DNA of 64,000 nt from Cupriavidus sp. WGlv3 (lineage in GTDB: Bacteria > Pseudomonadota > Gammaproteobacteria > Burkholderiales > Burkholderiaceae), in assembly GCF_023952475.1 (NCBI RefSeq), contig NZ_JALHRX010000020.1, forward strand, positions 1 through 64,000. Direction: 5' to 3'. Positions 1-64,000 of this stretch are shown here, one piece after another. A model generated the notes under the pieces. That model was not told where the DNA came from, did no database searches, and was given only the letters and a program-made list of their open reading frames with translations. The translations under genes were made by a program, and so were the position numbers. Each line of letters starts with the position of its first letter. Within the stretch, counting starts at the first letter, position 1.

Positions 1-14
1 AAAACGCGCTTTTT

Positions 15-61
15 GGTTACTTTTTGGCGCTCGGCCAAAAAGTAACCCGCCCAGCAGGGCG
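15..61. repeat. Double-hairpin repeat element, copy 1
   Basis: A 14-bp inverted repeat (arms 15-28 and 34-47, loop GCTCG) is followed by a small hairpin (arms 48-52 and 57-61). A second copy with the same loop lies at 15742-15790. Arm sequences differ between the copies but changes in one arm are matched in the other, so base pairing is kept. It lies just beyond the stop of the leftward aldehyde dehydrogenase gene and could act as a terminator or REP-like element; that role is inferred. Confidence 0.6.
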
Positions 62-119
62 GAACCAGACGGTTCAACAGCCGACAGCATGTCACCAACA
101 CCGCCCCCCAAAAAATCCC

Positions 120-1565
120 CTACCAAGGCAACGAATACGTCTTCGTATTGCAAAAACTCTTCATCGCCTCCAGCACCCCTTCCTTATACCCCAGCCCAGA
201 ATCCTTGATCCCCCCGAACGGCGTCAGCTCGAGCCGATACCCCGGCACCTCCCGCACATTGACACTACCAACCTTAAGCTCCCGCACGAACCGCGTGATG
301 TAGTCGAGCCGATTCGTGCAGACCGACGACGACAAGCCATAGGCAGTGCCGTTGGAAATACGGATGGCATCGTCGATGTCCTTGAAACGGATCACCGGCG
401 ACACCGGACCAAAGGTTTCGTGCTTCACCACCGTCATCTCCGGATCGACATGATCGAGCACCGTCGGCGAATACAACGCGCCGCGCCGGATATTGCCGTA
501 GCGCAGCGTCGCGCCCGCGGCAATCGCTTCATTGACCACCTTCTCGAACTGGATCGCCGCGGCCTCGTCGATCACCGTGCCCATGTCGACCTTCGGGTCC
601 AGCGGGTCGCCGTAGCAGACGGCCTCGGTCTTCGCCACCAGCAGCTCGACAAAGCGGTCAGCCACCGCCTCATGCACCAGCATGCGCTTGATCGCCGTGC
701 AGCGCTGCCCCGAGTTCTTGTACGAGCCGCTGGCAGCCAACGTGGCGGCCTCCTCCAGGTCGGCGTCTTCCATCACGATGATGGGATCGTTGCCGCCCAG
801 CTCCAGCACCTGGCGCTTGTAGGTGGCCTTGGCGGCGATGTACTTGCCGATCGGCACGCCGCCGGTAAAGGTAACCAGGTCGACGTCGGGGTGCGTCAGC
901 ATCTCGTCGGCGATTTCACGCGGATCGCCGGTGATGACCGACAGCATCTGCGGCGGCAGCCCTGCCTCATACAGGATATCGGCCAGCATGAAAGCCGCCA
1001 GCGGGGTCTTCTCGCTGGGCTTGAGCACCATGCGGTTGTTGGTGGCCACCGCCGGCGCGACCTTGTGGATCACCTGGTTGAGCGGGTGGTTGAACGGCGT
1101 GATCGCGGTGATCACGCCCAGCAGCGGCTCGCGCAGGGTATAGACCTTGCGGCTCTTGCCGTGGTGCGTCAGGTCGCACGAGAACACCTGGCCGTCGTCG
1201 ACCAGCGCCTGGTTGGCGGCGAACAGCAGCACGTCCGAGGCGCGGCCGACTTCGTACAGCGAATCATTGCGGCACAGGCCGGATTCCAGCGTGATGGTGC
1301 GCGAGATCTCGTCCAGCCGCGAGGCGATGATCTCGCCGGCGCGCATCAGGATCTTGTAGCGCTCGTAGCGCGTCAGCGTGGGCTGGTAGTCGCGCGCGAT
1401 GCGGTAGGCGTGGCGCACGTCGTCGAGCGTGGCCCTGGGCACGGTGGCGATGACTTCGCCGGTGTAGGGGTAGGTCACCTCGATCACGTCTTCGCGGTAG
1501 ATCTTCTCGCCGGCGATGCGCAGGGCCTCGTGGCGGATATCGGGAATGGCATGCAATGCGGTCAT
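120..1565 (-). CDS. phnY: Phosphonoacetaldehyde dehydrogenase (PhnY type)
   Basis: A 481-residue NAD(P)-dependent aldehyde dehydrogenase, expected to oxidise phosphonoacetaldehyde to phosphonoacetate in the cytoplasm. The fold is full length: catalytic Asn159 in PFNHP, general base Glu255 in ELGGND, and nucleophile Cys289 in GQRCT. Arg288 directly precedes the cysteine and Arg108 lies in the N-terminal half; paired arginines near the catalytic Cys bind the phosphonate in the characterised PhnY enzyme. The next genes upstream, a phosphate-type carrier and an iron alcohol dehydrogenase, and the divergent LysR gene belong to families found with phosphonate catabolism. A phosphonoacetate hydrolase (PhnA) would be needed next and is not in the window. 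Family assignment is firm; substrate is from motif and context. Confidence 0.85.
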   Translation of the reverse strand: MTALHAIPDIRHEALRIAGEKIYREDVIEVTYPYTGEVIATVPRATLDDVRHAYRIARDYQPTLTRYERYKILMRAGEIIASRLDEISRTITLESGLCRNDSLYEVGRASDVLLFAANQALVDDGQVFSCDLTHHGKSRKVYTLREPLLGVITAITPFNHPLNQVIHKVAPAVATNNRMVLKPSEKTPLAAFMLADILYEAGLPPQMLSVITGDPREIADEMLTHPDVDLVTFTGGVPIGKYIAAKATYKRQVLELGGNDPIIVMEDADLEEAATLAASGSYKNSGQRCTAIKRMLVHEAVADRFVELLVAKTEAVCYGDPLDPKVDMGTVIDEAAAIQFEKVVNEAIAAGATLRYGNIRRGALYSPTVLDHVDPEMTVVKHETFGPVSPVIRFKDIDDAIRISNGTAYGLSSSVCTNRLDYITRFVRELKVGSVNVREVPGYRLELTPFGGIKDSGLGYKEGVLEAMKSFCNTKTYSLPW

Positions 1566-1621
1566 GGTTTTACCCTCGCGGGTTTCTGAGCAGTGTGTTG
1601 AAAGACAATGCGGGCGTCGCA

Positions 1622-1649
1622 GGCGGGCCGGCGCGGTGCCGGCCCCGCC
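1622..1649 (-). other. GC-rich hairpin between MFS and phnY genes
   Basis: An 11-12 bp inverted repeat (arms 1622-1632 and 1638-1649) fills most of the 94-bp spacer between the leftward MFS gene and phnY. There is no T-run, so it is more likely an RNA-stability or attenuation structure within the operon than a full terminator. Role is inferred. Confidence 0.35.
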
Positions 1650-1659
1650 CGGCTAGCCG

Positions 1660-2988
1660 TTAGCGGCGGATGAACGCCGCGATCACGGCGCTGATCATGC
1701 AGCTGGCTGCCACGATCGGGAACACCAGCGAGGTATTGCCGGACTGGTCCAGGATGCGGCCGATCAGCGGCTCGCCCAGTCCGGCGAGCAGGTAGGAGAA
1801 GAAGTTGAGGATGCCGGTGGCCGTGCCCGCGCGCTTTGCGCCGACCAGGTCCGGACACAGCGCCCAGAACGACGAGGCCGGGCCATAGACGAAGAAGCCA
1901 GCGAGGAACAGCGCGACGATGGCGCCCATGCCCGTCGGCAGCTGGTACATCACCATCGAGGCGATCGCGCCCAGCACCATGTAGAGCATGATCGCCTTGC
2001 TGCGGCTCGAGCCGAACAACCGGTCCGAGATCCAGCCGTTGGACAGCGCGCCGAACGCCATGCCCACCGGCAGCGCCACCGAGATCCAGGCCGGGTCGAT
2101 CAGCGTTTCGGCGGTCTTCCAGTCCTTGCCCAGGAAGTGCACCGGCACCCAGACGATCAGGCCATAGCGCGCCGCGTTCTGGAAGCCGATCGACAGGCCC
2201 GCGATGATCAGGCGCGGATTGCGCAGCACCGCCTTGTAGCGCGACCACGAGCTTTCCTCGGCATCGGTTTCAGGCGTTGTGTGGGCCGTTGTGCGTGCCG
2301 TTGTGCGCGGGTCGTCATCCTCGCCCTTGGCCACGCCGGTATCGGGCGACTTGTAGCCGAGGTCTTCCGGCCGCTCGCGCACGATCAGGTAGAAGGTGAT
2401 GCCGCCCACCAGCATCAGCAGCACCGGCAGGCGGAAGATCCAGCGCCAGTCCAGATGCAGGATGTTCACCACCACGATCGAGGTCACGAACGACAGTACC
2501 GACGCGCAGCCGGCCGCGAACACGTAAAAGCCGTAGACCTTGCCGCGTTCTTCGGCGCCCCACCAGTTCGACAGCAAGCGGCTGCCGGGCGCCCAGCCGA
2601 GTGCCTGGAAATAGCCGTTGATGCCCCACGGAATCGCCAGGCTCTTGAAGCCGACAGCGAAGCTCACCACCCAGTTGGCCGCGCACGACAGGATCGCGCC
2701 GGCGGTCATCACGCGGCGCCCGCCGAACTTGTCGCCGAGGTTGCCGTTGATGGCCTGGCCGATGGCATAGCACCACAGCAGGCAGGTCGAGGCCCAGCCC
2801 AGCGCCGCCTTGGACAGCCCGAACTCTTCCTGGATGCCGGGAATGGCAAAGCCGAAGGTCTGCCGCCCGGTGTAGAAGAAGAAATAGCAGAACATGGCGG
2901 CCAGCAGCATGCGCCACTGTGCGCGCCGGAACGATTGCTCGGCGGGGGCAACGAACGCCCCTGCCTGGATGCGATCGGCAGTTTCCAT
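1660..2988 (-). CDS. MFS carrier of the organophosphate/phosphoglycerate transporter type
   Basis: A 442-residue major facilitator protein with about 12 hydrophobic segments. The N-terminal region (YFFFYTGRQ, GDKFGGRR after the second segment) resembles the organophosphate:phosphate antiporter group (GlpT, UhpT, UhpC). A charged central loop at roughly residues 205-240 separates two six-helix halves. The ATG at 2988 is preceded by a good AGGAG-type site; longer readings upstream run through the neighbouring gene and are not used. Placed between a phosphonoacetaldehyde dehydrogenase and a phosphonate-type alcohol dehydrogenase, it most likely imports a small organophosphonate. It could instead be a sensor-like UhpC homologue, but no two-component genes are nearby. 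Confidence 0.75.
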   Translation of the reverse strand: METADRIQAGAFVAPAEQSFRRAQWRMLLAAMFCYFFFYTGRQTFGFAIPGIQEEFGLSKAALGWASTCLLWCYAIGQAINGNLGDKFGGRRVMTAGAILSCAANWVVSFAVGFKSLAIPWGINGYFQALGWAPGSRLLSNWWGAEERGKVYGFYVFAAGCASVLSFVTSIVVVNILHLDWRWIFRLPVLLMLVGGITFYLIVRERPEDLGYKSPDTGVAKGEDDDPRTTARTTAHTTPETDAEESSWSRYKAVLRNPRLIIAGLSIGFQNAARYGLIVWVPVHFLGKDWKTAETLIDPAWISVALPVGMAFGALSNGWISDRLFGSSRSKAIMLYMVLGAIASMVMYQLPTGMGAIVALFLAGFFVYGPASSFWALCPDLVGAKRAGTATGILNFFSYLLAGLGEPLIGRILDQSGNTSLVFPIVAASCMISAVIAAFIRR

Positions 2989-3062
2989 GGTTGTCTCCTT
3001 TGGTATTGTCGGCCCGTTTGCCGGGCTCATGTGGGCGGGTAAACGCTGGCCGTCGCGAAGCG

Positions 3063-4154
3063 CTAGGCCGGTACGGCGCCGATGAAGTTCTTGCCGCGCG
3101 CGCCGTCCAGCGCACGCGCGATCATGGCGCCGGCCTCGTCGTCGCTGACGCCGTAGTCGGCAAACTCGGTCTTCACGCCCAGCCCTTGCAGCAAGGCGCG
3201 CAGGCGCTGCTGCCCGCCGTCCAGCGACGGGCCGAATAGCCGCTGCAGCGTGCGGTCGCGGTCGGGGCGGCGCGCCCAGGCCTTTTCCAGCACCAGCGGC
3301 AGCGTGAACGAGCAGGCAATGCCGTGCGGCAGGCCATGGCGCAGCGTCATCTCGTAGGAGATCGAATGCGCCAGCGCGGTCTTGGTGTTGGAGAACGCCA
3401 GGCCGGCCTTGAGTGCGGCCAGCGCCATGCGCTCGCGCAGCGACAGGTCGTCCAGGTCCTGGACCAGCTGCGGCAGGGTCTCGAAGATGTCCTCGACCGC
3501 CGACACCGCGAAGGTGTCGGAGACCGGATTGGCGTTGACGTTCCAGATCGATTCGAGCGCATGCGACAGCGCATCGAGGCCGGTGGCAATGGTGGTGCCG
3601 CGCGGCACCGACAGCATCAGCTGCGCATCGACGATGGCGGCTTCGGGCCAGGTCTGCGGCAGGTGCAGTGAGTATTTCTTCTGGTTCGCCGCATCCCATA
3701 TGGTGGCCCACGGCGTGACTTCGCTGCCGGTGCCGGCGGTGGTCGGCACGGCGATCAGCGGCTTGACCTGCGCCGGCGTGAACGACTTGCCGCTCGCCAG
3801 CAGGCTGATCAGCGAGTCGAAGCGGCCCGAGCGGGTGCCGACCATCAGCGCCTTGGCGGTATCGATGGCGCTGCCGCCGCCGACCGCGACGATGGCGTCG
3901 CAGCGGTCGGCGTATTCCCAGAAGCGGTTGTACAGGCCGGACAGGTGCGCCACGTCCGGGTTGGGCTGCACGTCTTCGATCAGCCCGGCCAGGTCCGCGC
4001 CCAGCAATGCTTCCAGCCGCGCCACCAGGCCCAGCGCGCGCGCTTCGGGGAAGGTCACGACCACGGCGCGCCGGCCGTGCAGCAAGGCCGGCAACTGGTC
4101 GAGCGCGCCGGCCCCGCAGTGGATCGACACGGGGTTGTGGTAAGCATGGGTCAT
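3063..4154 (-). CDS. Phosphonate-associated iron-containing alcohol dehydrogenase
   Basis: A 363-residue group III (iron-containing) alcohol dehydrogenase. Visible motifs are the NAD-binding GGGSAIDTAK, the TTAGTGSEVTPWA segment, and the metal-binding histidines in GLDALSHALES and HGLPHGIACSF. The start at 4154 has AGGAGA six bases upstream. PhpC, a member of this family, interconverts phosphonoacetaldehyde and 2-hydroxyethylphosphonate; feeding phosphonoacetaldehyde to the adjacent PhnY would fit, making this an oxidase of 2-hydroxyethylphosphonate or a related alcohol. The family is clear from the motifs; the substrate is inferred from neighbours. It is the first gene of a three-gene leftward operon. 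Confidence 0.8.
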   Translation of the reverse strand: MTHAYHNPVSIHCGAGALDQLPALLHGRRAVVVTFPEARALGLVARLEALLGADLAGLIEDVQPNPDVAHLSGLYNRFWEYADRCDAIVAVGGGSAIDTAKALMVGTRSGRFDSLISLLASGKSFTPAQVKPLIAVPTTAGTGSEVTPWATIWDAANQKKYSLHLPQTWPEAAIVDAQLMLSVPRGTTIATGLDALSHALESIWNVNANPVSDTFAVSAVEDIFETLPQLVQDLDDLSLRERMALAALKAGLAFSNTKTALAHSISYEMTLRHGLPHGIACSFTLPLVLEKAWARRPDRDRTLQRLFGPSLDGGQQRLRALLQGLGVKTEFADYGVSDDEAGAMIARALDGARGKNFIGAVPA

Positions 4155-4401
4155 CGGGAATCTCCTGTGTTCTGGCTTGCGGTAGCTGGGCGGTCGGCCG
4201 GTGCCGTCGCGCCTGGTTGCCAGAAGTGTGGGAGACGCCAACCCCCCGGTCCAATCGCATCTTTGACGCCGGGGTGTGCCAAAACCGATGGATCGCCGCG
4301 GCGCCGCGCCGGCCTCGGGGAAACCCTGTACGCATCGGCGCACGGCTGTGGGAGACTCGCCGGACACGCCGCCGGAGCGGCGGCCAGCCCCCATCCATTC
4401 C
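4155..4401. promoter_or_regulatory. Divergent control region between phosphonate operon and LysR gene
   Basis: This 247-bp region separates the leftward dehydrogenase operon from the rightward LysR gene, the usual place for LysR operators. It contains two direct copies of TGTGGGAGAC at 4227-4236 and 4347-4356, exactly 120 bp apart. They are candidate regulator contacts, but they are not the classical T-N11-A palindrome. No convincing -35/-10 pair was identified. Confidence 0.35.
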
Positions 4402-5274
4402 ATGTTCCACCAGTACTACAAGTCGATCCGCTGCTTCCACGCGGTGGCGCGCACCGGCGGCTTCACCGCCGCGGCGCATTACCTGCATATCGGGCAACCC
4501 ACCGTGACCGACCAGGTCAAGGCGCTGGAGACGCGCTTCGGCGTGGAGCTGTTCCTGCGCAGCGGGCGCAGCGTGCGCCTGACCGATGCCGGCGAGCGGC
4601 TCTATGCGATCACGCAGGGGCTGTTCGGCCAGGAAGAGGAGGCCATGCAGTTCCTGCACAGCGCGCACAAGCTCAAGACCGGGCTGGTGCGGGTGGGCGC
4701 GGTATCACCGCCGATCGCGCTGGGGCTGGCGCGCAGCTTCCGCAGCGCGCATGCGGCGCTGGAACTGACCGTCACGATCGGCTCGGAGGCCTCGGTGCTG
4801 CGTGGCCTGCAGGACTTCGACATCGACGCCGGCATCCTTGCCGAGCCCGACCCGGTGGCGGGACTGCATGTCGTGCCCTATCGCAGGGAACGCATCGTCG
4901 CGGTAATGCCGGCGGACCATGCGCTGGCTGGCCGCACCACGGTCACGCTGCAGGACCTGGCCGGCGAACCCGTGATCCAGCGCGAGGCCGGCTCGAAGAC
5001 CCGCGACCGCGTCGAGCGCGCGTGCGCCCAGCATGGCGTGGCATTGCACTGCGCGATGGAGATCAACAGCCGCGAGGCCATCCTGCATGCGGTGGCCAGC
5101 GGCATGGGCCTCAGCTTCGTCACCGAGATCGAATGCATCCCGTTGCCGGGGCTGCAGGTGGTGCCGGTGGACGAGCCGCTGCTGTCGATCGACTATTCCC
5201 TGTGCTGCCTGGCGGTACGCAAGGAGCGCCCGTTGATCTCCGCGCTGTTCGCGGTGGCGCTGGGCGGCGGCTGA
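4402..5274 (+). CDS. LysR-family regulator of phosphonate catabolism
   Basis: A 290-residue LysR-type regulator. The N-terminal winged helix-turn-helix (residues about 3-62, AVARTGGFTAAAHYLHIGQP and the following VTDQVKALE) is followed by a substrate-binding domain starting near KTGLVRVGAV. It most resembles the LysR subgroup associated with aminoethylphosphonate catabolism. It is divergent from the three-gene phosphonate operon, which is therefore its likely target, with phosphonoacetaldehyde or a related phosphonate as inducer (inferred). The start at 4402 gives a normal LysR N terminus. Its last 27 codons overlap, in antisense, the end of the convergent YihY gene. Confidence 0.85.
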   Translation: MFHQYYKSIRCFHAVARTGGFTAAAHYLHIGQPTVTDQVKALETRFGVELFLRSGRSVRLTDAGERLYAITQGLFGQEEEAMQFLHSAHKLKTGLVRVGAVSPPIALGLARSFRSAHAALELTVTIGSEASVLRGLQDFDIDAGILAEPDPVAGLHVVPYRRERIVAVMPADHALAGRTTVTLQDLAGEPVIQREAGSKTRDRVERACAQHGVALHCAMEINSREAILHAVASGMGLSFVTEIECIPLPGLQVVPVDEPLLSIDYSLCCLAVRKERPLISALFAVALGGG

Positions 5275-6206
5275 GGCTGAGCGCGTTCCCGCTCGAGTTC
5301 AAGATCACGCTGGGCCTCGGCCGCGGCCTCATGCCGGCGCGAGCCGTAGCGGCGCGCGTACTGCCAGGTGAACTCCGCACCCAGCAGGAAGATCTGCGCG
5401 GAGTAATACACCCACAGCAGCAGCACCACCAGCGAGCCGGCCGCGCCGTAGCCGTTGGCGACGCCGCTCTTGCCGATATACAGGCCGATCAGGAACTTGC
5501 CCAGCGTAAACAGCAGCGCGGTCACCGCCGCGCCCAGCCAGACGTCGGGCCAGCGCACCTTGGCGCGCGGCATGATCTTGTAGATCATGGCGAACACCAC
5601 TGTGATCAGCACCAGGCTGACCACGGTGTCGAGCACATGGCCGATCAGCTCTTCGGCCCCGAACAGCGGCCCCCACAGGCGGTTGAGCGCGGAGATGGCG
5701 GCGCTAAACAGCAGCGACACTACCAGCAAAAAGCCGATGCCCAGGATCATGCCGAACGACAGCAGCCGCGCGCGCAGCAATGAGAACAGGCCGGAAGTCT
5801 TGCGCCGCTCGGGCACCTCCCAGATCCGGTCGAGCGCGGACTGCAGCTCGGCGAACACCGTGGTCGCGCCGATCAGTAGCACCACCACGCCGACCACCGC
5901 GGTCAGGGCGCTGGCCGCGGGCTTGCTGACCGCGAGCAGCATGGCTTCGACGGTCTTGGCGCCTTCCGGGCCGAGCAGCCCCTGCAGCTGCGCCACCACT
6001 TCGCCGCGCGCGGCCTCGTGGCCGAACACCACCCCCGCCACCGAGATCACGATCAGCAGCAACGGCGCGATCGAGAACACCGTGTAGTAGGCCAGCGCCG
6101 CGCCCATGCTGGGGGCGTAGTCTTCCACCCAGGCGTTGACGGTATCCCGCAGCAGCCCGTAGAGCGCGCGTGGCGAGGACAGCAGAACCGACGAAATGGA
6201 AGGCAT
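5193..6206 (-). CDS. YihY/virulence factor BrkB family membrane protein
   Basis: A 337-residue inner-membrane protein with about six transmembrane segments from residue 40 to 285, of the YihY/BrkB family (formerly misnamed ribonuclease BN). Family motifs include MGAALAYYTVFSIAPLLL near the N terminus and the helix ending LLLWVYYSAQIFLLGAEF. A hydrophilic, Arg/Gln/Pro-rich tail of about 45 residues follows. The tail is encoded antisense to the 3' end of the LysR gene (82-bp overlap). The molecular function of the family is unsettled. It has no obvious link to the flanking phosphonate or quinoprotein genes. Confidence 0.85.
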   Translation of the reverse strand: MPSISSVLLSSPRALYGLLRDTVNAWVEDYAPSMGAALAYYTVFSIAPLLLIVISVAGVVFGHEAARGEVVAQLQGLLGPEGAKTVEAMLLAVSKPAASALTAVVGVVVLLIGATTVFAELQSALDRIWEVPERRKTSGLFSLLRARLLSFGMILGIGFLLVVSLLFSAAISALNRLWGPLFGAEELIGHVLDTVVSLVLITVVFAMIYKIMPRAKVRWPDVWLGAAVTALLFTLGKFLIGLYIGKSGVANGYGAAGSLVVLLLWVYYSAQIFLLGAEFTWQYARRYGSRRHEAAAEAQRDLELERERAQPQPPPSATANSAEINGRSLRTARQHRE

Positions 6207-6450
6207 CGCTGGACCCCGAGGAAACGATACTGCCCCAGCCTCCCGCAATTCCCGTTCCTGCCCCCTGCCATGTGCTGCGGCCATGGCAGGCGCGCCGCCG
6301 GAGCGCCGCAAACCCAGGCGTGGTGCGGCCTGGCGGTGCGTCTCGGCATCCGTTTGGCGCCGCTCGGGCGCCGAATCGCATGCATTCTTTACAACGCCCG
6401 CGTCAGTCGGCCGGCGCCGCGCCGGGCTGGCCCAAGCCCGGACGGCCTGG

Positions 6451-7359
6451 TCACGGCGCCTGCATCGATACCCCGTAGCCGCCGAAGATGCGGGCCAGCT
6501 CGCCGTTGCCGCGGAGGGTATCCAGCGCGGTCTGGAGCGCTTCGGCCAGCTCGCGTTCGCCGGCCTTGACCGCCATGCCGACGGCCCAGCCGCGCGGCGG
6601 CAGCAGCGGCGCGCTGATGTCACTGGCGGCATAGCGGCTGGCGGCGTGGCCGCCGGCCTTGAGCGCGCTTTCATACTGGGCGCGCGTCACCAGCGCCGCG
6701 GCGATCTCGCCGGCGAACAGCGCGTGCAGCGCCAGCCCGGGCTCGGGGTAGATCCTGACCCGGTCGCGCAGCGCGCCGCCGCCGGCGGACAACAGCGCGT
6801 TGGCCCCGGCCGAGCCCGCGGCCGCGCCGGTGGGCTGGCCGGGCAGGTCTTCCAGGCCGCGCACGTCCGGCACGCGTTCGCGGTCTCGCACCAGCACGAA
6901 GGTCTCGCGGTAGTAGGGGGCCACGATCAGCGCCTTGTCGTTGGCGCGCATGAAGGCGCGGTCGACCGGCACGTGCAGCATCACGTCGGCCGGTCCGTAG
7001 CCCAGGTAATGGCCGCGCCAGACCATCGCGCGCAGGTCGTCGGCCATGTTCTCGTCGGCATCGAACGGCAACAGCGCCACTGACAGGCCCAGCGCCTTGC
7101 CCAGCGCCTGCGCCAGCGCCACGTCGATGCCGGCGTACTGGCTGCCGGCCAGCGACGAGAACGGCGGCAGGCCCTTGTACACCGCCACCTTCAGCGTGCC
7201 GGCCTGGCGGATCCGGGCCAGGTCGGCATGCGCTGGCGACACGCCGAGCAAGGCGGCGGCAGACAGCAGGATGCAGCCGAGCCAGCGCAGCATCCGCGCC
7301 GGCGGCGCGGGCAGGACGGAAAAGGTAAGCCGTGGGCCGCGCACAGGGCTGTCAGGCAT
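6451..7359 (-). CDS. Quinoprotein-associated periplasmic solute-binding protein (MxaJ/XoxJ-like)
   Basis: A 302-residue periplasmic binding protein of the extracellular solute-binding family 3 fold. A signal sequence ends near SPAHADLA (about residue 45), and the mature part opens with IRQAGTLKVAVYKGLPPFSS. The start at 7359 has GGAG eight bases upstream; Met23 is an alternative start. It lies 57 bp downstream of a PedF-type cytochrome and is probably co-transcribed. In quinoprotein dehydrogenase loci such proteins (MxaJ, XoxJ) serve as dehydrogenase partners rather than as part of an importer, and no ABC partner is adjacent here. Partner role is inferred. Confidence 0.75.
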   Translation of the reverse strand: MPDSPVRGPRLTFSVLPAPPARMLRWLGCILLSAAALLGVSPAHADLARIRQAGTLKVAVYKGLPPFSSLAGSQYAGIDVALAQALGKALGLSVALLPFDADENMADDLRAMVWRGHYLGYGPADVMLHVPVDRAFMRANDKALIVAPYYRETFVLVRDRERVPDVRGLEDLPGQPTGAAAGSAGANALLSAGGGALRDRVRIYPEPGLALHALFAGEIAAALVTRAQYESALKAGGHAASRYAASDISAPLLPPRGWAVGMAVKAGERELAEALQTALDTLRGNGELARIFGGYGVSMQAP

Positions 7360-7416
7360 GGCATTGCTCCAGTTGGACGAAGGGGACCGGCGGCATCGAT
7401 GGCGTTGGCGCGGCGC

Positions 7417-7896
7417 TTACTCGTGGCGCGATTCCAGGTAGGTCTTGATGGCCCAGACCGCCTCCTGGCTCAGCACGCCGTCGAACGGCGGCATGTAGAC
7501 ACGGCCGTCGCGGGTGCGGCCCTTGCGCACGGTGGTGGTGTAGAACTGCGAGATCTCGCTCTGGCAGGCCTGCTTCTTCTTGGCGTCGGCCAGGGCGACG
7601 CAGTCGCCGTCCAGCTTGCGCAGGTCGGGGGCAATGCCGCCCGACACGGCCTCGAGCCCGTGGCAGCGCGCGCAGTTCTGGTTGTACGCCGACGAGCCGA
7701 TGCGCAACGCCTCTTTGTGCGCATCGCCGCTGCGGTAGGGATTGTCCGGACGCCATTCGTCGCCCAGCTGTGGTAACGCTTTGGTGTCGACGGCCTGGGG
7801 CGTGACATCGCCATGGGCCAGCACCGGGCCGGCGGAAAATGCGGTCAGGGACGCGCAAAGCGAGAGCAAGGCAAGCAGGCGGCGCTGCGATTTCAT
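7417..7896 (-). CDS. pedF: Cytochrome c-550, PedF type
   Basis: A 159-residue secreted monoheme cytochrome c. Residues 1-27 form a signal peptide ending PVLAHG. The heme site is CARCH (Cys75, Cys78, His79), Met135 in RVYMPPFDG is the likely axial ligand, and Cys99/Cys111 could form a disulfide. It resembles the PedF electron carrier of PQQ-dependent ethanol and phenylethanol oxidation. Its own -24/-12 promoter starts 48 bp upstream, divergent from the sigma-54 activator gene. Expected role: take electrons from the PQQ alcohol dehydrogenase in the periplasm. Confidence 0.85.
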   Translation of the reverse strand: MKSQRRLLALLSLCASLTAFSAGPVLAHGDVTPQAVDTKALPQLGDEWRPDNPYRSGDAHKEALRIGSSAYNQNCARCHGLEAVSGGIAPDLRKLDGDCVALADAKKKQACQSEISQFYTTTVRKGRTRDGRVYMPPFDGVLSQEAVWAIKTYLESRHE

Positions 7897-7943
7897 GGAT
7901 GTCTCCTACAGTGATGGGGCGGCTTTTGTTTGGCTCCGTTTCC

Positions 7944-7958
7944 GCAAGAGCCATACCA
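7944..7958 (-). promoter_or_regulatory. Sigma-54 promoter for pedF
   Basis: The minus strand reads TGGTATGGCTCTTGC, matching TGGCACG-N4-TTGC at the invariant GG and GC with exact spacing. Transcription would start about 12 bp downstream, leaving a leader of roughly 35 nt before pedF. The adjacent divergent gene encodes a sigma-54 activator. Confidence 0.7.
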
Positions 7959-8051
7959 ACGTGGCGGCGCGGCAAAAATACCGGCGAAGTGCCGCTTGGG
8001 GCGGGCAAAATCCGCCTGAGCAACGCAGCGGTGTCCCGGAATGCCACACCC

Positions 8052-8066
8052 TGGCAAGTGTTTTGC
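8052..8066 (+). promoter_or_regulatory. Sigma-54 promoter for the AcoR-like activator
   Basis: TGGCAAGTGTTTTGC matches the -24/-12 consensus with exact spacing and lies about 93 bp before the activator start codon, suggesting autoactivation. Just downstream, at 8076-8085, is GCAACACTGT, a half-site also seen upstream of the alcohol dehydrogenase and the TonB receptor genes. Confidence 0.7.
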
Positions 8067-8159
8067 TTCACCACGCAACACTGTCGAGCCCGCGCCTGGC
8101 GCGGCCGGCGGCGACCCGCGCAGAGATCGCGGGCGGATTTTCCACAAGGAGACCGAGAC

Positions 8160-10160
<2,001 letters not shown>

Positions 10161-10181
10161 CGCCGCCAGCGCACCCCGGCT

Positions 10182-11144
10182 TCAGGCCCGCGGCTCGCCC
10201 TGCATCCACGCGTCTTCAAGCTGGCGCCAGGCGCGCTGCAGGTTCAGCGGATGGCGCGTCGGGAAATGGCGCCAGTGGCGGAACGGCTTGGCCGCCACGG
10301 CATCGGCCGCTTGCGATGCATCGCGCCCCGCGGCCAGCGCGGCGCCGATGCCGTCGGTGAGCGCATCGAGATACGCCAGCGTCGGCACCAGCGTCTGCGC
10401 AGGCGTCCCGGTCGCGGTGGCGACGACGGTGTCCGCCGGCAGTGCGATCAGTTGGCGCAGCGCCTGGCGCCAGCCTTGCAGCGACGCCTCCTGCATCTCC
10501 GGCACGCGATCCCGGTACGCCAGCCCTCCCGCGCATAGCAGCCGCAACTGCGGCGCGTACAGCACGGTATCCGACGCGCTGTGGGCCGGCGCATGCACCT
10601 GCACCTGCCACGCGGTGTCGCCGGTGTGCAGCCAGGCGCCGTCCTGCAGCGCCGGCTCCGGCAACACGATCTCGGTGCCGCGCAGGGCCGCGCGGCCGAG
10701 CTGCGCGGTCAGGCGCGCCAGGCAATCCTCGCATCGTTGCCGCATCAACGCGGCGGTGGCGGCCGACGCCAGGAACAGCGGCCGCGGCCGCAGGCCGGCA
10801 AAGGCGGCGTTGGCCAGCACGTGCTCCGGATGGGCGTGGGTGTTGACCACCCAGCGCACCGGCTGCGCCGTCAGCGCCCGGATCGCGCCGAGCAGCGCCC
10901 TGCCCCACACTGCCTGCGGCCCGGGATCGGCCACCAGCACGCCCGCGCGCGTGACATGGACCAGGCTGGGCACCACCGCGCCGGCGTTCGCGCGCGTGGC
11001 TTCGGCGTTGACGGCGCGGGCGACGTAGACGCCCGGCTGCAGCGGGTCCAGCATCACCCGTGCGCTGGCCGCGGCGGCCGGCCGCCAGGCATCGACGGCT
11101 AGCGCCAGCGTGGCCCCGAGGAAATTGCGCCGGGTGGCAATCAT
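10182..11144 (-). CDS. Quinoprotein-associated metallo-beta-lactamase-fold hydrolase, type 2
   Basis: A 320-residue secreted protein with a metallo-beta-lactamase fold. The N terminus carries a twin-arginine-like signal (TRRNFLG, then a hydrophobic stretch to about residue 27). The zinc motif is NTHAHPEH (His103, His105, Glu107, His108), the usual HxHxDH with Glu for Asp. It resembles the SoxH-related group found beside PQQ dehydrogenases. Its start overlaps the stop of the upstream hydrolase gene by one base, so the two are translationally coupled. It faces the activator gene across 21 bp. Substrate unknown. Confidence 0.7.
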   Translation of the reverse strand: MIATRRNFLGATLALAVDAWRPAAAASARVMLDPLQPGVYVARAVNAEATRANAGAVVPSLVHVTRAGVLVADPGPQAVWGRALLGAIRALTAQPVRWVVNTHAHPEHVLANAAFAGLRPRPLFLASAATAALMRQRCEDCLARLTAQLGRAALRGTEIVLPEPALQDGAWLHTGDTAWQVQVHAPAHSASDTVLYAPQLRLLCAGGLAYRDRVPEMQEASLQGWRQALRQLIALPADTVVATATGTPAQTLVPTLAYLDALTDGIGAALAAGRDASQAADAVAAKPFRHWRHFPTRHPLNLQRAWRQLEDAWMQGEPRA

Positions 11145-12079
11145 CAGCGCTGCCAGGCGCTGGCGCGGATCGCGTCCGCGAGCGCATCACGCATGGCGCC
11201 GTCCGCCAGGTGCCCGGCGTCGACCCATGCCAGCCGCGCGTCCGGCATGGCGTGCCGCAGCCGCAGCGCATTGGCCGGCCGGCAGACCGCGTCGGCGCGG
11301 CCATGCAGCAGCGTCACCGGAAGGCCCTGCGCGGCGATCTCGCGCGCCGCGCGCAGCAACGCGGGCTTGCCCAGCCCGGCGCGGTGGCGCAGGTAGCGCG
11401 CCTGGATGCGGTACTTGCGTACCGTGGCCAGCCGTTCGCGCGCGGACTGCCGGCGTTCTTGCTCACCCCCGCGCAGGCCGAGCCGGTCCAGCTCGAGCCG
11501 GCGCCACGCCGCCGCGGTGTCTCGTTTTTGAACAGCCGTCCCACTTTGCAACAGTCGAGACACCGTCAGCAGCCGGGCACGCGCCTCGGGCAGCCGCTCG
11601 CCCGCCGGCGCGACGCGGCGCAACAGGCCGGCGCCGGGGCATGGCGCAAACAGGCCCAGCACGTCGTCGCGCCCGGTCAGGAAGGCGCCGCGCAACACCA
11701 GCGCCGCGACCGCATGCGGATAGCGCGCGGCATAGGCCAGCGCCAGCGCCGCGCCCCACGATCCCCCGACCACGCCCCAGCGCGCGATGCCCAGCGCCGC
11801 GCGCAGCTGCTCCAGATCCGCCAGCAGCGCGCCGACATTGTTGCGGCGCAGGCCGCCTGCGGGGGTCGAGCGGCCGGCGCCGCGCTGGTCGGGCATCACC
11901 ACGCGGTGCCGTTGCGGGTCGAACCATGCCGCCATCGACGCGGCGCAGCCGCTGCCCGGACCGCCGTGCAGGACCAGCCAGGGTTCGCCGTGCGCCGGAC
12001 CGCTCAGCCGCACATGCAGGCGCTGGGCGTCCGGGGTGCGCAGGTGGAAGACAGCGCTGCTCATAGTTGCGTCGGGCAT
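11144..12079 (-). CDS. Alpha/beta hydrolase, proline iminopeptidase-like
   Basis: A 311-residue alpha/beta hydrolase. It shows the oxyanion segment LHGGPGSGC, the strand VVMPDQRGAGRS, the nucleophile elbow GGSWGAALAL, and a C-terminal acid and histidine (LHGRADAVCRP, DAGHLADGA), a pattern typical of prolyl iminopeptidases. The start at 12079 has GGAAAGG upstream; a GTG at 12112 and an ATG at 12100 are alternatives. It is divergent from pqqA. PQQ is cut out of the PqqA peptide and needs a protease, so a peptidase here is suggestive, but the known protease in other species (PqqF/PqqG) is a zinc M16 enzyme. Peptidase role in PQQ synthesis is speculative. Confidence 0.65.
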   Translation of the reverse strand: MPDATMSSAVFHLRTPDAQRLHVRLSGPAHGEPWLVLHGGPGSGCAASMAAWFDPQRHRVVMPDQRGAGRSTPAGGLRRNNVGALLADLEQLRAALGIARWGVVGGSWGAALALAYAARYPHAVAALVLRGAFLTGRDDVLGLFAPCPGAGLLRRVAPAGERLPEARARLLTVSRLLQSGTAVQKRDTAAAWRRLELDRLGLRGGEQERRQSARERLATVRKYRIQARYLRHRAGLGKPALLRAAREIAAQGLPVTLLHGRADAVCRPANALRLRHAMPDARLAWVDAGHLADGAMRDALADAIRASAWQR

Positions 12080-12104
12080 GGTTGTTGCCTTTCCGGGCAT
12101 TGCG

Positions 12105-12119
12105 GCAGCCACGCTGCCA
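12105..12119 (-). promoter_or_regulatory. Possible weak sigma-54 promoter for the hydrolase operon
   Basis: The minus strand reads TGGCAGCGTGGCTGC, which keeps the GG and GC with correct spacing but has CTGC for TTGC. The leader to the chosen start would be only about 14 nt, so this is a tentative call. Confidence 0.3.
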
Positions 12120-12163
12120 TGCCGCGACGATACTCACTAACCATGCCACCCAAGGAGACAGAC

Positions 12164-12238
12164 ATGACCTGGACCACGCCCGCCTACACCGAGCTGCGGC
12201 TCGGCTTTGAAATCACGATGTATATCGCCAACCGCTGA
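12164..12238 (+). CDS. pqqA: PqqA, peptide precursor of PQQ
   Basis: A 24-residue ribosomal peptide, too short for ordinary gene finding. It has the conserved Glu16-x3-Tyr20 (FEITMYIA). PqqE links these two side chains and later enzymes excise and oxidise them into pyrroloquinoline quinone. AAGGAGA lies eight bases before the ATG. It is first in pqqABCDE, and about 100 bp separates it from pqqB, as is common because the peptide is needed in excess. Confidence 0.95.
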
Positions 12239-12341
12239 CCGGCCGCGGCGTTCCGCGGGCGGGCGTCGCCGGTGGTTGCCGGTGGTTGCCGGTATGGCGC
12301 CTGCGCGGGACCGCCGTGATCCACTCTCGAGCGCTCGCGCC
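12239..12341 (+). other. pqqA-pqqB spacer with hairpin and tandem repeat
   Basis: Just after the pqqA stop is a GC-rich inverted repeat (CCGCGG twice), then two tandem copies of GGTGGTTGCC at 12271-12290. Such a structure could attenuate transcription so that pqqA is expressed above pqqB-E. Function is inferred. Confidence 0.35.
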
Positions 12342-13259
12342 ATGACCACCATCCGGGTACTGGGATCGGCCGCCGGCGGCGGCTTCCCGCAATGGAACTG
12401 CAATTGCCGCAACTGCGACGGCGTGCGCCGCGGCACCGTGCGCGCCACGCCGCGCACGCAATCGTCGATCGCGCTGTGGGGCGACGGCCCGGAAGCGATC
12501 CTGGTCAATGCCTCGCCCGACATCCTGCAGCAGCTGCGCCAGACCCCCGCGCTGCAACCTGCCCGCGCCGGGCGCGACACCGCGATCGCCGCGGTGCTGC
12601 TGATGGACGCGCAGATCGACCACGTCACCGGCCTGCTGATGCTGCGCGAACACCGCCGCGCGCTGCCGCTCTATGCCAGCGCCAGCGTGCTCGAAGACCT
12701 GGCCGGGGCGTTCCCGCTGACGCGCATCCTGTCGCATTACTGCGGGCTGCAGTGCCATGCGCTGCCCTGCGACGGCACCGCGTTCTCGGTGCCGCCGCTG
12801 GATGGCGTGGCGCTGACCGCGGTCCCGCTGCAAAGCAAGGCGCCGCCCTACTCGCCCAGGCGCCACACGCCGCAGCCCGGCGACAACATCGGCCTGCGCA
12901 TCGAAGACCGCCGCAGCGGCCGCAGCGCCTTCTATGCGCCCGGGCTGGGCCAGGTCGACGACCATGTGTTCGCGCAGCTGCGCCGCGCCGACGTGGTGCT
13001 GGTCGACGGCACCTTCTGGCGCGACGATGAAATGCAGGCGCTGGGCTTCTCCGCGCGCAGCGCCGCCGACATGGGCCACCTGGCCCTGTCCGGGCCGGGC
13101 GGGATGATCGAGGTGCTGGACCGCCTGCCCGCCAAACGCAAGATCCTCATCCACATCAACAACACCAATCCGGTGCTGGCGGAAGACTCGCCCGAGCGTG
13201 CCGAGCTGGCCCGGCACGGCATCGAGCTGGCCTACGACGGCATGGAAATCGCGCTATGA
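12342..13259 (+). CDS. pqqB: PqqB, PQQ biosynthesis protein of the metallo-beta-lactamase fold
   Basis: A 305-residue PqqB, the non-heme iron hydroxylase that acts on the cross-linked Glu-Tyr intermediate. It opens with the family signature [15 protein letters not shown] and the cysteine pair NCNCRNCDG. The modified metal motif is [11 protein letters not shown], and the C-terminal HINNTNPVL follows the family. Length matches known PqqB (about 300). The stop overlaps the pqqC start (ATGA). Confidence 0.93.
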
Positions 13260-13948
13260 CAGCCACCGTTGCATGGACCCCGGCTGAATTCGAGGCGCGC
13301 CTGCGCGCCCGCGAAAGCGGCTACCACATCCACCATCCATTCAACCAGCGCATGGCGGCGGGCCAATGCACGCCCGCGCAGATCCGCGCCTGGGTGGCCA
13401 ACCGCTTCTACTACCAGGCCAGCATCCCGCTCAAGGATGCCGCGATCCTGTCCAACTGCCCCGACCGCGCCACGCGCCGCGAGTGGGTGGTGCGCATCCT
13501 CGACCATGACGGCACCGACACCGAGCCCGGCGGCATCGAGGCCTGGCTGCGGCTGGGCCAGGCCGTCGGCCTGGAACGCGGCGCGCTGCTGGAGCACCGG
13601 CAGGTGCTGCCCGGGGTGCGCTTTGCCGTCGACGCCTATGTCAATTTCGCGCGCCGCGCGCCGTGGCAGGAGGCGGTGTGCTCGTCGCTGACCGAGATGT
13701 TCGCGCCGAAGATCCACCAGGAACGGCTGGCCGGCTGGCCCACGCATTACCCGTGGATCGAGGCCGGCGGACTGGACTATTTCCGCTCGCGCATCCCGCT
13801 GGCGCAGCGCGACGTCGACCACGGCCTGCGCGTGACGCTGGACCATTTCCGCAGCCCCGCGCAACAGCAGCGCGCCCTCGACATCCTGCAGTTCAAGCTC
13901 GACGTGCTGTGGTCGATGCTCGATGCCATCCAGCAGGCCCACTCATGA
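13256..13948 (+). CDS. pqqC: PqqC, pyrroloquinoline-quinone synthase
   Basis: A 230-residue cofactorless oxidase that catalyses the last ring closure and eight-electron oxidation to PQQ. Family segments are seen: [11 protein letters not shown] near the N terminus, [19 protein letters not shown], the active-site helix [12 protein letters not shown], and [15 protein letters not shown]. It overlaps pqqB and pqqD by four bases each, so translation is coupled. Confidence 0.94.
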
Positions 13949-14217
13949 ACGCCGGCACGCAAGACCTCGCCACGCCGACCCTGCACCGCACCTTCCGCCT
14001 GCAGTGGGAAGACTCGCAGCAAAGCTGGGTGCTGCTGTATCCGGAAGGGATGGTCACGCTCAACGACAGCGCCGCCGCGATCCTGCAGCGCTGCGACGGC
14101 AACCATACGCTCGACATGCTGATCGACGACCTGCAGGCCGCCTTCGGCGTGCAGGGCATCGCGCCGGAGGTCCATGCCTTTGTCAAACATGCCACCGAAC
14201 GCGGCTGGCTGGTCTGA
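13945..14217 (+). CDS. pqqD: PqqD, peptide chaperone for PqqA
   Basis: A 90-residue PqqD that binds PqqA and presents it to PqqE. It has the compact winged-helix RiPP recognition fold ([21 protein letters not shown], then the helix [12 protein letters not shown]). The start overlaps the pqqC stop in ATGA. Its last 44 bases are shared with the start of pqqE in another frame. Confidence 0.93.
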
Positions 14218-15352
14218 GCCGGCGCCGCCCGGCCCGCCGCTGTGGCTGCTGGCGGAGCTGACCTACCGCTGCCCGCTGCACTGCGCGTTCTGCTCCAATC
14301 CGGTCGACTATGCCCGCCATGCGGAGGAGCTGGACACCGCGCAGTGGTGCGACGTGTTCACCCAGGCGCGCGCGCTGGGCGCGGTGCAGCTGGGCCTGTC
14401 CGGCGGCGAGCCGCTGCTGCGCAAGGACCTGGAAGCGCTGGTGCGCCATGCGCGCGGCCTGGGCTTCTACACCAACCTGATCACCTCCGGCGTGGGCCTG
14501 ACCGACGCCCGCCTGGCGGCGCTGCGCGAGGCGGGCCTGGACCATATCCAGCTGTCGTTCCAGGACTCCACGCGCGAGCTCAATGACTTCCTGTCGAGCA
14601 CGCGCACATTCGAGCTGAAGCAGCGCGTGGCTAGGCTGGTCAAGGCGCACGGCTATCCGATGGTGATGAACTGCGTGCTGCACCGGCACAACCTGCCGCA
14701 TGTCGGCACCATCATCGAGCTGGCCTTGCAGCTCGGCGCCGAATACCTGGAGCTGGCCAATACGCAGTACTACGGCTGGGCCTGGGAGAACCGGCTGGCG
14801 CTGATGCCGACGCAGGAACAGCTGCGCGAGGCCGAGGCCGTGGTGCGGCAGTACCGCGCGCGCATCGGCCGGCAATGCCAGATCCTGTTCGTGGTGCCGG
14901 ATTATTTCGAGGAACGGCCGAAGAAATGCATGAACGGCTGGGGCACCACCTTCCTGGGCGTGGCGCCGGACGGCACCGCGCTGCCGTGCCATGCGGCGCG
15001 CATGCTGCCGGACCTGGTGCTGCCCGATGTCAGGACGGAAACCCTGCGCGACATCTGGCACCACAGCGACGCCTTCCGCCGCTTTCGCGGCACGCAGTGG
15101 ATGCCGCAACCGTGCCGCTCGTGCGAGCACAGCGAGGCGGACCTGGGTGGCTGCCGCTGCCAGGCCTTCCTGGTCACCGGCGATGCCGCCGCGACCGACC
15201 CCGCCTGCGCACAGGCGCCCGGGCACGGGCGATTGCGCGAGATCGTGTTGGAGGGCCGGCTGGCGGCGGCGCAAGCGCGCGAGTATCCGATGGTGTTTCG
15301 CAGCGATGCCAACTCGTTGAGATTGAGTTCATCGCGGAATTCCGAAGGATGA
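14174..15352 (+). CDS. pqqE: PqqE, radical SAM enzyme cross-linking PqqA
   Basis: A 392-residue radical SAM/SPASM protein that forms the Glu-Tyr carbon-carbon bond in PqqA. The radical SAM cluster motif is CPLHCAFC (Cys33, Cys37, Cys40), with GGEPLLRKDL as the SAM-binding strand. The C-terminal SPASM domain has several cysteines (CMNGWG, PCHAARM, PCRSCEHSEADLGGCRC) for auxiliary clusters. ATG at 14174 and at 14189 are both inside pqqD; GGAGG lies three bases before the first, which is close, so the exact start is uncertain. A tail of about 30 residues after the last Cys ends the gene. Confidence 0.92.
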   Translation: MPLSNMPPNAAGWSEPAPPGPPLWLLAELTYRCPLHCAFCSNPVDYARHAEELDTAQWCDVFTQARALGAVQLGLSGGEPLLRKDLEALVRHARGLGFYTNLITSGVGLTDARLAALREAGLDHIQLSFQDSTRELNDFLSSTRTFELKQRVARLVKAHGYPMVMNCVLHRHNLPHVGTIIELALQLGAEYLELANTQYYGWAWENRLALMPTQEQLREAEAVVRQYRARIGRQCQILFVVPDYFEERPKKCMNGWGTTFLGVAPDGTALPCHAARMLPDLVLPDVRTETLRDIWHHSDAFRRFRGTQWMPQPCRSCEHSEADLGGCRCQAFLVTGDAAATDPACAQAPGHGRLREIVLEGRLAAAQAREYPMVFRSDANSLRLSSSRNSEG

Positions 15353-15410
15353 GGTTGGGCCGCGCGGATAGATGCGGTTGACTTCGTGGATGCGCCGGCC
15401 CTCTCCCCCG

Positions 15411-15436
15411 CCCCTCTCCCGCAAGCGGGAGAGGGG
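15411..15436. terminator. Strong GC hairpin after pqqE
   Basis: Arms CCCCTCTCCCGC (15411-15422) and GCGGGAGAGGGG (15425-15436) pair perfectly. It sits 58 bp past the pqqE stop. No U-run follows, so terminator function is probable but not certain. Confidence 0.45.
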
Positions 15437-15741
15437 AGCAAACCAGCGGGGGCTCGCCCGCGATAGCGCGTGCGAGCGCAGCGACGCACTCCGTGCCAGT
15501 GCACAAGACCTGAGATTGAGAGCGCGCGCAGCGCAGCCGAAGGCGTCCCACCAATAGCGTCCGCAGCAGGTGGCCTACACCCTGTTGGGATCGTTCAAAA
15601 GTGGGGGATCGGAGGCGTTGTCCCTGACTCACATAGCGTTAGCAGGTTCGAACGGGCACCCACGCCAAACGGAAATCACCACCGCCCGAACCACCAACGC
15701 CGCGGAATTGATTGCCAGCCGCACAGGCGACGCGTTTCTTG

Positions 15742-15790
15742 CCTACTTCTTGGCGCTCGGCCAAGAAGTAGGTCGCCGGCTACGCCGGCG
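15742..15790. repeat. Double-hairpin repeat element, copy 2
   Basis: Arms 15742-15754 and 15760-15772 with loop GCTCG, then a second GC stem at 15774-15790. It is the counterpart of the element at 15-61: the loop is identical, and arm differences are compensatory (for example TTTTTGG/CCAAAAA against TTCTTGG/CCAAGAA). Confidence 0.6.
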
Positions 15791-15937
15791 AAACAGCCAC
15801 GCCCGCCAAGCACGACAGACCGGAGGCAAGCGCTGAATCAACGCCCGCGCCGGCGCCGCCGCAAGCGGGTCTTGCGCCGGCCGCCCACGACGGCCCCGCG
15901 GCCGACGCAGCGCCCGCAGCCCACGCCCCGCCCCGGC

Positions 15938-16261
15938 TCAACCGACACCAAGCACCCACTCCGCCAGCTTCTTCGCATCATCCTCTCCCAGATTTCCATG
16001 CGGCGGCATGGGGATCCGGCCCCATGCCCCCTTGCCGCCCTCCCGGATCTTCTTCGCCAGCGACGCGGCCGCCTGGCTGTCGCCCTTGTAGCGCGCCGCC
16101 ACCTCGGCAAACCCTGGCCCCACCAGCTTCGACTGCATGCCGTGGCAGGAGAAGCAGCCGCTCTTGTCGGCCAGCGCCTGCATCTCCGCCGCCGTGGCGG
16201 CCAGCGCCGCGCCCGGCAACATCGCGCCAACCGCCGCCAGCGCCATCCATTCTTTCTTCAT
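15938..16261 (-). CDS. Class I cytochrome c (c-551/c-550 type)
   Basis: A 107-residue secreted monoheme cytochrome. Signal peptide 1-21 ends GAALAATA; the heme site is CFSCH (Cys36, Cys39, His40), and Met85 in GRIPMPPHGN is the axial ligand. Size and spacing match cytochrome c-551. It lies 98 bp downstream of the PQQ alcohol dehydrogenase on the same strand and is its likely electron acceptor, in the position of ExaB. The start at 16261 gives a proper signal peptide; a longer reading is Arg-rich and implausible. Confidence 0.85.
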   Translation of the reverse strand: MKKEWMALAAVGAMLPGAALAATAAEMQALADKSGCFSCHGMQSKLVGPGFAEVAARYKGDSQAAASLAKKIREGGKGAWGRIPMPPHGNLGEDDAKKLAEWVLGVG

Positions 16262-16359
16262 ACCTGTATCCCGATCCGATGCTGTTGCTACCTTGCCGCG
16301 CGCACGCCTGCATCGGGCGATGCAATGGCGTACGCGCGGCCGTGTCACCCGTTACCCGT

Positions 16360-18135
16360 TCAGCTCTTGTGCAGCTTGAACACCCACACCGAGCCGCCCT
16401 GCTCGAGGAAATTCACGCGCTTGGCGACCTCGCCGCCCCACAGCGGCACCGCGCCGCCCCAGCCCGAGACCACGGCGACGAACTGCTCGCCGTTCTCTTC
16501 CCACGTGACCGGCGGCGCGACCACGCCGCTGCCGGTCTGGAACTGCCACAGCTCCTTGCCGGTCTTGGCGTCGGCCGCCTTCAAGTAGCCTTCCGGCGTG
16601 CCCCAGAACACCAGCCCGCCGGCGGTGGTCATGGCGCCGCCCCATAGCGGCGCGCCGTTCCTGACCTCCCACACGATCTTGCCGGTCTTGGGGTTGATTG
16701 CGCGCAGCGAGCCGATGTAGTCCTCGTTGAGCGGCTGGATGGTGAAGCCCGCGCCGAGGAAGGCGGCGCCCTTCTTGTAGCTGATGGGCTCGTTCCAGAT
16801 GTCCATGCCCCATTCGTTGGCGGGCACGTAGAACAGGCCGGTCTGCGGGCTGTAGGCCATCGGTTGCTGGTTCTTGCCGCCCAGGAAACCGGGCGCGGCG
16901 AACACCGACTTGCCCTTCTTCTCGCCGTTGGCGGCGGCCGGGTCGCCGGGGCGGCCCTCGGCGACGTAGTTGGGACGGCCGCTCTTCAGGTCGATGCCGG
17001 AGGCCCAGGTGATCTTCTTGACGAAGGGAAAGGCGTTGACCAGCTTGCCGCTGCTGGCATCGTTGACGTAGAAGAAGCCGTTGCGGTCGGCCTTGCCGCC
17101 CATGCGCTTGCCGTCGAGGTCGAAGGTGACGAACTCGTTCACGCCGTCGAAGTCCCAGCCGTCGTTCGGGGTGTTCTGGTAGTGCCAGACGATCTTGCCG
17201 GTGGCGGGATCGAGCGCGACGGTGGAGGCGGAGTAGAGGTTGTCGCCCTTGCGGATATGGCTGTTCCACGGGCCGGGATTGCCGGTGCCGAAGTAGGCCA
17301 GGCCGGTGGCCGGGTCATAGGTGCCGCCCAGCCACGTGGCCGCGCCGCCGGTCTTCCAGGTCTCGCCGGGCCAGCTGGCGTTCTGGGTGCCGGTCATGCC
17401 GATCTCGGTCTTGTTGCCGTCCTTGTCGTACTTGTAGCCCATGTGGCCTTCGACCACGGGCCGCGACCACACCAGCTGCCCGGTCCTGGCATCGCGCGCG
17501 TCGACGCGGCCGACCACGCCGAATTCGCCGCCCGAGATGCCGGTCAGCACCAGGCCCTTGGCCACCAGCGGCGCGGCCGTATACGAGTAGCCGGCCGCGT
17601 AGTCTTCCAGCTTTTCCTTCCACACCACCTTGCCGCTGTTCTGGTCCAGCGCCACCAGTTGCGCGTCGAGCGTGCCGAAGATCACCAGGTTGTCGTACAG
17701 CGCCGCGCCGCGGTTGACCACGTCGCAGCACGGCATGATGCCTTCGGGCAGGCGGTGCTCGTACTTCCACAGCTTGCGCCCGGTCTTCACGTCGAGCGCA
17801 TAGATGCGCGAATACGAGGCGGTGACGAACATCTTGCCGTCGTGGATCAGCGGCTGCGATTCCTGTCCGCGCTGCTTTTCGCCGCCGAACGAGAACGACC
17901 ACGCCGGCACCAGCCGGCCCACGTTCTTCGTATTGATGCGCGCCAGCGTGGAATAGCGCTGGCCCTGCGGGCCCATGCCCCACGACAGCACGTCGCCGGG
18001 TGACTTCGCATCGTTCTCGATCATGGCGTCGCTGACCGCCGCCTGCGCGGCAACGCTCGCCGCGGCGGCCGGGATTGCCGCCGCGGTTGCCGCCGCGGTT
18101 GCCACGACCGCCAGTCCAACTCGTATCGTCCTCAT
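16360..18135 (-). CDS. PQQ-dependent alcohol dehydrogenase, lanthanide (PedH/ExaF-like) signature
   Basis: A 591-residue periplasmic quinoprotein with an eight-bladed propeller of tryptophan-docking repeats and a signal peptide at 1-28. The vicinal cysteines (Cys136-Cys137 in [10 protein letters not shown]) cover the PQQ plane. Probable metal ligands are Glu204 (GGEFGVVG) and Asn286 (GTGNPGPWN), with catalytic Asp328 in [10 protein letters not shown]. Asp330, two residues on, is the extra aspartate typical of lanthanide-dependent XoxF, ExaF and PedH enzymes; calcium enzymes have Ala or Ser there. The ATG at 18135 has AGGAG six bases upstream; 18141 is a second ATG. It is transcribed from a -24/-12 promoter. 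The substrate is probably ethanol or another primary alcohol. Confidence 0.85.
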
Positions 18136-18201
18136 TGCCATCTCCTCTCTTGTTTTCGATTTCGCTGGTGCGCCACTGCGCCACACACCAGCACGCAAAT
18201 G

Positions 18202-18216
18202 GCAAATCCCATGCCA
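18202..18216 (-). promoter_or_regulatory. Sigma-54 promoter for the PQQ alcohol dehydrogenase
   Basis: The minus strand reads TGGCATGGGATTTGC, close to the -24/-12 consensus with exact spacing. Start of transcription would be near 18190, about 55 nt before the ATG. Confidence 0.75.
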
Positions 18217-18278
18217 GTGGACTACAGCCTGATCACGGGCCCTGCAAGTCCGCAGCACGGCTGCGGCCCGCGCCAGCG

Positions 18279-18295
18279 TGCAACACTGCGTTGCA
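18279..18295. promoter_or_regulatory. Palindromic enhancer candidate upstream of the dehydrogenase
   Basis: TGCAACACTGCGTTGCA is a perfect TGCAAC-N5-GTTGCA palindrome about 65 bp upstream of the -24 element, a typical distance for a sigma-54 activator site. The half-site GCAACACTG recurs in the pedF/activator spacer (8076). Assignment to the AcoR-like protein is inferred. Confidence 0.5.
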
Positions 18296-18331
18296 GCTGC
18301 GCCAGAATTGAACAGCCGGAGTCGGGCGCCT

Positions 18332-19276
18332 TCACCGGGCCAGCGCGGCTTCTTCGTGCGCCGGGTAGAGATGGATCACGTTGCGCAGATACTCGGCCGG
18401 CAGCGCGCCCCAGCGCGCATAGGGCTCGGGCACCGGCATGGCCATCACCTCGGCCAGGTCGCGTCCCTGCGCCGCGGCCTCGCGCAGGCGCGCATCGAGC
18501 CATTGCAGGTAGGCGCGCGTCTGCGCGATGGCCTCCGTGCCGCCCAGCGCGGGGCCGTGGCTCGGCACCAGCAGGCGCGCCCCGCTCTGCGCCATCAGCG
18601 CCTGCAGCCGCGCGAGGCTGTCGAGCCAGCGGCCGATATGCGCGTGCGGCGTGGTCGGGATGCGCTCGCGGAACACCAGCCCGCCGGCGAAGACGATGCC
18701 GGCATCGCGGTCCAGCAGCACCAGGTCCGCGTCGGTATGGCCTTGCAGGCGGATCAGTTCCAACGTGCGGCGCCCGATGGTGCGGACGCCGGGGGCCAGC
18801 GGGTGGACCGGCGGCGCGGGCTCGGTCCCGCGCATCCAGTCGCCGCACAGGCGGTAGAGGTTGTCGGCGTAGGCCGCGCCTTCGCGGCGTGCGCCGTCGA
18901 TGGTGGCGGGCAGTGCGCTGGCGCCCACGTCGGCATAGGCCTGGTTGCCGAAGAAGTAGTCGGGATGCAGGTTCAGGTTCAGCACCAGCCGTACCGGCGC
19001 GCCGGTCAGCGCGGCGATGGCGCGGCGCTGCTGCTCGCCATATTCGCGTGACGGGCCGGTGTTGATCACCACCACGCCGTCGCCGGTGTCGATGAAGGCG
19101 GTATTGATGATGTTGCAGCCATTGTCCGGCGCGAAGTCGGCATTGGCGCCTTCCAGCAGCCACACGCCGGCGGCGATCTCGCGCGGCGCCAGGCGGTAGT
19201 CGGGCGGCTGCACAGGCGCTGCCAGGACCGCGGCAGTGGCCAGCCACAGCAGCAGCGACGGCAATACGCGCTTCAT
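18332..19276 (-). CDS. Quinoprotein-associated metallo-beta-lactamase-fold protein, type 1
   Basis: A 314-residue secreted protein (signal peptide 1-20) with the metallo-beta-lactamase fold, last of the seven-gene operon. At the first metal motif it reads [13 protein letters not shown]: of HxHxDH only His104 and Asp106 remain, with Asn102 and Tyr107 replacing histidines. Later ligands appear kept ([20 protein letters not shown]). This resembles the quinoprotein relay group, where such proteins occur with SoxYZ-like carriers. The active site may hold one metal or none. Its start overlaps the SoxYZ-like stop by four bases. Confidence 0.7.
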
Positions 19277-20073
19277 GGCGACACCCGCGCCGCGATGCGG
19301 TTGCCGTTGTTGTCGTGGCCGGCCACGGTCAGGCCGGGCACCACCGCCTCGCGCAGGTCGAACGAGAAGATCGGGTTCTCGGCCACGGGCTCGTGCAGGG
19401 TCAGCCGCAACAGCGGCTGCCGCGCCGCGTCGGCCAGCACCAGCGTCTCAAGATGGAACGCCGGGATGCCTGCGACCAGGCCGGTGTCCATCGGGTGCAT
19501 CACGCGCAGGCGCACGCGTGCGCCGGCATCGCCCAAGGCCGGGAACACGCGCGCCTCGACCCGGTTGAGGGTGCGGCTCCAGCTGCCGTCGCGGCGGGTC
19601 GCGCCCGGCACGGTGCAGCCACCACCGCCGGCGTCGACCCACGCGCTGCCGACATGCCAGGTGCCGTCGCGCGTGCGCGCCGCCACCCGCACCGGCGAGG
19701 CCTGCTCCAGCTTGAAGCGGAACGACAGCGACGGGCGCACCCGCAGCGGCTCGAACGCCAGCACCGGGCGGATCGGGTTGCGGTCCACCGCCACCACGAT
19801 GCGCTCGACCTCGCCCAGCGCCGACGCGTCGAAGGCGATCGGCACGCGCATGGGGTCTTCGGCAAAGACGGGGCCGGTGACGCGCACGCGGCTGTCGAAC
19901 ACCACCGGCCCCTGCTGCAGCAGCTCCTTGTGGATCGAGGCCCATTGCGGCGACTGCATCGGATCGCTGTGCATGATCGCGGCACCGGTGCCGGGCGCGG
20001 CTGACACCGTGGCGCCGGCCAGTCCCAGCCATGCCAGCGCCAGCAGCGCCATGCCCTGCCGGCGGCCGGTCAT
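19273..20073 (-). CDS. SoxYZ-like carrier protein of quinoprotein systems
   Basis: A 266-residue secreted protein (signal peptide to about residue 25). It resembles a fusion of sulfur-carrier SoxY (N-terminal half) and SoxZ (C-terminal half, from about residue 165). A single cysteine, Cys153 in DAGGGGCTVPG, stands where SoxY has its carrier Cys in GGCGG. In sulfur oxidation that Cys bears the substrate. Here no sox oxidases are present, and the neighbours are quinoprotein genes, so the cargo is unknown. Overlaps neighbours by four bases on both sides. Confidence 0.7.
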   Translation of the reverse strand: MTGRRQGMALLALAWLGLAGATVSAAPGTGAAIMHSDPMQSPQWASIHKELLQQGPVVFDSRVRVTGPVFAEDPMRVPIAFDASALGEVERIVVAVDRNPIRPVLAFEPLRVRPSLSFRFKLEQASPVRVAARTRDGTWHVGSAWVDAGGGGCTVPGATRRDGSWSRTLNRVEARVFPALGDAGARVRLRVMHPMDTGLVAGIPAFHLETLVLADAARQPLLRLTLHEPVAENPIFSFDLREAVVPGLTVAGHDNNGNRIAARVSP

Positions 20074-20900
20074 GCCGGCGCCCCGCGGCCCGCCAGGCCG
20101 CGCTGCGGGTCGTAGCCGCGCAGCGCCAGCGCGAAAAACACCACCGCGCTGGCCGCGACGATGGCCAGGCTCTGCGGCGCCAGCTGCCCGTACAGCGCAA
20201 AGCGGATCGCCTCGACCGCATGCGTGAACGGGTTCAGCCGCGCCAGCTGGAACACCGCCTCGGCGCCCGACTCCTGCAGGCGCCACAGCGGATACAGCGC
20301 CGAGCTGATGAAGAACATCGGGAAGATGACGAAGTTCATGGTGCCCGCAAAATTCTCCAGCTGGCGCACATGGACCGACAGCAGCAGGCCAAGCGCGCCC
20401 AGCATCAGCGCGGCCAGCGTCATCGCGCCCAGGCCGGCCAGCAGGTGCAGCGGCGCGAAGCGGATGCCGAAGCCCGCCGCCACCAGCAGGAACGCGGCCA
20501 TCTGCAGCAGCGACAGCAGCGTGCCCGCCGCCAGCTTGCAGCCCAGCAACCAGCCGCGCGGCAGCGGCGCGGTCAGCAGCAGCCGCATCACGCCCATCTC
20601 GCGGTCGTACACCATCGCCAGCGACGACTGCATGCCGTTGAACAGCGCGATCATGCCCAGCAGCCCGGGCGCGACATAGACCTGGTATTCGATGTAGCTG
20701 TCGTACGGCGGCGCGATCGCGACGCCCAGCGCGTTCTGGAAGCCCGCGGCGAATACCAGCAGCCACAGCAGCGGGCGCACCAGCGACGACAGCAGCCGCC
20801 CGGGCTGGCGCAGGTACTTGCGCAGCTCGCGGCCGCAGACCGCGCGCAGCGCGCGCCAGCGATGGCGCATCGACGGGGGCAGGATTGCGGGCATGGTCAT
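20070..20900 (-). CDS. pedC: ABC-2 type permease of the alcohol/lanthanide Ped system
   Basis: A 276-residue ABC-2 family permease with six hydrophobic segments, matching the single-subunit membrane partner of the ATPase at 23093-23872. Family features are the cytoplasmic RELRKYLRQPGRLLSSLVRPLLWLLVF start and the re-entrant region with NGMQSSLAMVYDREMGVMRLLLTAPLPR. ABC-2 permeases usually export, yet in Pseudomonas putida the homologous PedA1A2BC system was linked to growth at low lanthanide concentration. Direction and cargo are unresolved. ATG at 20894 is an alternative start. Confidence 0.75.
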   Translation of the reverse strand: MTMPAILPPSMRHRWRALRAVCGRELRKYLRQPGRLLSSLVRPLLWLLVFAAGFQNALGVAIAPPYDSYIEYQVYVAPGLLGMIALFNGMQSSLAMVYDREMGVMRLLLTAPLPRGWLLGCKLAAGTLLSLLQMAAFLLVAAGFGIRFAPLHLLAGLGAMTLAALMLGALGLLLSVHVRQLENFAGTMNFVIFPMFFISSALYPLWRLQESGAEAVFQLARLNPFTHAVEAIRFALYGQLAPQSLAIVAASAVVFFALALRGYDPQRGLAGRGAPA

Positions 20901-20905
20901 GGGTG

Positions 20906-22084
20906 TCAGGTCGGGGCGGGGCACGCGGTGTCGGCTTCGTCGGCGCCCAGGGTGTCGAGGTTGTTCTTCGGATGCAGCACGCCTTCGACCGGCGCGATGC
21001 CGATCACGCCGTCGGGGTGCGCCAGCATCAGCGGCTGGCGCAGCTGGCGGTCCCAGCGCCGGAACGACAGCGGCGGGCCCTTGAAGCCGTCCACCACCAC
21101 CTGCCCCGCGGCCAGCGCCTGCGCCTGCGCGGCAAAGCCCGCGGGCTGCCGCACCACGCTCTCGGCAATGGCCTTGACCGCGACCCAGGCGGCCCAGTCG
21201 TAGCCGGTCATCGGCCGGCCCGCGGCGCGGGCGAAGCGCCGGTTGAGCTGCGGCCCGCCGTTGCGCTCCCAGGCCCAGTGCCAAGCCTGCGCGCCGAGGC
21301 CGCTGGCGCCCACCACCGGGCGCGGCAGCTGCGTGGCATAGGGCAGGCCGCGCGCGAACTCGCCGTCGGCGTCGGCCACCACCACCACGTCGTAGTCCGC
21401 GCCACTGGTCAGCATCCTGACGTTGGCCTGGTCGCGCTCGCGCGGATCGTTGGACAGCCGGAACGCGCGCTGCGCGCTCCAGGCGATGCCGAAGCGCCGC
21501 GCCGCGCCCAGCAGCGCCTCGCGCTGCGCGGCATCGGCCGGCGACGGCCCGCTCAGCAGCAGCGCGCGGCGCCACTTGCGCGCGGCCAGGTACTGCATCA
21601 GCGCGTCGGCGCGCATGCGCACGCTCGGCAGCGTATGCAGCAGCACCGGCGCGCAGCCGGCGCCGCGCAGCGCATCGTCGTCGGCCGAGACATTGAACAG
21701 CAGCGCCTCGCCCGGCCGGACCGCGCCCGCGGCGGCACGGACCGAAGCCGGCGGCAGGTCCAGCAGGATAAAGCGCGTGCCCTGGCGCGCCAGCGCCGCA
21801 ACCAGCGTGGCCACTTCGGCTTCGGTGCGGGCCTGCTGCGCCTCGACCCGGAGCGACTGGCCCGCGGCCTCCAGCGCAAAGCGCGCTTCCGCCGCCGCCA
21901 CCTGGGCGCCGTCGAGCGCGCGGCCCTGCGGCTGGTCGGGATAGCGCTGCGCCAGGCGCCGCGGCGCATGGCGGGCATCGTCGGCCAGCGACACCACCGC
22001 CACGCGCACCTCGACGGCGTGCAGTGGCGCCGCCAGCACCACCGCAAGCGTAAAGGCCAGCACCGCCAGCGCCCGCTCAGTCAT
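20906..22084 (-). CDS. Substrate-binding protein of the PQQ-associated ABC system
   Basis: A 392-residue periplasmic binding protein, signal peptide 1-23 (AAPLHAVEV), with the two-lobed branched-chain amino acid/urea receptor fold (ALDGAQVAAAEARFALEAAG near the N terminus, GYDWAAWVAVKAIAESV near the C terminus). It belongs to the group seen only with PQQ-dependent dehydrogenase loci and corresponds to LutA-type proteins in lanthanide clusters of methylotrophs. The ATG at 22084 lies inside the beta-propeller gene, which it overlaps by eight bases. The ligand is unknown. Confidence 0.75.
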   Translation of the reverse strand: MTERALAVLAFTLAVVLAAPLHAVEVRVAVVSLADDARHAPRRLAQRYPDQPQGRALDGAQVAAAEARFALEAAGQSLRVEAQQARTEAEVATLVAALARQGTRFILLDLPPASVRAAAGAVRPGEALLFNVSADDDALRGAGCAPVLLHTLPSVRMRADALMQYLAARKWRRALLLSGPSPADAAQREALLGAARRFGIAWSAQRAFRLSNDPRERDQANVRMLTSGADYDVVVVADADGEFARGLPYATQLPRPVVGASGLGAQAWHWAWERNGGPQLNRRFARAAGRPMTGYDWAAWVAVKAIAESVVRQPAGFAAQAQALAAGQVVVDGFKGPPLSFRRWDRQLRQPLMLAHPDGVIGIAPVEGVLHPKNNLDTLGADEADTACPAPT

Positions 22085-23096
22085 CGATCGCCACCGAATG
22101 CGGCACGCGGCCCGCCTTGAGCGTGGCCACCGCCTTGCGGCTGGCGGTGTCGACCACGCTGACATCGTCGGACAGCCCGTTGGCGACGTAGAGCCGCGCG
22201 TTGTCGCGGCTCAGCGCCAGCCCCCAGGCGCGCCGCCCCACCAGCACGTAGTCCTGCACGCGGCGCGATGCCACCTCGACCACTGCGACATGGTTGGCGC
22301 GGCCCAGCCCGATATAGGCGTGGCTGCCATCGCTGCGCGCCGCCATCCCGACCGGCGTCACGTCTTCGGCGCGCATGCCGCGCGGCGCGAAGGCGATGGT
22401 CTGCACCACCTCCAGCGTATCGGTGCGGATCACGCTGACGCTGGCCGACAGCTCGTTCGAGACCCACAGCTCCTTGCCGCCGCGCACCAGCAGCAGCCGG
22501 CGCGGCCGGTTGCCGACGCGGATATTGCGCACCACCTTGCGCGTGGCGACGTCGACCACATGGACCAGGTTGGCCACTTCGGAGGCCACGTACACCTGCC
22601 GTCCGTCCGCGCTGACCCTGACGCCCTCCGGTTCTTCGCCCACCCCGACCGCGAACACGCGCTTGCCTGAGCCGGTGTCGTAGGCCGACAGCAGCGCATC
22701 TTCTTCATTCGACACGTAGAGCGTGCGGCCATCGTGGCTGAGGTCGAACAGTTCCGGGTCGTCGCCGACCGGCAGCGACGCCACGGTCCTGCGCGTGGCG
22801 ACGTCGACCACGTCGACGCGATGGTCGTCGCTGCAGGCCACGTACAGCCGCGCGTGGTCCGGCGACAGCTGCAGGTGGCGCGGCCGCCGGCACTGGCGCC
22901 ACGACGCCAGCTGCTGGCCGCTGCCGGCAGCGTAGGCGGTCAGCGCGTCGTCCTTTTCGCTGGAGACAAAGACCTGGCCGGTGGCGGCGCGCGCGGGGCC
23001 GCCCTGGGCGCCCTCGGCCATGCCGGCGGCAACCAGCAACGCGGTGGCGATCAGCCAGGCGCCGGCGAGCCAGGCGGGGGATGGCATCGGCTTCAT
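22077..23096 (-). CDS. PQQ-catabolism-associated beta-propeller protein (YVTN repeats)
   Basis: A 339-residue secreted protein, signal peptide about 1-37, made of seven or so repeats of the form VxVVDxATRRxVxxxxVG (for example at VDVVDVATRRTVASLPVG and VHVVDVATRKVVRNIRVG). These fold into a YVTN-type beta-propeller. It sits between the ABC ATPase and the binding-protein genes with overlaps on both sides. Equivalent proteins occur in lut and ped clusters; lanthanide or PQQ binding is a reasonable guess, not shown by sequence. Confidence 0.78.
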   Translation of the reverse strand: MKPMPSPAWLAGAWLIATALLVAAGMAEGAQGGPARAATGQVFVSSEKDDALTAYAAGSGQQLASWRQCRRPRHLQLSPDHARLYVACSDDHRVDVVDVATRRTVASLPVGDDPELFDLSHDGRTLYVSNEEDALLSAYDTGSGKRVFAVGVGEEPEGVRVSADGRQVYVASEVANLVHVVDVATRKVVRNIRVGNRPRRLLLVRGGKELWVSNELSASVSVIRTDTLEVVQTIAFAPRGMRAEDVTPVGMAARSDGSHAYIGLGRANHVAVVEVASRRVQDYVLVGRRAWGLALSRDNARLYVANGLSDDVSVVDTASRKAVATLKAGRVPHSVAIDD

Positions 23097-23872
23097 GCGG
23101 TGAACTCCGTTTGCGCCGCGCGGAGGACCGACGGCGTCATGGCAAGAAAAGCGGCTTCCAGCGTCGCGGCCGCGGTGACGCCCAGCAGCGCGGCCGGGGT
23201 GCCATCGAAGCGCACCGCGCCGCGGTCGAGCACGATCACGCGGTCGGCCTGCTCCACCTCCTGTACCAGGTGGGTGGCCCACAGCACGCCGGCGCCGGCG
23301 TGCCGCGCCAGGCGCCGGGTCTCGGCCAGCAGCTGCACGCGCGAGGCCGGGTCCAACCCCACCGTCGGCTCATCGAGCAGCAGCATGGCCGGTTCATGCA
23401 GCAGCGCGCGCGCCAGCTCGACCTTGCGCCGGCTGCCGCCGGAAAGTTCGCGCACCGGCGCTTGCGCGCGCGGCGCCAGGCCGAAGGCCTGCAGCAGGCG
23501 CGCGCTCCGCTGCGCCGCCTCGCGCCGCGGCAGGCCATGCAGGTCGGCATGGAAGCGCAGGTTGGCCAGCACCGGCAGGTCCAGATCGATGGCGGGCTGC
23601 TGGAACACGATGCCCAGCTGCGCCAGCGCGCGCACCGGGTCGCGTCGCATGTCGCAGCCCATCACCGTGACCTGCCCGGCATCGGCGACGAACAGGCCGC
23701 TGAGGATCTGGAACAGCGTGGTCTTGCCCGCGCCGTTGGGCCCGAGCAGCGCCACGAACTCGCCGCGCCGCACGCACAGCGAGACTCCGTCGAGCGCGAC
23801 GCGCCCGCCGAACGCCTTGCGCACCGCGTCGCAAGCAAGCGCCGGCGCTTCCTGCATCGGCAGCGCGTTCAT
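23093..23872 (-). CDS. ABC transporter ATPase of the Ped/Lut-like system
   Basis: A 259-residue ABC ATPase. Walker A is GPNGAGKTT (residues 44-52), the Q-loop FQQPA, signature LSGGSRRKVELARAL, Walker B MLLLDEPTVGLD, and the H-loop WATHLVQEV. The type pairs with ABC-2 permeases, here the product of 20070-20900. Overlaps the Bug receptor stop and the propeller start by four bases each, so it is translated as part of one coupled operon. Confidence 0.85.
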   Translation of the reverse strand: MNALPMQEAPALACDAVRKAFGGRVALDGVSLCVRRGEFVALLGPNGAGKTTLFQILSGLFVADAGQVTVMGCDMRRDPVRALAQLGIVFQQPAIDLDLPVLANLRFHADLHGLPRREAAQRSARLLQAFGLAPRAQAPVRELSGGSRRKVELARALLHEPAMLLLDEPTVGLDPASRVQLLAETRRLARHAGAGVLWATHLVQEVEQADRVIVLDRGAVRFDGTPAALLGVTAAATLEAAFLAMTPSVLRAAQTEFTA

Positions 23873-24852
23873 AACTGCTCCTTCGCCCGTGCCGTGCCCG
23901 CACGCTGGGCAAAGCTGCGTTCGGTGTCCCAGGCCTGGCGCAGGAAGGCTTCGTATTGCGCGGTGCCCAGGTAAGTCAGTTCCTGGTCGTAGCGGGCCAG
24001 CTCGGCTAGATGGCGCGGCTGCTGCATGGCGGCGCGGAACGCGTCGTGCAGGCGCCTGACGATGGCCGCATCGGTGCCGCGCGGCACGCCGATGCCGTAG
24101 GGCGAGTTGTGGACCGCGTCGGCGAAGCCAAGCTCGGCCACGGTCGGCACCTCGGGCCAGCGCGCCGAACGCTGCGCGCTGAACACCGCCAGCAGGCGCA
24201 GCTTGCCGGACTCGACGAAGGGCGCGAAGCCGGTGGAATTGACGCCCGCCATCAGCGAGCCGTTGGCCACCGCCAGCATCTGGTCGGCGGTGCCGTGGTA
24301 CGGCACGTGCAGGTAGCGCACGCCGCTGCGGCCCAGCACGTCCTCCATCGCCAGGTGCGCGGTGGTGCCGATGCCGGTCGAGCCCACGGTCAGCTGGCCC
24401 GGGTGCGCGCGGCCCCAGGCAATCAGCTCGCGCAGCGAGCGCCACGGGCTGTCGGCGGGCACCACGATGCCGAAGGTATAGCCCGAGATCATCAGCACCG
24501 GCTGGATGTCGCGCAGCGGCTGCCACGCGGTCTTTTGCTGGTGCGGGAACCGGTACACCGTCAGCGGCAGCTGGCCGATGGTGTAGCCGTCCGGCCGTGC
24601 GGCGGCAAGCAGCCCGCCCACCAGCGTGCCGCCGGCGCCGGGCCGGTTCTCCACCACGATCGGCTGCCCCAGTTCGCGCCCGGCCAGCTCGGCCAGGATG
24701 CGCATCGAGATATCGGTGGCGCCGCCGGCTGGCCACGGCACCACCAGCGTGACCGGACGCGACGGATAGGCGGCTGCGCCCTCGGCCCGCGCGAATCCCG
24801 CCGGCAACAGGCCGAGGCACATCGACAGCAGGCAGGCAAGGCAACGGAACAT
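23869..24852 (-). CDS. Bug-family tripartite tricarboxylate receptor
   Basis: A 327-residue periplasmic binding protein of the Bug (TctC-like) family. Signal peptide ends near FARAEGAAAYPSRP; the hallmark SRPVTLVVPWPAGGATD and ENRPGAGGTLVGG segments are present. Bug proteins bind carboxylates and other small molecules and often lack a partner transporter; no TctA/TctB genes are here. It is first in the seven-gene quinoprotein operon, directly behind a -24/-12 promoter, which is an unusual place for a Bug protein. It may capture an alcohol, a carboxylate product or a metal complex; sequence does not tell. Confidence 0.82.
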   Translation of the reverse strand: MFRCLACLLSMCLGLLPAGFARAEGAAAYPSRPVTLVVPWPAGGATDISMRILAELAGRELGQPIVVENRPGAGGTLVGGLLAAARPDGYTIGQLPLTVYRFPHQQKTAWQPLRDIQPVLMISGYTFGIVVPADSPWRSLRELIAWGRAHPGQLTVGSTGIGTTAHLAMEDVLGRSGVRYLHVPYHGTADQMLAVANGSLMAGVNSTGFAPFVESGKLRLLAVFSAQRSARWPEVPTVAELGFADAVHNSPYGIGVPRGTDAAIVRRLHDAFRAAMQQPRHLAELARYDQELTYLGTAQYEAFLRQAWDTERSFAQRAGTARAKEQL

Positions 24853-24891
24853 GGCAAAGCACCGGACCGGGTTGGGATGCGGTGTGACACA

Positions 24892-24906
24892 GCAAGGCCG
24901 ATACCA
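24892..24906 (-). promoter_or_regulatory. Sigma-54 promoter for the Bug-ABC-SoxYZ operon
   Basis: The minus strand reads TGGTATCGGCCTTGC, with GG and GC at exact spacing and strong similarity to the pedF promoter (TGGTATGGCTCTTGC). Transcription would begin near 24880, about 28 nt before the Bug start codon. Confidence 0.7.
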
Positions 24907-25013
24907 TGTGCGATGCAGCACGGCATGTCGCACCCCGAGGACCTTGCCGGGCCGGCGCTGCACGGCTTGCGGCCGCCGCCTTGCAGCGACGCTTGCTGCG
25001 ATGCGCCGCGCAG

Positions 25014-25047
25014 CACTGTGCCGTGATGGAACACTGTGCGCTGATGG
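25014..25047. repeat. 18-bp-spaced tandem repeat, enhancer candidate
   Basis: CACTGTGCCGTGATGG (25014-25029) and CACTGTGCGCTGATGG (25032-25047) differ at two positions. Each is preceded by two or three bases that extend it to AGCACTGTG or AACACTGTG, like the half-sites near the dehydrogenase and pedF promoters. They lie about 110-150 bp upstream of the -24 element on the leftward side. Confidence 0.45.
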
Positions 25048-25176
25048 CAACGCCCCTTTGTCCTGTTTTGTGACAGGGCGCAGGCCCACGCTGCTGCCCG
25101 GTACGAAAACTGCTGAAGCCCTGCCCACAGGCGCGGCCCGATGCAGGCATGCGCCGCTATCCCGAGGAGACCGACC

Positions 25177-27618
25177 ATGCCAGCCATCCCGCGCCCTGCA
25201 CCGCCAGGCCAGCGGCCATCCCGACTTCCGCGCGCCGTCGCAGCCCGCCCGTGCCGCCGCGCCGCGGTGCTGTCCGCGCTGATCACGCTGCTGTGCCAGC
25301 GTGCCGCTGTGGCGCAACAGGACACTGTTGCGCCAAACCAGGACAGTACGCTGCTGCCCGAAGTGCTGGTGGTGGCCGCCGCGCCGCTGCCCGGCATCGG
25401 CGTGGCCAGCGACCTGGTGCCCTACACCGTGCAGACCGTGCACGGCAGCGAGCTCGGCGGCGCGCGCGCCGGCAACCTGGCCGACTACCTGAACCGCCAT
25501 CTCGCCGGCGTCAACGTCAACGACATCCAGGGCAGCCCGTTCCAGACCGACATCACCTACCGCGGCTTCCGCGCGTCATCGATCCCCGGCGTGCCGCAGG
25601 GGCTGTCGGTGTACCTGGACGGCATCCGCGTCAACGAGCCCTTCGGCGACGTAGTCAGCTGGGACATGATCCCGGAGGCGGCGCTGGCGAACGCGTCGCT
25701 GGTGTCCAGCGCCAACCCCGCCTACGGCCTCAACACGCTCGGCGGCGCGCTCGCCATGACCACGCGTTCCGGGCTGGACTCGCCCGGCTTCACCGCCGAC
25801 CTGTCCTACGGCAGCCAGGCGCGCAAGCGCGCCGACCTGTCCGGCGGCGTGCGCAGCGACAGCGGCTGGCATGCGTTCGCCGCCGGCACGCTGTTCCAGG
25901 AGCACGGCTGGCGTGACCATTCGGAGGGCCGGCTCGGCAATGTCTTTGCCAAGGCGGGCTACGCCGGCGCCAGCAGCAGCTGGGATGTCTCGGTGCTTCA
26001 TGGGCGCAGCACGCTGACCGGCAACGGGCTGGTGCCGAGCTATCGCGCGGCTGACGGCGGTACCCTGCCCGAGCTGTACCAGTCCAACCGGCGCGCGGTC
26101 TACACCTATCCCGACCAGACCCGCAACCTGGTCACGCAGGCGGCGCTCAACGGCCGCCACTGGTTCGACGACAAGACCAGCGCCGCGGCCATGGCTTATG
26201 TGCGCAACAGCCGCCGCGACACCGCCAACGGTGACGTCAATCCCGACTACGAGGCCTATGCCGAAGACTGCGAGGACGGCTTCGACGCCGACGGCAGCCC
26301 GCGCGGCGACGACTGCGGCATGACCCGCGCCGAAGGCGCGGCGCTGCACCCGGCGGTGCTGAACACCAGCCATATGCGGCAGCAGACCGTGGGCATGGCG
26401 CTGAGCCTGGCGCGGGAAGGCGAGCACCACGTGCTCAATGCCGGCCTGACGCTCGACCGCAGCCGCCTGACCTATTCGCAATACGCACAGCCCGGCAGCT
26501 TCACCGACGACCGCGGCGTGGTCGCCGATCCCGCCGCGGCCAACGCCCTGTTCTCCGGCGTCAGCGGCAATGCGCGCACGCTGGGCCTGTACCTGTCCGA
26601 TACCTGGTCGCTGACGCCCACCACCTTCCTGACCGCGTCGGCGCGCTGGAATCACGTCACCGTCAGCAATACGCTGCGCAACAGCGACGGCAGCGAGCAG
26701 CCGCGCGAAAGCTTCACCTACCGCCGCCTGAACCCGGCGCTGGGACTGGCGCAGAAGCTCGGCAGCGGCGTCACGGTGTTCGGCGGCTATGCGCAGAACA
26801 ACCGCGTGCCCACCGTGCTCGAGCTCGGCTGCGCCGACCCGGAGCGGCCCTGCCGGCTGCCGGCGGGCCTGCAGGCCGATCCCTACCTGAAGCAGGTGGT
26901 GTCGCATTCGTTCGAGGCCGGCGTGCGCTGGCACCCGCGCCCGCACACCGAGCTCACGGCGTCGCTCTACCGCATCGACAACCACGACGACATCCTGTTC
27001 GTGCGCGCACCGAATACGCAGCTCGGCTACTTCGCCAACTTCGACCGCACCCGCAACCAGGGGCTCGACCTGAGCGCGCGCCACCGCCTGGGCCCGGTCA
27101 CGCTGCGGCTGGCCTACAGCTACCTGCAGGCCACCTACCAGTCCGCCGGCGCGCTGGCCGCCGGCGAACGCACCATCGATATCCGCCCGGGCATGCGCAT
27201 GGCGGGACTGCCGCGCCATACGCTCAAGCTGGGCGCGGACTGGCAGGCGCTGGCCGGGCTGGTGCTGGGCGCCGACCTGGTGGCGGTGTCGGGCTCGGTC
27301 TCCAGCGGCAACGAGGACGGCCTGCGCAGCGACCCGCAGCCGGGCGCAGCGCCGCAGGCCGCCGACTGGAGCACGCCGGGCTACGCCACCATCAACCTGC
27401 GCGCGGCGTATCAGGTCAGCAAGCGCTTCGAGATCTACGCGCGCGTGGCCAACCTGCTGGACCGGCGCTACGAGACCTATGGACAGATCGCCAACGATGT
27501 GTTTCCCGGCGGCAACCTGGTGCGGCCGCACGTGGCCCCGGGCGATGCCGCCAGCGCGCTGTTTGTGGCGCCCGGGGCGCCGCGCAGTGTCTGGCTGGGG
27601 GTGGTGTTCCGGATGTAG
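25177..27618 (+). CDS. TonB-dependent outer-membrane receptor
   Basis: An 813-residue outer-membrane receptor. A long Arg/Pro-rich N terminus leads to a hydrophobic signal (AVLSALITLLCQRAAVAQ). The plug domain follows (about 70-200, DYLNRHLAGVNVNDIQG, TDITYRGFRASSIPGVPQGL, NPAYGLNTLGGALAM), then a 22-strand barrel ending in VWLGVVFRM with C-terminal aromatic. An acidic extracellular stretch near 365-395 (EDCEDGFDADGSPRGDDCG) might bind cations. The start at 25177 follows GAGGAGA. Its place beside a Ped/Lut-like transporter and a lanthanide-type dehydrogenase suggests a LutH-like role in uptake of lanthanide chelates, or PQQ uptake; this is inference. Confidence 0.85.
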   Translation: MPAIPRPAPPGQRPSRLPRAVAARPCRRAAVLSALITLLCQRAAVAQQDTVAPNQDSTLLPEVLVVAAAPLPGIGVASDLVPYTVQTVHGSELGGARAGNLADYLNRHLAGVNVNDIQGSPFQTDITYRGFRASSIPGVPQGLSVYLDGIRVNEPFGDVVSWDMIPEAALANASLVSSANPAYGLNTLGGALAMTTRSGLDSPGFTADLSYGSQARKRADLSGGVRSDSGWHAFAAGTLFQEHGWRDHSEGRLGNVFAKAGYAGASSSWDVSVLHGRSTLTGNGLVPSYRAADGGTLPELYQSNRRAVYTYPDQTRNLVTQAALNGRHWFDDKTSAAAMAYVRNSRRDTANGDVNPDYEAYAEDCEDGFDADGSPRGDDCGMTRAEGAALHPAVLNTSHMRQQTVGMALSLAREGEHHVLNAGLTLDRSRLTYSQYAQPGSFTDDRGVVADPAAANALFSGVSGNARTLGLYLSDTWSLTPTTFLTASARWNHVTVSNTLRNSDGSEQPRESFTYRRLNPALGLAQKLGSGVTVFGGYAQNNRVPTVLELGCADPERPCRLPAGLQADPYLKQVVSHSFEAGVRWHPRPHTELTASLYRIDNHDDILFVRAPNTQLGYFANFDRTRNQGLDLSARHRLGPVTLRLAYSYLQATYQSAGALAAGERTIDIRPGMRMAGLPRHTLKLGADWQALAGLVLGADLVAVSGSVSSGNEDGLRSDPQPGAAPQAADWSTPGYATINLRAAYQVSKRFEIYARVANLLDRRYETYGQIANDVFPGGNLVRPHVAPGDAASALFVAPGAPRSVWLGVVFRM

Positions 27619-27710
27619 CGCCGCCGTCTTCACGATTCCTTACAGACAACGGCGCGGGCACAATCTATTCTCCTGTCGCAAATGGAATCCCTCACAACAA
27701 GGAGAATGCA

Positions 27711-27905
27711 ATGAAATCCGTCCTGGCCCTTCTGGTTGCGTGCAGCGCGCTGCTCGGCGGCTGCGTGGTCGCCCCTTATGACACCTACGGCGGCGGCCCG
27801 CAGGGCTGCCCGCCGGGGCAGGCCAAGAAAGGCAACTGCCGCGTCGACGCGTACGGCAACGAGTCGTTCTGCCCGCCGGGCCAGGCCAAGAAGGGCCGCT
27901 GCTAA
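27711..27905 (+). CDS. Small Cys-rich lipoprotein with repeated CPPGQAKKG
   Basis: A 64-residue protein with a lipoprotein signal (SALLGGC, lipid-bearing Cys21). The mature part is about 44 residues with two copies of CPPGQAKKG (residues 33-41 and 54-62), each starting and closing with Cys. AAGGAG lies six bases before the ATG. Similar short lipoproteins are common in Burkholderiaceae without known function. Envelope location is clear; role unknown. Confidence 0.75.
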   Translation: MKSVLALLVACSALLGGCVVAPYDTYGGGPQGCPPGQAKKGNCRVDAYGNESFCPPGQAKKGRC

Positions 27906-28004
27906 GCCGGCGCGGGGCCGGCGCCGGCGTTCCTGCTGCTTGCGCCGGGCGGGCCGGCAGCCGGACAATGGTGCTGCGGACATTCCCTCTTGCAGGAGCG
28001 TGCC

Positions 28005-28532
28005 ATGCCACCCCGGTCCCTGCCCCGCCGTCAGCTCGTCCTCTTTTGCATAGCCGCCGCCCTGCTCGGCGCCTGTGCCACGCTGCAGCCGGAGCAGACC
28101 GGCCAGCAGATGATAGGCAGCCCTGAAAGTGCGGTGCGCCAGACTTTCGGCCCACCCAGCGAGACCCACCGCCTGGCCGACGGCACCACCCGCTGGCTGT
28201 GGTCGCGGCAACCCTTCGGCCATGAGGTCTACGCCGCCGACTTCGACGCCGCGGGCAGGCTGACCCGCTACCGCCAGATGCTGACCGAGGCCGAGATCTA
28301 TCGCGCCCAGGTCGGGGTCTGGACCAAGCAGGACGTGCAGCAGCACTTCGGCCTGCCGCGCGAGCCGGTGCAGTATTACCCGCTGATGCAGCGCGAAGCC
28401 TGGTCCTGGCGCATGTACAAGGACGGCCTGCAGACGGCGCACTTCAGCTGCTACTTCGACAACGCCGGCGTGCTGCGCCAGACCATGATCATCGTCGATC
28501 CGCTTGGCGGCGACGCGCGCCGCGCGCGCTGA
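28005..28532 (+). CDS. Lipoprotein with SmpA/BamE-like repeats
   Basis: A 175-residue lipoprotein (AALLGACATL lipobox). It has two segments that look like BamE/SmpA-type folds: MIGSPESAVRQTFGPPSETHRLADGTTRWLWSR split by a turn, and WTKQDVQQHFGLPREPVQYYPLM. Each pairs a helix with a short GxP turn followed by aromatic strands. The start at 28005 has AGGAG seven bases upstream; an upstream in-frame ATG at 27990 lacks one. Probably a periplasm-facing envelope protein; no specific function is assigned. Confidence 0.7.
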   Translation: MPPRSLPRRQLVLFCIAAALLGACATLQPEQTGQQMIGSPESAVRQTFGPPSETHRLADGTTRWLWSRQPFGHEVYAADFDAAGRLTRYRQMLTEAEIYRAQVGVWTKQDVQQHFGLPREPVQYYPLMQREAWSWRMYKDGLQTAHFSCYFDNAGVLRQTMIIVDPLGGDARRAR

Positions 28533-28643
28533 CGCTACCGCTGAAGCAGCCGCCGGTGCCAATGCCGGCAGCAGGGCCTCCCCGGCCCCGCCACCGTTTT
28601 GCGCGCAGAATGGAGGCGATGCGGCAATGCCCGCCAACCCTCC

Positions 28644-29870
28644 ATGCGGAAAACCAACGTGACCACAGCCATCCTGCTCGAGAACATCCACCAGAGCGCC
28701 AACGCCCGGCTGGCCGAAGCCGGCCTGCAGGTCGAGCGCCGCACCGGCGCGCTGGCCGGTGCGGAACTGCGCCAGGTGCTGGCCGATCATGACGTGATCG
28801 GCATCCGCTCTGCCACGCACCTGCGCGGGGACGATATCCGCAGCGCGCCCGGACTGCTCTCGATCGGCTGCTTCTGCATCGGCACCTCGCAGGTCGACCT
28901 CGACGCCGCCACCGCCGCCGGCATCCCGGTCTTCAACGCGCCCTTTTCCAACACCCGTTCGGTGGCCGAGCTGGTGGTCGCCGAAGCGGTGATGCTGCTG
29001 CGCCGGATCCCCGAGAAGAACACGCTGGCGCATGCCGGCAAATGGGCCAAGGGTGCCGCCGGCGCGTTCGAGACGCGCGGCAAGACCATCGCCATCGTCG
29101 GCTACGGCAATATCGGCTCGCAGGTAGGCGTGCTGGCCGAATCGATGGGCATGCGCGTGGTCTACTACGATGTGCTCGCGCGGCTCTCGCACGGTTCGGC
29201 CCGCGCCGCGGGCTCGCTCGAAGAAGCGGTGTCGCAGGCCGAGGTGGTGACGCTGCACGTGCCGGCCACGCCGCGCACGCGCAACATGATCGATGCCAGC
29301 ATCCTGGCGGCGTTCAAACCCGGCGCGATCCTGATCAATGCCTCGCGCGGCAGCGTGGTCGACATCGCCGCGCTGGCCGCGGCGCTGCGCGAGAAGCGGC
29401 TGGGCGGCGCGGCCATCGACGTGTTCCCGGAAGAGCCCAAGACCAACCAGGATCCCTTCACCAGCGAGCTGCAGAACCTGCCCAACGTGCTGCTGACCCC
29501 GCACGTCGGCGGCAGCACCGAGGAAGCGCAGGAGAACATCGGCACCGAGGTCGCGGCCAAGCTCGCGCACTTCCTGGCCACCGGCGGCACCATCGGCGCG
29601 GTCAACTTTCCCGAGGTCGACCCCGGTCCGCTGCATGCGCCGGCGCGGCTGCTCAACGTGCACGGCAACGCGCCCGGCGCGCTGGCGGCGCTGAACACGC
29701 TGCTGGCGCAGGAAGGCGTGAACATCACCGGCCAGCATCTGCAGACGCGCGGCCACACCGGCTACGTGGTCACCGACCTCGACCGCGCGCCATCCGAACA
29801 GCTGATGCAGGCGCTGCAGACCCACGCCGGCTTCGCGCGCTCGCGGCTGATCCTGCGCGGGGCGGCTTAG
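28644..29870 (+). CDS. serA: D-3-phosphoglycerate dehydrogenase (SerA type, ACT domain)
   Basis: A 408-residue D-isomer 2-hydroxyacid dehydrogenase close in size and layout to E. coli SerA (410). It catalyses the first step of serine synthesis, 3-phosphoglycerate to 3-phosphohydroxypyruvate. The N-terminal LLENIHQSANARLAEAG, the NAD motif GYGNIGSQVGVLAESMG (about 160), the catalytic region INASRGSVVDIAAL, and HVGGSTEEAQENIG are present. A C-terminal ACT domain (about 335-408) indicates serine feedback. ATG at 28644 or the nearby GTG at 28659 could be the start. A terminator follows. Other 2-hydroxyacids remain possible substrates. Confidence 0.82.
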   Translation: MRKTNVTTAILLENIHQSANARLAEAGLQVERRTGALAGAELRQVLADHDVIGIRSATHLRGDDIRSAPGLLSIGCFCIGTSQVDLDAATAAGIPVFNAPFSNTRSVAELVVAEAVMLLRRIPEKNTLAHAGKWAKGAAGAFETRGKTIAIVGYGNIGSQVGVLAESMGMRVVYYDVLARLSHGSARAAGSLEEAVSQAEVVTLHVPATPRTRNMIDASILAAFKPGAILINASRGSVVDIAALAAALREKRLGGAAIDVFPEEPKTNQDPFTSELQNLPNVLLTPHVGGSTEEAQENIGTEVAAKLAHFLATGGTIGAVNFPEVDPGPLHAPARLLNVHGNAPGALAALNTLLAQEGVNITGQHLQTRGHTGYVVTDLDRAPSEQLMQALQTHAGFARSRLILRGAA

Positions 29871-29881
29871 CCTCGACCAAA

Positions 29882-29928
29882 ACCGTGGGCCATGGCCGCG
29901 GACCATGGCCACGGTCCCACCCCTTTTT
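29882..29928 (+). terminator. Rho-independent terminator after serA
   Basis: Arms ACCGTGG and CCATGG (29882-29895) pair with CCATGG and CACGGT (29903-29915) around CCGCGGA; a T-run follows at 29924-29928. The eight-base gap between stem and T-run weakens it somewhat. Confidence 0.55.
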
Positions 29929-30077
29929 AATCTCCACCAAACTGTCTGAAATTCCAAAAATGCTCTGAAGCAGGGGCTATGCTGAATGCAGCCCACACGC
30001 GCATTGGTGGGCCTGCACGGTACGCGATGACAATGGCGGCCCGCGTCGGCGCCGCACCAACAATCGTGAGGTCAGAC

Positions 30078-30422
30078 ATGTCGCTTGAACGGAGCAGGAA
30101 GGCCGCCGCCCTGGTCGGGCGGCTGGCCGCAGCCACGCTGCTGGTAACCGCGGGGATCGGCAGCGCGGCAGCGCAAACCGGCACCATTACGTTCCTCGGT
30201 GCCATCACCAGCCCCTCATGCGGTTTCCGCGCGTCCGCCGGACTGGTACAGGCGAGTTGCCAGCAACCATCGGGCCGCATCGTCTCGGCGCCCTTCGCCG
30301 TGGCGCCGCACCATCCGGCAGGACCGACGCGCATCGGCGCGGCCAGGCTGGAAGTGCAACCGGCGCTCGCCGGCGAGCGCGGCGCGGTGCCCGCCTACCT
30401 GGTCGTAGTGACCTATCACTAG
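30078..30422 (+). CDS. Small secreted protein with fimbrillin-like motif
   Basis: A 114-residue protein with a signal peptide (about 1-35, ending SAAAQ). The mature part begins TGTITFLGAITSPSCGF, close to the first strand of type 1 fimbrial subunits (GxIxFxGxIxxxxC), with a second Cys about 15 residues later. There are no chaperone or usher genes nearby, and the protein is shorter than normal pilins (about 150 mature residues). I call it an orphan pilin-like or adhesin-like secreted protein; function unknown. The start at 30078 was chosen for the signal peptide. Confidence 0.55.
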   Translation: MSLERSRKAAALVGRLAAATLLVTAGIGSAAAQTGTITFLGAITSPSCGFRASAGLVQASCQQPSGRIVSAPFAVAPHHPAGPTRIGAARLEVQPALAGERGAVPAYLVVVTYH

Positions 30423-30476
30423 ATGACATATCCGGCCGGGACTGCACGCTCCCGGCTAACGCAATCGGGGGATCGC

Positions 30477-30524
30477 GCAGCCAGCGTTGCGGCCCATGCC
30501 GCATCTCGTGCCCCCGCTGGCTGC
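30477..30524. other. Long-loop inverted repeat before nap promoter
   Basis: GCAGCCAGCG (30477-30486) and CGCTGGCTGC (30515-30524) are perfect 10-bp inverted copies separated by 28 bp. It lies after the secreted-protein gene and before the nap promoter. It may end upstream transcription; no T-run is present. Confidence 0.35.
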
Positions 30525-30542
30525 GGCGTCGCGAGTGCAGTC

Positions 30543-30571
30543 TTGACACCTTCGCATGGGCTTCCTTTAAT
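30543..30571 (+). promoter_or_regulatory. Sigma-70 promoter for the nap-ccm operon
   Basis: TTGACA (30543-30548), a 17-bp spacer and TTTAAT (30566-30571) give a strong housekeeping promoter about 55 bp before napE. No FNR-type TTGAT-N4-ATCAA site was seen, consistent with nap systems expressed with oxygen present. Confidence 0.7.
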
Positions 30572-30626
30572 GGTGTAACGGATCGGGCCACGCCTAATCC
30601 CTTTCTTCCGAGGACGTCAACCTGCG

Positions 30627-30791
30627 ATGGAAACCGGTGACACCCACGATCCGCAACGCAAGCAAGAAGAACTGCGCAGTTTCCTTTTCCTGACCGCCGT
30701 CATGGTGCCGGTGTTGTCCGTCATCATCGTCGCGGGCTATGGGTTCATTGTCTGGATGACCCAGCTGATCAGCGGACCGCCGTCCCACTAG
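30627..30791 (+). CDS. napE: NapE, small membrane protein of periplasmic nitrate reductase
   Basis: A 54-residue protein with one transmembrane helix (LFLTAVMVPVLSVIIVAGYGFIVWM split across residues 20-44) after a polar N terminus containing KQEELRSF. Size, helix and position before napD match NapE of Paracoccus and Cupriavidus. Its role is undefined but it accompanies respiratory Nap operons. The coding region is 55 codons including stop. Confidence 0.85.
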   Translation: METGDTHDPQRKQEELRSFLFLTAVMVPVLSVIIVAGYGFIVWMTQLISGPPSH

Positions 30792-30899
30792 GCGCGGCCC
30801 GTGCAGGTCCGGTGCGGCAGGCTCGCCGCGGCCGGGGCATTTGACTGATAAAAACAAGCTGCAGCACAGACTGAAACGGCATCGAACCGGAGCTTGCGC

Positions 30900-31226
30900 A
30901 TGCCCGCAGCAAGACGTGCCATCCCCATCCAGCCGTTGCCGGCGAACGCAGAGTGGCATATTGCCGGCATCGTCGTGCATGCCATGCCCGACCGCCTGCC
31001 CCAGGTTCGCGCCGCGATCGACGCGATCACCGGCGCCGAAGTCCACGCCGCCAGCGACGCCGGCAAGCTCGTGGTCACCATCGAAGCCCCCACCTCGCGC
31101 GCCATCGCCGCGCACCTTACCTACCTCCACCAGCTCCCCGGCGTGCTCTCTGCCGCGCTTGTCTACCAGCACAACGAAGACGCCGACGCCATGAGCGAGA
31201 CCATCCACGAGGAGGGCGCAAGATGA
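30900..31226 (+). CDS. napD: NapD, cytoplasmic chaperone for NapA
   Basis: A 108-residue NapD, which binds the twin-arginine signal of NapA and helps maturation before export. The ferredoxin-like fold core [22 protein letters not shown] and [14 protein letters not shown] are typical. The ATG at 30900 follows GGAG; a TTG at 30894 is in frame. The stop overlaps the napA start (ATGA). Confidence 0.9.
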
Positions 31227-33718
31227 ACATCTCCCGCCGCGATTTCATCAAGCAGACCGCCGTCGCCGCGACGGCTTCGGTGGCCGGCGTCACGCTGCCG
31301 GCCGGCGCCGCCAACTTTGTCACGGACAGCGAAGTGACCAAGCTGAAATGGTCCAAGGCGCCGTGCCGCTTCTGCGGCACCGGCTGCGGGGTCACGGTGG
31401 CGGTCAGGGACAACAAGGTCGTGGCCACGAACGGCGACCCGCAGGCCGAGGTCAACAAGGGCCTGAACTGCGTCAAGGGCTACTTCCTGTCGAAGATCAT
31501 GTACGGCCAGGACCGGCTCACCAAGCCCTTGCTGCGCATGAAGAACGGCAAGTACGACAAGAACGGCGAATTCGCCCCGGTCACCTGGGAACGCGCCTTC
31601 GACGAGATGGAACTGCAGTTCAAGCGCGTGCTGAAGGAAAAAGGCCCGACCGCGGTGGGCATGTTCGGCTCGGGCCAGTGGACCGTGTGGGAAGGCTATG
31701 CCGCGTCCAAGCTGTACAAGGCCGGATTCCGCTCCAACAACATCGACCCCAATGCACGCCACTGCATGGCATCGGCCGTGCAGGGCTTCATGCGCACCTT
31801 CGGCATGGACGAGCCGATGGGCTGCTATGACGACTTCGAGGCCGCCGACGCCTTCGTGCTGTGGGGCTCGAACATGGCGGAGATGCACCCGATCCTGTGG
31901 ACCCGCATCACCGACCGCCGCCTGAGCCACCCGAAGACGCGCGTGGCGGTGCTGTCCACCTTCACGCACCGCTCGTTCGACCTGGCGGACATCCCGGTCA
32001 TCTTCAAGCCCCAGACCGACCTGGCGATGATGAACTACATCGCCCACTACATCATCAAGAACAACAAGGTCAACAAGGACTTCGTCAACAAGCACACGGT
32101 CTTCAAGGAAGGCGTGACCAACATCGGCTACGGCCTGCGTCCGGAGCATCCGCTGCAGAAGGCGGCCAAGAATGCGGCCGATCCCGGCGCCTCGCGCCCG
32201 ATCACGTTCGATGACTTCGCGCGCTTCGTGGCCAAGTACGATGCCGATACCGTCAGCAAGCTGTCCGGCGTGCCCAAGGCCAAGCTCGACCAGCTCGCCG
32301 AGCTCTATGCCGATCCCAACATCAAGGTGATGTCGCTGTGGACCATGGGCTTCAACCAGCATACGCGCGGCAGCTGGGCCAACAACATGGTCTACAACCT
32401 GCACCTGCTGACCGGCAAGATCTCCACGCCGGGCAACAGCCCGTTCTCGCTGACCGGGCAGCCGTCGGCGTGCGGCACCGCGCGCGAGGTGGGCACCTTC
32501 TCGCACCGGCTGCCGGCCGACATGGTGGTGACCAATCCCAAGCACCGCGAAGAAGCCGAGCGCATCTGGAAGCTGCCGCCGGGCACCATTCCCGACAAGC
32601 CGGGCTACCACGCCGTGCTGCAGAACCGCATGCTCAAGGATGGCAAGCTCAATGCGTACTGGGTGCAGGTCAACAACAACATGCAGGCGGCGGCCAACCT
32701 GATGGAAGAGGGCTTGCCGGGCTACCGCAATCCCGCCAACTTCATCGTGGTGTCGGATGCCTACCCCACCGTCACCGCGCTGGCGGCGGACCTGATCCTG
32801 CCGAGCGCGATGTGGGTCGAGAAGGAAGGCGCCTACGGCAATGCCGAGCGCCGCACGCAGTTCTGGCACCAGCTGGTCGATGCGCCGGGCGAGGCGCGCT
32901 CCGACCTGTGGCAGCTGATGGAGTTTTCCAAGCGCTTCAAGGTCGAGGACGTCTGGCCCGCCGACCTGATCGCGAAGAAGCCGGAATACCGTGGCAAGAC
33001 CCTGTTCGACGTGCTCTACCGCAACGGGCAGGTCGACAAGTTCCCGCTCAAGGAAGCCAGCACCGAGTACAACAACGCCGAGGCCAAGGCCTTCGGTTTC
33101 TACGTGCAGAAGGGGCTGTTCGAGGAATACGCCACCTTTGGCCGCGGCCATGGCCACGACCTGGCGCCGTTCGACGCCTACCATGAGGCGCGCGGCCTGC
33201 GCTGGCCGGTAGTCAACGGCAAGGAAACCCGCTGGCGCTACCGCGAAGGCAGCGATCCCTATGTGAAGGCCGGCACCGGCTACCAGTTCTATGGCAACCC
33301 CGACGGCAAGGCGGTGATTTTCGCGCTGCCCTACGAGCCGCCCGCCGAGTCGCCCGACAAGGAATATCCGTACTGGCTGGTCACCGGCCGCGTGCTGGAG
33401 CACTGGCATTCCGGCTCGATGACGCGGCGCGTGCCCGAGCTGTATCGCGCCTTCCCCAACGCGGTGGTGTTCATGCACCCGGAGGACGCCAAGGCCATGG
33501 GCCTGCGCCGCGGCGTGGAAGTGGAAGTGGTGTCGCGGCGCGGGCGCATGCGCTCGCGCCTGGAGACCCGCGGACGCGACGCGCCGCCGCGCGGGCTGGT
33601 GTTCGTGCCGTGGTTCGATGCCAGCCAGCTGATCAACAAGGTGACGCTGGACGCCACCTGCCCGATCTCGCTGCAGACCGACTTCAAGAAGTGCGCGGTC
33701 AAGATCGTCAAGGTCTAG
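31223..33718 (+). CDS. napA: NapA, periplasmic nitrate reductase catalytic subunit
   Basis: An 831-residue molybdenum enzyme reducing nitrate to nitrite in the periplasm. The twin-arginine signal is SRRDFIK. One [4Fe-4S] cluster is bound by Cys48, Cys51, Cys55 and Cys83 (CRFCGTGCG and LNCVKG). The molybdenum is held by Cys181 in [10 protein letters not shown] with two pyranopterin cofactors. Length matches Cupriavidus NapA. It receives electrons from NapB and NapC encoded just downstream. Confidence 0.96.
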
Positions 33719-33744
33719 CGCGGCCGATACAACAGGGAGACGCC

Positions 33745-34287
33745 ATGAAACCGAGTCGATCCTGGCTGCCACTGCTGGCCTTGCTCACGCTGCTGCTGGC
33801 GCTGCTGGCGGCATTGCCGCTGCCGGCACGCGCACAGCAGCCACAGCAGCCACAGCAGCAGCAAGGGCTGGTCGATGCCATGCGCGGCAACACCCCCATC
33901 GGCAACGAGACCAAGGCGCCGATCATGTACCCGACCGAGAACAAGGACATCCGCCGCAACCGCAACTACACCATGCAGCCGCCGACGATCCCGCACAAGA
34001 TCGACGGCTACCAGGTCGACAAGGACTTCAACCGCTGCATGTTCTGCCACGCGCGCACCCGCACCGAAGAAACGCAGGCGATCCCGGTCAGCATCACGCA
34101 CTACATGGACCGCGACAACAACGTGCTGGCCGAGGTGTCGCCGCGCCGCTATTTCTGCACGCAGTGCCATGTGCCGCAGGCGGACGCCAAGCCGCTGGTG
34201 GGCAATAGCTTCATCGATGTCGAGCAGATGCTCAAGCGCAAGCCCGGCGCAAAAGGAGCCGCCGACACCAAGGGAGCGGCCAAATAA
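33745..34287 (+). CDS. napB: NapB, diheme cytochrome c subunit
   Basis: A 180-residue periplasmic diheme cytochrome that passes electrons to NapA. Signal peptide 1-30 (LPLPARA) is followed by a Gln/Pro-rich stretch; hemes are at CMFCH (Cys98-His102) and CTQCH (Cys138-His142). The conserved NRNYTMQPPTIPHKIDGY segment before the first heme is present. Confidence 0.95.
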   Translation: MKPSRSWLPLLALLTLLLALLAALPLPARAQQPQQPQQQQGLVDAMRGNTPIGNETKAPIMYPTENKDIRRNRNYTMQPPTIPHKIDGYQVDKDFNRCMFCHARTRTEETQAIPVSITHYMDRDNNVLAEVSPRRYFCTQCHVPQADAKPLVGNSFIDVEQMLKRKPGAKGAADTKGAAK

Positions 34288-34336
34288 GGGAGCGACCCGA
34301 TAGCAGCGCCCGGCCCCGACAACAACCTCATAGCGG

Positions 34337-34933
34337 ATGCGCGCCATGCTCGACCTGTTCAAGCGCTACTGGCGGACCATTAACCGGCCCAGCGCATATT
34401 TCAGCCTGGGCTTCCTGACGCTGGGCGGCTTTATCGCCGGCGTGGTGTTCTGGGGCGCGTTCAACACCGCGCTGGAACTGACCAACACCGAGCAGTTCTG
34501 CACCGGCTGCCACGAGATGCGCGACAACGTCTACCAGGAACTGCAGGGCACCATCCACTTCACCAACCGCAGTGGCGTGCGCGCCAAATGCTCGGACTGC
34601 CACGTGCCGCACAACTGGACCGACAAGATGGCGCGCAAGATGCAGGCGTCCAAGGAGGTCTGGGCCAAGGTCTTCGGCACCGTCGACACGCGCGAGAAGT
34701 TCCAGGCGCACCGGCTCACGCTGGCGCAGCACGAATGGGCCCGCTTCAAGGCCAACGATTCGCTGGAATGCCGCAACTGCCATGACTACCAGTCGATGGA
34801 CTTCACGCGCCAGAGCCCGCGCGCGCAGGCCATGCACTCGACCTACCTGGCCAACAAGGAAAAGACCTGCATCGACTGCCACAAGGGGATCGCGCACCAC
34901 CTTCCGGACGTATCCAAGGCCGAGGAGAAATGA
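34337..34933 (+). CDS. napC: NapC, tetraheme quinol dehydrogenase
   Basis: A 198-residue membrane-anchored NapC/NirT protein that takes electrons from quinol to NapB. One N-terminal transmembrane helix (about 21-45), then four heme sites CTGCH, CSDCH, CRNCH and CIDCH at residues 55, 85, 145 and 178. Start at 34337 or 34346; both give the same topology. There are no napF, napG or napH genes, so NapC is the only quinol link here. Confidence 0.94.
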
Positions 34934-34936
34934 CGC

Positions 34937-35587
34937 GTGCTGCCACCCGCCGCCCGGCCCGGTTCGATCCCTCCCGCGCTGAGCGGTGAAGGGCTCGGGC
35001 TGTCGCGCGCCGGCCGCCCGGTGCTGCGCGGCATCGACCTGGCGCTGTCGCCCGGCTGCCTGCTGCAGGTACTGGGCGCCAACGGCAGCGGCAAGACCAG
35101 CCTGCTGCGCGTGCTGTGCGGCCTCGCCGTGCCGGACCAGGGCACGCTGCACTGGCACGGCCGGCCGCTGCGCGCCGGCGATCCTGCCTACCTGCAAGCA
35201 CTTGCCTATGTCGGCCATGCCAATGGCATCGACCCGGACCTGAGCCCGGCTGAAAACCTGCGCTTTGCCGCGCGCATGGCCGGCAGCGATGCGGCCGGCG
35301 CGGTCGCGAATGCCCTGGCCGCGCAGGCGCTGGAGCGTGTCGCGCACACACCGGTGCGCGCGCTGTCGCAAGGGCAGCGGCGGCGCGTGGCGCTGGCGCG
35401 CCTGTCGCTGGCGCGGCGCGCGCTGTGGCTGCTCGACGAACCGGTGGCCGCGCTGGATGCCGACGCCTGCGCGCGCTTCGACGCACAGCTCGACGCGCAT
35501 CTGGCAGCGGGCGGCATGGCCGTGATCGCCACCCACCAGCTGCTGCGCGCCGGCGGCACGGTGCTGTGGCTGGGGGCGGCGGCATGA
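34937..35587 (+). CDS. ccmA: CcmA, heme exporter ATPase
   Basis: A 216-residue ABC ATPase of cytochrome c maturation system I, which releases holo-CcmE from CcmC. Walker A is GANGSGKTS, signature ALSQGQRRRVALARL, Walker B LWLLDEPVAALD, and H-loop IATHQ. The only sensible start is GTG at 34937, nine bases after GAGGAG and four after the napC stop, so nap and ccm are one transcription unit. Confidence 0.9.
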   Translation: MLPPAARPGSIPPALSGEGLGLSRAGRPVLRGIDLALSPGCLLQVLGANGSGKTSLLRVLCGLAVPDQGTLHWHGRPLRAGDPAYLQALAYVGHANGIDPDLSPAENLRFAARMAGSDAAGAVANALAAQALERVAHTPVRALSQGQRRRVALARLSLARRALWLLDEPVAALDADACARFDAQLDAHLAAGGMAVIATHQLLRAGGTVLWLGAAA

Positions 35588-36261
35588 CCCGCACCCTGGC
35601 CGCCATCGTCGCGCACGACGTGTCGCTGTCCTGGCGCCGGCGTGGCAGCCTGCTCGGCAGCGTGGTGTTCTTTGTCATCGCGGCGAGCCTGTTCCCGCTG
35701 GCGATCGGTCCCGAGCCGCAGCAGTTGCGCGCGCTGGCGCCCGGGATCCTGTGGGTCACGGCGCTGCTGGCGTCGATGCTGTCGCTGTCGCGGCTGTTTG
35801 CGCAGGAGCACGCGGATGGCAGCCTCGACCAGCTGCTGCTGTCGCCGCATCCGCTGGCGCTGCTGGTGCTGGCCAAGATCGCCGCGCACTGGCTGACCAG
35901 CGGCCTGCCGCTGTTGCTGCTGACGCCGTTGCTGGCGCAGCAGTACGGGCTGCCGTGGAGTGCATCGCTGCTGCTGTCGGCCTCGCTGCTGGTCGGCACG
36001 CCGGCGCTTTCCCTGATCGGCGCGGTGGGCGCCGCGCTGACGCTGGGCGTGCGCGGCGGCGCGGTGCTGCTGTGCATCCTGGTGCTGCCGCTGTGCGTGC
36101 CGGTGCTGGTGTTCGGCGCCAGCGCCGCGGCAGCGGCCGATGCCGGGCTCGACGTGGTGCCGCAGTTCTCGTTGCTGGGCGCGTGCCTGGCGCTGTCGCT
36201 GTTCCTGTGCCCGCTGGCCACTGCCGCGGGGCTACGCATCGCCATGGAGACGCCGGCATGA
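35584..36261 (+). CDS. ccmB: CcmB, heme exporter permease
   Basis: A 225-residue membrane protein with six hydrophobic segments, the permease of the CcmABCD complex. It contains the family segments FFVIAASLFPLAIGPE and RLFAQEHADGSLDQLLLSP. Overlaps ccmA and ccmC by ATGA at each end. Confidence 0.92.
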   Translation: MTRTLAAIVAHDVSLSWRRRGSLLGSVVFFVIAASLFPLAIGPEPQQLRALAPGILWVTALLASMLSLSRLFAQEHADGSLDQLLLSPHPLALLVLAKIAAHWLTSGLPLLLLTPLLAQQYGLPWSASLLLSASLLVGTPALSLIGAVGAALTLGVRGGAVLLCILVLPLCVPVLVFGASAAAAADAGLDVVPQFSLLGACLALSLFLCPLATAAGLRIAMETPA

Positions 36262-37028
36262 GCCAGCCGCTGCCATCGCTGCACACTGCCGGGACGCCGC
36301 GGGCGCACATCCCCTGGATGGCGTACGCGGCGCCGGTGCGGTTCTATCCGCTGGCCGGACGCATGGCGCCGTGGTTCTTCGCGGCGGCGGCGTTGTTCGC
36401 CCTCGCCGGCTTGTATGTCGGCTTTGCCCTGGCGCCCACCGACGCGCAGCAGGGCGAGGTCTACCGCATCATCTTCATCCACGTGCCGGCGGCATGGATG
36501 TCGATGTTCATCTACCTGGTCATGGCCGGCTACTGCGCGCTGGCGCTGGTGCTGCGCACGCGGCTGTCGTCGATGATGGCCTCGGCCCTGGCGCCCACCG
36601 GCGCGCTGTTCACGGCGCTGGCGCTCTGGACCGGTGCGCTGTGGGGCCAGCCCACCTGGGGCACGTGGTGGGTATGGGACGCGCGGCTGACCTCCGAGCT
36701 GATCCTGCTGTTCCTGTACCTGGGCTTTATCGCGCTGGAAGCCGCCATCGACGAGCCGCGCCGCGCCGAGCGCGCCTGCGCGGTGCTGGCGCTGGTGGGC
36801 GTGGCCAATATCCCGGTGATCTACTTCTCGGTGCAGTGGTGGAACACGCTGCACCAGGGCGCTTCGGTCAGCCTGACGGCGGCGCCGTCGATGGCCGCCA
36901 CCATGCTGGCCGGCATGCTGCTGATGACGCTGGCGTGCTGGATGTACACCATCGCCGTGGCGCTGGTGCGCGTGCGCTGCATCCTGCGCGAGCGCGGCGA
37001 GGTGCCGGTCGACGGAGAGACATCATGA
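36258..37028 (+). CDS. ccmC: CcmC, heme handling protein
   Basis: A 256-residue, six-helix protein that places heme on CcmE. It has the heme-handling WWD motif ([20 protein letters not shown]) and histidines in periplasmic loops ([17 protein letters not shown]). The start at 36258 overlaps the ccmB stop. Confidence 0.93.
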
Positions 37029-37174
37029 GCTTGTCGTCGCTGCTGCCCTACGGGGCCCATGGCATTTTCATCGCTGGCGCATTCGGCATGAGCGCACTGT
37101 TGCTGGCGCTGGAACTGGTGCTGCTGGCGCGCCGCTGCCGCGCCAGCGCGCAACAGGCCGGCACGCGCCGATGA
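37025..37174 (+). CDS. ccmD: CcmD, small heme exporter subunit
   Basis: A 49-residue single-helix protein ([20 protein letters not shown]) between ccmC and ccmE, overlapping both by four bases. CcmD is needed for release of holo-CcmE from the CcmABC complex. Identification rests on size, helix and position. Confidence 0.87.
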
Positions 37175-37641
37175 CGCCGCGCCAGCGCCGCTTCGGCATG
37201 CTCGCCGCGGCCCTGGCCTGCGGCGGCATCGCGCTGGCGCTGGTGCTCAATGCCTTCCGCTCCAACCTGGTGTTCTTCTTCAGCCCGAGCCAGGTGGCCG
37301 CGCAGGAAGCGCCGGTGGCGCGCAGCTTCCGGCTTGGCGGACTGGTCGAACCCGGCTCGATCCGGCGAGAAGGCGACGGCATGACCGTGCGCTTCGTCGT
37401 CACCGACACCGCGCGGCAGGTGCCGGTGCGCTACCGCGGCCTGCTGCCCGACCTGTTCCGCGAGGGCAAGGGCGTGGTCGCGCGCGGCAAGCTGGAAGCC
37501 GACGGCACCTTCGTCGCCAGCGAGGTGCTGGCCAAGCACGACGAGAACTACATGCCGCCCGAAGCCGCCAATGCGCTCAGGCAGGCTGAACAGGTGAACC
37601 GCCGCATGGCCGGGGCGCCGGCGCAGGGAGCGCGCCAATGA
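37171..37641 (+). CDS. ccmE: CcmE, periplasmic heme chaperone
   Basis: A 156-residue protein anchored by one N-terminal helix with an OB-fold domain. It carries heme covalently on His123 in the conserved motif AKHDENYMP (Tyr127 also conserved) and delivers it to CcmF. Overlaps ccmD and ccmF by ATGA. Confidence 0.95.
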
Positions 37642-39665
37642 TCGCCGAACTGGGGCACTTCGCGCTGATCGTCGCGCTGCTGGTCGCGCTGGTGCAGGCG
37701 GCAGTGCCGCTGGCGGGCGCGGCAAGCGGCAGGCTGGCGTGGATGGCGGTGGCGCGGCAGGCGGCGCACGTGCAATGCGTGCTGGTGGCATTGTCGTTCG
37801 CGGCGCTGGCATGGGGCTTTGTCGCGAATGACTTCAGCGTGCGCTATGTCGCCGCCAACTCCAACAGCGCCCTGCCGCTTGCCTACCGCATTGCAGCGGT
37901 ATGGGGCGGGCATGAAGGCTCGATGCTGCTGTGGACGCTGATGCTGGCGCTGTGGTCGCTGGCGGTGGCGCGCTACAGCCGCCAGCTGCCGCTGGCCGCG
38001 GTGGCGCGCGTGCTGGGCGTGATGGGGGCGATCAGCGCTGGCTTCCTGCTGTTCCTGCTGTTTGCCTCCAACCCGTTCATACGGCTGCTGCCGCCGGCGA
38101 TGGCGGGGCGCGACCTCAACCCGCTGCTGCAGGACCCCGGCATGGTCTTCCACCCGCCGCTGCTCTACATGGGCTACGTCGGCTTCTCGGTGACCTTTGC
38201 CTTTGCCGTGGCGGCGCTGCTGGCCGGGCGCGTCGATGCCGCCTGGGCGCGCTGGTCGCGGCCGTGGACCACGGTGGCGTGGGCCTTCCTGACGCTGGGC
38301 ATCATGCTGGGCAGCGCGTGGGCATATTACGAGCTGGGCTGGGGCGGCTGGTGGTTCTGGGATCCGGTCGAGAACGCCTCGTTCATGCCATGGCTGGCGG
38401 GAACCGCACTGATGCATTCGCTGGCGGTCACGGAGAAGCGCGGCGCGTTCCGCGCGTGGACCGTGCTGCTCGCCATCTTCACGTTCTCGCTGAGCCTGCT
38501 CGGCACCTTCCTGGTCCGCTCCGGCGTGCTGACCTCGGTGCATGCGTTCGCGGTCGATCCCAGGCGCGGCATCTTCATCCTGGCGCTGCTCGGCCTGGTT
38601 ACCGGCATCGCGCTGGCGCTGTACGCATGGCGCGCGCCGCGCTTGTCGCGCCGCGTTGAGTTTGCCGCGGTCTCGCGCGAGTCGCTGCTGCTGGCCAACA
38701 ACGTGCTGCTGGCGGTGGCGGCGGCAACGGTGCTGCTCGGCACGCTCTACCCGCTGCTGGTCGATGTGCTGGGGCTGGGCAAGATCTCGGTCGGCCCGGC
38801 CTACTTCGAACAGGTGTTCGTGCCGCTGATGGCTCCCGCGGTGCTGCTGATGGGCGCGGCGCCGCTGGCGCGCTGGCGTCATGGCAGCCTGCCCGACATG
38901 GCACGGCGGCTGCGCTGGGCCGGCATCGCCAGCGTGGCCATCGGCCTGGGGCTGTTGCTGGTGCTGCGCAATGCTTCCGCCATGACCGGGCTGGGGCTGC
39001 TGCTGGCGGCCTGGTGCGTGCTGAGCGCGGTGGCGAGCCTGGCGGCACGGCTGCGCCACCAGCAGGGGCGCAGGTTCAGCGCGCTGCGCCAGCTCGCGCC
39101 CAGCTACTGGGGCATGCTGCTGGCGCATGCCGGCGTCGGCATCTTCATCGCGGGCGTGACGCTGGTCACCGGGCAGGAAAGCCTGCGCGAACTGCCGATG
39201 CGCGCGGGCGATACCGTCAGCGTCGGCGGCTACGACTTCCGCTTTGCCGGCGTGAGGCAGGCCGCCGGTCCCAACTACGACGCGCTGCGCGGCACGCTGA
39301 CCGCATCGCGCGACGGCAAGCGCGTGGCGGTGCTCTATCCCGAGCGCCGCATCTACCGCAGCCAGGACATGCCGACCACCGAGGCCGCGATCGACAGCGG
39401 CCTGACGCGCGACCTCTATGTGGCGCTGGGCGAGAACGTGGCCAACGGCGTCGATGGCAGCGCCTGGGCCGTGCGCATCCACGTCAAGCCTTTTGTGGAC
39501 TGGATCTGGGCGGGCTGCGTGCTGATGGCGCTGGGCGGCCTGCTGGCCGCGTGCGACAAGCGCTACCGCCTGCGCCGCCGCGTCGCGGCCGAATCGCCGC
39601 CGGCGCCGGTGAATGAACCTACCGCGCCCGCACTGGCCTCCACGCGCGAGGAGACGCCGGCATGA
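37638..39665 (+). CDS. ccmF: CcmF, cytochrome c heme lyase core subunit
   Basis: A 675-residue protein with about 14-15 transmembrane segments that attaches heme to apocytochromes with CcmH and CcmI. The WWD motif is [19 protein letters not shown], with conserved histidines in [10 protein letters not shown] and [12 protein letters not shown]. Length is usual for the family. A polar C-terminal tail of about 30 residues overlaps the ccmG start. Confidence 0.95.
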
Positions 39666-40204
39666 CCCGCTTCCTGTTGCCGCTCGCCGCCTTCCTCGCG
39701 CTGGCCGTCGCGCTGGCGGCGGGGCTGCGCCACGATCCGCGCGAGCTGCCCTCGCCGCTGGTCGGCAAGGCCGCGCCGGCCTTCGCGCTGCCGCTGCTGG
39801 AGCCGGAAGGCCGCACGCTGGCGTCCGCCGACATGCGCGGCAAGGTGTGGCTGCTGAACGTGTGGGCCTCGTGGTGCGCGGCCTGCCGCACCGAGCACCC
39901 GGTGCTGGTCGATTTCGCCGCGCGCGCGCCGGTGCCGCTGTACGGCCTGAACTACAAGGACGAGGCCGGCGCCGCGCGCGACTGGCTGCGGCGGCTCGGC
40001 AACCCCTACACCGCATCGCTGGTCGACGCCGACGGGCGCGTGGGCATCGACTACGGCGTCTATGGCGTGCCCGAGACCTTCGTCATCGACCAGCAGGGCG
40101 TGGTGCGCTACCGCCAGGTCGGCCCGGTCACGCGCGAGGTGCTGGAGCAGAAGCTGTTGCCGCTGATCGAGCGGCTGCAGCGCCAGGGAGGAGGCCATGC
40201 ATAG
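39662..40204 (+). CDS. ccmG: CcmG/DsbE, thiol-disulfide reductant for cytochrome c
   Basis: A 180-residue membrane-anchored thioredoxin-like protein. The redox motif is WCAAC (Cys72, Cys75) with GVPETFVID as the cis-proline loop and an N-terminal anchor helix. It keeps apocytochrome CxxCH cysteines reduced. Overlaps ccmF and ccmH. Confidence 0.93.
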   Translation: MTRFLLPLAAFLALAVALAAGLRHDPRELPSPLVGKAAPAFALPLLEPEGRTLASADMRGKVWLLNVWASWCAACRTEHPVLVDFAARAPVPLYGLNYKDEAGAARDWLRRLGNPYTASLVDADGRVGIDYGVYGVPETFVIDQQGVVRYRQVGPVTREVLEQKLLPLIERLQRQGGGHA

Positions 40205-40664
40205 GCTGCGCGCTGCGCTTGCCCCGTGGCTATGCTGCCTGTCGATGCTGGCGACTGCCGCGCCGACCGAGGCCGAGCTTGATGCGCGCGTGCATGCGCT
40301 GTCCAATGAACTGCGCTGCCTGGTGTGCCAGAACCAGACGCTGGCCGATTCCAACGCCGACCTGGCGGTCGACCTGCGCCGCCAGATCCGCGAGCAGCTG
40401 CGCGGCGGCGCCAGCGACCAGGCGGTCAAGGACTACCTGGTGCAGCGCTATGGCGACTTCGTGCTGTACAAGCCGCCGCTGCGGCCGCTGACGTGGCTGT
40501 TGTGGTTTGGCCCCCTGCTGCTGGTTGCCGGCGTCGCATGGGCAATCGTGCGGGCTCGCGCAAGTCATCGCGGCACGGGTGCTGCACTCGACGACAGCGC
40601 GCGGCGCGACCTTGAAAGCCTGCTCAACGACGCCGCCGATCCTGCCCGCCCAAGACAACCATGA
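40197..40664 (+). CDS. ccmH: CcmH, apocytochrome reductase subunit
   Basis: A 155-residue protein with signal peptide, the family motif LRCLVCQNQ (Cys41, Cys44), a three-helix domain, and a C-terminal transmembrane helix. It corresponds to the CcmL (short CcmH) form, with the TPR part encoded separately as ccmI. It overlaps ccmG by eight bases. Confidence 0.93.
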   Translation: MHRLRAALAPWLCCLSMLATAAPTEAELDARVHALSNELRCLVCQNQTLADSNADLAVDLRRQIREQLRGGASDQAVKDYLVQRYGDFVLYKPPLRPLTWLLWFGPLLLVAGVAWAIVRARASHRGTGAALDDSARRDLESLLNDAADPARPRQP

Positions 40665-41860
40665 CGACCTTCTGGCTGCTCGCCGCCGCACTGATCGCCG
40701 CCGCCATGGCGGGCCTGCTGTGGCCGCTGCTGCGCCGCCACGCCATTCCTGACCCCGGCACGCCGGAGCGCACGCTGCTGGTCGACCTGTACCGCGACCA
40801 GTTGCGCGAACTCGACGCCGACCTGCGCACCGGCACGCTGAGCGCGGCCCGCCATGCCGAAGCCCGCGACGAACTCGCCCGCCGGCTGCTGGATGAAGCC
40901 GCGGACACCGCCACCGGCACGCACCGCGCCAGCACTTGTCCCCTACTCGCCGCGGCATTGCTGGCGGCGTTGCCGAGCGCCGCCATCCTGCTCTACCTGC
41001 ACCTGGGCAACCCCGTCGCGCTCTGGCGCGCCGACGACGTGCCGCAGGCGAGCGGCAGCCAGCACCAGCTCAGCGGCGCGCAGGTAGAAGGCATGGTCAA
41101 CCAGCTGGCGCAACGGCTGCGCGAGGCTCCGGCCGATCCCGCAGGCTGGGCCATGCTGGCGCGCTCCTACAGCGTGCTGGAGCGCTATGCCGACGCGGCC
41201 GCGGCCTACGCCCGTGCCGTCGAGCTGGCGCCCGAGGTGGCATCGCTGCGCGCCGATTACGCCGACGTGCTGGCCAGCCTCAATAACGGCTCGCTGCAAG
41301 GCGCGCCCATGGCGGAGATCAGGCGGGCGCTGGGGCTGGATCCGGATGACCCCAAGGCGCTGGCACTGGCGGCCAGCGCGGCGGTGGAGCGCGGCGACAG
41401 GCAGGCGGCGATCGGCTACTGGGAACACCTGCACCGGCTGCTGCCCCCGGACTCGCAAACCGCGGCGCGCGTGGCCGCCAACCTCGCCGCGGCGCGCGGC
41501 ACGTCCGCCGCGCAGCCGGCGCAGATTACGGGCATGGTCACGCTCAGCGAAAAGGCCGGGCGCACGCCGCAGCCGGGCGACACCCTGTTCGTCTACGCCC
41601 TGCCCGCCGACGGCTCGCGCATGCCGCTGGCGGTGCTGCGCCGGCAGGCGCGCGACCTGCCGCTGACGTTCACGCTGGACGATGCGATGGCGATGCGGCC
41701 CGACCGCAAGCTGTCGGCACACACGCAGGTGGTGGTGGAAGCGCGCATTTCCGCAAGCGGGAATGCCCTGCCGCAGTCGGGCGACCTGGTCGGGCGCAGC
41801 GGTCCGCTGGCAGTCGGCAGCGAAGGCGTGCGGATCGCCATCGACGCCGCGATGCCATAG
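40661..41860 (+). CDS. ccmI: CcmI, TPR apocytochrome chaperone
   Basis: A 399-residue protein with two N-terminal transmembrane helices flanking a cytoplasmic leucine-rich loop (LLVDLYRDQLRELDADLRTG), then a periplasmic TPR domain (about 140-270) and a C-terminal beta domain. It presents apocytochromes to the heme lyase. It ends three bases before the convergent tdh stop, so no separate terminator fits between them. Confidence 0.9.
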   Translation: MTTFWLLAAALIAAAMAGLLWPLLRRHAIPDPGTPERTLLVDLYRDQLRELDADLRTGTLSAARHAEARDELARRLLDEAADTATGTHRASTCPLLAAALLAALPSAAILLYLHLGNPVALWRADDVPQASGSQHQLSGAQVEGMVNQLAQRLREAPADPAGWAMLARSYSVLERYADAAAAYARAVELAPEVASLRADYADVLASLNNGSLQGAPMAEIRRALGLDPDDPKALALAASAAVERGDRQAAIGYWEHLHRLLPPDSQTAARVAANLAAARGTSAAQPAQITGMVTLSEKAGRTPQPGDTLFVYALPADGSRMPLAVLRRQARDLPLTFTLDDAMAMRPDRKLSAHTQVVVEARISASGNALPQSGDLVGRSGPLAVGSEGVRIAIDAAMP

Positions 41861-41863
41861 CGC

Positions 41864-42820
41864 TCAGGCGGCCAGCGTCGCCCTCAGGTTGGCCAGCATG
41901 TCCGCGACCATTTCCTCCAGGCCGTACTGCGCCTTCCACCCCCAGTCCGCGCGCGCCACCGAATCGTCGATCGAATCCGGCCAGCCTTGCGCGATGGCCT
42001 GGCGATAGTCGGGTTCGTAGCGGATCTCGAAGTCCGGCACATGCTTGCGGATCGCCGCGGCGATCTGCGCGGGCGTGAAGGTGGTGCCGGCGATGTTGTA
42101 GCTGCCGCGCTCGCCCAGCCGTTCCGCCGGCGCCTCCATCAGTTCGATGGTGGCGCGCAGCGCGTCGGGCATGTACATCATCGGCAGTGCCTCGTCTTTC
42201 TTCAGAAAGCACGTGTAGGGCTCGCCCTTCACGGCCGCATGGAAGATGTCGACCGCATAGTCGGTGGTGCCGCCGCCCGGCGGTGTCTTGTGCGAGATCA
42301 GACCCGGATAGCGCACGCTGCGCACATCGACGCCGTGGTTGGCGTGGTACCAGCGGCACCAGCCCTCGCCGGCCTGCTTGGAGATGCCATAGACGGTGGT
42401 CGGCTCCATCACGGTCTTCTGCGGCGTATCCACGGCTGGCGTGGTCGGGCCGAACGCCGCGATGGAACTGGGCCAGAACACGCGCTCCAGCCCGGTCTGC
42501 CGCGCCAGCTCCAGCACGTTGAGCAGGCTCGTCATGTTCAGGTTCCACGCCCATTGCGGCGCCTTTTCGCCGGTGGCCGACAGCGCCGCCGCCAGCAGGT
42601 AGACCTGCGTGATGCCATGGCGCTCGACCACGGTGGCGAGTTCGCCGCGGTCGGTGGCGTTGAGCATCTCGTGCGTGATGTGCACGTGGCGGCCGGTCGG
42701 CACCACGTCGGAGGTGATGACGCTGGTGCGGCCGTAGCGCTCGGCCAGCGCCAGTGCCAGCTCGGAGCCGATCTGGCCGTTGGCGCCGACGATCAGGATC
42801 CTGGGGGTGCTGTCGGCCAT
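41864..42820 (-). CDS. tdh: L-threonine 3-dehydrogenase, short-chain (epimerase-like) type
   Basis: A 318-residue SDR-family enzyme oxidising L-threonine to 2-amino-3-ketobutyrate with NAD. Glycine-rich VGANGQIG is at about 11-18, the catalytic Tyr-x3-Lys in TVYGISKQ, and SSIAAFGP in the Ser strand. This non-zinc form is the type studied in Cupriavidus necator. It overlaps kbl by one base and forms the two-gene threonine-to-glycine operon. Confidence 0.88.
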   Translation of the reverse strand: MADSTPRILIVGANGQIGSELALALAERYGRTSVITSDVVPTGRHVHITHEMLNATDRGELATVVERHGITQVYLLAAALSATGEKAPQWAWNLNMTSLLNVLELARQTGLERVFWPSSIAAFGPTTPAVDTPQKTVMEPTTVYGISKQAGEGWCRWYHANHGVDVRSVRYPGLISHKTPPGGGTTDYAVDIFHAAVKGEPYTCFLKKDEALPMMYMPDALRATIELMEAPAERLGERGSYNIAGTTFTPAQIAAAIRKHVPDFEIRYEPDYRQAIAQGWPDSIDDSVARADWGWKAQYGLEEMVADMLANLRATLAA

Positions 42821-44019
42821 CAGATCAGCCCCAGTTCGCGGCCGGCCGCGCCGAACGCATCCAGCGCCGCCTGCAGCGCGGCCTCGTCATGCAGCGCGCT
42901 CATCTGCACGCGGATGCGGGCCTGGCCCTTGGGCACCACGGGGTAGAAGAAGCCCACCACGTACACGCCCAGCTCCAGCAGCCGCTGCGCGAGCTGCTGC
43001 GCCTTCTCCGCGTCGTAGACCATGATCGGAATGATGGGATGCTCGCCCGCCTTGACGTCGAAGCCCAGCTTGTCCAGCCCCGCGCGGAAGAACTTCGTGT
43101 TGCGTTCCAGCCGGTCGCGCAGCTCGGTGCTGCCTTCCAGGAGATCGAGCACCGCGATCGATGCCCCGACGATGGCCGGCGCCACGGTATTGGAGAACAG
43201 GTACGGCCGCGAGCGCTGGCGCAGCAGCGCCACCACTTCCTGGCGCGCGCTGGTGAAGCCGCCGGACGCGCCGCCCAGCGCCTTGCCCAGCGTGCCGGTG
43301 ATGATGTCGATCTTGCCGAACACGCCGCGCAACTCATGCGTGCCGCGCCCGCGCGCGCCCAGGAAGCCAGTGGCGTGGCATTCGTCGATGCCCAGCAGCG
43401 CGCCATGCTTGTCGCAGATCGCGCGCATCTCGTCCAGCCGCGCGATGGTGCCGTCCATCGAAAACGCGCCGTCGGTAAATACCAGCACGAAGCGCGCGCC
43501 GTCCGCGCGCGCCTGCGCCAGCTGCACGCGCAGGTCGTCGAGGTCGTTGTGCTGGTAGCGGTAGCGGCGCGCCTTGCTCAGGCGGATACCGTCGATGATC
43601 GAGGCATGGTTGAGCGCATCGCTGATGACCGCGTCCTCGGCACCCAGCAGCGTCTCGAACAGCCCGCCGTTGGCATCGAACGCCGAACCATAAAGGATGG
43701 TGTCCTCGGTGCCCAGGAACGCCGACAGCCGCGCTTCCAGCGTCTTGTGCAGGTCTTGCGTGCCGCAGATGAAGCGGACCGAACTCAGCCCGAAGCCATG
43801 CGTGCGCAGCGCTTCGTGCGCGGCCTCGATCACGCGAGGGTGCGACGACAACCCAAGGTAGTTGTTGGCGCACAAATTGATCACTTCGCGGCCGTCGGTG
43901 GTGCGCACCCGCGCGCCCTGCGGCGTGGCGATCACGCGCTCCTGCTTGAACAGCCCGGCCTCGCGGATCGCGTCGAGTTCGGTACGGATGGATGCGTAGA
44001 ATGCCTCGGCATTCGACAT
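42820..44019 (-). CDS. kbl: 2-amino-3-ketobutyrate CoA ligase (glycine C-acetyltransferase)
   Basis: A 399-residue PLP enzyme converting 2-amino-3-ketobutyrate and CoA to glycine and acetyl-CoA. The PLP lysine lies in [44 protein letters not shown] and [10 protein letters not shown] are family segments. Length equals E. coli Kbl (398). It is first in the leftward operon and divergent from the XRE regulator. Confidence 0.95.
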
Positions 44020-44066
44020 GGCTGGCTCCCGGTGAGGTGCAGTGGTGTGCTGGGGCTATGCTACGA

Positions 44067-44124
44067 TTCGATCGATAAATCGAACGTGTTCTGTATATCG
44101 AACATTTTGCGCAATATAACGAAC
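44067..44124. promoter_or_regulatory. Operator cluster between kbl and XRE-cupin gene
   Basis: TTCGAT-N6-ATCGAA (44067-44084) is a palindrome, followed by GTTC-N8-GAAC (44088-44103). ATCGAAC recurs at 44079 and 44097, and the related AACGAAC at 44118. The AT-rich stretch stands out from the GC-rich surroundings. It is the expected binding site of the divergent XRE regulator. Confidence 0.5.
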
Positions 44125-44132
44125 ATCCATCC

Positions 44133-44729
44133 ATGACGCAAGCCTCGGCCCAGACTCCGCAAGCCGAAGGCCCGCCGGCAGTCGGCCTGGCGCTGCAGGC
44201 ATTGCGCCAGCAGCAGCGGCTGTCGCTCGACGAACTGTCGCGCCGCGCCGGCGTATCCAAGTCGATGCTGTCGCAGATCGAACGCAACCTGGCCAACCCG
44301 ACCGTTGCGGTGCTGTGGCGCCTGGCCAATGCGCTGGGCGTGAGCCTGGCCGACTTCCTCGCCGGCGGCGCCGCCGAGCGTCCCGGCGCTGGTATCACCG
44401 TGCTGCAGCCGCACGCGATCCCGTCGCTGAAAAGCCCCGATACCCGCTGCGACCTGCGCATCCTTGGCCCGATCGAACTGGCCGGGCGCTTCGAGTGGTA
44501 TGAGCTGACCATCCAGGCCGGCGGCGTGCTGACCTCCGAGCCGCACGAGGCCGGCACGCAGGAACACCTGACGGTATTGGGCGGGTCGATGACGGTGCGC
44601 GCTGGCGCCGACGAGAAGAAGCTGCGGCACGGCGAGACCGCGCGCTATGCGGCTGATGTCGCACATGCGATCTCCAATGGCGGCAAGACCGCTGCCACCG
44701 CACTACTGGTTGTAGTGCATCCGGGGTAA
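44133..44729 (+). CDS. XRE-family regulator with cupin sensor domain
   Basis: A 198-residue regulator. The helix-turn-helix (about 20-75, LSLDELSRRAGVSKSMLSQI, NPTVAVLWRLANALGVSLADFL) is followed by a cupin domain (about 105-195, EWYELTIQAGGVL, GTQEHLTVLGGSMTVRAG). Proteins of this layout often control amino acid or amine catabolism. It is divergent from kbl-tdh across a repeat-rich spacer, so control of threonine degradation is likely, but not proven. It converges on the picolinate hydroxylase genes. Confidence 0.82.
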   Translation: MTQASAQTPQAEGPPAVGLALQALRQQQRLSLDELSRRAGVSKSMLSQIERNLANPTVAVLWRLANALGVSLADFLAGGAAERPGAGITVLQPHAIPSLKSPDTRCDLRILGPIELAGRFEWYELTIQAGGVLTSEPHEAGTQEHLTVLGGSMTVRAGADEKKLRHGETARYAADVAHAISNGGKTAATALLVVVHPG

Positions 44730-44772
44730 GGCGGGCAAGGGAGGCAGCGCCCGCCCCGCCCCCGGCAAGCGT

Positions 44773-45939
44773 TCAGCGGGCGCCGAACAAGCGCTTGACA
44801 CGCTCCCACAGCACGCCGAAGAACATTGCCACCGGGTTCAGGCGCACGGCCTGGTTGCGTTCGGCCTCGCTGAGCGTGGGGTCCATCCTGCGCGATACCG
44901 ACCTGCCGAAGTCGGCGATCATCCGCCGCACGAAGTCCCGCACCAGCCCCGAGCGCGAGAACTGGGCCAGCGGCCCTTGCAGCGAATACTGCAGGTCGAC
45001 CGCGACTTCGGTCCCGCCGGCAGACAAGGCCCTGAGCAGGTAGGCGATATCGCCCGCGGCCTTGGAATTGCTGAGCGAGTCCTGTCCCGCACCCTTCAGC
45101 ACGCCGCGCTTGTTCGCATCATCGCGCTGCAGGCGCGCGGCCCCCTCGAACCTTGCCGACATGGGGCCGAACTTGATCGCGATATGGCCCTTGACCTTCT
45201 CCCCGGCCACTTCCGTCAGCACCGCGCCGGGCAGGCAGCCCGCCACGGCCGGCAGGTCCGCCATGAAGGCCCATACCTCGTCCAATGCATAGGGCACGGT
45301 GAAGCCGCCTTCGATCCGCGACCAGCCCTTGCGGTCGGCCGAGCGCTCGGGCTCGGCGCTGCCCGCTGCGGCAAGGTGCGGCTGCGTGCCGAGCGCCTCG
45401 TCCGCGACCGTGAAGCCCGCGAACGGCAACGGTGCGAAAGCCGCACCGGCATGCCGCGCGATCACGCCGGCGGCCGCGCGGCGCGCTTCCAGCACCGAAC
45501 GGATCGCGGCGACGATGCCCATATAGCCGGTGCAGCGGCACAGGTTGCCTGACAGTTCATGGCGGATGGTGGCTTCGTCGGCATCGGGCAGGCGCAGCAC
45601 GATATCACGTGCGGTGGCCAGCATCCCGGGCGTGCAGTAGCCGCATTGCAGGGCGTGGTGCCGGTTGAAGGCGGCGCGCAGATCGGCCATGACCGCGTCG
45701 TCCTCGTAGCCCTCCACCGTGACGATGTCGGCGCCCTGGCAGGCGGCGGCAAAGGTGATGCACGAGCGCACCGGCTTGTCGTCGACCAGCACGGTGCAGG
45801 CGCCGCACACGCCGTGCTCGCAGCCCAGGTGGGTGCCGGTCAGGCGATGCGTGTCGCGCAGGTAGTCGCCCAGGTGCGTCCGGTCCGCGCACGCGCCGGA
45901 CACCCGGCGGCCGTTGACGGTGAATTCGATAGTCTGCAC
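44773..45939 (-). CDS. Molybdenum hydroxylase iron-sulfur subunit fused to a CoxG/SRPBCC domain
   Basis: A 388-residue fusion. Residues 1-160 are the two-[2Fe-2S] small subunit of xanthine-dehydrogenase-type enzymes (Cys40, Cys45, Cys48, Cys60; then Cys99, Cys102, Cys134, Cys136). After a linker, residues about 207-350 form a CoxG-like SRPBCC domain (IEGGFTVPYALDEVWAFMADLP), and a basic amphipathic tail follows. CoxG helps assembly or membrane attachment in CO dehydrogenase. Last gene of the leftward three-subunit hydroxylase operon, which probably converts picolinate to 6-hydroxypicolinate (PicA role). The fusion makes the chaperone stoichiometric. Confidence 0.82.
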   Translation of the reverse strand: MQTIEFTVNGRRVSGACADRTHLGDYLRDTHRLTGTHLGCEHGVCGACTVLVDDKPVRSCITFAAACQGADIVTVEGYEDDAVMADLRAAFNRHHALQCGYCTPGMLATARDIVLRLPDADEATIRHELSGNLCRCTGYMGIVAAIRSVLEARRAAAGVIARHAGAAFAPLPFAGFTVADEALGTQPHLAAAGSAEPERSADRKGWSRIEGGFTVPYALDEVWAFMADLPAVAGCLPGAVLTEVAGEKVKGHIAIKFGPMSARFEGAARLQRDDANKRGVLKGAGQDSLSNSKAAGDIAYLLRALSAGGTEVAVDLQYSLQGPLAQFSRSGLVRDFVRRMIADFGRSVSRRMDPTLSEAERNQAVRLNPVAMFFGVLWERVKRLFGAR

Positions 45940-45947
45940 GGCGCTCC

Positions 45948-46775
45948 TCAGTTCAGCAGTTGCGTGACGCAGCGCATCACGACGGTTCGGTACAGCTTGC
46001 GGTCGATGGCGTCCTTGCCCGGCGCGGCCTGGGCGACCGCCTCGGCGACGGCATCGGCCGTCAGCGCGGCCGCGCCCTGCGCCGCGACGGCGCGCGTCAG
46101 GCCGGGCAGCACCATCGGCGGCCCATCCAGCGCACCGAGCACGATGCGGGCGAAGCGGCGGCTGGCGTCGAAGTACGCGGCGCAGCTGGCCTCGGCGAAT
46201 TCGCCGGTCTTGCGGCAGAGCTTCTGGTAGCCCCAGCGGCTGTGCGCCGTTTTCAGCGGCACCCGCACCGCGGCGATCAGCTCGCCGTCGGCCAGCACGG
46301 TGGTGTAGGCGCCGAGCATGAACGACTCCATCGGCACTTCGCGCGTGCCGGCGGCGGACGCGATCTCGATGTGCGCGCCCAGCGCGGTCATGGCCACGAC
46401 CCAGTCGGCCGCGGGGTCCGCATGCGCGAGGCTGCCGCCTACGGTGCCGCGGTTGCGGATCGCCCGATAGGCGATGCCGCCGGCAACGGCCTGCAGCATG
46501 GTGCCGCGCAGCGGCTCGAACACGCCATCCTCGATCTGTGCGTGGGTCACGCAGGCGCCGATGCGGATGCCGTCGGCGGTTGCGGTCACGTCGCGGAGCT
46601 CGCGCAGCGCCGACACGTCGACCACCGTATCGGGCCGGGTCAGGCGCAGGTTCAGCATCGGCCCGAGCGATTGCCCGCCGCCCATGGCCTTGGATATATC
46701 GGTGCCCGCGCCCAGGCGGGACAGCGCCTCCGGCAGCGAGCCGGGCGCGTGGTAGGAGAATGCAACGGCTTTCAT
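45948..46775 (-). CDS. Molybdenum hydroxylase FAD-binding subunit
   Basis: A 275-residue medium subunit of the CoxM/CutM type. FAD contacts are GGGQSLGPMLNLRL (about 32-45) and RNRGTVGGSLAHADP (107-121). It relays electrons from the [2Fe-2S] centres to an acceptor. It lies three bases after the large-subunit stop and eight bases before the fused iron-sulfur subunit, so all three are one operon. Confidence 0.88.
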   Translation of the reverse strand: MKAVAFSYHAPGSLPEALSRLGAGTDISKAMGGGQSLGPMLNLRLTRPDTVVDVSALRELRDVTATADGIRIGACVTHAQIEDGVFEPLRGTMLQAVAGGIAYRAIRNRGTVGGSLAHADPAADWVVAMTALGAHIEIASAAGTREVPMESFMLGAYTTVLADGELIAAVRVPLKTAHSRWGYQKLCRKTGEFAEASCAAYFDASRRFARIVLGALDGPPMVLPGLTRAVAAQGAAALTADAVAEAVAQAAPGKDAIDRKLYRTVVMRCVTQLLN

Positions 46776-46778
46776 CGG

Positions 46779-49175
46779 TCAGGCTGCCTTCCTGTTTTGG
46801 GCATCGGCCTCGGCCGCTTCCAGTGCTTCCAGGATCTTGCGCGGCGTCAGCGGCGTCTCCTTCAACTCGACGCCAAAATCACGCAGCGCGTCGTTGACGG
46901 CATTGAAGATCGCCGCCGGCGGCGCGATCGCCCCGCCCTCGCCCATGCCCTTGGCGCCGAACTCCGTATGCGGTGACGGCGTCTCGAAATGATGGATGCG
47001 GATCGACGGGATCTCGGTCGGCCCCGGCAGCATGTAGTCCGCCAGCGTCGACGCCAGTGGCTGGCCGTTGCCGTCGTAATGCATCGCTTCGAACATCGCG
47101 GTGCCGATACCCTGCGCCACGCCGCCGTAGGTCTGCCCTTCGACCACCATCGGGTTGATCATGGTGCCGCAGTCCTCCACCACGACGTAGTCAAGAATCT
47201 CGACGTGGCCGGAATCGATGTCGACTTCCACCGCCACCGCATGCGTGGCATAGGTAAAGCTGCCGGTATCGACGGCGGGCTTGAAGCCCATCGTGACTTC
47301 CAGCCCCTGCGCATCGACGTCCGGTGGCAACAGGTGCGGGTTGATGTACCAGGCGTTGGCGATGCGCGCGATGTCGGCGGTGCCCGCATCCCCGGCCGCC
47401 ACGGCCCCGTCGCGGAACACCACGGCATCCTGCGGCAGGCCCAGCATGTGCGCACCGATCCTCAGCAGGCGCGGCAGCAGCGCCTTGCACGCGCGCGACA
47501 CCGCGCCGCCGGACATCACCAGCGAGCGCGACGCATACGTGCCCGTCGAGAACGGCGTCAGGCCGGTATCGCCGTGCACGACCTTGATCCGCGCGATGTC
47601 GATGCCAAGGATCTCGTTGGCGATCTGCGCGAAGGTGGTCTCCATGCCCTGCCCGTGCGAATGCACGCCCACGCGCACCTCCAGCCCGCCGTCCGGCGTG
47701 ATGCGTACCGTCGCCGAATCGAAGCCCGGAATCACCGGAGTGCCCCACGCGGCGAACACCGAGGTGCCGTGCGCCGATTGCTCGGTGTAGGTGCCGAAAC
47801 CCACGCCGACATAGGTGTTGCCCTGGGGGCCCGCCCTCTGGCGTGCGCGGATCGCGGGCAGGCCGATCATCTCCATGGCCTTGCGTACGCTGGCCGGGTA
47901 ATCGCCGCCGTCGAAATGCTTGTTGGTGACGTTGACATAAGGCATGGCCTCGGGTGGCACGAGGTTTTCGCAACGCACCTCCCAAGGTTCGCGTCCCACC
48001 TCGCGGGCGATGGCGTCGATCATCAGTTCCATCGCAAAGCAGACGCCGGTGCGCGCCACGCCGCGATAGGGTACGAAGCCCGGCTTGTTCGTCGCCACGC
48101 AAGTGGTTTCGCAGCGGTAGCCGTCAAAGGCGTACGGCCCCGGCAGGTTGCCGATCGCCTGCCCCGGTTCCAGCCCGATGGTAAAAGGCCATACCGAATA
48201 GGCACCGCCATCGATCACGACCTTTGCATCGAGCGCCAGCAGGCGGCCGCGCGCATCGGCATACGCGGTCAGGTCGTAGTGGTGCTCGCGCGAGTTCGCG
48301 CCAGCGGTCAGGTGCTCGCGCCGGTCCTCGATAAAGCGGAACGGGCGCTTGTGGGTCAGCGCCAGCCAGGCGATGCACAGCTCTTCCTGCTGCAGCACGC
48401 ACTTGTAGCCAAAGGCGCCGCCCACGTCGGGCGAGATCACCCGCACGCGCTCCTGCTCCAGCCCCAGGCACTGCGCCAGGATCGTGCGGATCATGTGCGG
48501 CACCTGCGTCGCGCTGTAGACCACCAACTGGTCGAACTGATGGTCCCAGTAGGCCAGCACCGCCTTGCCTTCCATCGGCACCATGCACTGGCGCGCGAGG
48601 TCGATCTGGCGGCGCACCACCACCGTGGCCTCGCGCTGGCGCGCCTCGAAGTTCTTGTCGGCGGTCAGCGTCAGGAAGGTGTTGTCGCGCCAGTGGTCGT
48701 GCACGCGCACCTCGCCGGCTAGCTGGCGGGCCTGCGCCACGTCGGCCAGCGCGGGCAGCTCGTCGAACGACACGGCAACCTGCTCGGCAATGTCCTCGGC
48801 CTCGGCGCGCGTGGGCGCGAATGCCATCGCCACCGGCTCGCCGACAAAGCGCACCTTGCCGCAGGCCAGAGGCGGCTGCGCCGAGGGCTGGTAGGACGGG
48901 AAGGACGAGTCGGCGACGATGTCGCTGGCCGCCGTCATGTCTTCACGCACGATCACCGCGGCGGCGTGTTCAGACGGCTTGGCCACGGACAGCAGCCGGG
49001 CGTGCGCCACCGGGCTGCGCAGGAACGCCACTTCCTGCAGGTCCGGCATGGCGATGTCCGCGACGAAGCGGCCCTTGCCGTGCAGGTGGCGCGCGTCCTC
49101 CTTGCGCGCCACGCGGGCGCCGACGCCCTGCCCGCGCGAGTTTTCCGGATGATCCGGTTCCATCGACGATGTCAT
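46779..49175 (-). CDS. Molybdenum hydroxylase large subunit, probable picolinate 6-hydroxylase
   Basis: A 798-residue molybdopterin subunit of the xanthine dehydrogenase/CoxL family. Motifs include VGGAFGYKCVLQQEE, VPYRGVARTG, HSHGQGMETTFAQIA and the catalytic glutamate near residue 746 in GMGEGGAIAPP. The CO dehydrogenase loop with active-site Cys (AYxCSFR) is absent, so it is a hydroxylase, not a CO dehydrogenase. In Alcaligenes faecalis the PicA enzyme of this family hydroxylates picolinate at C6, and all later pathway genes are here. The ATG at 49175 is used because farther starts fall in the operator at 49205. Confidence 0.85.
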   Translation of the reverse strand: MTSSMEPDHPENSRGQGVGARVARKEDARHLHGKGRFVADIAMPDLQEVAFLRSPVAHARLLSVAKPSEHAAAVIVREDMTAASDIVADSSFPSYQPSAQPPLACGKVRFVGEPVAMAFAPTRAEAEDIAEQVAVSFDELPALADVAQARQLAGEVRVHDHWRDNTFLTLTADKNFEARQREATVVVRRQIDLARQCMVPMEGKAVLAYWDHQFDQLVVYSATQVPHMIRTILAQCLGLEQERVRVISPDVGGAFGYKCVLQQEELCIAWLALTHKRPFRFIEDRREHLTAGANSREHHYDLTAYADARGRLLALDAKVVIDGGAYSVWPFTIGLEPGQAIGNLPGPYAFDGYRCETTCVATNKPGFVPYRGVARTGVCFAMELMIDAIAREVGREPWEVRCENLVPPEAMPYVNVTNKHFDGGDYPASVRKAMEMIGLPAIRARQRAGPQGNTYVGVGFGTYTEQSAHGTSVFAAWGTPVIPGFDSATVRITPDGGLEVRVGVHSHGQGMETTFAQIANEILGIDIARIKVVHGDTGLTPFSTGTYASRSLVMSGGAVSRACKALLPRLLRIGAHMLGLPQDAVVFRDGAVAAGDAGTADIARIANAWYINPHLLPPDVDAQGLEVTMGFKPAVDTGSFTYATHAVAVEVDIDSGHVEILDYVVVEDCGTMINPMVVEGQTYGGVAQGIGTAMFEAMHYDGNGQPLASTLADYMLPGPTEIPSIRIHHFETPSPHTEFGAKGMGEGGAIAPPAAIFNAVNDALRDFGVELKETPLTPRKILEALEAAEADAQNRKAA

Positions 49176-49204
49176 TGGCCTGTCCGTTCCGAAGCGTGGT
49201 TTAT

Positions 49205-49251
49205 TCAGCATACTGAGCAAAATCCTATGAAAACGGCCCCTGCCCTGTCAA
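49205..49251 (-). promoter_or_regulatory. Promoter and PicR-type operator of the hydroxylase operon
   Basis: On the minus strand, TTGACA (49246-49251) and TAGGAT (49222-49227) are 18 bp apart. TCAGCATACTGA (49205-49216) covers the expected transcription start, so a bound protein would block initiation. The site is one of nine TCAG-N4-CTGA elements in this locus. Confidence 0.72.
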
Positions 49252-49296
49252 TTGGGCTTTACCGCATCCCGGCAGCCGCCCCGCCCCTTCAGGCGC

Positions 49297-49923
49297 CTAT
49301 TCGCGCACGCCGATGGCGGCAAGTCCCTCCGCCCGCGTCGCGACCGTTGCGTACTTCTGCGCCATGTCGAACAGATTGGCCTCATGCGGCCCCAGCGCGC
49401 GGTCGCCCACGCAGTCGGACAGCACCAGCGGGCGGAAGCCGTACTGCATCGCATCGACCACGCTGGCGCGCACGCAGCCGCTGGTGACGGCACCGGCCAC
49501 CACCAGCGTGCGCACGCCGCGCTGCGTCAGCCATGCCGCCAGCGACGTGCCGAAGAAAGCCGACGGCACGGTCTTGCGCACCACCGGCTCGCCCGGGCGC
49601 GGCGCCAGTTCTTCCACGATGGCGCTGTTGAAGGCATGCTCCTTCAGCGTCAGCATGTTCGGCACTTTCATCGAGAAGACGTTGTGGTCGGCGCCATCGT
49701 CGGCAAAGACGATGCGGCTGTGCGCGACCGGCCAGCCTTGGCGCCGCGCCACCGCGAGCAGCGGCACGGTACTGGCAATGGCCTCGCGGATATTGCCGCC
49801 GCCGAAGACCGCCGGATCGGCAAAGCCGTTGACGAAGTCCACGATCAGCAGCCCGAAGGGCCCATCCAGCTCCAGCGCATTGCCGAAGCCCTGGCGCTGG
49901 TACGCGCCGATTTCCTTGTGCAT
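49297..49923 (-). CDS. picF: Maleamate amidohydrolase (NicF/PicF)
   Basis: A 208-residue isochorismatase-family amidase, expected to hydrolyse maleamate to maleate and ammonia. The catalytic triad is Asp29 (LLIVDFVNGF), Lys117 (VRKTVPSAF) and Cys150 (VTSGCVRAS). The ATG at 49923 shares one base with the stop of the dioxygenase gene. Position directly after the ring-cleavage and deformylase genes supports the step. Last gene of the picC operon. Confidence 0.88.
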   Translation of the reverse strand: MHKEIGAYQRQGFGNALELDGPFGLLIVDFVNGFADPAVFGGGNIREAIASTVPLLAVARRQGWPVAHSRIVFADDGADHNVFSMKVPNMLTLKEHAFNSAIVEELAPRPGEPVVRKTVPSAFFGTSLAAWLTQRGVRTLVVAGAVTSGCVRASVVDAMQYGFRPLVLSDCVGDRALGPHEANLFDMAQKYATVATRAEGLAAIGVRE

Positions 49924-50981
49924 CACGACTTGTCCTCCGGGTAGCGGAAACCGTCGGTCACCTTGCCCGCGGTCACCACGTCGACGCCGTCCAGGCGGAC
50001 GGTGCAGCGGCGCACCGGGATGTCGATATGGCAGGCCGTGGTGCGATGGCCGCCGGCCTCGTTGTTCGGGCCGAGCGAGAACAGGAAGTTGCCCTCGAAC
50101 GCGCGCGCATCCATGCCAATGGTGGCCTCGCGGTCGTACAGGCCCAGCGTCGACCAGTGCGCGCGCGGCTGCAGCCCCCAGCCGATATGCGAGATCGCGT
50201 ACGCTTCCGGGTCGTTGAACGACGCCATGTACTCGCTCAGCAGCTCGGCATGGAGCCCGCCCTCGATGCGCGTCGCAAAGCCGGCCTCCACCGTCAGGCG
50301 GATCGGCTCGGTCACGTAGGTCTTCTGCGGCAGCAGGATGTCGCCCTGGTCCAGCACGATGGTGCCGTGGGCGGCGCCTTCGTCCGGCCAGGTCAGCGCG
50401 AAGCCGCTGGGCCAGTGGTCCCAGCGCCCGGGCTCGTCGACAAAGCCGTACTCGCTGATGGCAGGGAATTCACCCAGCGGGCAGCGCAGGTCGGTGCCGG
50501 CGGGCGAGACCACGTGCATTTCCTTTGCGCTTGCCAGCCGCTGAGACGCCGCCTTCACGCGTTCGCGATCGGCCTCGCAGGGCACCAATCGGGCCAGCAC
50601 CTCGGGCGGCTCGACGGCGAGCAGGATTTTGGTGCCGCCCTGCAGGATCTCGTGCTGCTCCGGCGAGAACAGCAGCGTCATCAGATCCAGCACCAGGTCG
50701 CTCGCCTTCAGTGCGGCGATGGCCGCCGGATTGCCGGTCAGCGGCGTGGTACCGAGGTAGGCGAGCGCATCGCGGCTCAGTGCCTTCTCGCCGTTGACGG
50801 GCGGCAGGTCGAGCCGGTTGACGATGGCGCCCATCGATTGCGTGGCGGTGAGCGCGGTGGACAGCGTCTGCGGGTGGGTAGCGGCGCTGGTGAGGATGGT
50901 GACGGTCTGTCCCGGCTCCAGCCGGGACAGCCGCAGCACCTTGCGCCAGGCCTCGATCATCTGGTGGTCGCTTACCGGCAT
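49923..50981 (-). CDS. picD: 2,5-dihydroxypyridine 5,6-dioxygenase (NicX/PicD)
   Basis: A 352-residue iron-dependent extradiol-type dioxygenase of the NicX family, which cleaves 2,5-dihydroxypyridine to N-formylmaleamate. The fold is related to M29 aminopeptidases. Candidate metal-binding residues lie in VEAGFATRIEGG, GWGLQPRAHWSTLGLYDRE and EAGGHRTTACHIDIP. The ATG at 50981 overlaps the deformylase stop by 10 bases. The product is the substrate of the neighbouring deformylase. Confidence 0.87.
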   Translation of the reverse strand: MPVSDHQMIEAWRKVLRLSRLEPGQTVTILTSAATHPQTLSTALTATQSMGAIVNRLDLPPVNGEKALSRDALAYLGTTPLTGNPAAIAALKASDLVLDLMTLLFSPEQHEILQGGTKILLAVEPPEVLARLVPCEADRERVKAASQRLASAKEMHVVSPAGTDLRCPLGEFPAISEYGFVDEPGRWDHWPSGFALTWPDEGAAHGTIVLDQGDILLPQKTYVTEPIRLTVEAGFATRIEGGLHAELLSEYMASFNDPEAYAISHIGWGLQPRAHWSTLGLYDREATIGMDARAFEGNFLFSLGPNNEAGGHRTTACHIDIPVRRCTVRLDGVDVVTAGKVTDGFRYPEDKS

Positions 50982-51826
50982 GTCGGCTCCTTGTTCGCTG
51001 ATTGCGCCAGCGGCGCGCCGAGGAAATCCCCCAGCGCCGCGTAAAAGCCAGCTTCGTCGTCCCACGGGATCATGTGGCCGGCATTGGCGACGTGGCTGCC
51101 CAGCACGCCGGGCAGCAGCGTGCGGATTTCCGCGACGTCTTCGGGCCGCACCACGTCGCCACGGCCTGCGGTCATCAACAGCGTGGGCACCCCGACCCGC
51201 GGCATGTCGGCGTGGACGTCGTCACGGTGGAAGTCCTCGAAGCTGCGCACCACCGCGTCTTCGTTGCAGGTGTGCAGCCATTCGGCGCGCAGGCGCAGTT
51301 GCGCGTCGGTCCAGGTCGGGCAGAAGCGGCGCATGCCTTCCAGGTCGGTGCCTTCCCGGGACAGCCGGATCGAATCGACGTACCACGGCAGTTGCGCCGG
51401 ATATGGGCGACGCCCGGGGCCCGAGACAGGCGGGTCGACCATCACCAGCCGCGCCAGCCCGTGCGGCCTTCCCGCCGCGGCTCGCAGGCCGATCCGCGCG
51501 CCCATCGAATGGCCGACCACGCTGTAGCGCGGCAGGCCCAGCGCTTCGGCAAAGGCGACGACGTCGCGCGCCTGCGCATCGAGGCCATAGTCGAGCCCCG
51601 GCTCCGCCGACGACAGCCCGCGGCCGCGCACGTCGAGGATGTAGGTGTCAAAGCGCGTGCCGAACTGCTCGCCGACAAACCCCCATGTGATCGCGGGGCT
51701 GGTGATGCCGGGCACGATAACGACGGCGTCGCGCCCGGCACGCTCGCCCTCATTGCCGCCGTAGCGCAGGTAATGCTGGCGGATGCCATTGGCATGAACC
51801 TGGCCTCCGTATTGGAAGGTACTCAT
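50972..51826 (-). CDS. picE: N-formylmaleamate deformylase (NicD/PicE)
   Basis: A 284-residue alpha/beta hydrolase that removes formate from N-formylmaleamate to give maleamate. Nucleophile Ser107 in VVGHSMGAR, Asp131 in MVDPPVSG and His251 in ANAGHMIPWDD form the triad, as in NicD. It lies between the maleate isomerase and dioxygenase genes with overlap or short spacing. Confidence 0.87.
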   Translation of the reverse strand: MSTFQYGGQVHANGIRQHYLRYGGNEGERAGRDAVVIVPGITSPAITWGFVGEQFGTRFDTYILDVRGRGLSSAEPGLDYGLDAQARDVVAFAEALGLPRYSVVGHSMGARIGLRAAAGRPHGLARLVMVDPPVSGPGRRPYPAQLPWYVDSIRLSREGTDLEGMRRFCPTWTDAQLRLRAEWLHTCNEDAVVRSFEDFHRDDVHADMPRVGVPTLLMTAGRGDVVRPEDVAEIRTLLPGVLGSHVANAGHMIPWDDEAGFYAALGDFLGAPLAQSANKEPTCR

Positions 51827-51835
51827 GGCCGCTCC

Positions 51836-52588
51836 TCAGTAGGCGCCGGACAGCAGCGCACCCGCGCCCGGCACGACCGGCTCAAGGTCCAGCGCCCGGA
51901 GCATCGCGTAGGTAGTGGCAATGGCGGCGGTCAGCACCGGCTTGCCGGTCATCGCCTCGACCTTCGCCACGGCCGGCAGCGACGGCATCTGCACGCAGGC
52001 AGACAGCACGATCACGTCGGCGTCCCGCGTGTTCATCTGCGCGACGATGCCGGGCAGCCGCGCGGGATCGTGGCGGCCGACTTCCAGGTTGTCGGGGATT
52101 TCCAGGGCGCGATAGTCCACGACTTCATAACCCTCGTTGCGGATATAGTCCACGACCAGTTCGGTCAGCGGCTTCATGTAGGGCGCGACCACTGCAATGC
52201 GCTTCGCGCCCATCACCTTGAGCGCATCCACCAGCGCGCCGGCACTGGTGATGACGGGCGCGTCGCCGCCGTTCGCGGTGGTATGTGCCTTCAGGCGCTG
52301 CTCGGATTGCCGGTGGTAGCCGTGGCCCATCGCCATGATCGCGACCAGGCAGGCATAGCCGAGCACGTCGACGCGGGCATCGCTCAGCTCCACCGCGCAG
52401 CGGTCGGACTCGGCATCCATTGCCGCCAGTTCTTCCTTGACCACCTTCTTCATCCGCATGCGGCTGGAATGGAAGGTGAAGCGTTCCGGGCGGATCTGCT
52501 GGCGCGCCATTAGCATGGCAGGGATTTCGGTTTCCATCGTCGTGTTCGAGCTGGGGACGATCTGGCCGATACGAAAGACTTTTTGCAT
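51836..52588 (-). CDS. maiA: Maleate cis-trans isomerase (NicE/MaiA)
   Basis: A 250-residue Asp/Glu racemase superfamily enzyme turning maleate into fumarate. The two catalytic cysteines are Cys80 (LGYACLVAIM) and Cys198 (LSACVQMPS); the substrate-binding SSNTTME is at 13-19. Including the isomerase inside the operon makes the route to the TCA cycle complete. Nine bases separate it from the deformylase gene. Confidence 0.9.
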   Translation of the reverse strand: MQKVFRIGQIVPSSNTTMETEIPAMLMARQQIRPERFTFHSSRMRMKKVVKEELAAMDAESDRCAVELSDARVDVLGYACLVAIMAMGHGYHRQSEQRLKAHTTANGGDAPVITSAGALVDALKVMGAKRIAVVAPYMKPLTELVVDYIRNEGYEVVDYRALEIPDNLEVGRHDPARLPGIVAQMNTRDADVIVLSACVQMPSLPAVAKVEAMTGKPVLTAAIATTYAMLRALDLEPVVPGAGALLSGAY

Positions 52589-52608
52589 GGGGTTTCCAGG
52601 TTGTGCGA

Positions 52609-53571
52609 TCAGAGCTTGAGCAGGCGTTGCGCGTTGCCGTGGCAGACCAGTGCGCGCGTGGTGTCGTCGAGCGGCGCGCTCTCGATGAACCGCGCGGCCA
52701 CTTCGGTGGATTCATAGGGATAGTCGACCGAGAACATCACCGCCTCGGGTCCCAGTTCAGCGATGGCGCCCATCAGCGCGCCGTGCGAGCACACGCCCGA
52801 GGTGGTGATGACGATATTGCTGCCGATGTACTCGGACGGCGCGCGCTGCAGCTTGACGCCGTGTGAGTAGACCGCGAAGCGGCTGTCGAAGCGCCAGCGC
52901 TGATACGGCAGGCCCTCGCCCATATGGCCGAGGATCAGCTTCAGATTTGGAAAGCGGTCAAACACGCCGCTGAACAGCAAACGCAGCGCGTGCGAAGCGG
53001 TTTCCACGCCCCAGCCCCACGCGGCTCCCGCCAGCTCGGGATGGCCGGCGAGGACTTGCGGCGACACGAAGGCATCGGTCGGATGCAGGTACATCGGCAC
53101 GTCCAGCGCCTGCATGCGCTCCCAGAACGCGTCATACGCCGGGTCGTCGTAGTAGCGGCCATGCGTATGGCCGTTCACCAGCGAGCCCTTGAAGCCGAGC
53201 TGCAGCACGGCGCGCTCCAGCTCGGCCGCCGCCTGTTCGGGATCCTGCATCGGCAGCGCGGCAAAGCCGGCATAGCGCGTCGGATGGCGGGCGATCTGCG
53301 CTGCCAGGAAGTCATTGCTCTCGCGCGCCCGAGTCAGCGCGAGGCCGGCGTCGGCCTCGCCCTGCACGCCCGGGCCGGTTTGCGAAAGCACGGTGATGTC
53401 GATGCCGCAGCGGTCCATCTCGTCCAGGCGTTCCTCGTCGAAATCGGCAAGGCGGCGACCGAGTTCGGCAAACACCGCCGGATCGATATGCTGGGTGAAC
53501 CCTTTGGAGTAAGCCTGGAAGCCGGGGGTCATGAAATGCTCTTCCAGAGCGATCTTCTTCACGTAGGTCAT
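52609..53571 (-). CDS. picC: 3,6-dihydroxypicolinate decarboxylase (PicC type, amidohydrolase 2 family)
   Basis: A 320-residue metal-dependent decarboxylase of the ACMSD/gamma-resorcylate family. Metal ligands are expected from IALEEHF (Glu10, His12), MYLHPTD, ILGHMGEGLPY and the Asp in FSVDYPYES. PicC of Alcaligenes, in this family, decarboxylates 3,6-dihydroxypicolinate to 2,5-dihydroxypyridine. Its position as first gene of the operon that begins 2,5-dihydroxypyridine cleavage fits well and separates this locus from nicotinate clusters, which lack it. The start at 53571 has AGGAG 11 bases upstream. Confidence 0.85.
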   Translation of the reverse strand: MTYVKKIALEEHFMTPGFQAYSKGFTQHIDPAVFAELGRRLADFDEERLDEMDRCGIDITVLSQTGPGVQGEADAGLALTRARESNDFLAAQIARHPTRYAGFAALPMQDPEQAAAELERAVLQLGFKGSLVNGHTHGRYYDDPAYDAFWERMQALDVPMYLHPTDAFVSPQVLAGHPELAGAAWGWGVETASHALRLLFSGVFDRFPNLKLILGHMGEGLPYQRWRFDSRFAVYSHGVKLQRAPSEYIGSNIVITTSGVCSHGALMGAIAELGPEAVMFSVDYPYESTEVAARFIESAPLDDTTRALVCHGNAQRLLKL

Positions 53572-53653
53572 GCTGGTGGGGGCTCCTGCTAGATGAAATT
53601 GCGGCGTGCCGGGCCTGTCGCGCGTGTGCAAACGCGCTAGCTGCGCCAATTGC

Positions 53654-53665
53654 TCAGTACACTGA
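53654..53665. promoter_or_regulatory. PicR-type operator of picC
   Basis: TCAGTACACTGA, a full TCAG-N4-CTGA site. It lies about 10 bases downstream of the picC -10 element, at the expected transcription start. Confidence 0.7.
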
Positions 53666-53675
53666 TTATTTGCGG

Positions 53676-53704
53676 ATTCTAGTCAGCGGATTTTCAAAAG
53701 TCCA
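53676..53704 (-). promoter_or_regulatory. Sigma-70 promoter of picC
   Basis: On the minus strand, TGGACT (53699-53704) and TAGAAT (53676-53681) are separated by exactly 17 bp. The leader to picC would be about 95 nt and includes the operator at 53654. Confidence 0.6.
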
Positions 53705-53749
53705 GATGCCGCGCGGAGGGTTAACACCTATAACGATGCGCAAAGTCGC

Positions 53750-53783
53750 TCAGTACACTGACTCGAAATGCTCAGTATGCTGA
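53750..53783. promoter_or_regulatory. Two PicR-type operators, 22 bp apart
   Basis: TCAGTACACTGA (53750-53761) and TCAGTATGCTGA (53772-53783). Their starts are 22 bp apart, two helical turns, allowing side-by-side binding. A weak promoter toward the permease (CTGACT near 53758, GACAAT near 53782) overlaps them. Confidence 0.65.
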
Positions 53784-53865
53784 CAATATGAAATGGTCGT
53801 TTAAAAACGGACCTTCGGGCGACTGGGGAGACACCAGCAAGCGCCCGCACTGGTCCGCATTTTGC

Positions 53866-53897
53866 TCAGCATACTGCGCTTCTAATCAGCATACTGA
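53866..53897. promoter_or_regulatory. Two PicR-type operators upstream of the permease gene
   Basis: TCAGCATACTGC (53866-53877, one mismatch) and TCAGCATACTGA (53886-53897), with starts 20 bp apart. They lie about 130 bp before the permease start codon. Confidence 0.62.
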
Positions 53898-54023
53898 CTG
53901 ATGCACCGGCAGGATGCAGCGCTGCACAGTAGCGGGTCACGACGACCCGCGTCACCGGCGCCGGCACCACCGGGAAGCAAACAAACAACAGAGACAACGG
54001 CCTGACCAAGAGGAGCCCCCGCC

Positions 54024-55640
54024 ATGACGATCAGCCTGACTCGCGCCAAAACGCGCGTCGAAAACCACGCCCCCGCCTCCGGCATGACCGCCGAAGAACG
54101 CAAGGTCATCCTTGCCTCATCCTTCGGCGCCCTGATGGAGTGGTATGACTTTTACATCTACGCGGCGCTGGCAGTGTACTTCGGCGCACTGTTCTTTCCG
54201 CCGGGCAATGAAACGGCCGCCTTCCTGGCCAGCCTGGCCACCTTCGGCGCAGGCTTCCTGATCCGCCCGGTGGGCGCGCTGCTGTTCGGTCGCCTGGGCG
54301 ACCGGATCGGCCGCAAGTACACCTTCCTGGTCACCATCCTGCTGATGGGAGTGGCCACCGTGGGCGTCGGCGTGCTGCCGACATACGAGCAGATCGGCAT
54401 CACCGCCACGGTGCTGCTGGTGCTGCTGCGCCTGCTGCAAGGCCTGGCGCTCGGCGGCGAAGTGGGCGGCGCGGTCACGTATGTCGCCGAGCACTCGCCG
54501 GCAAGCAAGCGCGGCCTCTACACCAGTTCGTTGCAGACCACCGCCACGCTGGGGCTGCTGGCCTCGTTGTTCGTGGTCTACCTGCTCAAGACCTTCCTGA
54601 CCGAAGCGGAATTCCGCGCGTGGGGCTGGCGCATCCCGTTCATCGTGTCGCTGGTGATGCTGGTGATTTCGGTCTATATCCGCGGCAAGCTGCATGAATC
54701 ACCGGTGTTCGCGCGCATGAAGGCCGGCAATGCCACCTCGAAATCCCCCATCCGCGAGAGCTTCACCCAGTGGCAGAACCTGAAGTCGGTGCTGCTGCTG
54801 TTCGTGGTGGCCGCCGGGCTGGGCGCGATTTTCGGCACCGGCCACTTCTACAGCATGTTCTTCCTCAACAAGACGCTGCACGTGCCGATCGAAACCGTGC
54901 ACAAGCTGATCGCCATCGCACTGGTGGTGGCCACGCCGTGCTACCTGTTCTTCGGCTGGCTGTCGGACCGCATCGGCCGCAAGTACATCATGATGGCGGC
55001 GTGCCTGCTGGCGGCGCTATGCATCCAGCCGGTGTTCAAGGGGCTGACCCACTACGCTAATCCGGCGCTGGAGCAGTTCCAACGTCAAGGCGCGGTGCAG
55101 GTGAGCGCCGGCGACTGCCGGGCGCGCCTGTTCGGCGAACCGGTGTCGGCCTGCGACAAGATCCGCGGCTACCTGACCGACCTGGGCGTGGGCTACACCT
55201 TCGTGCCGGCCAGCGATCCGGCACAGGCCGAGGTACGTATCGGCGAGCGTACTCTGCAGGGCTTCGACCGCGCCGCCATCAAGGGCGCGCTGATCGAGGC
55301 CGGATGGCCCGAGCGCGCCGATCCCGCCAGGATGAATACGCCGATGGTATTCATGCTGCTGCTGGTGCCGATCCTGTTCCTGGCCATGGTCTATGGCCCG
55401 ATGGCCGCCTTCATGGTCGAGCTGTTCCCGGCCAGGGTGCGCTACACCTCGCTGTCGCTGCCCTTCCACCTTGGTGCGGGCTGGGTCGGCGGCATGCTGT
55501 CGTTCGTGGTCACGGCGATGAACGTGTCCAGCGGCGACGTGTACTTTGGCCTCTGGTATCCGGTGGTCATCGCCGGACTCGCCTTCGTCATCGGCATGGT
55601 GTTCGTGCCGGAGACGCGCGGGCGTGACCTGTCCACCTGA
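54024..55640 (+). CDS. MHS-family major facilitator permease with large periplasmic-side insertion
   Basis: A 538-residue metabolite:proton symporter-type MFS protein. Family signatures are SSFGALMEWYDFYIYAALA, FLIRPVGALLFGRLGDRIGRK, LALGGEVGGA and FFGWLSDRIGRKY. Between transmembrane segments 8 and 9 there is an insertion of about 90 residues (335-425) with conserved-looking Cys residues (GDCRARLFGEPVSACDK). Control by the same operators as the catabolic genes suggests uptake of picolinate or a related pyridine carboxylate. The start at 54024 has GAGGAG upstream; a terminator follows. Confidence 0.82.
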   Translation: MTISLTRAKTRVENHAPASGMTAEERKVILASSFGALMEWYDFYIYAALAVYFGALFFPPGNETAAFLASLATFGAGFLIRPVGALLFGRLGDRIGRKYTFLVTILLMGVATVGVGVLPTYEQIGITATVLLVLLRLLQGLALGGEVGGAVTYVAEHSPASKRGLYTSSLQTTATLGLLASLFVVYLLKTFLTEAEFRAWGWRIPFIVSLVMLVISVYIRGKLHESPVFARMKAGNATSKSPIRESFTQWQNLKSVLLLFVVAAGLGAIFGTGHFYSMFFLNKTLHVPIETVHKLIAIALVVATPCYLFFGWLSDRIGRKYIMMAACLLAALCIQPVFKGLTHYANPALEQFQRQGAVQVSAGDCRARLFGEPVSACDKIRGYLTDLGVGYTFVPASDPAQAEVRIGERTLQGFDRAAIKGALIEAGWPERADPARMNTPMVFMLLLVPILFLAMVYGPMAAFMVELFPARVRYTSLSLPFHLGAGWVGGMLSFVVTAMNVSSGDVYFGLWYPVVIAGLAFVIGMVFVPETRGRDLST

Positions 55641-55664
55641 GCGCTGCTGACAGTGCATTGACAC

Positions 55665-55686
55665 GGCGGAGAGGTCCGCCCTTTTT
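55665..55686 (+). terminator. Rho-independent terminator after the permease gene
   Basis: GGCGGA (55665-55670), loop GAGG and TCCGCC (55675-55680) are followed directly by CTTTTT. A compact, convincing terminator 25 bp after the stop codon. Confidence 0.8.
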
Positions 55687-55698
55687 ACCCATAAATCT

Positions 55699-55710
55699 CC
55701 AGCATACTGA
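55699..55710. promoter_or_regulatory. PicR-type operator of the ABC transporter operon
   Basis: CCAGCATACTGA, one mismatch from TCAG-N4-CTGA, about 95 bp upstream of the binding-protein gene. A TTTACC/CTGAAT pair with 17-bp spacing overlaps it but is a weak promoter candidate. Confidence 0.55.
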
Positions 55711-55805
55711 ATTATTTCCGACGCGAGCGCGGCGATGGCGCCCGCGTCGGGCGAATGCAGCCATCGCCAACTTCCATCCCTTCGCGCAGACAAACTGGAG
55801 CCCCC

Positions 55806-57023
55806 ATGTCCACCTCTCGCATTCTCCGCACCCTTGCCGCGTCGTCCGCCCTGCTCGGCCTGGCGCAGGCCGCGCCCGCCCTGGCCGACGCCAGCGGCGT
55901 GAAGATCGGCGTCATCACCGATATGTCCGGTTCCTATGCCGACCTGTCCGGCAAGGGCTCGGTCGTTGCCGCCCAGATGGCCGTCGAGGAGTTCGGCGGC
56001 AACGCGCTGGGCAAGCCCGTCACAGTGCTGTCCGCCGATCACCAGAACAAGGCCGATATCGCCTCGTCGCTGGCGCGCCGCTGGTTCGATACGGACGGTG
56101 TCGACATGGTGATCGACTTCCCCAACTCGTCGACCGCGCTGGCGGTGCAGGAAGTCGCGCGCCAGAAGCAGAAGATCGATATCGTCTCCACCGGCGGCGC
56201 CATGGCGCTGACCAACCAGAACTGCTCGCCCACGGGATTCCACTGGACCTGGGACACTTACTCGGTGTCGTATCCGCTGGTGCGCCGCCTGATCGACCAG
56301 GGCCGCAACAGCTGGTACTACATCACGGTGGATTACGCCTTCGGCCAGTCGCTGGAAGCCGACTTCCGCAAGGCCGTGGATGCCGGCGGCGGCAAGAACG
56401 TGGGCAGCACCCGCCATCCGCTCAATGCCAGCGATTTCAGCAGCCCGGTGGTCGCGGCCTCGGCCTCCAAGGCCAAGGTGGTGGTGCTGGCCAATGCCGG
56501 CAATGACATGATCAACGGCGTCAAGGCCGCCGGCGAGTTCGGCCTGATCAAGGCGGGGCAGACGGTCATCACCCCGTCCACCTTCATCACCGATCTCAAG
56601 AGCCTGGGCCTGCCCGCCGCGCAGGGCCTGACCTATGTCGATCCGTTCAGGCTCGACCTCGACGCGAAGTCGAAGGACTTCGTCGAGCGCTACTACAAGC
56701 GCCACAAGGCGTATCCCACGCACGGGCAGATCGGCGTCTATTCCGGCGTGCTGCACTACCTGAAGGCCGTGGAGGCCGCCAGGACCGTCGAGGGCCCCGC
56801 GGTGGCGGACAAGATGCGCGCGCTGCCGGTCAACGATGCCTTCGTGCGCAATGGCAAGGTCCGGATCGACGGCCGCATGGTGCACGACATGTACCTGGCC
56901 CAGGCCAAGACGCCGGCGGAATCGAAAGGCCCTTGGGACCTGGTCAAGTACATCGGCACGATCCCCGGCGACGAAGCCTTCCGCCCCCTCTCCGCCAGCG
57001 AATGCGCGCTGGTCAAGAAGTGA
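55806..57023 (+). CDS. Branched-chain-type (LivK-like) ABC substrate-binding protein
   Basis: A 405-residue periplasmic receptor, signal peptide 1-28 (AAPALADA). It has the typical start VKIGVITDMSGSYADLSGKG and a two-lobed fold, and LivK-type sequences such as GLTYVDPFRLDLD. This subgroup often binds aromatic acids rather than amino acids. First of five genes for a complete HAAT-type importer; picolinate or a breakdown product is the likely ligand from context. GGAG lies six bases before the ATG. Confidence 0.82.
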   Translation: MSTSRILRTLAASSALLGLAQAAPALADASGVKIGVITDMSGSYADLSGKGSVVAAQMAVEEFGGNALGKPVTVLSADHQNKADIASSLARRWFDTDGVDMVIDFPNSSTALAVQEVARQKQKIDIVSTGGAMALTNQNCSPTGFHWTWDTYSVSYPLVRRLIDQGRNSWYYITVDYAFGQSLEADFRKAVDAGGGKNVGSTRHPLNASDFSSPVVAASASKAKVVVLANAGNDMINGVKAAGEFGLIKAGQTVITPSTFITDLKSLGLPAAQGLTYVDPFRLDLDAKSKDFVERYYKRHKAYPTHGQIGVYSGVLHYLKAVEAARTVEGPAVADKMRALPVNDAFVRNGKVRIDGRMVHDMYLAQAKTPAESKGPWDLVKYIGTIPGDEAFRPLSASECALVKK

Positions 57024-57031
57024 GCGCGCCC

Positions 57032-57801
57032 ATGCCTGAGCAAGACGTGATCCTGCGCACGCAGGGGCTGACCAAGGCGTTCAAGGGCTTCACCGCCGTC
57101 AGCGATGTCAGCCTGTCGGTGCGGCGGGGCTCGATCCATGCGCTGATCGGGCCCAATGGCGCCGGCAAGACCACCTGCTTCAACCTGCTGACCAAGTTCC
57201 ACGCTCCCTCGTCGGGCTCCATCCATTTCAATGGTGCCGACATCACCGCGCTGCGGCCGGCGCAGATCGCCCGCATGGGCGTGATCCGTTCGTTCCAGAT
57301 TTCCGCGGTGTTTCCGCAACTGACCGTGCTCGAGAACGTGCGCATCGCGCTGCAGCGCAAGCTGGGCACGTCGTGGCATTTCTGGCGCGGCAGGCGCTCG
57401 CTGTCGCAGCTGGATGCGCGCGCCATGGAACTGCTGGACGACGTGGGCCTGGCCGGCTTCGCGCACCTGGGCACGGCCGAACTGGCCTATGGCCGCAAGC
57501 GCGCGCTGGAGCTGGCCACCACGCTCGCCACCGATCCCGAGCTGATGCTGCTGGACGAGCCCACGCAGGGCATGGGCCACGAGGACGTCGAGACAGTGAC
57601 CGCGCTGATCAAGCGCGTGTCGGCGGGACGGACCGTGCTGATGGTGGAGCACAACATGAGCGTGGTGTCGTCGATCGTCGATCGCATCACGGTGCTGCAG
57701 CGCGGCGCCGTGCTGGCCGAGGGCACGTATGACGAGATCTCGCGCGACCCGCAGGTAAAGGAAGCCTATATGGGAACCACGGAAGACCAGCAGGAGGCCG
57801 C

Positions 57802-57805
<4 letters not shown>
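57032..57805 (+). CDS. livG: LivG-type ABC ATPase
   Basis: A 257-residue ATPase of branched-chain-type importers. Walker A GPNGAGKTT starts at residue 40; Walker B is LMLLDEPTQGMG; the LivG-specific RSFQISAVFPQLTVLENV is present. The signature loop reads LAYGRKRALELA rather than LSGGQ, which is common for this subfamily. A GTG at 57020, overlapping the receptor stop, is an alternative start. Confidence 0.85.
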
Positions 57806-58539
<734 letters not shown>

Positions 58540-58551
58540 GGAGACCTTGTC

Positions 58552-59436
58552 ATGGAATTGTTTGGAGTGCCCCTGCCCGCGCTGCTGAGCCAGCTGCTGC
58601 TGGGGCTGGTCAACGGATCGTTCTACGCGATCCTGAGCCTGGGGCTGGCAGTGATCTTCGGCCTGCTCAACGTCATCAACTTCGCGCATGGCGCGCTGTT
58701 CATGCTAGGCGCGGTGCTGGCCTGGATGGGACTGAACTACCTCGGCATCAACTACTGGCTGATGCTGCTGCTGGCGCCGCTCGCGGCCGGCGCGCTGGGC
58801 GTGGTGCTGGAGCGCACCATGCTGCGCCACCTGTACCGCTTCGACCATCTGTATGGCCTGCTGCTGACGCTCGGCATCTGCCTGCTGATCGAAGGCTTGC
58901 TGCGCTCGGTCTACGGCGTCTCCGGCCTGCCCTACCCCACCCCGGAAGCGCTGACCGGTGTCAGCCAGCTGGGCTTCATGGTGCTGCCCAACTACCGTGC
59001 CTGGGTGGTACTGGCTTCGCTGACGGTGTGCTTCGCCACCTGGTTCATGATCGAGAAGACGCGGCTCGGCGCCTACCTGCGCGCCGGCACCGAGAATCCG
59101 CGCATGGTCGAGGCCTTCGGCGTCAACGTGCCGCTGCTGGTGACGCTGACCTATGCCTTCGGCGTTGGCCTGGCGGCGCTCGCCGGCGTGCTCGCCGCCC
59201 CGGTGATGCAGGTGTCGCCACTGATGGGGCAGAACCTGATCATCACGGTGTTCGCGGTGGTGGTGATCGGCGGCATGGGCTCGATCCTTGGCTCGATCTT
59301 TACCGGCCTGGGGCTGGGTGTGTTCGAAGGCATGACCAAGGTCTACTACCCCGAAGCTTCGGCGACCGTTGTCTTCGTCGCCATGGTCTGCGTGCTGCTG
59401 GTGCGGCCGGCCGGCCTGTTTGGAAAGGAGAAATGA
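58552..59436 (+). CDS. livH: LivH-type ABC permease
   Basis: A 294-residue permease with about eight hydrophobic segments. The N-terminal LVNGSFYAILSLGLAVIFGLLNVINFAHGALFM and the coupling region RAGTENPRMVEAFGVNV are typical. AAGGAG lies eight bases before the start; it overlaps livM by up to four bases. Confidence 0.88.
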   Translation: MELFGVPLPALLSQLLLGLVNGSFYAILSLGLAVIFGLLNVINFAHGALFMLGAVLAWMGLNYLGINYWLMLLLAPLAAGALGVVLERTMLRHLYRFDHLYGLLLTLGICLLIEGLLRSVYGVSGLPYPTPEALTGVSQLGFMVLPNYRAWVVLASLTVCFATWFMIEKTRLGAYLRAGTENPRMVEAFGVNVPLLVTLTYAFGVGLAALAGVLAAPVMQVSPLMGQNLIITVFAVVVIGGMGSILGSIFTGLGLGVFEGMTKVYYPEASATVVFVAMVCVLLVRPAGLFGKEK

Positions 59437-60479
59437 TGGCAAGCACCACTAACGCAACGCGGCCGCTGCTCGCGTATGGACTGCTGCTGGCGGCCCTGCT
59501 GCTCGCGCCCTGGCTGGGCGCCTACCCGGTGCTGGTGATGAAGCTGCTGTGCTTCGCGCTGTTCGCCTGTGCCTTCAACCTGCTGCTGGGCTATACCGGG
59601 CTGGTGTCGTTCGGCCATGCCGCCTTCTTCGGCGGCGCGGCCTACGCCTGCGGCTACGCGATGAAGTCGCTGCAGCTCACGCCGGAACTGGCGCTGCTGG
59701 GCGGCACCGCCTTCGGCGCCCTGCTGGGGCTGGTGTTCGGCGCGCTGGCGATCCGCCGCCAGGGCATCTACTTCGCCATGATCACGCTGGCGCTGGCGCA
59801 GATGTTCTACTTCTTCTGCCTGCAGGCACCGGTCACCGGCGGCGAAGACGGCATGCAGGCGGTGCCGCGCGGCGAGCTGTTCGGCGTGCTGCCGCTGGCG
59901 TCCGACCACACCATGTACTACGTCGTGCTGGCGATCACCGTGGCTGCCTTCCTCGGGATCATGCGCATCGTCGACTCGCCCTTCGGGCAGATCCTGCGGG
60001 CGATCAAGGAGAACGAGCCGCGCGCGGTCTCGCTGGGCTATGACGCGGACCGCTTCAAGCTGCTGGCGTTCGTGCTGTCGTCGGCGCTGGCGGGGCTGGC
60101 GGGGGCGCTCAAGACGCTGGTGCTGGGCTTCGCCACGCTGACCGATGTCCACTGGATGATGTCGGGCTCCGTGATCCTGATGACCCTGGTCGGCGGCATG
60201 GGCACCCTGTCCGGCCCGCTGGTCGGCGCGCTGGTCATCGTCGCGCTGGAGAACAAGCTGGGCGATGCGGGCAACGCGCTGGCGGCGATGACCGGGATCG
60301 GCTGGTTCGATACGTTGGGCGAGTCGGTGAGCATGGTGACAGGGCTGATCTTCGTGGTCTGCGTGCTGACGTTCCGCCGCGGCATCATGGGCGAGATCCT
60401 GGCGCGGTCGCAGGCACGTCCGACGCTGCAGCACAATGCCGCGGCCACGCCAGGGACGGCACGCACCAGCCAGGGTTAA
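59436..60479 (+). CDS. livM: LivM-type ABC permease
   Basis: A 347-residue permease with eight to ten hydrophobic segments (LGYTGLVSFGHAAFFGGAAYACGY, IKENEPRAVSLGYDADRFKLLAF). AGGAG is five bases before the second ATG at 59436, preferred over 59433. A polar tail of about 25 residues ends the protein. Last gene of the importer operon. Confidence 0.88.
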   Translation: MASTTNATRPLLAYGLLLAALLLAPWLGAYPVLVMKLLCFALFACAFNLLLGYTGLVSFGHAAFFGGAAYACGYAMKSLQLTPELALLGGTAFGALLGLVFGALAIRRQGIYFAMITLALAQMFYFFCLQAPVTGGEDGMQAVPRGELFGVLPLASDHTMYYVVLAITVAAFLGIMRIVDSPFGQILRAIKENEPRAVSLGYDADRFKLLAFVLSSALAGLAGALKTLVLGFATLTDVHWMMSGSVILMTLVGGMGTLSGPLVGALVIVALENKLGDAGNALAAMTGIGWFDTLGESVSMVTGLIFVVCVLTFRRGIMGEILARSQARPTLQHNAAATPGTARTSQG

Positions 60480-60503
60480 CGAGGATATTTCGCCCCCAAA
60501 ACA

Positions 60504-60538
60504 TCAGTACACTGATACTCATATACTCAGCATACTGA
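60504..60538. promoter_or_regulatory. Paired PicR-type operators and -10 of the Rieske operon
   Basis: TCAGTACACTGA (60504-60515) and TCAGCATACTGA (60527-60538), starts 23 bp apart. TATACT (60522-60527) between them is a good -10; the -35 region is poor. Binding at both sites would cover the promoter. The ferredoxin gene begins 19 bases further on. Confidence 0.7.
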
Positions 60539-60556
60539 CAAATTAGATTCACGGAG

Positions 60557-60868
60557 ATGAACATGGCATGGATTCACATCGATGCGGCCGACACGCTGCA
60601 GAACGACGAGGTGATGCCGCTGACGCTGGGCGATCGCCAGCTTGCCGTCTATCGCAGCGATGACGCGTACTTTGTCACCGACAACGTCTGCACGCACCAG
60701 TACGCGCTGCTGTCGGACGGCTACCTGGAAGACGGCTGCATCGAATGCCCGCTGCACCAGGCCCGCTTCGACATCCGCACCGGCAAGGCGATGTGCGCGC
60801 CCGCCACCGGCGATATCCGCACCTACCCGGTCAAGATCGAAGACAGCCGGGTGTGGGTCGAGTTGTAA
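60557..60868 (+). CDS. Rieske [2Fe-2S] ferredoxin of the picolinate-pathway oxygenase
   Basis: A 103-residue Rieske ferredoxin with CTH (Cys45, His47) and CPLH (Cys64, His67) cluster ligands. It is the electron carrier of a multicomponent oxygenase, taking electrons from the reductase encoded 11 bases downstream. It corresponds to one of the four PicB components of Alcaligenes. The start at 60557 is the first Met; 60563 is also possible. Confidence 0.88.
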   Translation: MNMAWIHIDAADTLQNDEVMPLTLGDRQLAVYRSDDAYFVTDNVCTHQYALLSDGYLEDGCIECPLHQARFDIRTGKAMCAPATGDIRTYPVKIEDSRVWVEL

Positions 60869-60879
60869 GGGAGCCGGTC

Positions 60880-62160
60880 ATGACACAGCACACGCCCATC
60901 CTGATCGTCGGCGCCGGCCAGGCCGGGGCCATGGCCGCCGCCGCGCTGCGCGGCCTTGGCCATGGCGGCCGCATCGTCATGGCAGGCGGCGAACGGCACG
61001 CGCCATACGAGCGCCCGCCGCTGTCCAAGTCCGTGCTCGCCGACGCCGCACAGGACGGCAAGATCGGCGTGCACCCCGCCAGCTTCTATGCCGACCAGGG
61101 CATCGAGCTGCGGCTCGGCACCTGCGTCACCGCGCTCGATGCCGCGCGGCAAGTCGCGCACCTGGCCGACGGCAGCGCCATCGGCTATGGCGCCTGCCTG
61201 CTCGCCACCGGCGGCAATGCCCGCGCGCTGCCCGCGCTGCCGCCCGGCACGCCCCATGTGCATTACCTGCGCTCGCTGGACGACGCGGCGCGCCTGCGCG
61301 ACGCCATGCAGCGCGCAGGCGAACTTGTGGTGATCGGCGGCGGCTTCCTTGGCCTGGAGACCGCTTCGACCGCTGCAGGCATGGGCCTGAAGGTCACGCT
61401 GGTCGAGAGCGCGGACCGCCTGCTGGGTCGCGCGCTGCCGCCGGAGCTTGGCGCATGGCTGGCGGATCGGGTGCGGGCGCAAGGCGTGACCCTGCGTCTT
61501 GGTTGCGGCATCGCTCACTGCGAGGTCCAGGGCGATGGCGTGCAAATGCGGTTCGACGACGGCTCCGCGCTGCCCGCTGCGCTGGTGGTGGTCGCGATTG
61601 GCCTGACACCGGAAGTGGCGCTCGCCGCCGGCGCTGGCCTGGCGCTGCATTCGCAGAATGGCGGCATCCAGGTCGACGAAAAGTGCCGCACCAGCGCGCC
61701 GTCGATCTATGCCGCTGGCGACTGCTGCAGCCAGTACCAGCCGCTGTTCGGCGCCGAGATGCGGCTCGAGTCCTGGCAAAGCGCCAATGAACAGGCGCGC
61801 ATCGCGGCGGCGGCGATGCTGGGCGTGGCGGCGGAGCCCGCGGCGCTACCGTGGTTCTGGACCGACCAGTTCGGATGCAACGTGCAGATGCTCGGCGCCG
61901 CGCATCCGGATCTCCGCTATGCCTGGCGCGGTATCGCGGCCCACGATGCCGCCGCCCCGAAGTTCATGCTGCTCGGCACCCGACACGGCCGCCTGCGCCA
62001 TGCCATTGCCGTGAATGCCGGCGGCGACCTGCGCCAGCTGCGCGCACTGGTCGGACACGACGTCTCGGCGCACCTGGCACGCCTGTGCGACGACACATTG
62101 CCGCTGCGGCAGGTCGTGCGCGAACGGCAGGCGGAAGCAGACAGCTCCATCACACTCTGA
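60880..62160 (+). CDS. FAD-dependent ferredoxin reductase of the oxygenase system
   Basis: A 426-residue FAD/NAD(P)H reductase. FAD-binding ILIVGAGQAGAMAAAALR (about 7-24), the PYERPPLSKSVL segment, the NAD-binding LVVIGGGFLGLETASTAAG (about 147-165) and the second FAD site IYAAGDCCSQYQ are typical of class IIB oxygenase reductases. It passes electrons from NADH to the Rieske ferredoxin. Confidence 0.88.
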   Translation: MTQHTPILIVGAGQAGAMAAAALRGLGHGGRIVMAGGERHAPYERPPLSKSVLADAAQDGKIGVHPASFYADQGIELRLGTCVTALDAARQVAHLADGSAIGYGACLLATGGNARALPALPPGTPHVHYLRSLDDAARLRDAMQRAGELVVIGGGFLGLETASTAAGMGLKVTLVESADRLLGRALPPELGAWLADRVRAQGVTLRLGCGIAHCEVQGDGVQMRFDDGSALPAALVVVAIGLTPEVALAAGAGLALHSQNGGIQVDEKCRTSAPSIYAAGDCCSQYQPLFGAEMRLESWQSANEQARIAAAAMLGVAAEPAALPWFWTDQFGCNVQMLGAAHPDLRYAWRGIAAHDAAAPKFMLLGTRHGRLRHAIAVNAGGDLRQLRALVGHDVSAHLARLCDDTLPLRQVVRERQAEADSSITL

Positions 62161-62173
62161 GAGGACCCCACAC

Positions 62174-63463
62174 ATGTACCAGACACAAGCGGTGATCCAG
62201 CACACGCTCGGCAAGAAGAACCCGGCACTGGATGAATGCCGCTGGCCCGAGGACGGGCTGCACTACATCCCGGACTGGGTCTACACCAGCCAGGCCGTCC
62301 ATGACCTGGAACTGCAGAAGATCTTCCGCGGGCGCTCGTGGAACTATGTCGCGCTGGAAGCCGAAATCCCGAACGCGGGCGACTTCAAGCGCTCGTATGT
62401 CGGCGCGACGCCGGTGGTCGTGTCGCGCGCCGAGGACGGCTCGATCAACGTGTTCGAGAACCGCTGCGCGCACCGCGGCGCCGAGTTCTGCCGCCACAGC
62501 CAGGGCAACACCAAGGAATTCGTCTGCCCTTACCACCAGTGGTCCTATGACCTGAAGGGCAACCTCCAGGGCGTGCCGTTCAAGCGCGGCGTGAATCGCG
62601 CCGGCGGCATGCCTAAGGATTTCCGCAACGAAGACCACGGGCTGGTGAAGCTGCACGTAGCGACGCGCAACGGCGTGATCTTTGCCTCCTACGCGCCCGA
62701 CATGGAAAGCCTGGAAGACTACATGACGCCGGAGATCCTGAAGGACTTCGACGTGGTCTTCAACGGCAAGCCGCTCAAGGTGCTTGGCTATTACAAGAAC
62801 GAGCTGCCGTGCAACTGGAAGATGTACCACGAGAACCTGAAGGACCCGTACCACGCCACGCTGCTGCACTCCTTCCTGGTGGTGTTCGGCCTGTTGGTGG
62901 CTGGCAATGAGTCGGCCATGATCGCCGACCCCGTGCATGGCCGCCACGGCACCATGGCATCGGCCAAGAAGGAAGACAAGTACGCGGCCGTCAGCGACGA
63001 GAACAAAAAAGAGATGCGCTCGTACCACGAAGGCATGCGCCTGGAGGACGAGCGCTTCCTGGAGTACGTGCGCGAGTTCGACTCGCCGTGGTCGGTGACG
63101 ATGCAGACGATCTGGCCGAACCTGATCGTGCAGCGCGAGATGAACACGCTGGGCGTGCGCCAGATCGTGCCCAACGGCCCCGACAGCATGCTGATGCTGT
63201 GGACCATGTTCGGCTACGAGGACGACACCGAGGAAATGACGCAGCACCGCCTGCGCCAGGGCAACCTGATGGGCCCCGCCGGCTTCCTCGGGCTGGAAGA
63301 CAACGAGGCGATGAAGTTCGTGCAGGAAGGCGTGCGCCGCTCCAGCAGCGACCTCAACGTGCTCAAGCTGGACGCGCAGCAGATCGGCACGTCTAGCTCG
63401 CTGATCTCCGAATCCGCGATCCGCGCGATGTACCAGTACTACCGCGGCGTGATGGGGTTCTGA
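62174..63463 (+). CDS. Rieske oxygenase large subunit, probable 6-hydroxypicolinate 3-hydroxylase
   Basis: A 429-residue ring-hydroxylating oxygenase alpha subunit. The Rieske centre is CAH at 98-100 and CPYH at 118-121. The mononuclear iron site has Asp224, His227 and His232 in ENLKDPYHATLLH. The rest resembles anthranilate and salicylate hydroxylase alpha subunits. In Alcaligenes the four-component PicB adds the 3-hydroxyl to 6-hydroxypicolinate; no flavin monooxygenase is present here to do that step, which supports the assignment. Overall reaction and substrate are inferred from pathway context. Confidence 0.85.
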   Translation: MYQTQAVIQHTLGKKNPALDECRWPEDGLHYIPDWVYTSQAVHDLELQKIFRGRSWNYVALEAEIPNAGDFKRSYVGATPVVVSRAEDGSINVFENRCAHRGAEFCRHSQGNTKEFVCPYHQWSYDLKGNLQGVPFKRGVNRAGGMPKDFRNEDHGLVKLHVATRNGVIFASYAPDMESLEDYMTPEILKDFDVVFNGKPLKVLGYYKNELPCNWKMYHENLKDPYHATLLHSFLVVFGLLVAGNESAMIADPVHGRHGTMASAKKEDKYAAVSDENKKEMRSYHEGMRLEDERFLEYVREFDSPWSVTMQTIWPNLIVQREMNTLGVRQIVPNGPDSMLMLWTMFGYEDDTEEMTQHRLRQGNLMGPAGFLGLEDNEAMKFVQEGVRRSSSDLNVLKLDAQQIGTSSSLISESAIRAMYQYYRGVMGF

Positions 63464-63491
63464 ACGCGGCCTGACGGGAATCCAAAAGCCT

Positions 63492-64000
63492 ATGAAACCG
63501 ATGAACTACTCCCTCTATCGCGAGAGCACCCTCGGCACCGCGCGCGCGATCGAACTGCGGCTGGAGATCGATGCCTTCCACGCGGACTATTGCGCGGCAC
63601 TGGACGCCGGCATGGTCGAGCACTGGCCGGGCTTCTTCACCGACGATGCGCTCTACCGCATCACCGCGCGCGAGAACGCCGAACGCAACCTGCCGGTCGG
63701 GCTGGTGTATGCCGAAGGCATCGGCATGATGCGCGACCGCGCCGCGGCGATCGCCAGTACGCAGATGTTCGCGCCGCGCTACAACCTGCACCTGGTGACC
63801 AATACCCGGGTCAGCGATGAAACCGCCGACGGCGACATCGTGGCGCAGGCCAATTTCATGCTGTTGCAGACGCTGGTGGAGGGGCCCACCACGATCCATC
63901 TCGCCGGCACCTATCACGACCGCTTCCGCCGCCAGGGCGGCAGGCTGCTGCTGCGCGAGCGGCAGGTGGTGTATGACACCACCATCATCGCGAACGACCT
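63492..64000 (+). CDS. Rieske oxygenase small subunit (partial, runs off window)
   Basis: The first 169 codons of a beta subunit with the NTF2-like fold (IDAFHADYCAALDAGMVEHW, FTDDALYRITARENAERN, TNTRVSDETADGDIVAQANF). The frame is open to the window end, and such subunits are usually about 160-180 residues, so little is missing. Start at 63492, or 63501 (MNYSLYR). It would form a mixed alpha-beta hexamer with the preceding subunit. Confidence 0.82.
   Translation, partial: MKPMNYSLYRESTLGTARAIELRLEIDAFHADYCAALDAGMVEHWPGFFTDDALYRITARENAERNLPVGLVYAEGIGMMRDRAAAIASTQMFAPRYNLHLVTNTRVSDETADGDIVAQANFMLLQTLVEGPTTIHLAGTYHDRFRRQGGRLLLRERQVVYDTTIIAND

What the first reader, a model, noticed from the sequence alone, without database searches (positions are those of the whole stretch)
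49205..60538. Nine TCAG-N4-CTGA operators define one regulon across four promoter regions
Sites at 49205, 53654, 53750, 53772, 53866 (one mismatch), 53886, 55699 (one mismatch), 60504 and 60527 all fit TCAG-YAYR-CTGA closely. They sit at the promoters of the hydroxylase operon, picC operon/permease, ABC importer and Rieske operon. The same motif (TCAG-N4-CTNN) is reported for PicR, a MarR-type repressor. The nine-fold repetition and close pairing (20, 22 and 23 bp between starts) go beyond the three sites I recall in Alcaligenes.
Basis: partly seen in the sequence, partly recalled or inferred. Interest (0 to 1): 0.85.

Follow-up and report, generated by a model that had tools for sequence, protein, structure and literature searches.

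The report
PicR operators of picolinate-degradation regulon
Nine copies of a short mirror-image DNA word mark the on/off switches of genes that let this soil bacterium take up and eat picolinic acid; they are very probably the binding sites of one repressor protein encoded next door, a well-organised member of an already known kind of switch.

Summary
All nine sites are at the stated coordinates. TCAGYAYACTGA without mismatch occurs 7 times in the 6.75 Mb genome, all 7 inside these 11.3 kb. The sites are conserved at fixed places in 8 other Cupriavidus clusters, with few exceptions. In 80 picC loci, TCAG-N4-CTGA is enriched only with a 4-base spacer (225 copies against 5-30). It lies before first genes of operons (picC 50 of 80, Rieske ferredoxin 50 of 66) and before none of six kinds of internal gene (0 of 57-73 each). 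In 60 genomes of the genus, 22 with picC and picR have 5-10 exact sites, 37 without picR have 0-5. A tenth, half-degenerate operator is conserved in picR's own promoter. Best explanation: PicR dimers, alone or in pairs 20-23 bp apart, block the promoters of the picolinate path and both importers until a pathway acid releases them. DNA binding, repression and inducer are inferred; the PicR paper could not be read. New member of a known kind, unusually complete.

The parts
49205..49216 (-). operator of the molybdenum-hydroxylase (picA-like) operon, 30 bp before the ATG at 49175; behind TTGACA-N18-TAGGAT
   Evidence: exact site found in 6 of 8 relatives (not necator, basilensis), TTGACA in all 6 of these
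53654..53665 (-). operator at the inferred start point of picC; behind TGGACT-N17-TAGAAT
   Evidence: TCAG-N4-CTGA in 8 of 8 relatives
53750..53761 (.). upstream operator, first of a pair 22 bp apart, between picC and permease
   Evidence: last base C in 3 of 8 relatives, exact in 5 of 8
53772..53783 (.). upstream operator, second of the pair
   Evidence: TCAG-N4-CTGA in 8 of 8 relatives
53866..53877 (+). operator of the MFS permease, first of a pair 20 bp apart, conserved last base C
   Evidence: identical in 7 of 8 relatives, no such site in basilensis
53886..53897 (+). operator of the MFS permease, second of the pair
   Evidence: TCAG-N4-CTGA in 7 of 8 relatives, not basilensis
55699..55710 (+). 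operator of the ABC importer operon, off consensus in this strain (CCAG)
   Evidence: TCAG-N4-CTGA in 8 of 8 relatives
60504..60515 (+). operator of the Rieske (picB-like) operon, first of a pair 23 bp apart
   Evidence: 8 of 8 relatives
60527..60538 (+). operator of the Rieske operon, second of the pair; its first T ends the TATACT -10-like hexamer
   Evidence: 8 of 8 relatives
44773..49175 (-). three-subunit molybdenum hydroxylase (picA1A2A3-like): Mo subunit 46779-49175, FAD subunit 45948-46775, 2Fe-2S subunit with CoxG domain 44773-45939
   Evidence: Pfam; starts
49297..53571 (-). picC (52609-53571), maleate isomerase picG (51836-52588), deformylase picE (50972-51826), 2,5-dihydroxypyridine dioxygenase picD (49923-50981), amidohydrolase picF (49297-49926)
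   Evidence: best solved relatives: maleate cis-trans isomerase 4fq7 E 1e-113, deformylase 4l0c E 8e-84, 2,5-dihydroxypyridine 5,6-dioxygenase 7cn3 E 2e-125, isochorismatase-type 3ot4 E 1e-95; picC: Amidohydro_2, named by cluster context
54024..55640 (+). MFS permease
   Evidence: Pfam Sugar_tr and MFS_1 above cut-off
55806..60479 (+). ABC importer of the branched-chain amino acid type: binding protein 55806-57023, ATPases 57032-57805 and 57802-58539, permeases 58552-59436 and 59436-60479
   Evidence: Pfam (binding protein); starts
60557..64000 (+). Rieske oxygenase operon (picB-like): ferredoxin 60557-60868, reductase 60880-62160, large subunit 62174-63463, small subunit from 63492, ending 16 bases beyond the window. 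Beyond the window follow picR (L023:68-598, minus strand, 64068-64598 in continued numbering) and the tenth operator (L023:615-626, 64615-64626)
   Evidence: Pfam; starts; picR and tenth operator

Best explanation
The sites are operators of PicR, the MarR-type repressor encoded at 64068-64598. A PicR dimer binds the 12-bp palindrome TCAG-YRYR-CTGA (often extended to T-N2-TCAG-N4-CTGA-N2-A); where two sites stand 20-23 bp apart, two dimers sit side by side on one face of the DNA, about two turns apart. Bound PicR covers the -10 or start point and keeps shut the molybdenum-hydroxylase operon, the picCGEDF operon, the MFS permease, the ABC importer, the Rieske oxygenase operon and, through a weaker site, picR itself. 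Picolinate or, more likely, 6-hydroxypicolinate binds near PicR's dimer interface and releases it, so that uptake and all steps to fumarate switch on together. Shown here: sites, regulator gene, conservation, exclusivity. Inferred: DNA binding by this protein, promoter positions, repression, cooperativity, inducer.
For: 7 of 7 exact genome sites in the cluster. MarR gene adjacent. Only the 4-base spacer is enriched, 225 against 5-30 for spacers 0-3 and 5-9 in 80 picC loci; TCAG ranks first of 256 palindromic half-sites within 300 bp upstream of picC, 80 against 9 for the next, 75 loci counted. Sites within 300 bp before picC in 50 of 80 and Rieske ferredoxin in 50 of 66, before internal genes in 0 of 66, 72, 73, 72, 60, 57. 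Genus: all 22 genomes with a close picC (21 at 79% or more, G053 in pieces) also have picR at 81% or more and have 5-10 exact sites; 37 without such a picR have 0-5. Genome G052 lacks the cluster by one deletion, keeps picR at 97% and has 1 exact site, on another contig. Exact neighbours closer than 90 bp are 20-23 bp apart, 22 of 22. picR promoter block with TCAG in 23 of 23 homologues. Nearest solved relative PcaV, a MarR repressor of protocatechuate catabolism, E 8e-24, with the Arg-Arg and His of helix 1 shared.
Against: No binding, footprint or expression data. 30 of 80 picC loci have no exact site within 350 bp of picC although many encode a PicR-like protein, so operon layout or operator differs there. 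The right half of the picR site is CTGA in 0 of 23 homologues. One genome without close picC or picR (G013) has 5 exact sites, on five contigs. The 18-bp extension is complete in only 4 of the 9 window sites. My idea that operators are generally fused to the -10 box failed its control: at picC-proximal sites the downstream flank is as TATAA-like as the upstream one (2.82 against 2.80).
Confidence: 0.92

Rival explanations
1. The sites belong to a different regulator (another MarR or an unlinked protein) and the neighbouring MarR gene controls something else.
For: The genome has 11 further MarR-like matches to PicR; binding was not tested.
Against: The 3 of these 11 that the capped list shows are 25-27% identical (the other 8 were not seen). 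All 22 genomes with a close picC and 5-10 sites have the picR orthologue, a PicR-like gene lies in 59 of 80 picC loci, and picR's own promoter holds a conserved half of the motif.
Confidence: 0.05
2. PicR acts at some sites as an activator or by looping between the site groups of the picC-permease region, rather than as a simple road block everywhere.
For: The pair 53750/53772 lies about 80-115 bp upstream of the inferred picC start and 94-116 bp (start to start) before the first permease site; the gaps 53654-53750 (96) and 53772-53866 (94) are near whole turns.
Against: The other sites overlap or abut inferred -10 or start regions; in numazuensis, pinatubonensis and yeoncheonensis one site of the pair has a C as last base.
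Confidence: 0.2
3. Chance or repeat artefact: an abundant word that happens to fall between genes.
For: The loose YAYR form with one mismatch is common genome-wide.
Against: Strict form 7 of 7 in the cluster; conserved positions in other species; none before internal genes.
Confidence: 0.005

Closest known systems
PicR of Alcaligenes faecalis JQ135 (Xu et al. 2022, Appl Environ Microbiol 88:e00172-22), seen only as a title in reference lists; the rest recalled
   Different: Here ten sites at six promoters, with an ABC importer and an MFS permease included; the Alcaligenes site count and protein sequence could not be compared
pic cluster of Bordetella bronchiseptica RB50 (PMC10142695, passages from abstract, introduction, results and discussion seen)
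   Same: picG between picC and picE, picA and picB gene sets, picR near by
   Different: Here picR is convergent to the Rieske operon and about 10.5 kb from picC; in RB50 two genes separate picR from picC
PcaV of Streptomyces coelicolor (PDB 4fht, 4g9y; review and CouR paper, passages)
   Same: MarR repressor of aromatic-acid catabolism, best sequence match among solved structures, shared Arg-Arg and His in helix 1
   Different: Ligand protocatechuate; other pathway and phylum
BpsR of Bordetella, regulator of nicotinate catabolism (PMC6837509, passages)
   Same: MarR protein whose DNA binding is ended by a hydroxypyridine carboxylate, 6-hydroxynicotinate
   Different: Weaker match (6pco and 6pcp, E about 1e-11; that these entries are BpsR is recalled); other substrate

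Membership tests
MarR family | MarR winged-helix domain | tested here: met
   PF01047 E 1.9e-13, 50.5 bits over cut-off 24.6
MarR family | palindromic operators overlapping target promoters | tested here: inconclusive
   12-bp palindromes at inferred -10/start regions; neither start points nor binding were measured
PicR regulon | complete pic gene set (picA, B, C, D, E, F, G) | tested here: met
   enzyme class for every step; picA, picB and picC by domain and context; growth on picolinate not testable
PicR regulon | regulator orthologous to Alcaligenes PicR | not testable with these tools
   sequence of the characterised PicR not at hand; PicR-like MarR in 59 of 80 picC loci
PicR regulon | operator TCAG-N4-CTNN (recalled, not read) | tested here: inconclusive
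   8 of the 9 window sites fit, 55699 (CCAG) does not; picR site ends CATA in 15 and CTAA in 8 of 23
PicR regulon | derepression by picolinate or 6-hydroxypicolinate | not testable with these tools
   needs gel shift or reporter

The most novel reading that the evidence does not exclude
In Cupriavidus the pic regulon has become a two-layer circuit: PicR, with paired operators, was extended to two separate importers so that uptake and degradation switch as one unit, and a second regulator, not encoded next to the cluster, acts on a conserved GTTA-N7-TAAC element at 53720-53734 upstream of picC.
Probability: 0.25. Interest if true: 0.5.

Novelty: new member of a known kind. Interest (0 to 1): 0.33.

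Why it matters
It gives a strict, testable operator rule for a repressor of pyridine-acid breakdown that holds in picC loci of several proteobacterial genera, suggests that an ABC importer was added to the regulon in Cupriavidus (site before the gene in 8 of 8 there, 0 of 6 in the other loci with such a gene), and offers a compact set of single and paired operators for picolinate biosensors.

Tried and rejected
General fusion of operator and -10 box: pooled flanks looked strongly TATAA-like, but the oriented control showed the same on both sides at 49 picC-proximal sites, so this is mostly palindromic extension; the one-sided overlap was seen only for the Cupriavidus Rieske and ABC promoters (10 of 16 against 1 of 16).

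Wider regulon: eight stretches around near-sites elsewhere in the genome were fetched and, with 18 loci of earlier searches, checked; 25 of these 26 lie in long open frames, so no further target is proposed. Not all near-sites were inspected.

Recognition helix against operator type: PicR homologues without a site near picC do not share one distinct helix as read by eye, so no co-variation claim is made.

Literature: neither the PicR paper nor the pic-cluster paper is held; searches gave citing papers or unrelated ones.

Rows dropped before counts: hits under 40% identity or 60% coverage for MFS, binding protein, ferredoxin, reductase and Mo subunit, and PicR hits under 44%, five loci with odd picC positions were left out of the half-site ranking; L037 was too short; one search kept the best 80 of 290 relatives.
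Full report
Observation. TCAG-N4-CTGA occurs 8 times in the window, 7 of them here, against 0.63 +- 0.81 in shuffles. The form TCAGYAYACTGA occurs 7 times without mismatch in the 6,753,806-base genome, all 7 between 49205 and 60538.

Setting. The genes form a complete picolinate pathway: a three-subunit molybdenum hydroxylase, a Rieske oxygenase with ferredoxin, reductase and small subunit, picC decarboxylase and the lower-path enzymes in the order picC-G-E-D-F. The last four have solved relatives named maleate cis-trans isomerase (E 1e-113), deformylase (E 8e-84), 2,5-dihydroxypyridine 5,6-dioxygenase (E 2e-125) and isochorismatase-type hydrolase (E 1e-95). picG between picC and picE is also described for Bordetella bronchiseptica RB50 (PMC10142695, passages). 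An MFS permease and a five-gene ABC importer complete the set. The nearest picC loci found are from Cupriavidus (97% identity), so the genome is taken as Cupriavidus by inference; no tool named it.

Regulator. The stretch beyond the window holds a MarR gene, convergent with the Rieske operon, at 64068-64598. Its start is put at MASRAK because an upstream ATG is not conserved (ACG in L123) while a GGTGA ribosome-site-like word is. Its promoter keeps TCAG-N4-C in 23 of 23 genus homologues (the window's own included) while the flanks further out diverge; the right half is CATA in 15 and CTAA in 8. I read this as a tenth, half-degenerate operator (64615-64626, minus strand) and as a hint of weak self-control.

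Conservation in the genus. In an alignment with 8 Cupriavidus loci the operators stand out against variable flanks. The last base C of 53866 is the same in 7 of 8 relatives (basilensis has no such site), so that 'mismatch' looks functional. 55699 reads TCAG in 8 of 8 relatives; only the window has CCAG. An exact hydroxylase site was found in 6 of 8 (not necator, not basilensis) and follows, in the window, TTGACA-N18-TAGGAT. The picC site follows TGGACT-N17-TAGAAT; Pigmentiphaga (L061) has the same layout with TAGACT. These promoters are readings of mine, not mapped starts.

Presence and absence. Of 60 genomes of the genus, drawn from a larger group, 22 have a close picC (21 at 79% or more, G053 in pieces) and all 22 have picR at 81% or more: 5-10 exact sites each. 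37 lack such a picR: 18 have no site, 15 have 1, 2 have 2, one has 3 and one (G013, on five contigs) has 5. The remaining genome, G052, has picR at 97% but no picC. Its DNA runs from the match to window 45120 straight to the match to window 63011, so about 17.9 kb, with the places of all nine sites, is missing, and parts of the two genes at the ends remain; its only exact site is on another contig.

Beyond the genus. Among 80 picC loci (the best 80 of 290) the motif has 225 copies with a 4-base spacer and 5-30 with any other spacer from 0 to 9; 203 of 225 have a YRYR centre. Within 300 bp upstream of picC, TCAG leads all 256 palindromic half-sites, 80 to 9 (75 loci). Exact neighbouring sites closer than 90 bp are 20-23 bp apart, 22 of 22. 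Sites precede picC in 50 of 80 and the Rieske ferredoxin gene in 50 of 66, and precede Rieske large subunit, NicF, NicX, NicD, maleate isomerase and reductase genes in 0 of 66, 72, 73, 72, 60 and 57. ABC binding-protein genes have a site in 8 of 14, all 8 in Cupriavidus; MFS 10 of 29, 2 of 21 outside Cupriavidus; molybdenum subunit 8 of 59; picR 15 of 59. Against this, 30 of 80 loci lack an exact site within 350 bp of picC. Of these, four (three Advenella, one Devosia) have one with a single mismatch and a YRYR centre at 53-56 bp, and two (L051, L070) TTAG-N4-CTGA at 140-142 bp; the rest have nothing of the kind there.

Mechanism. PicR's nearest solved relative is PcaV (E 8e-24), in which ligand binding near the dimer interface turns the DNA-binding lobes (PMC5487221 and PMC4737184, passages). 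The Arg-Arg of helix 1 is present in all PicR homologues aligned and the His in all but one (L114 has Gly); that these hold the carboxylate is recalled for PcaV, not tested. Most sites lie on inferred -10 or start regions, which fits promoter blocking. In the Rieske and ABC promoters of 8 Cupriavidus loci the operator's first T ends a TATA-like hexamer (10 of 16 with 4 or 5 of 5 matches, 1 of 16 on the other side); at picC-proximal sites no such one-sidedness exists. The inducer is inferred from the pathway and from recall of the PicR work.

Verdict. It is a well-conserved instance of a known repressor type; what adds to it is the count of ten sites at six promoters, the inclusion of two importers, the fixed pair spacing and the conserved exceptions to the motif.

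Noticed in passing
53720-53734: GTTAACACCTATAAC (GTTA-N7-TAAC, preceded by GGG) is conserved in 9 of 9 other Cupriavidus picC loci (basilensis with another centre) and not found within 350 bp upstream of picC in the other 71 loci. Its extended form occurs without mismatch once in the genome, with a two-mismatch copy at 60473 before the Rieske operon (the reversed control has more matches, 40 against 18). It resembles a LysR-type box (recalled); no LysR gene was noticed beside the cluster, without a dedicated search.
   Followed up: partly
L153/L154 (G052): A relative lacks about 17.9 kb of the cluster, apparently by one deletion, but keeps picR (97%), its promoter, and parts of the two genes at the junction.
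   Followed up: yes
55699-55710: The ABC importer operator is CCAG only in this strain; 8 of 8 relatives have TCAG, so the importer may be less tightly repressed here.
   Followed up: partly
L138-L144: Seven genomes of the genus without picR carry a 43-46% identical PicR-like MarR gene; its targets were not examined.
   Followed up: no
L113: A record titled Mesoflavibacter sp. (MAG) encodes a PicC of 66% identity with two TCAG-N4-CTGA sites in the locus; the title may be wrong or the bin mixed.
   Followed up: no
L043, before the ABC importer gene: In C. basilensis the ABC importer promoter has a pair of sites 21 bp apart (TCAG-N4-CTGC and TCAG-N4-CTGA) where the window has one.
   Followed up: no
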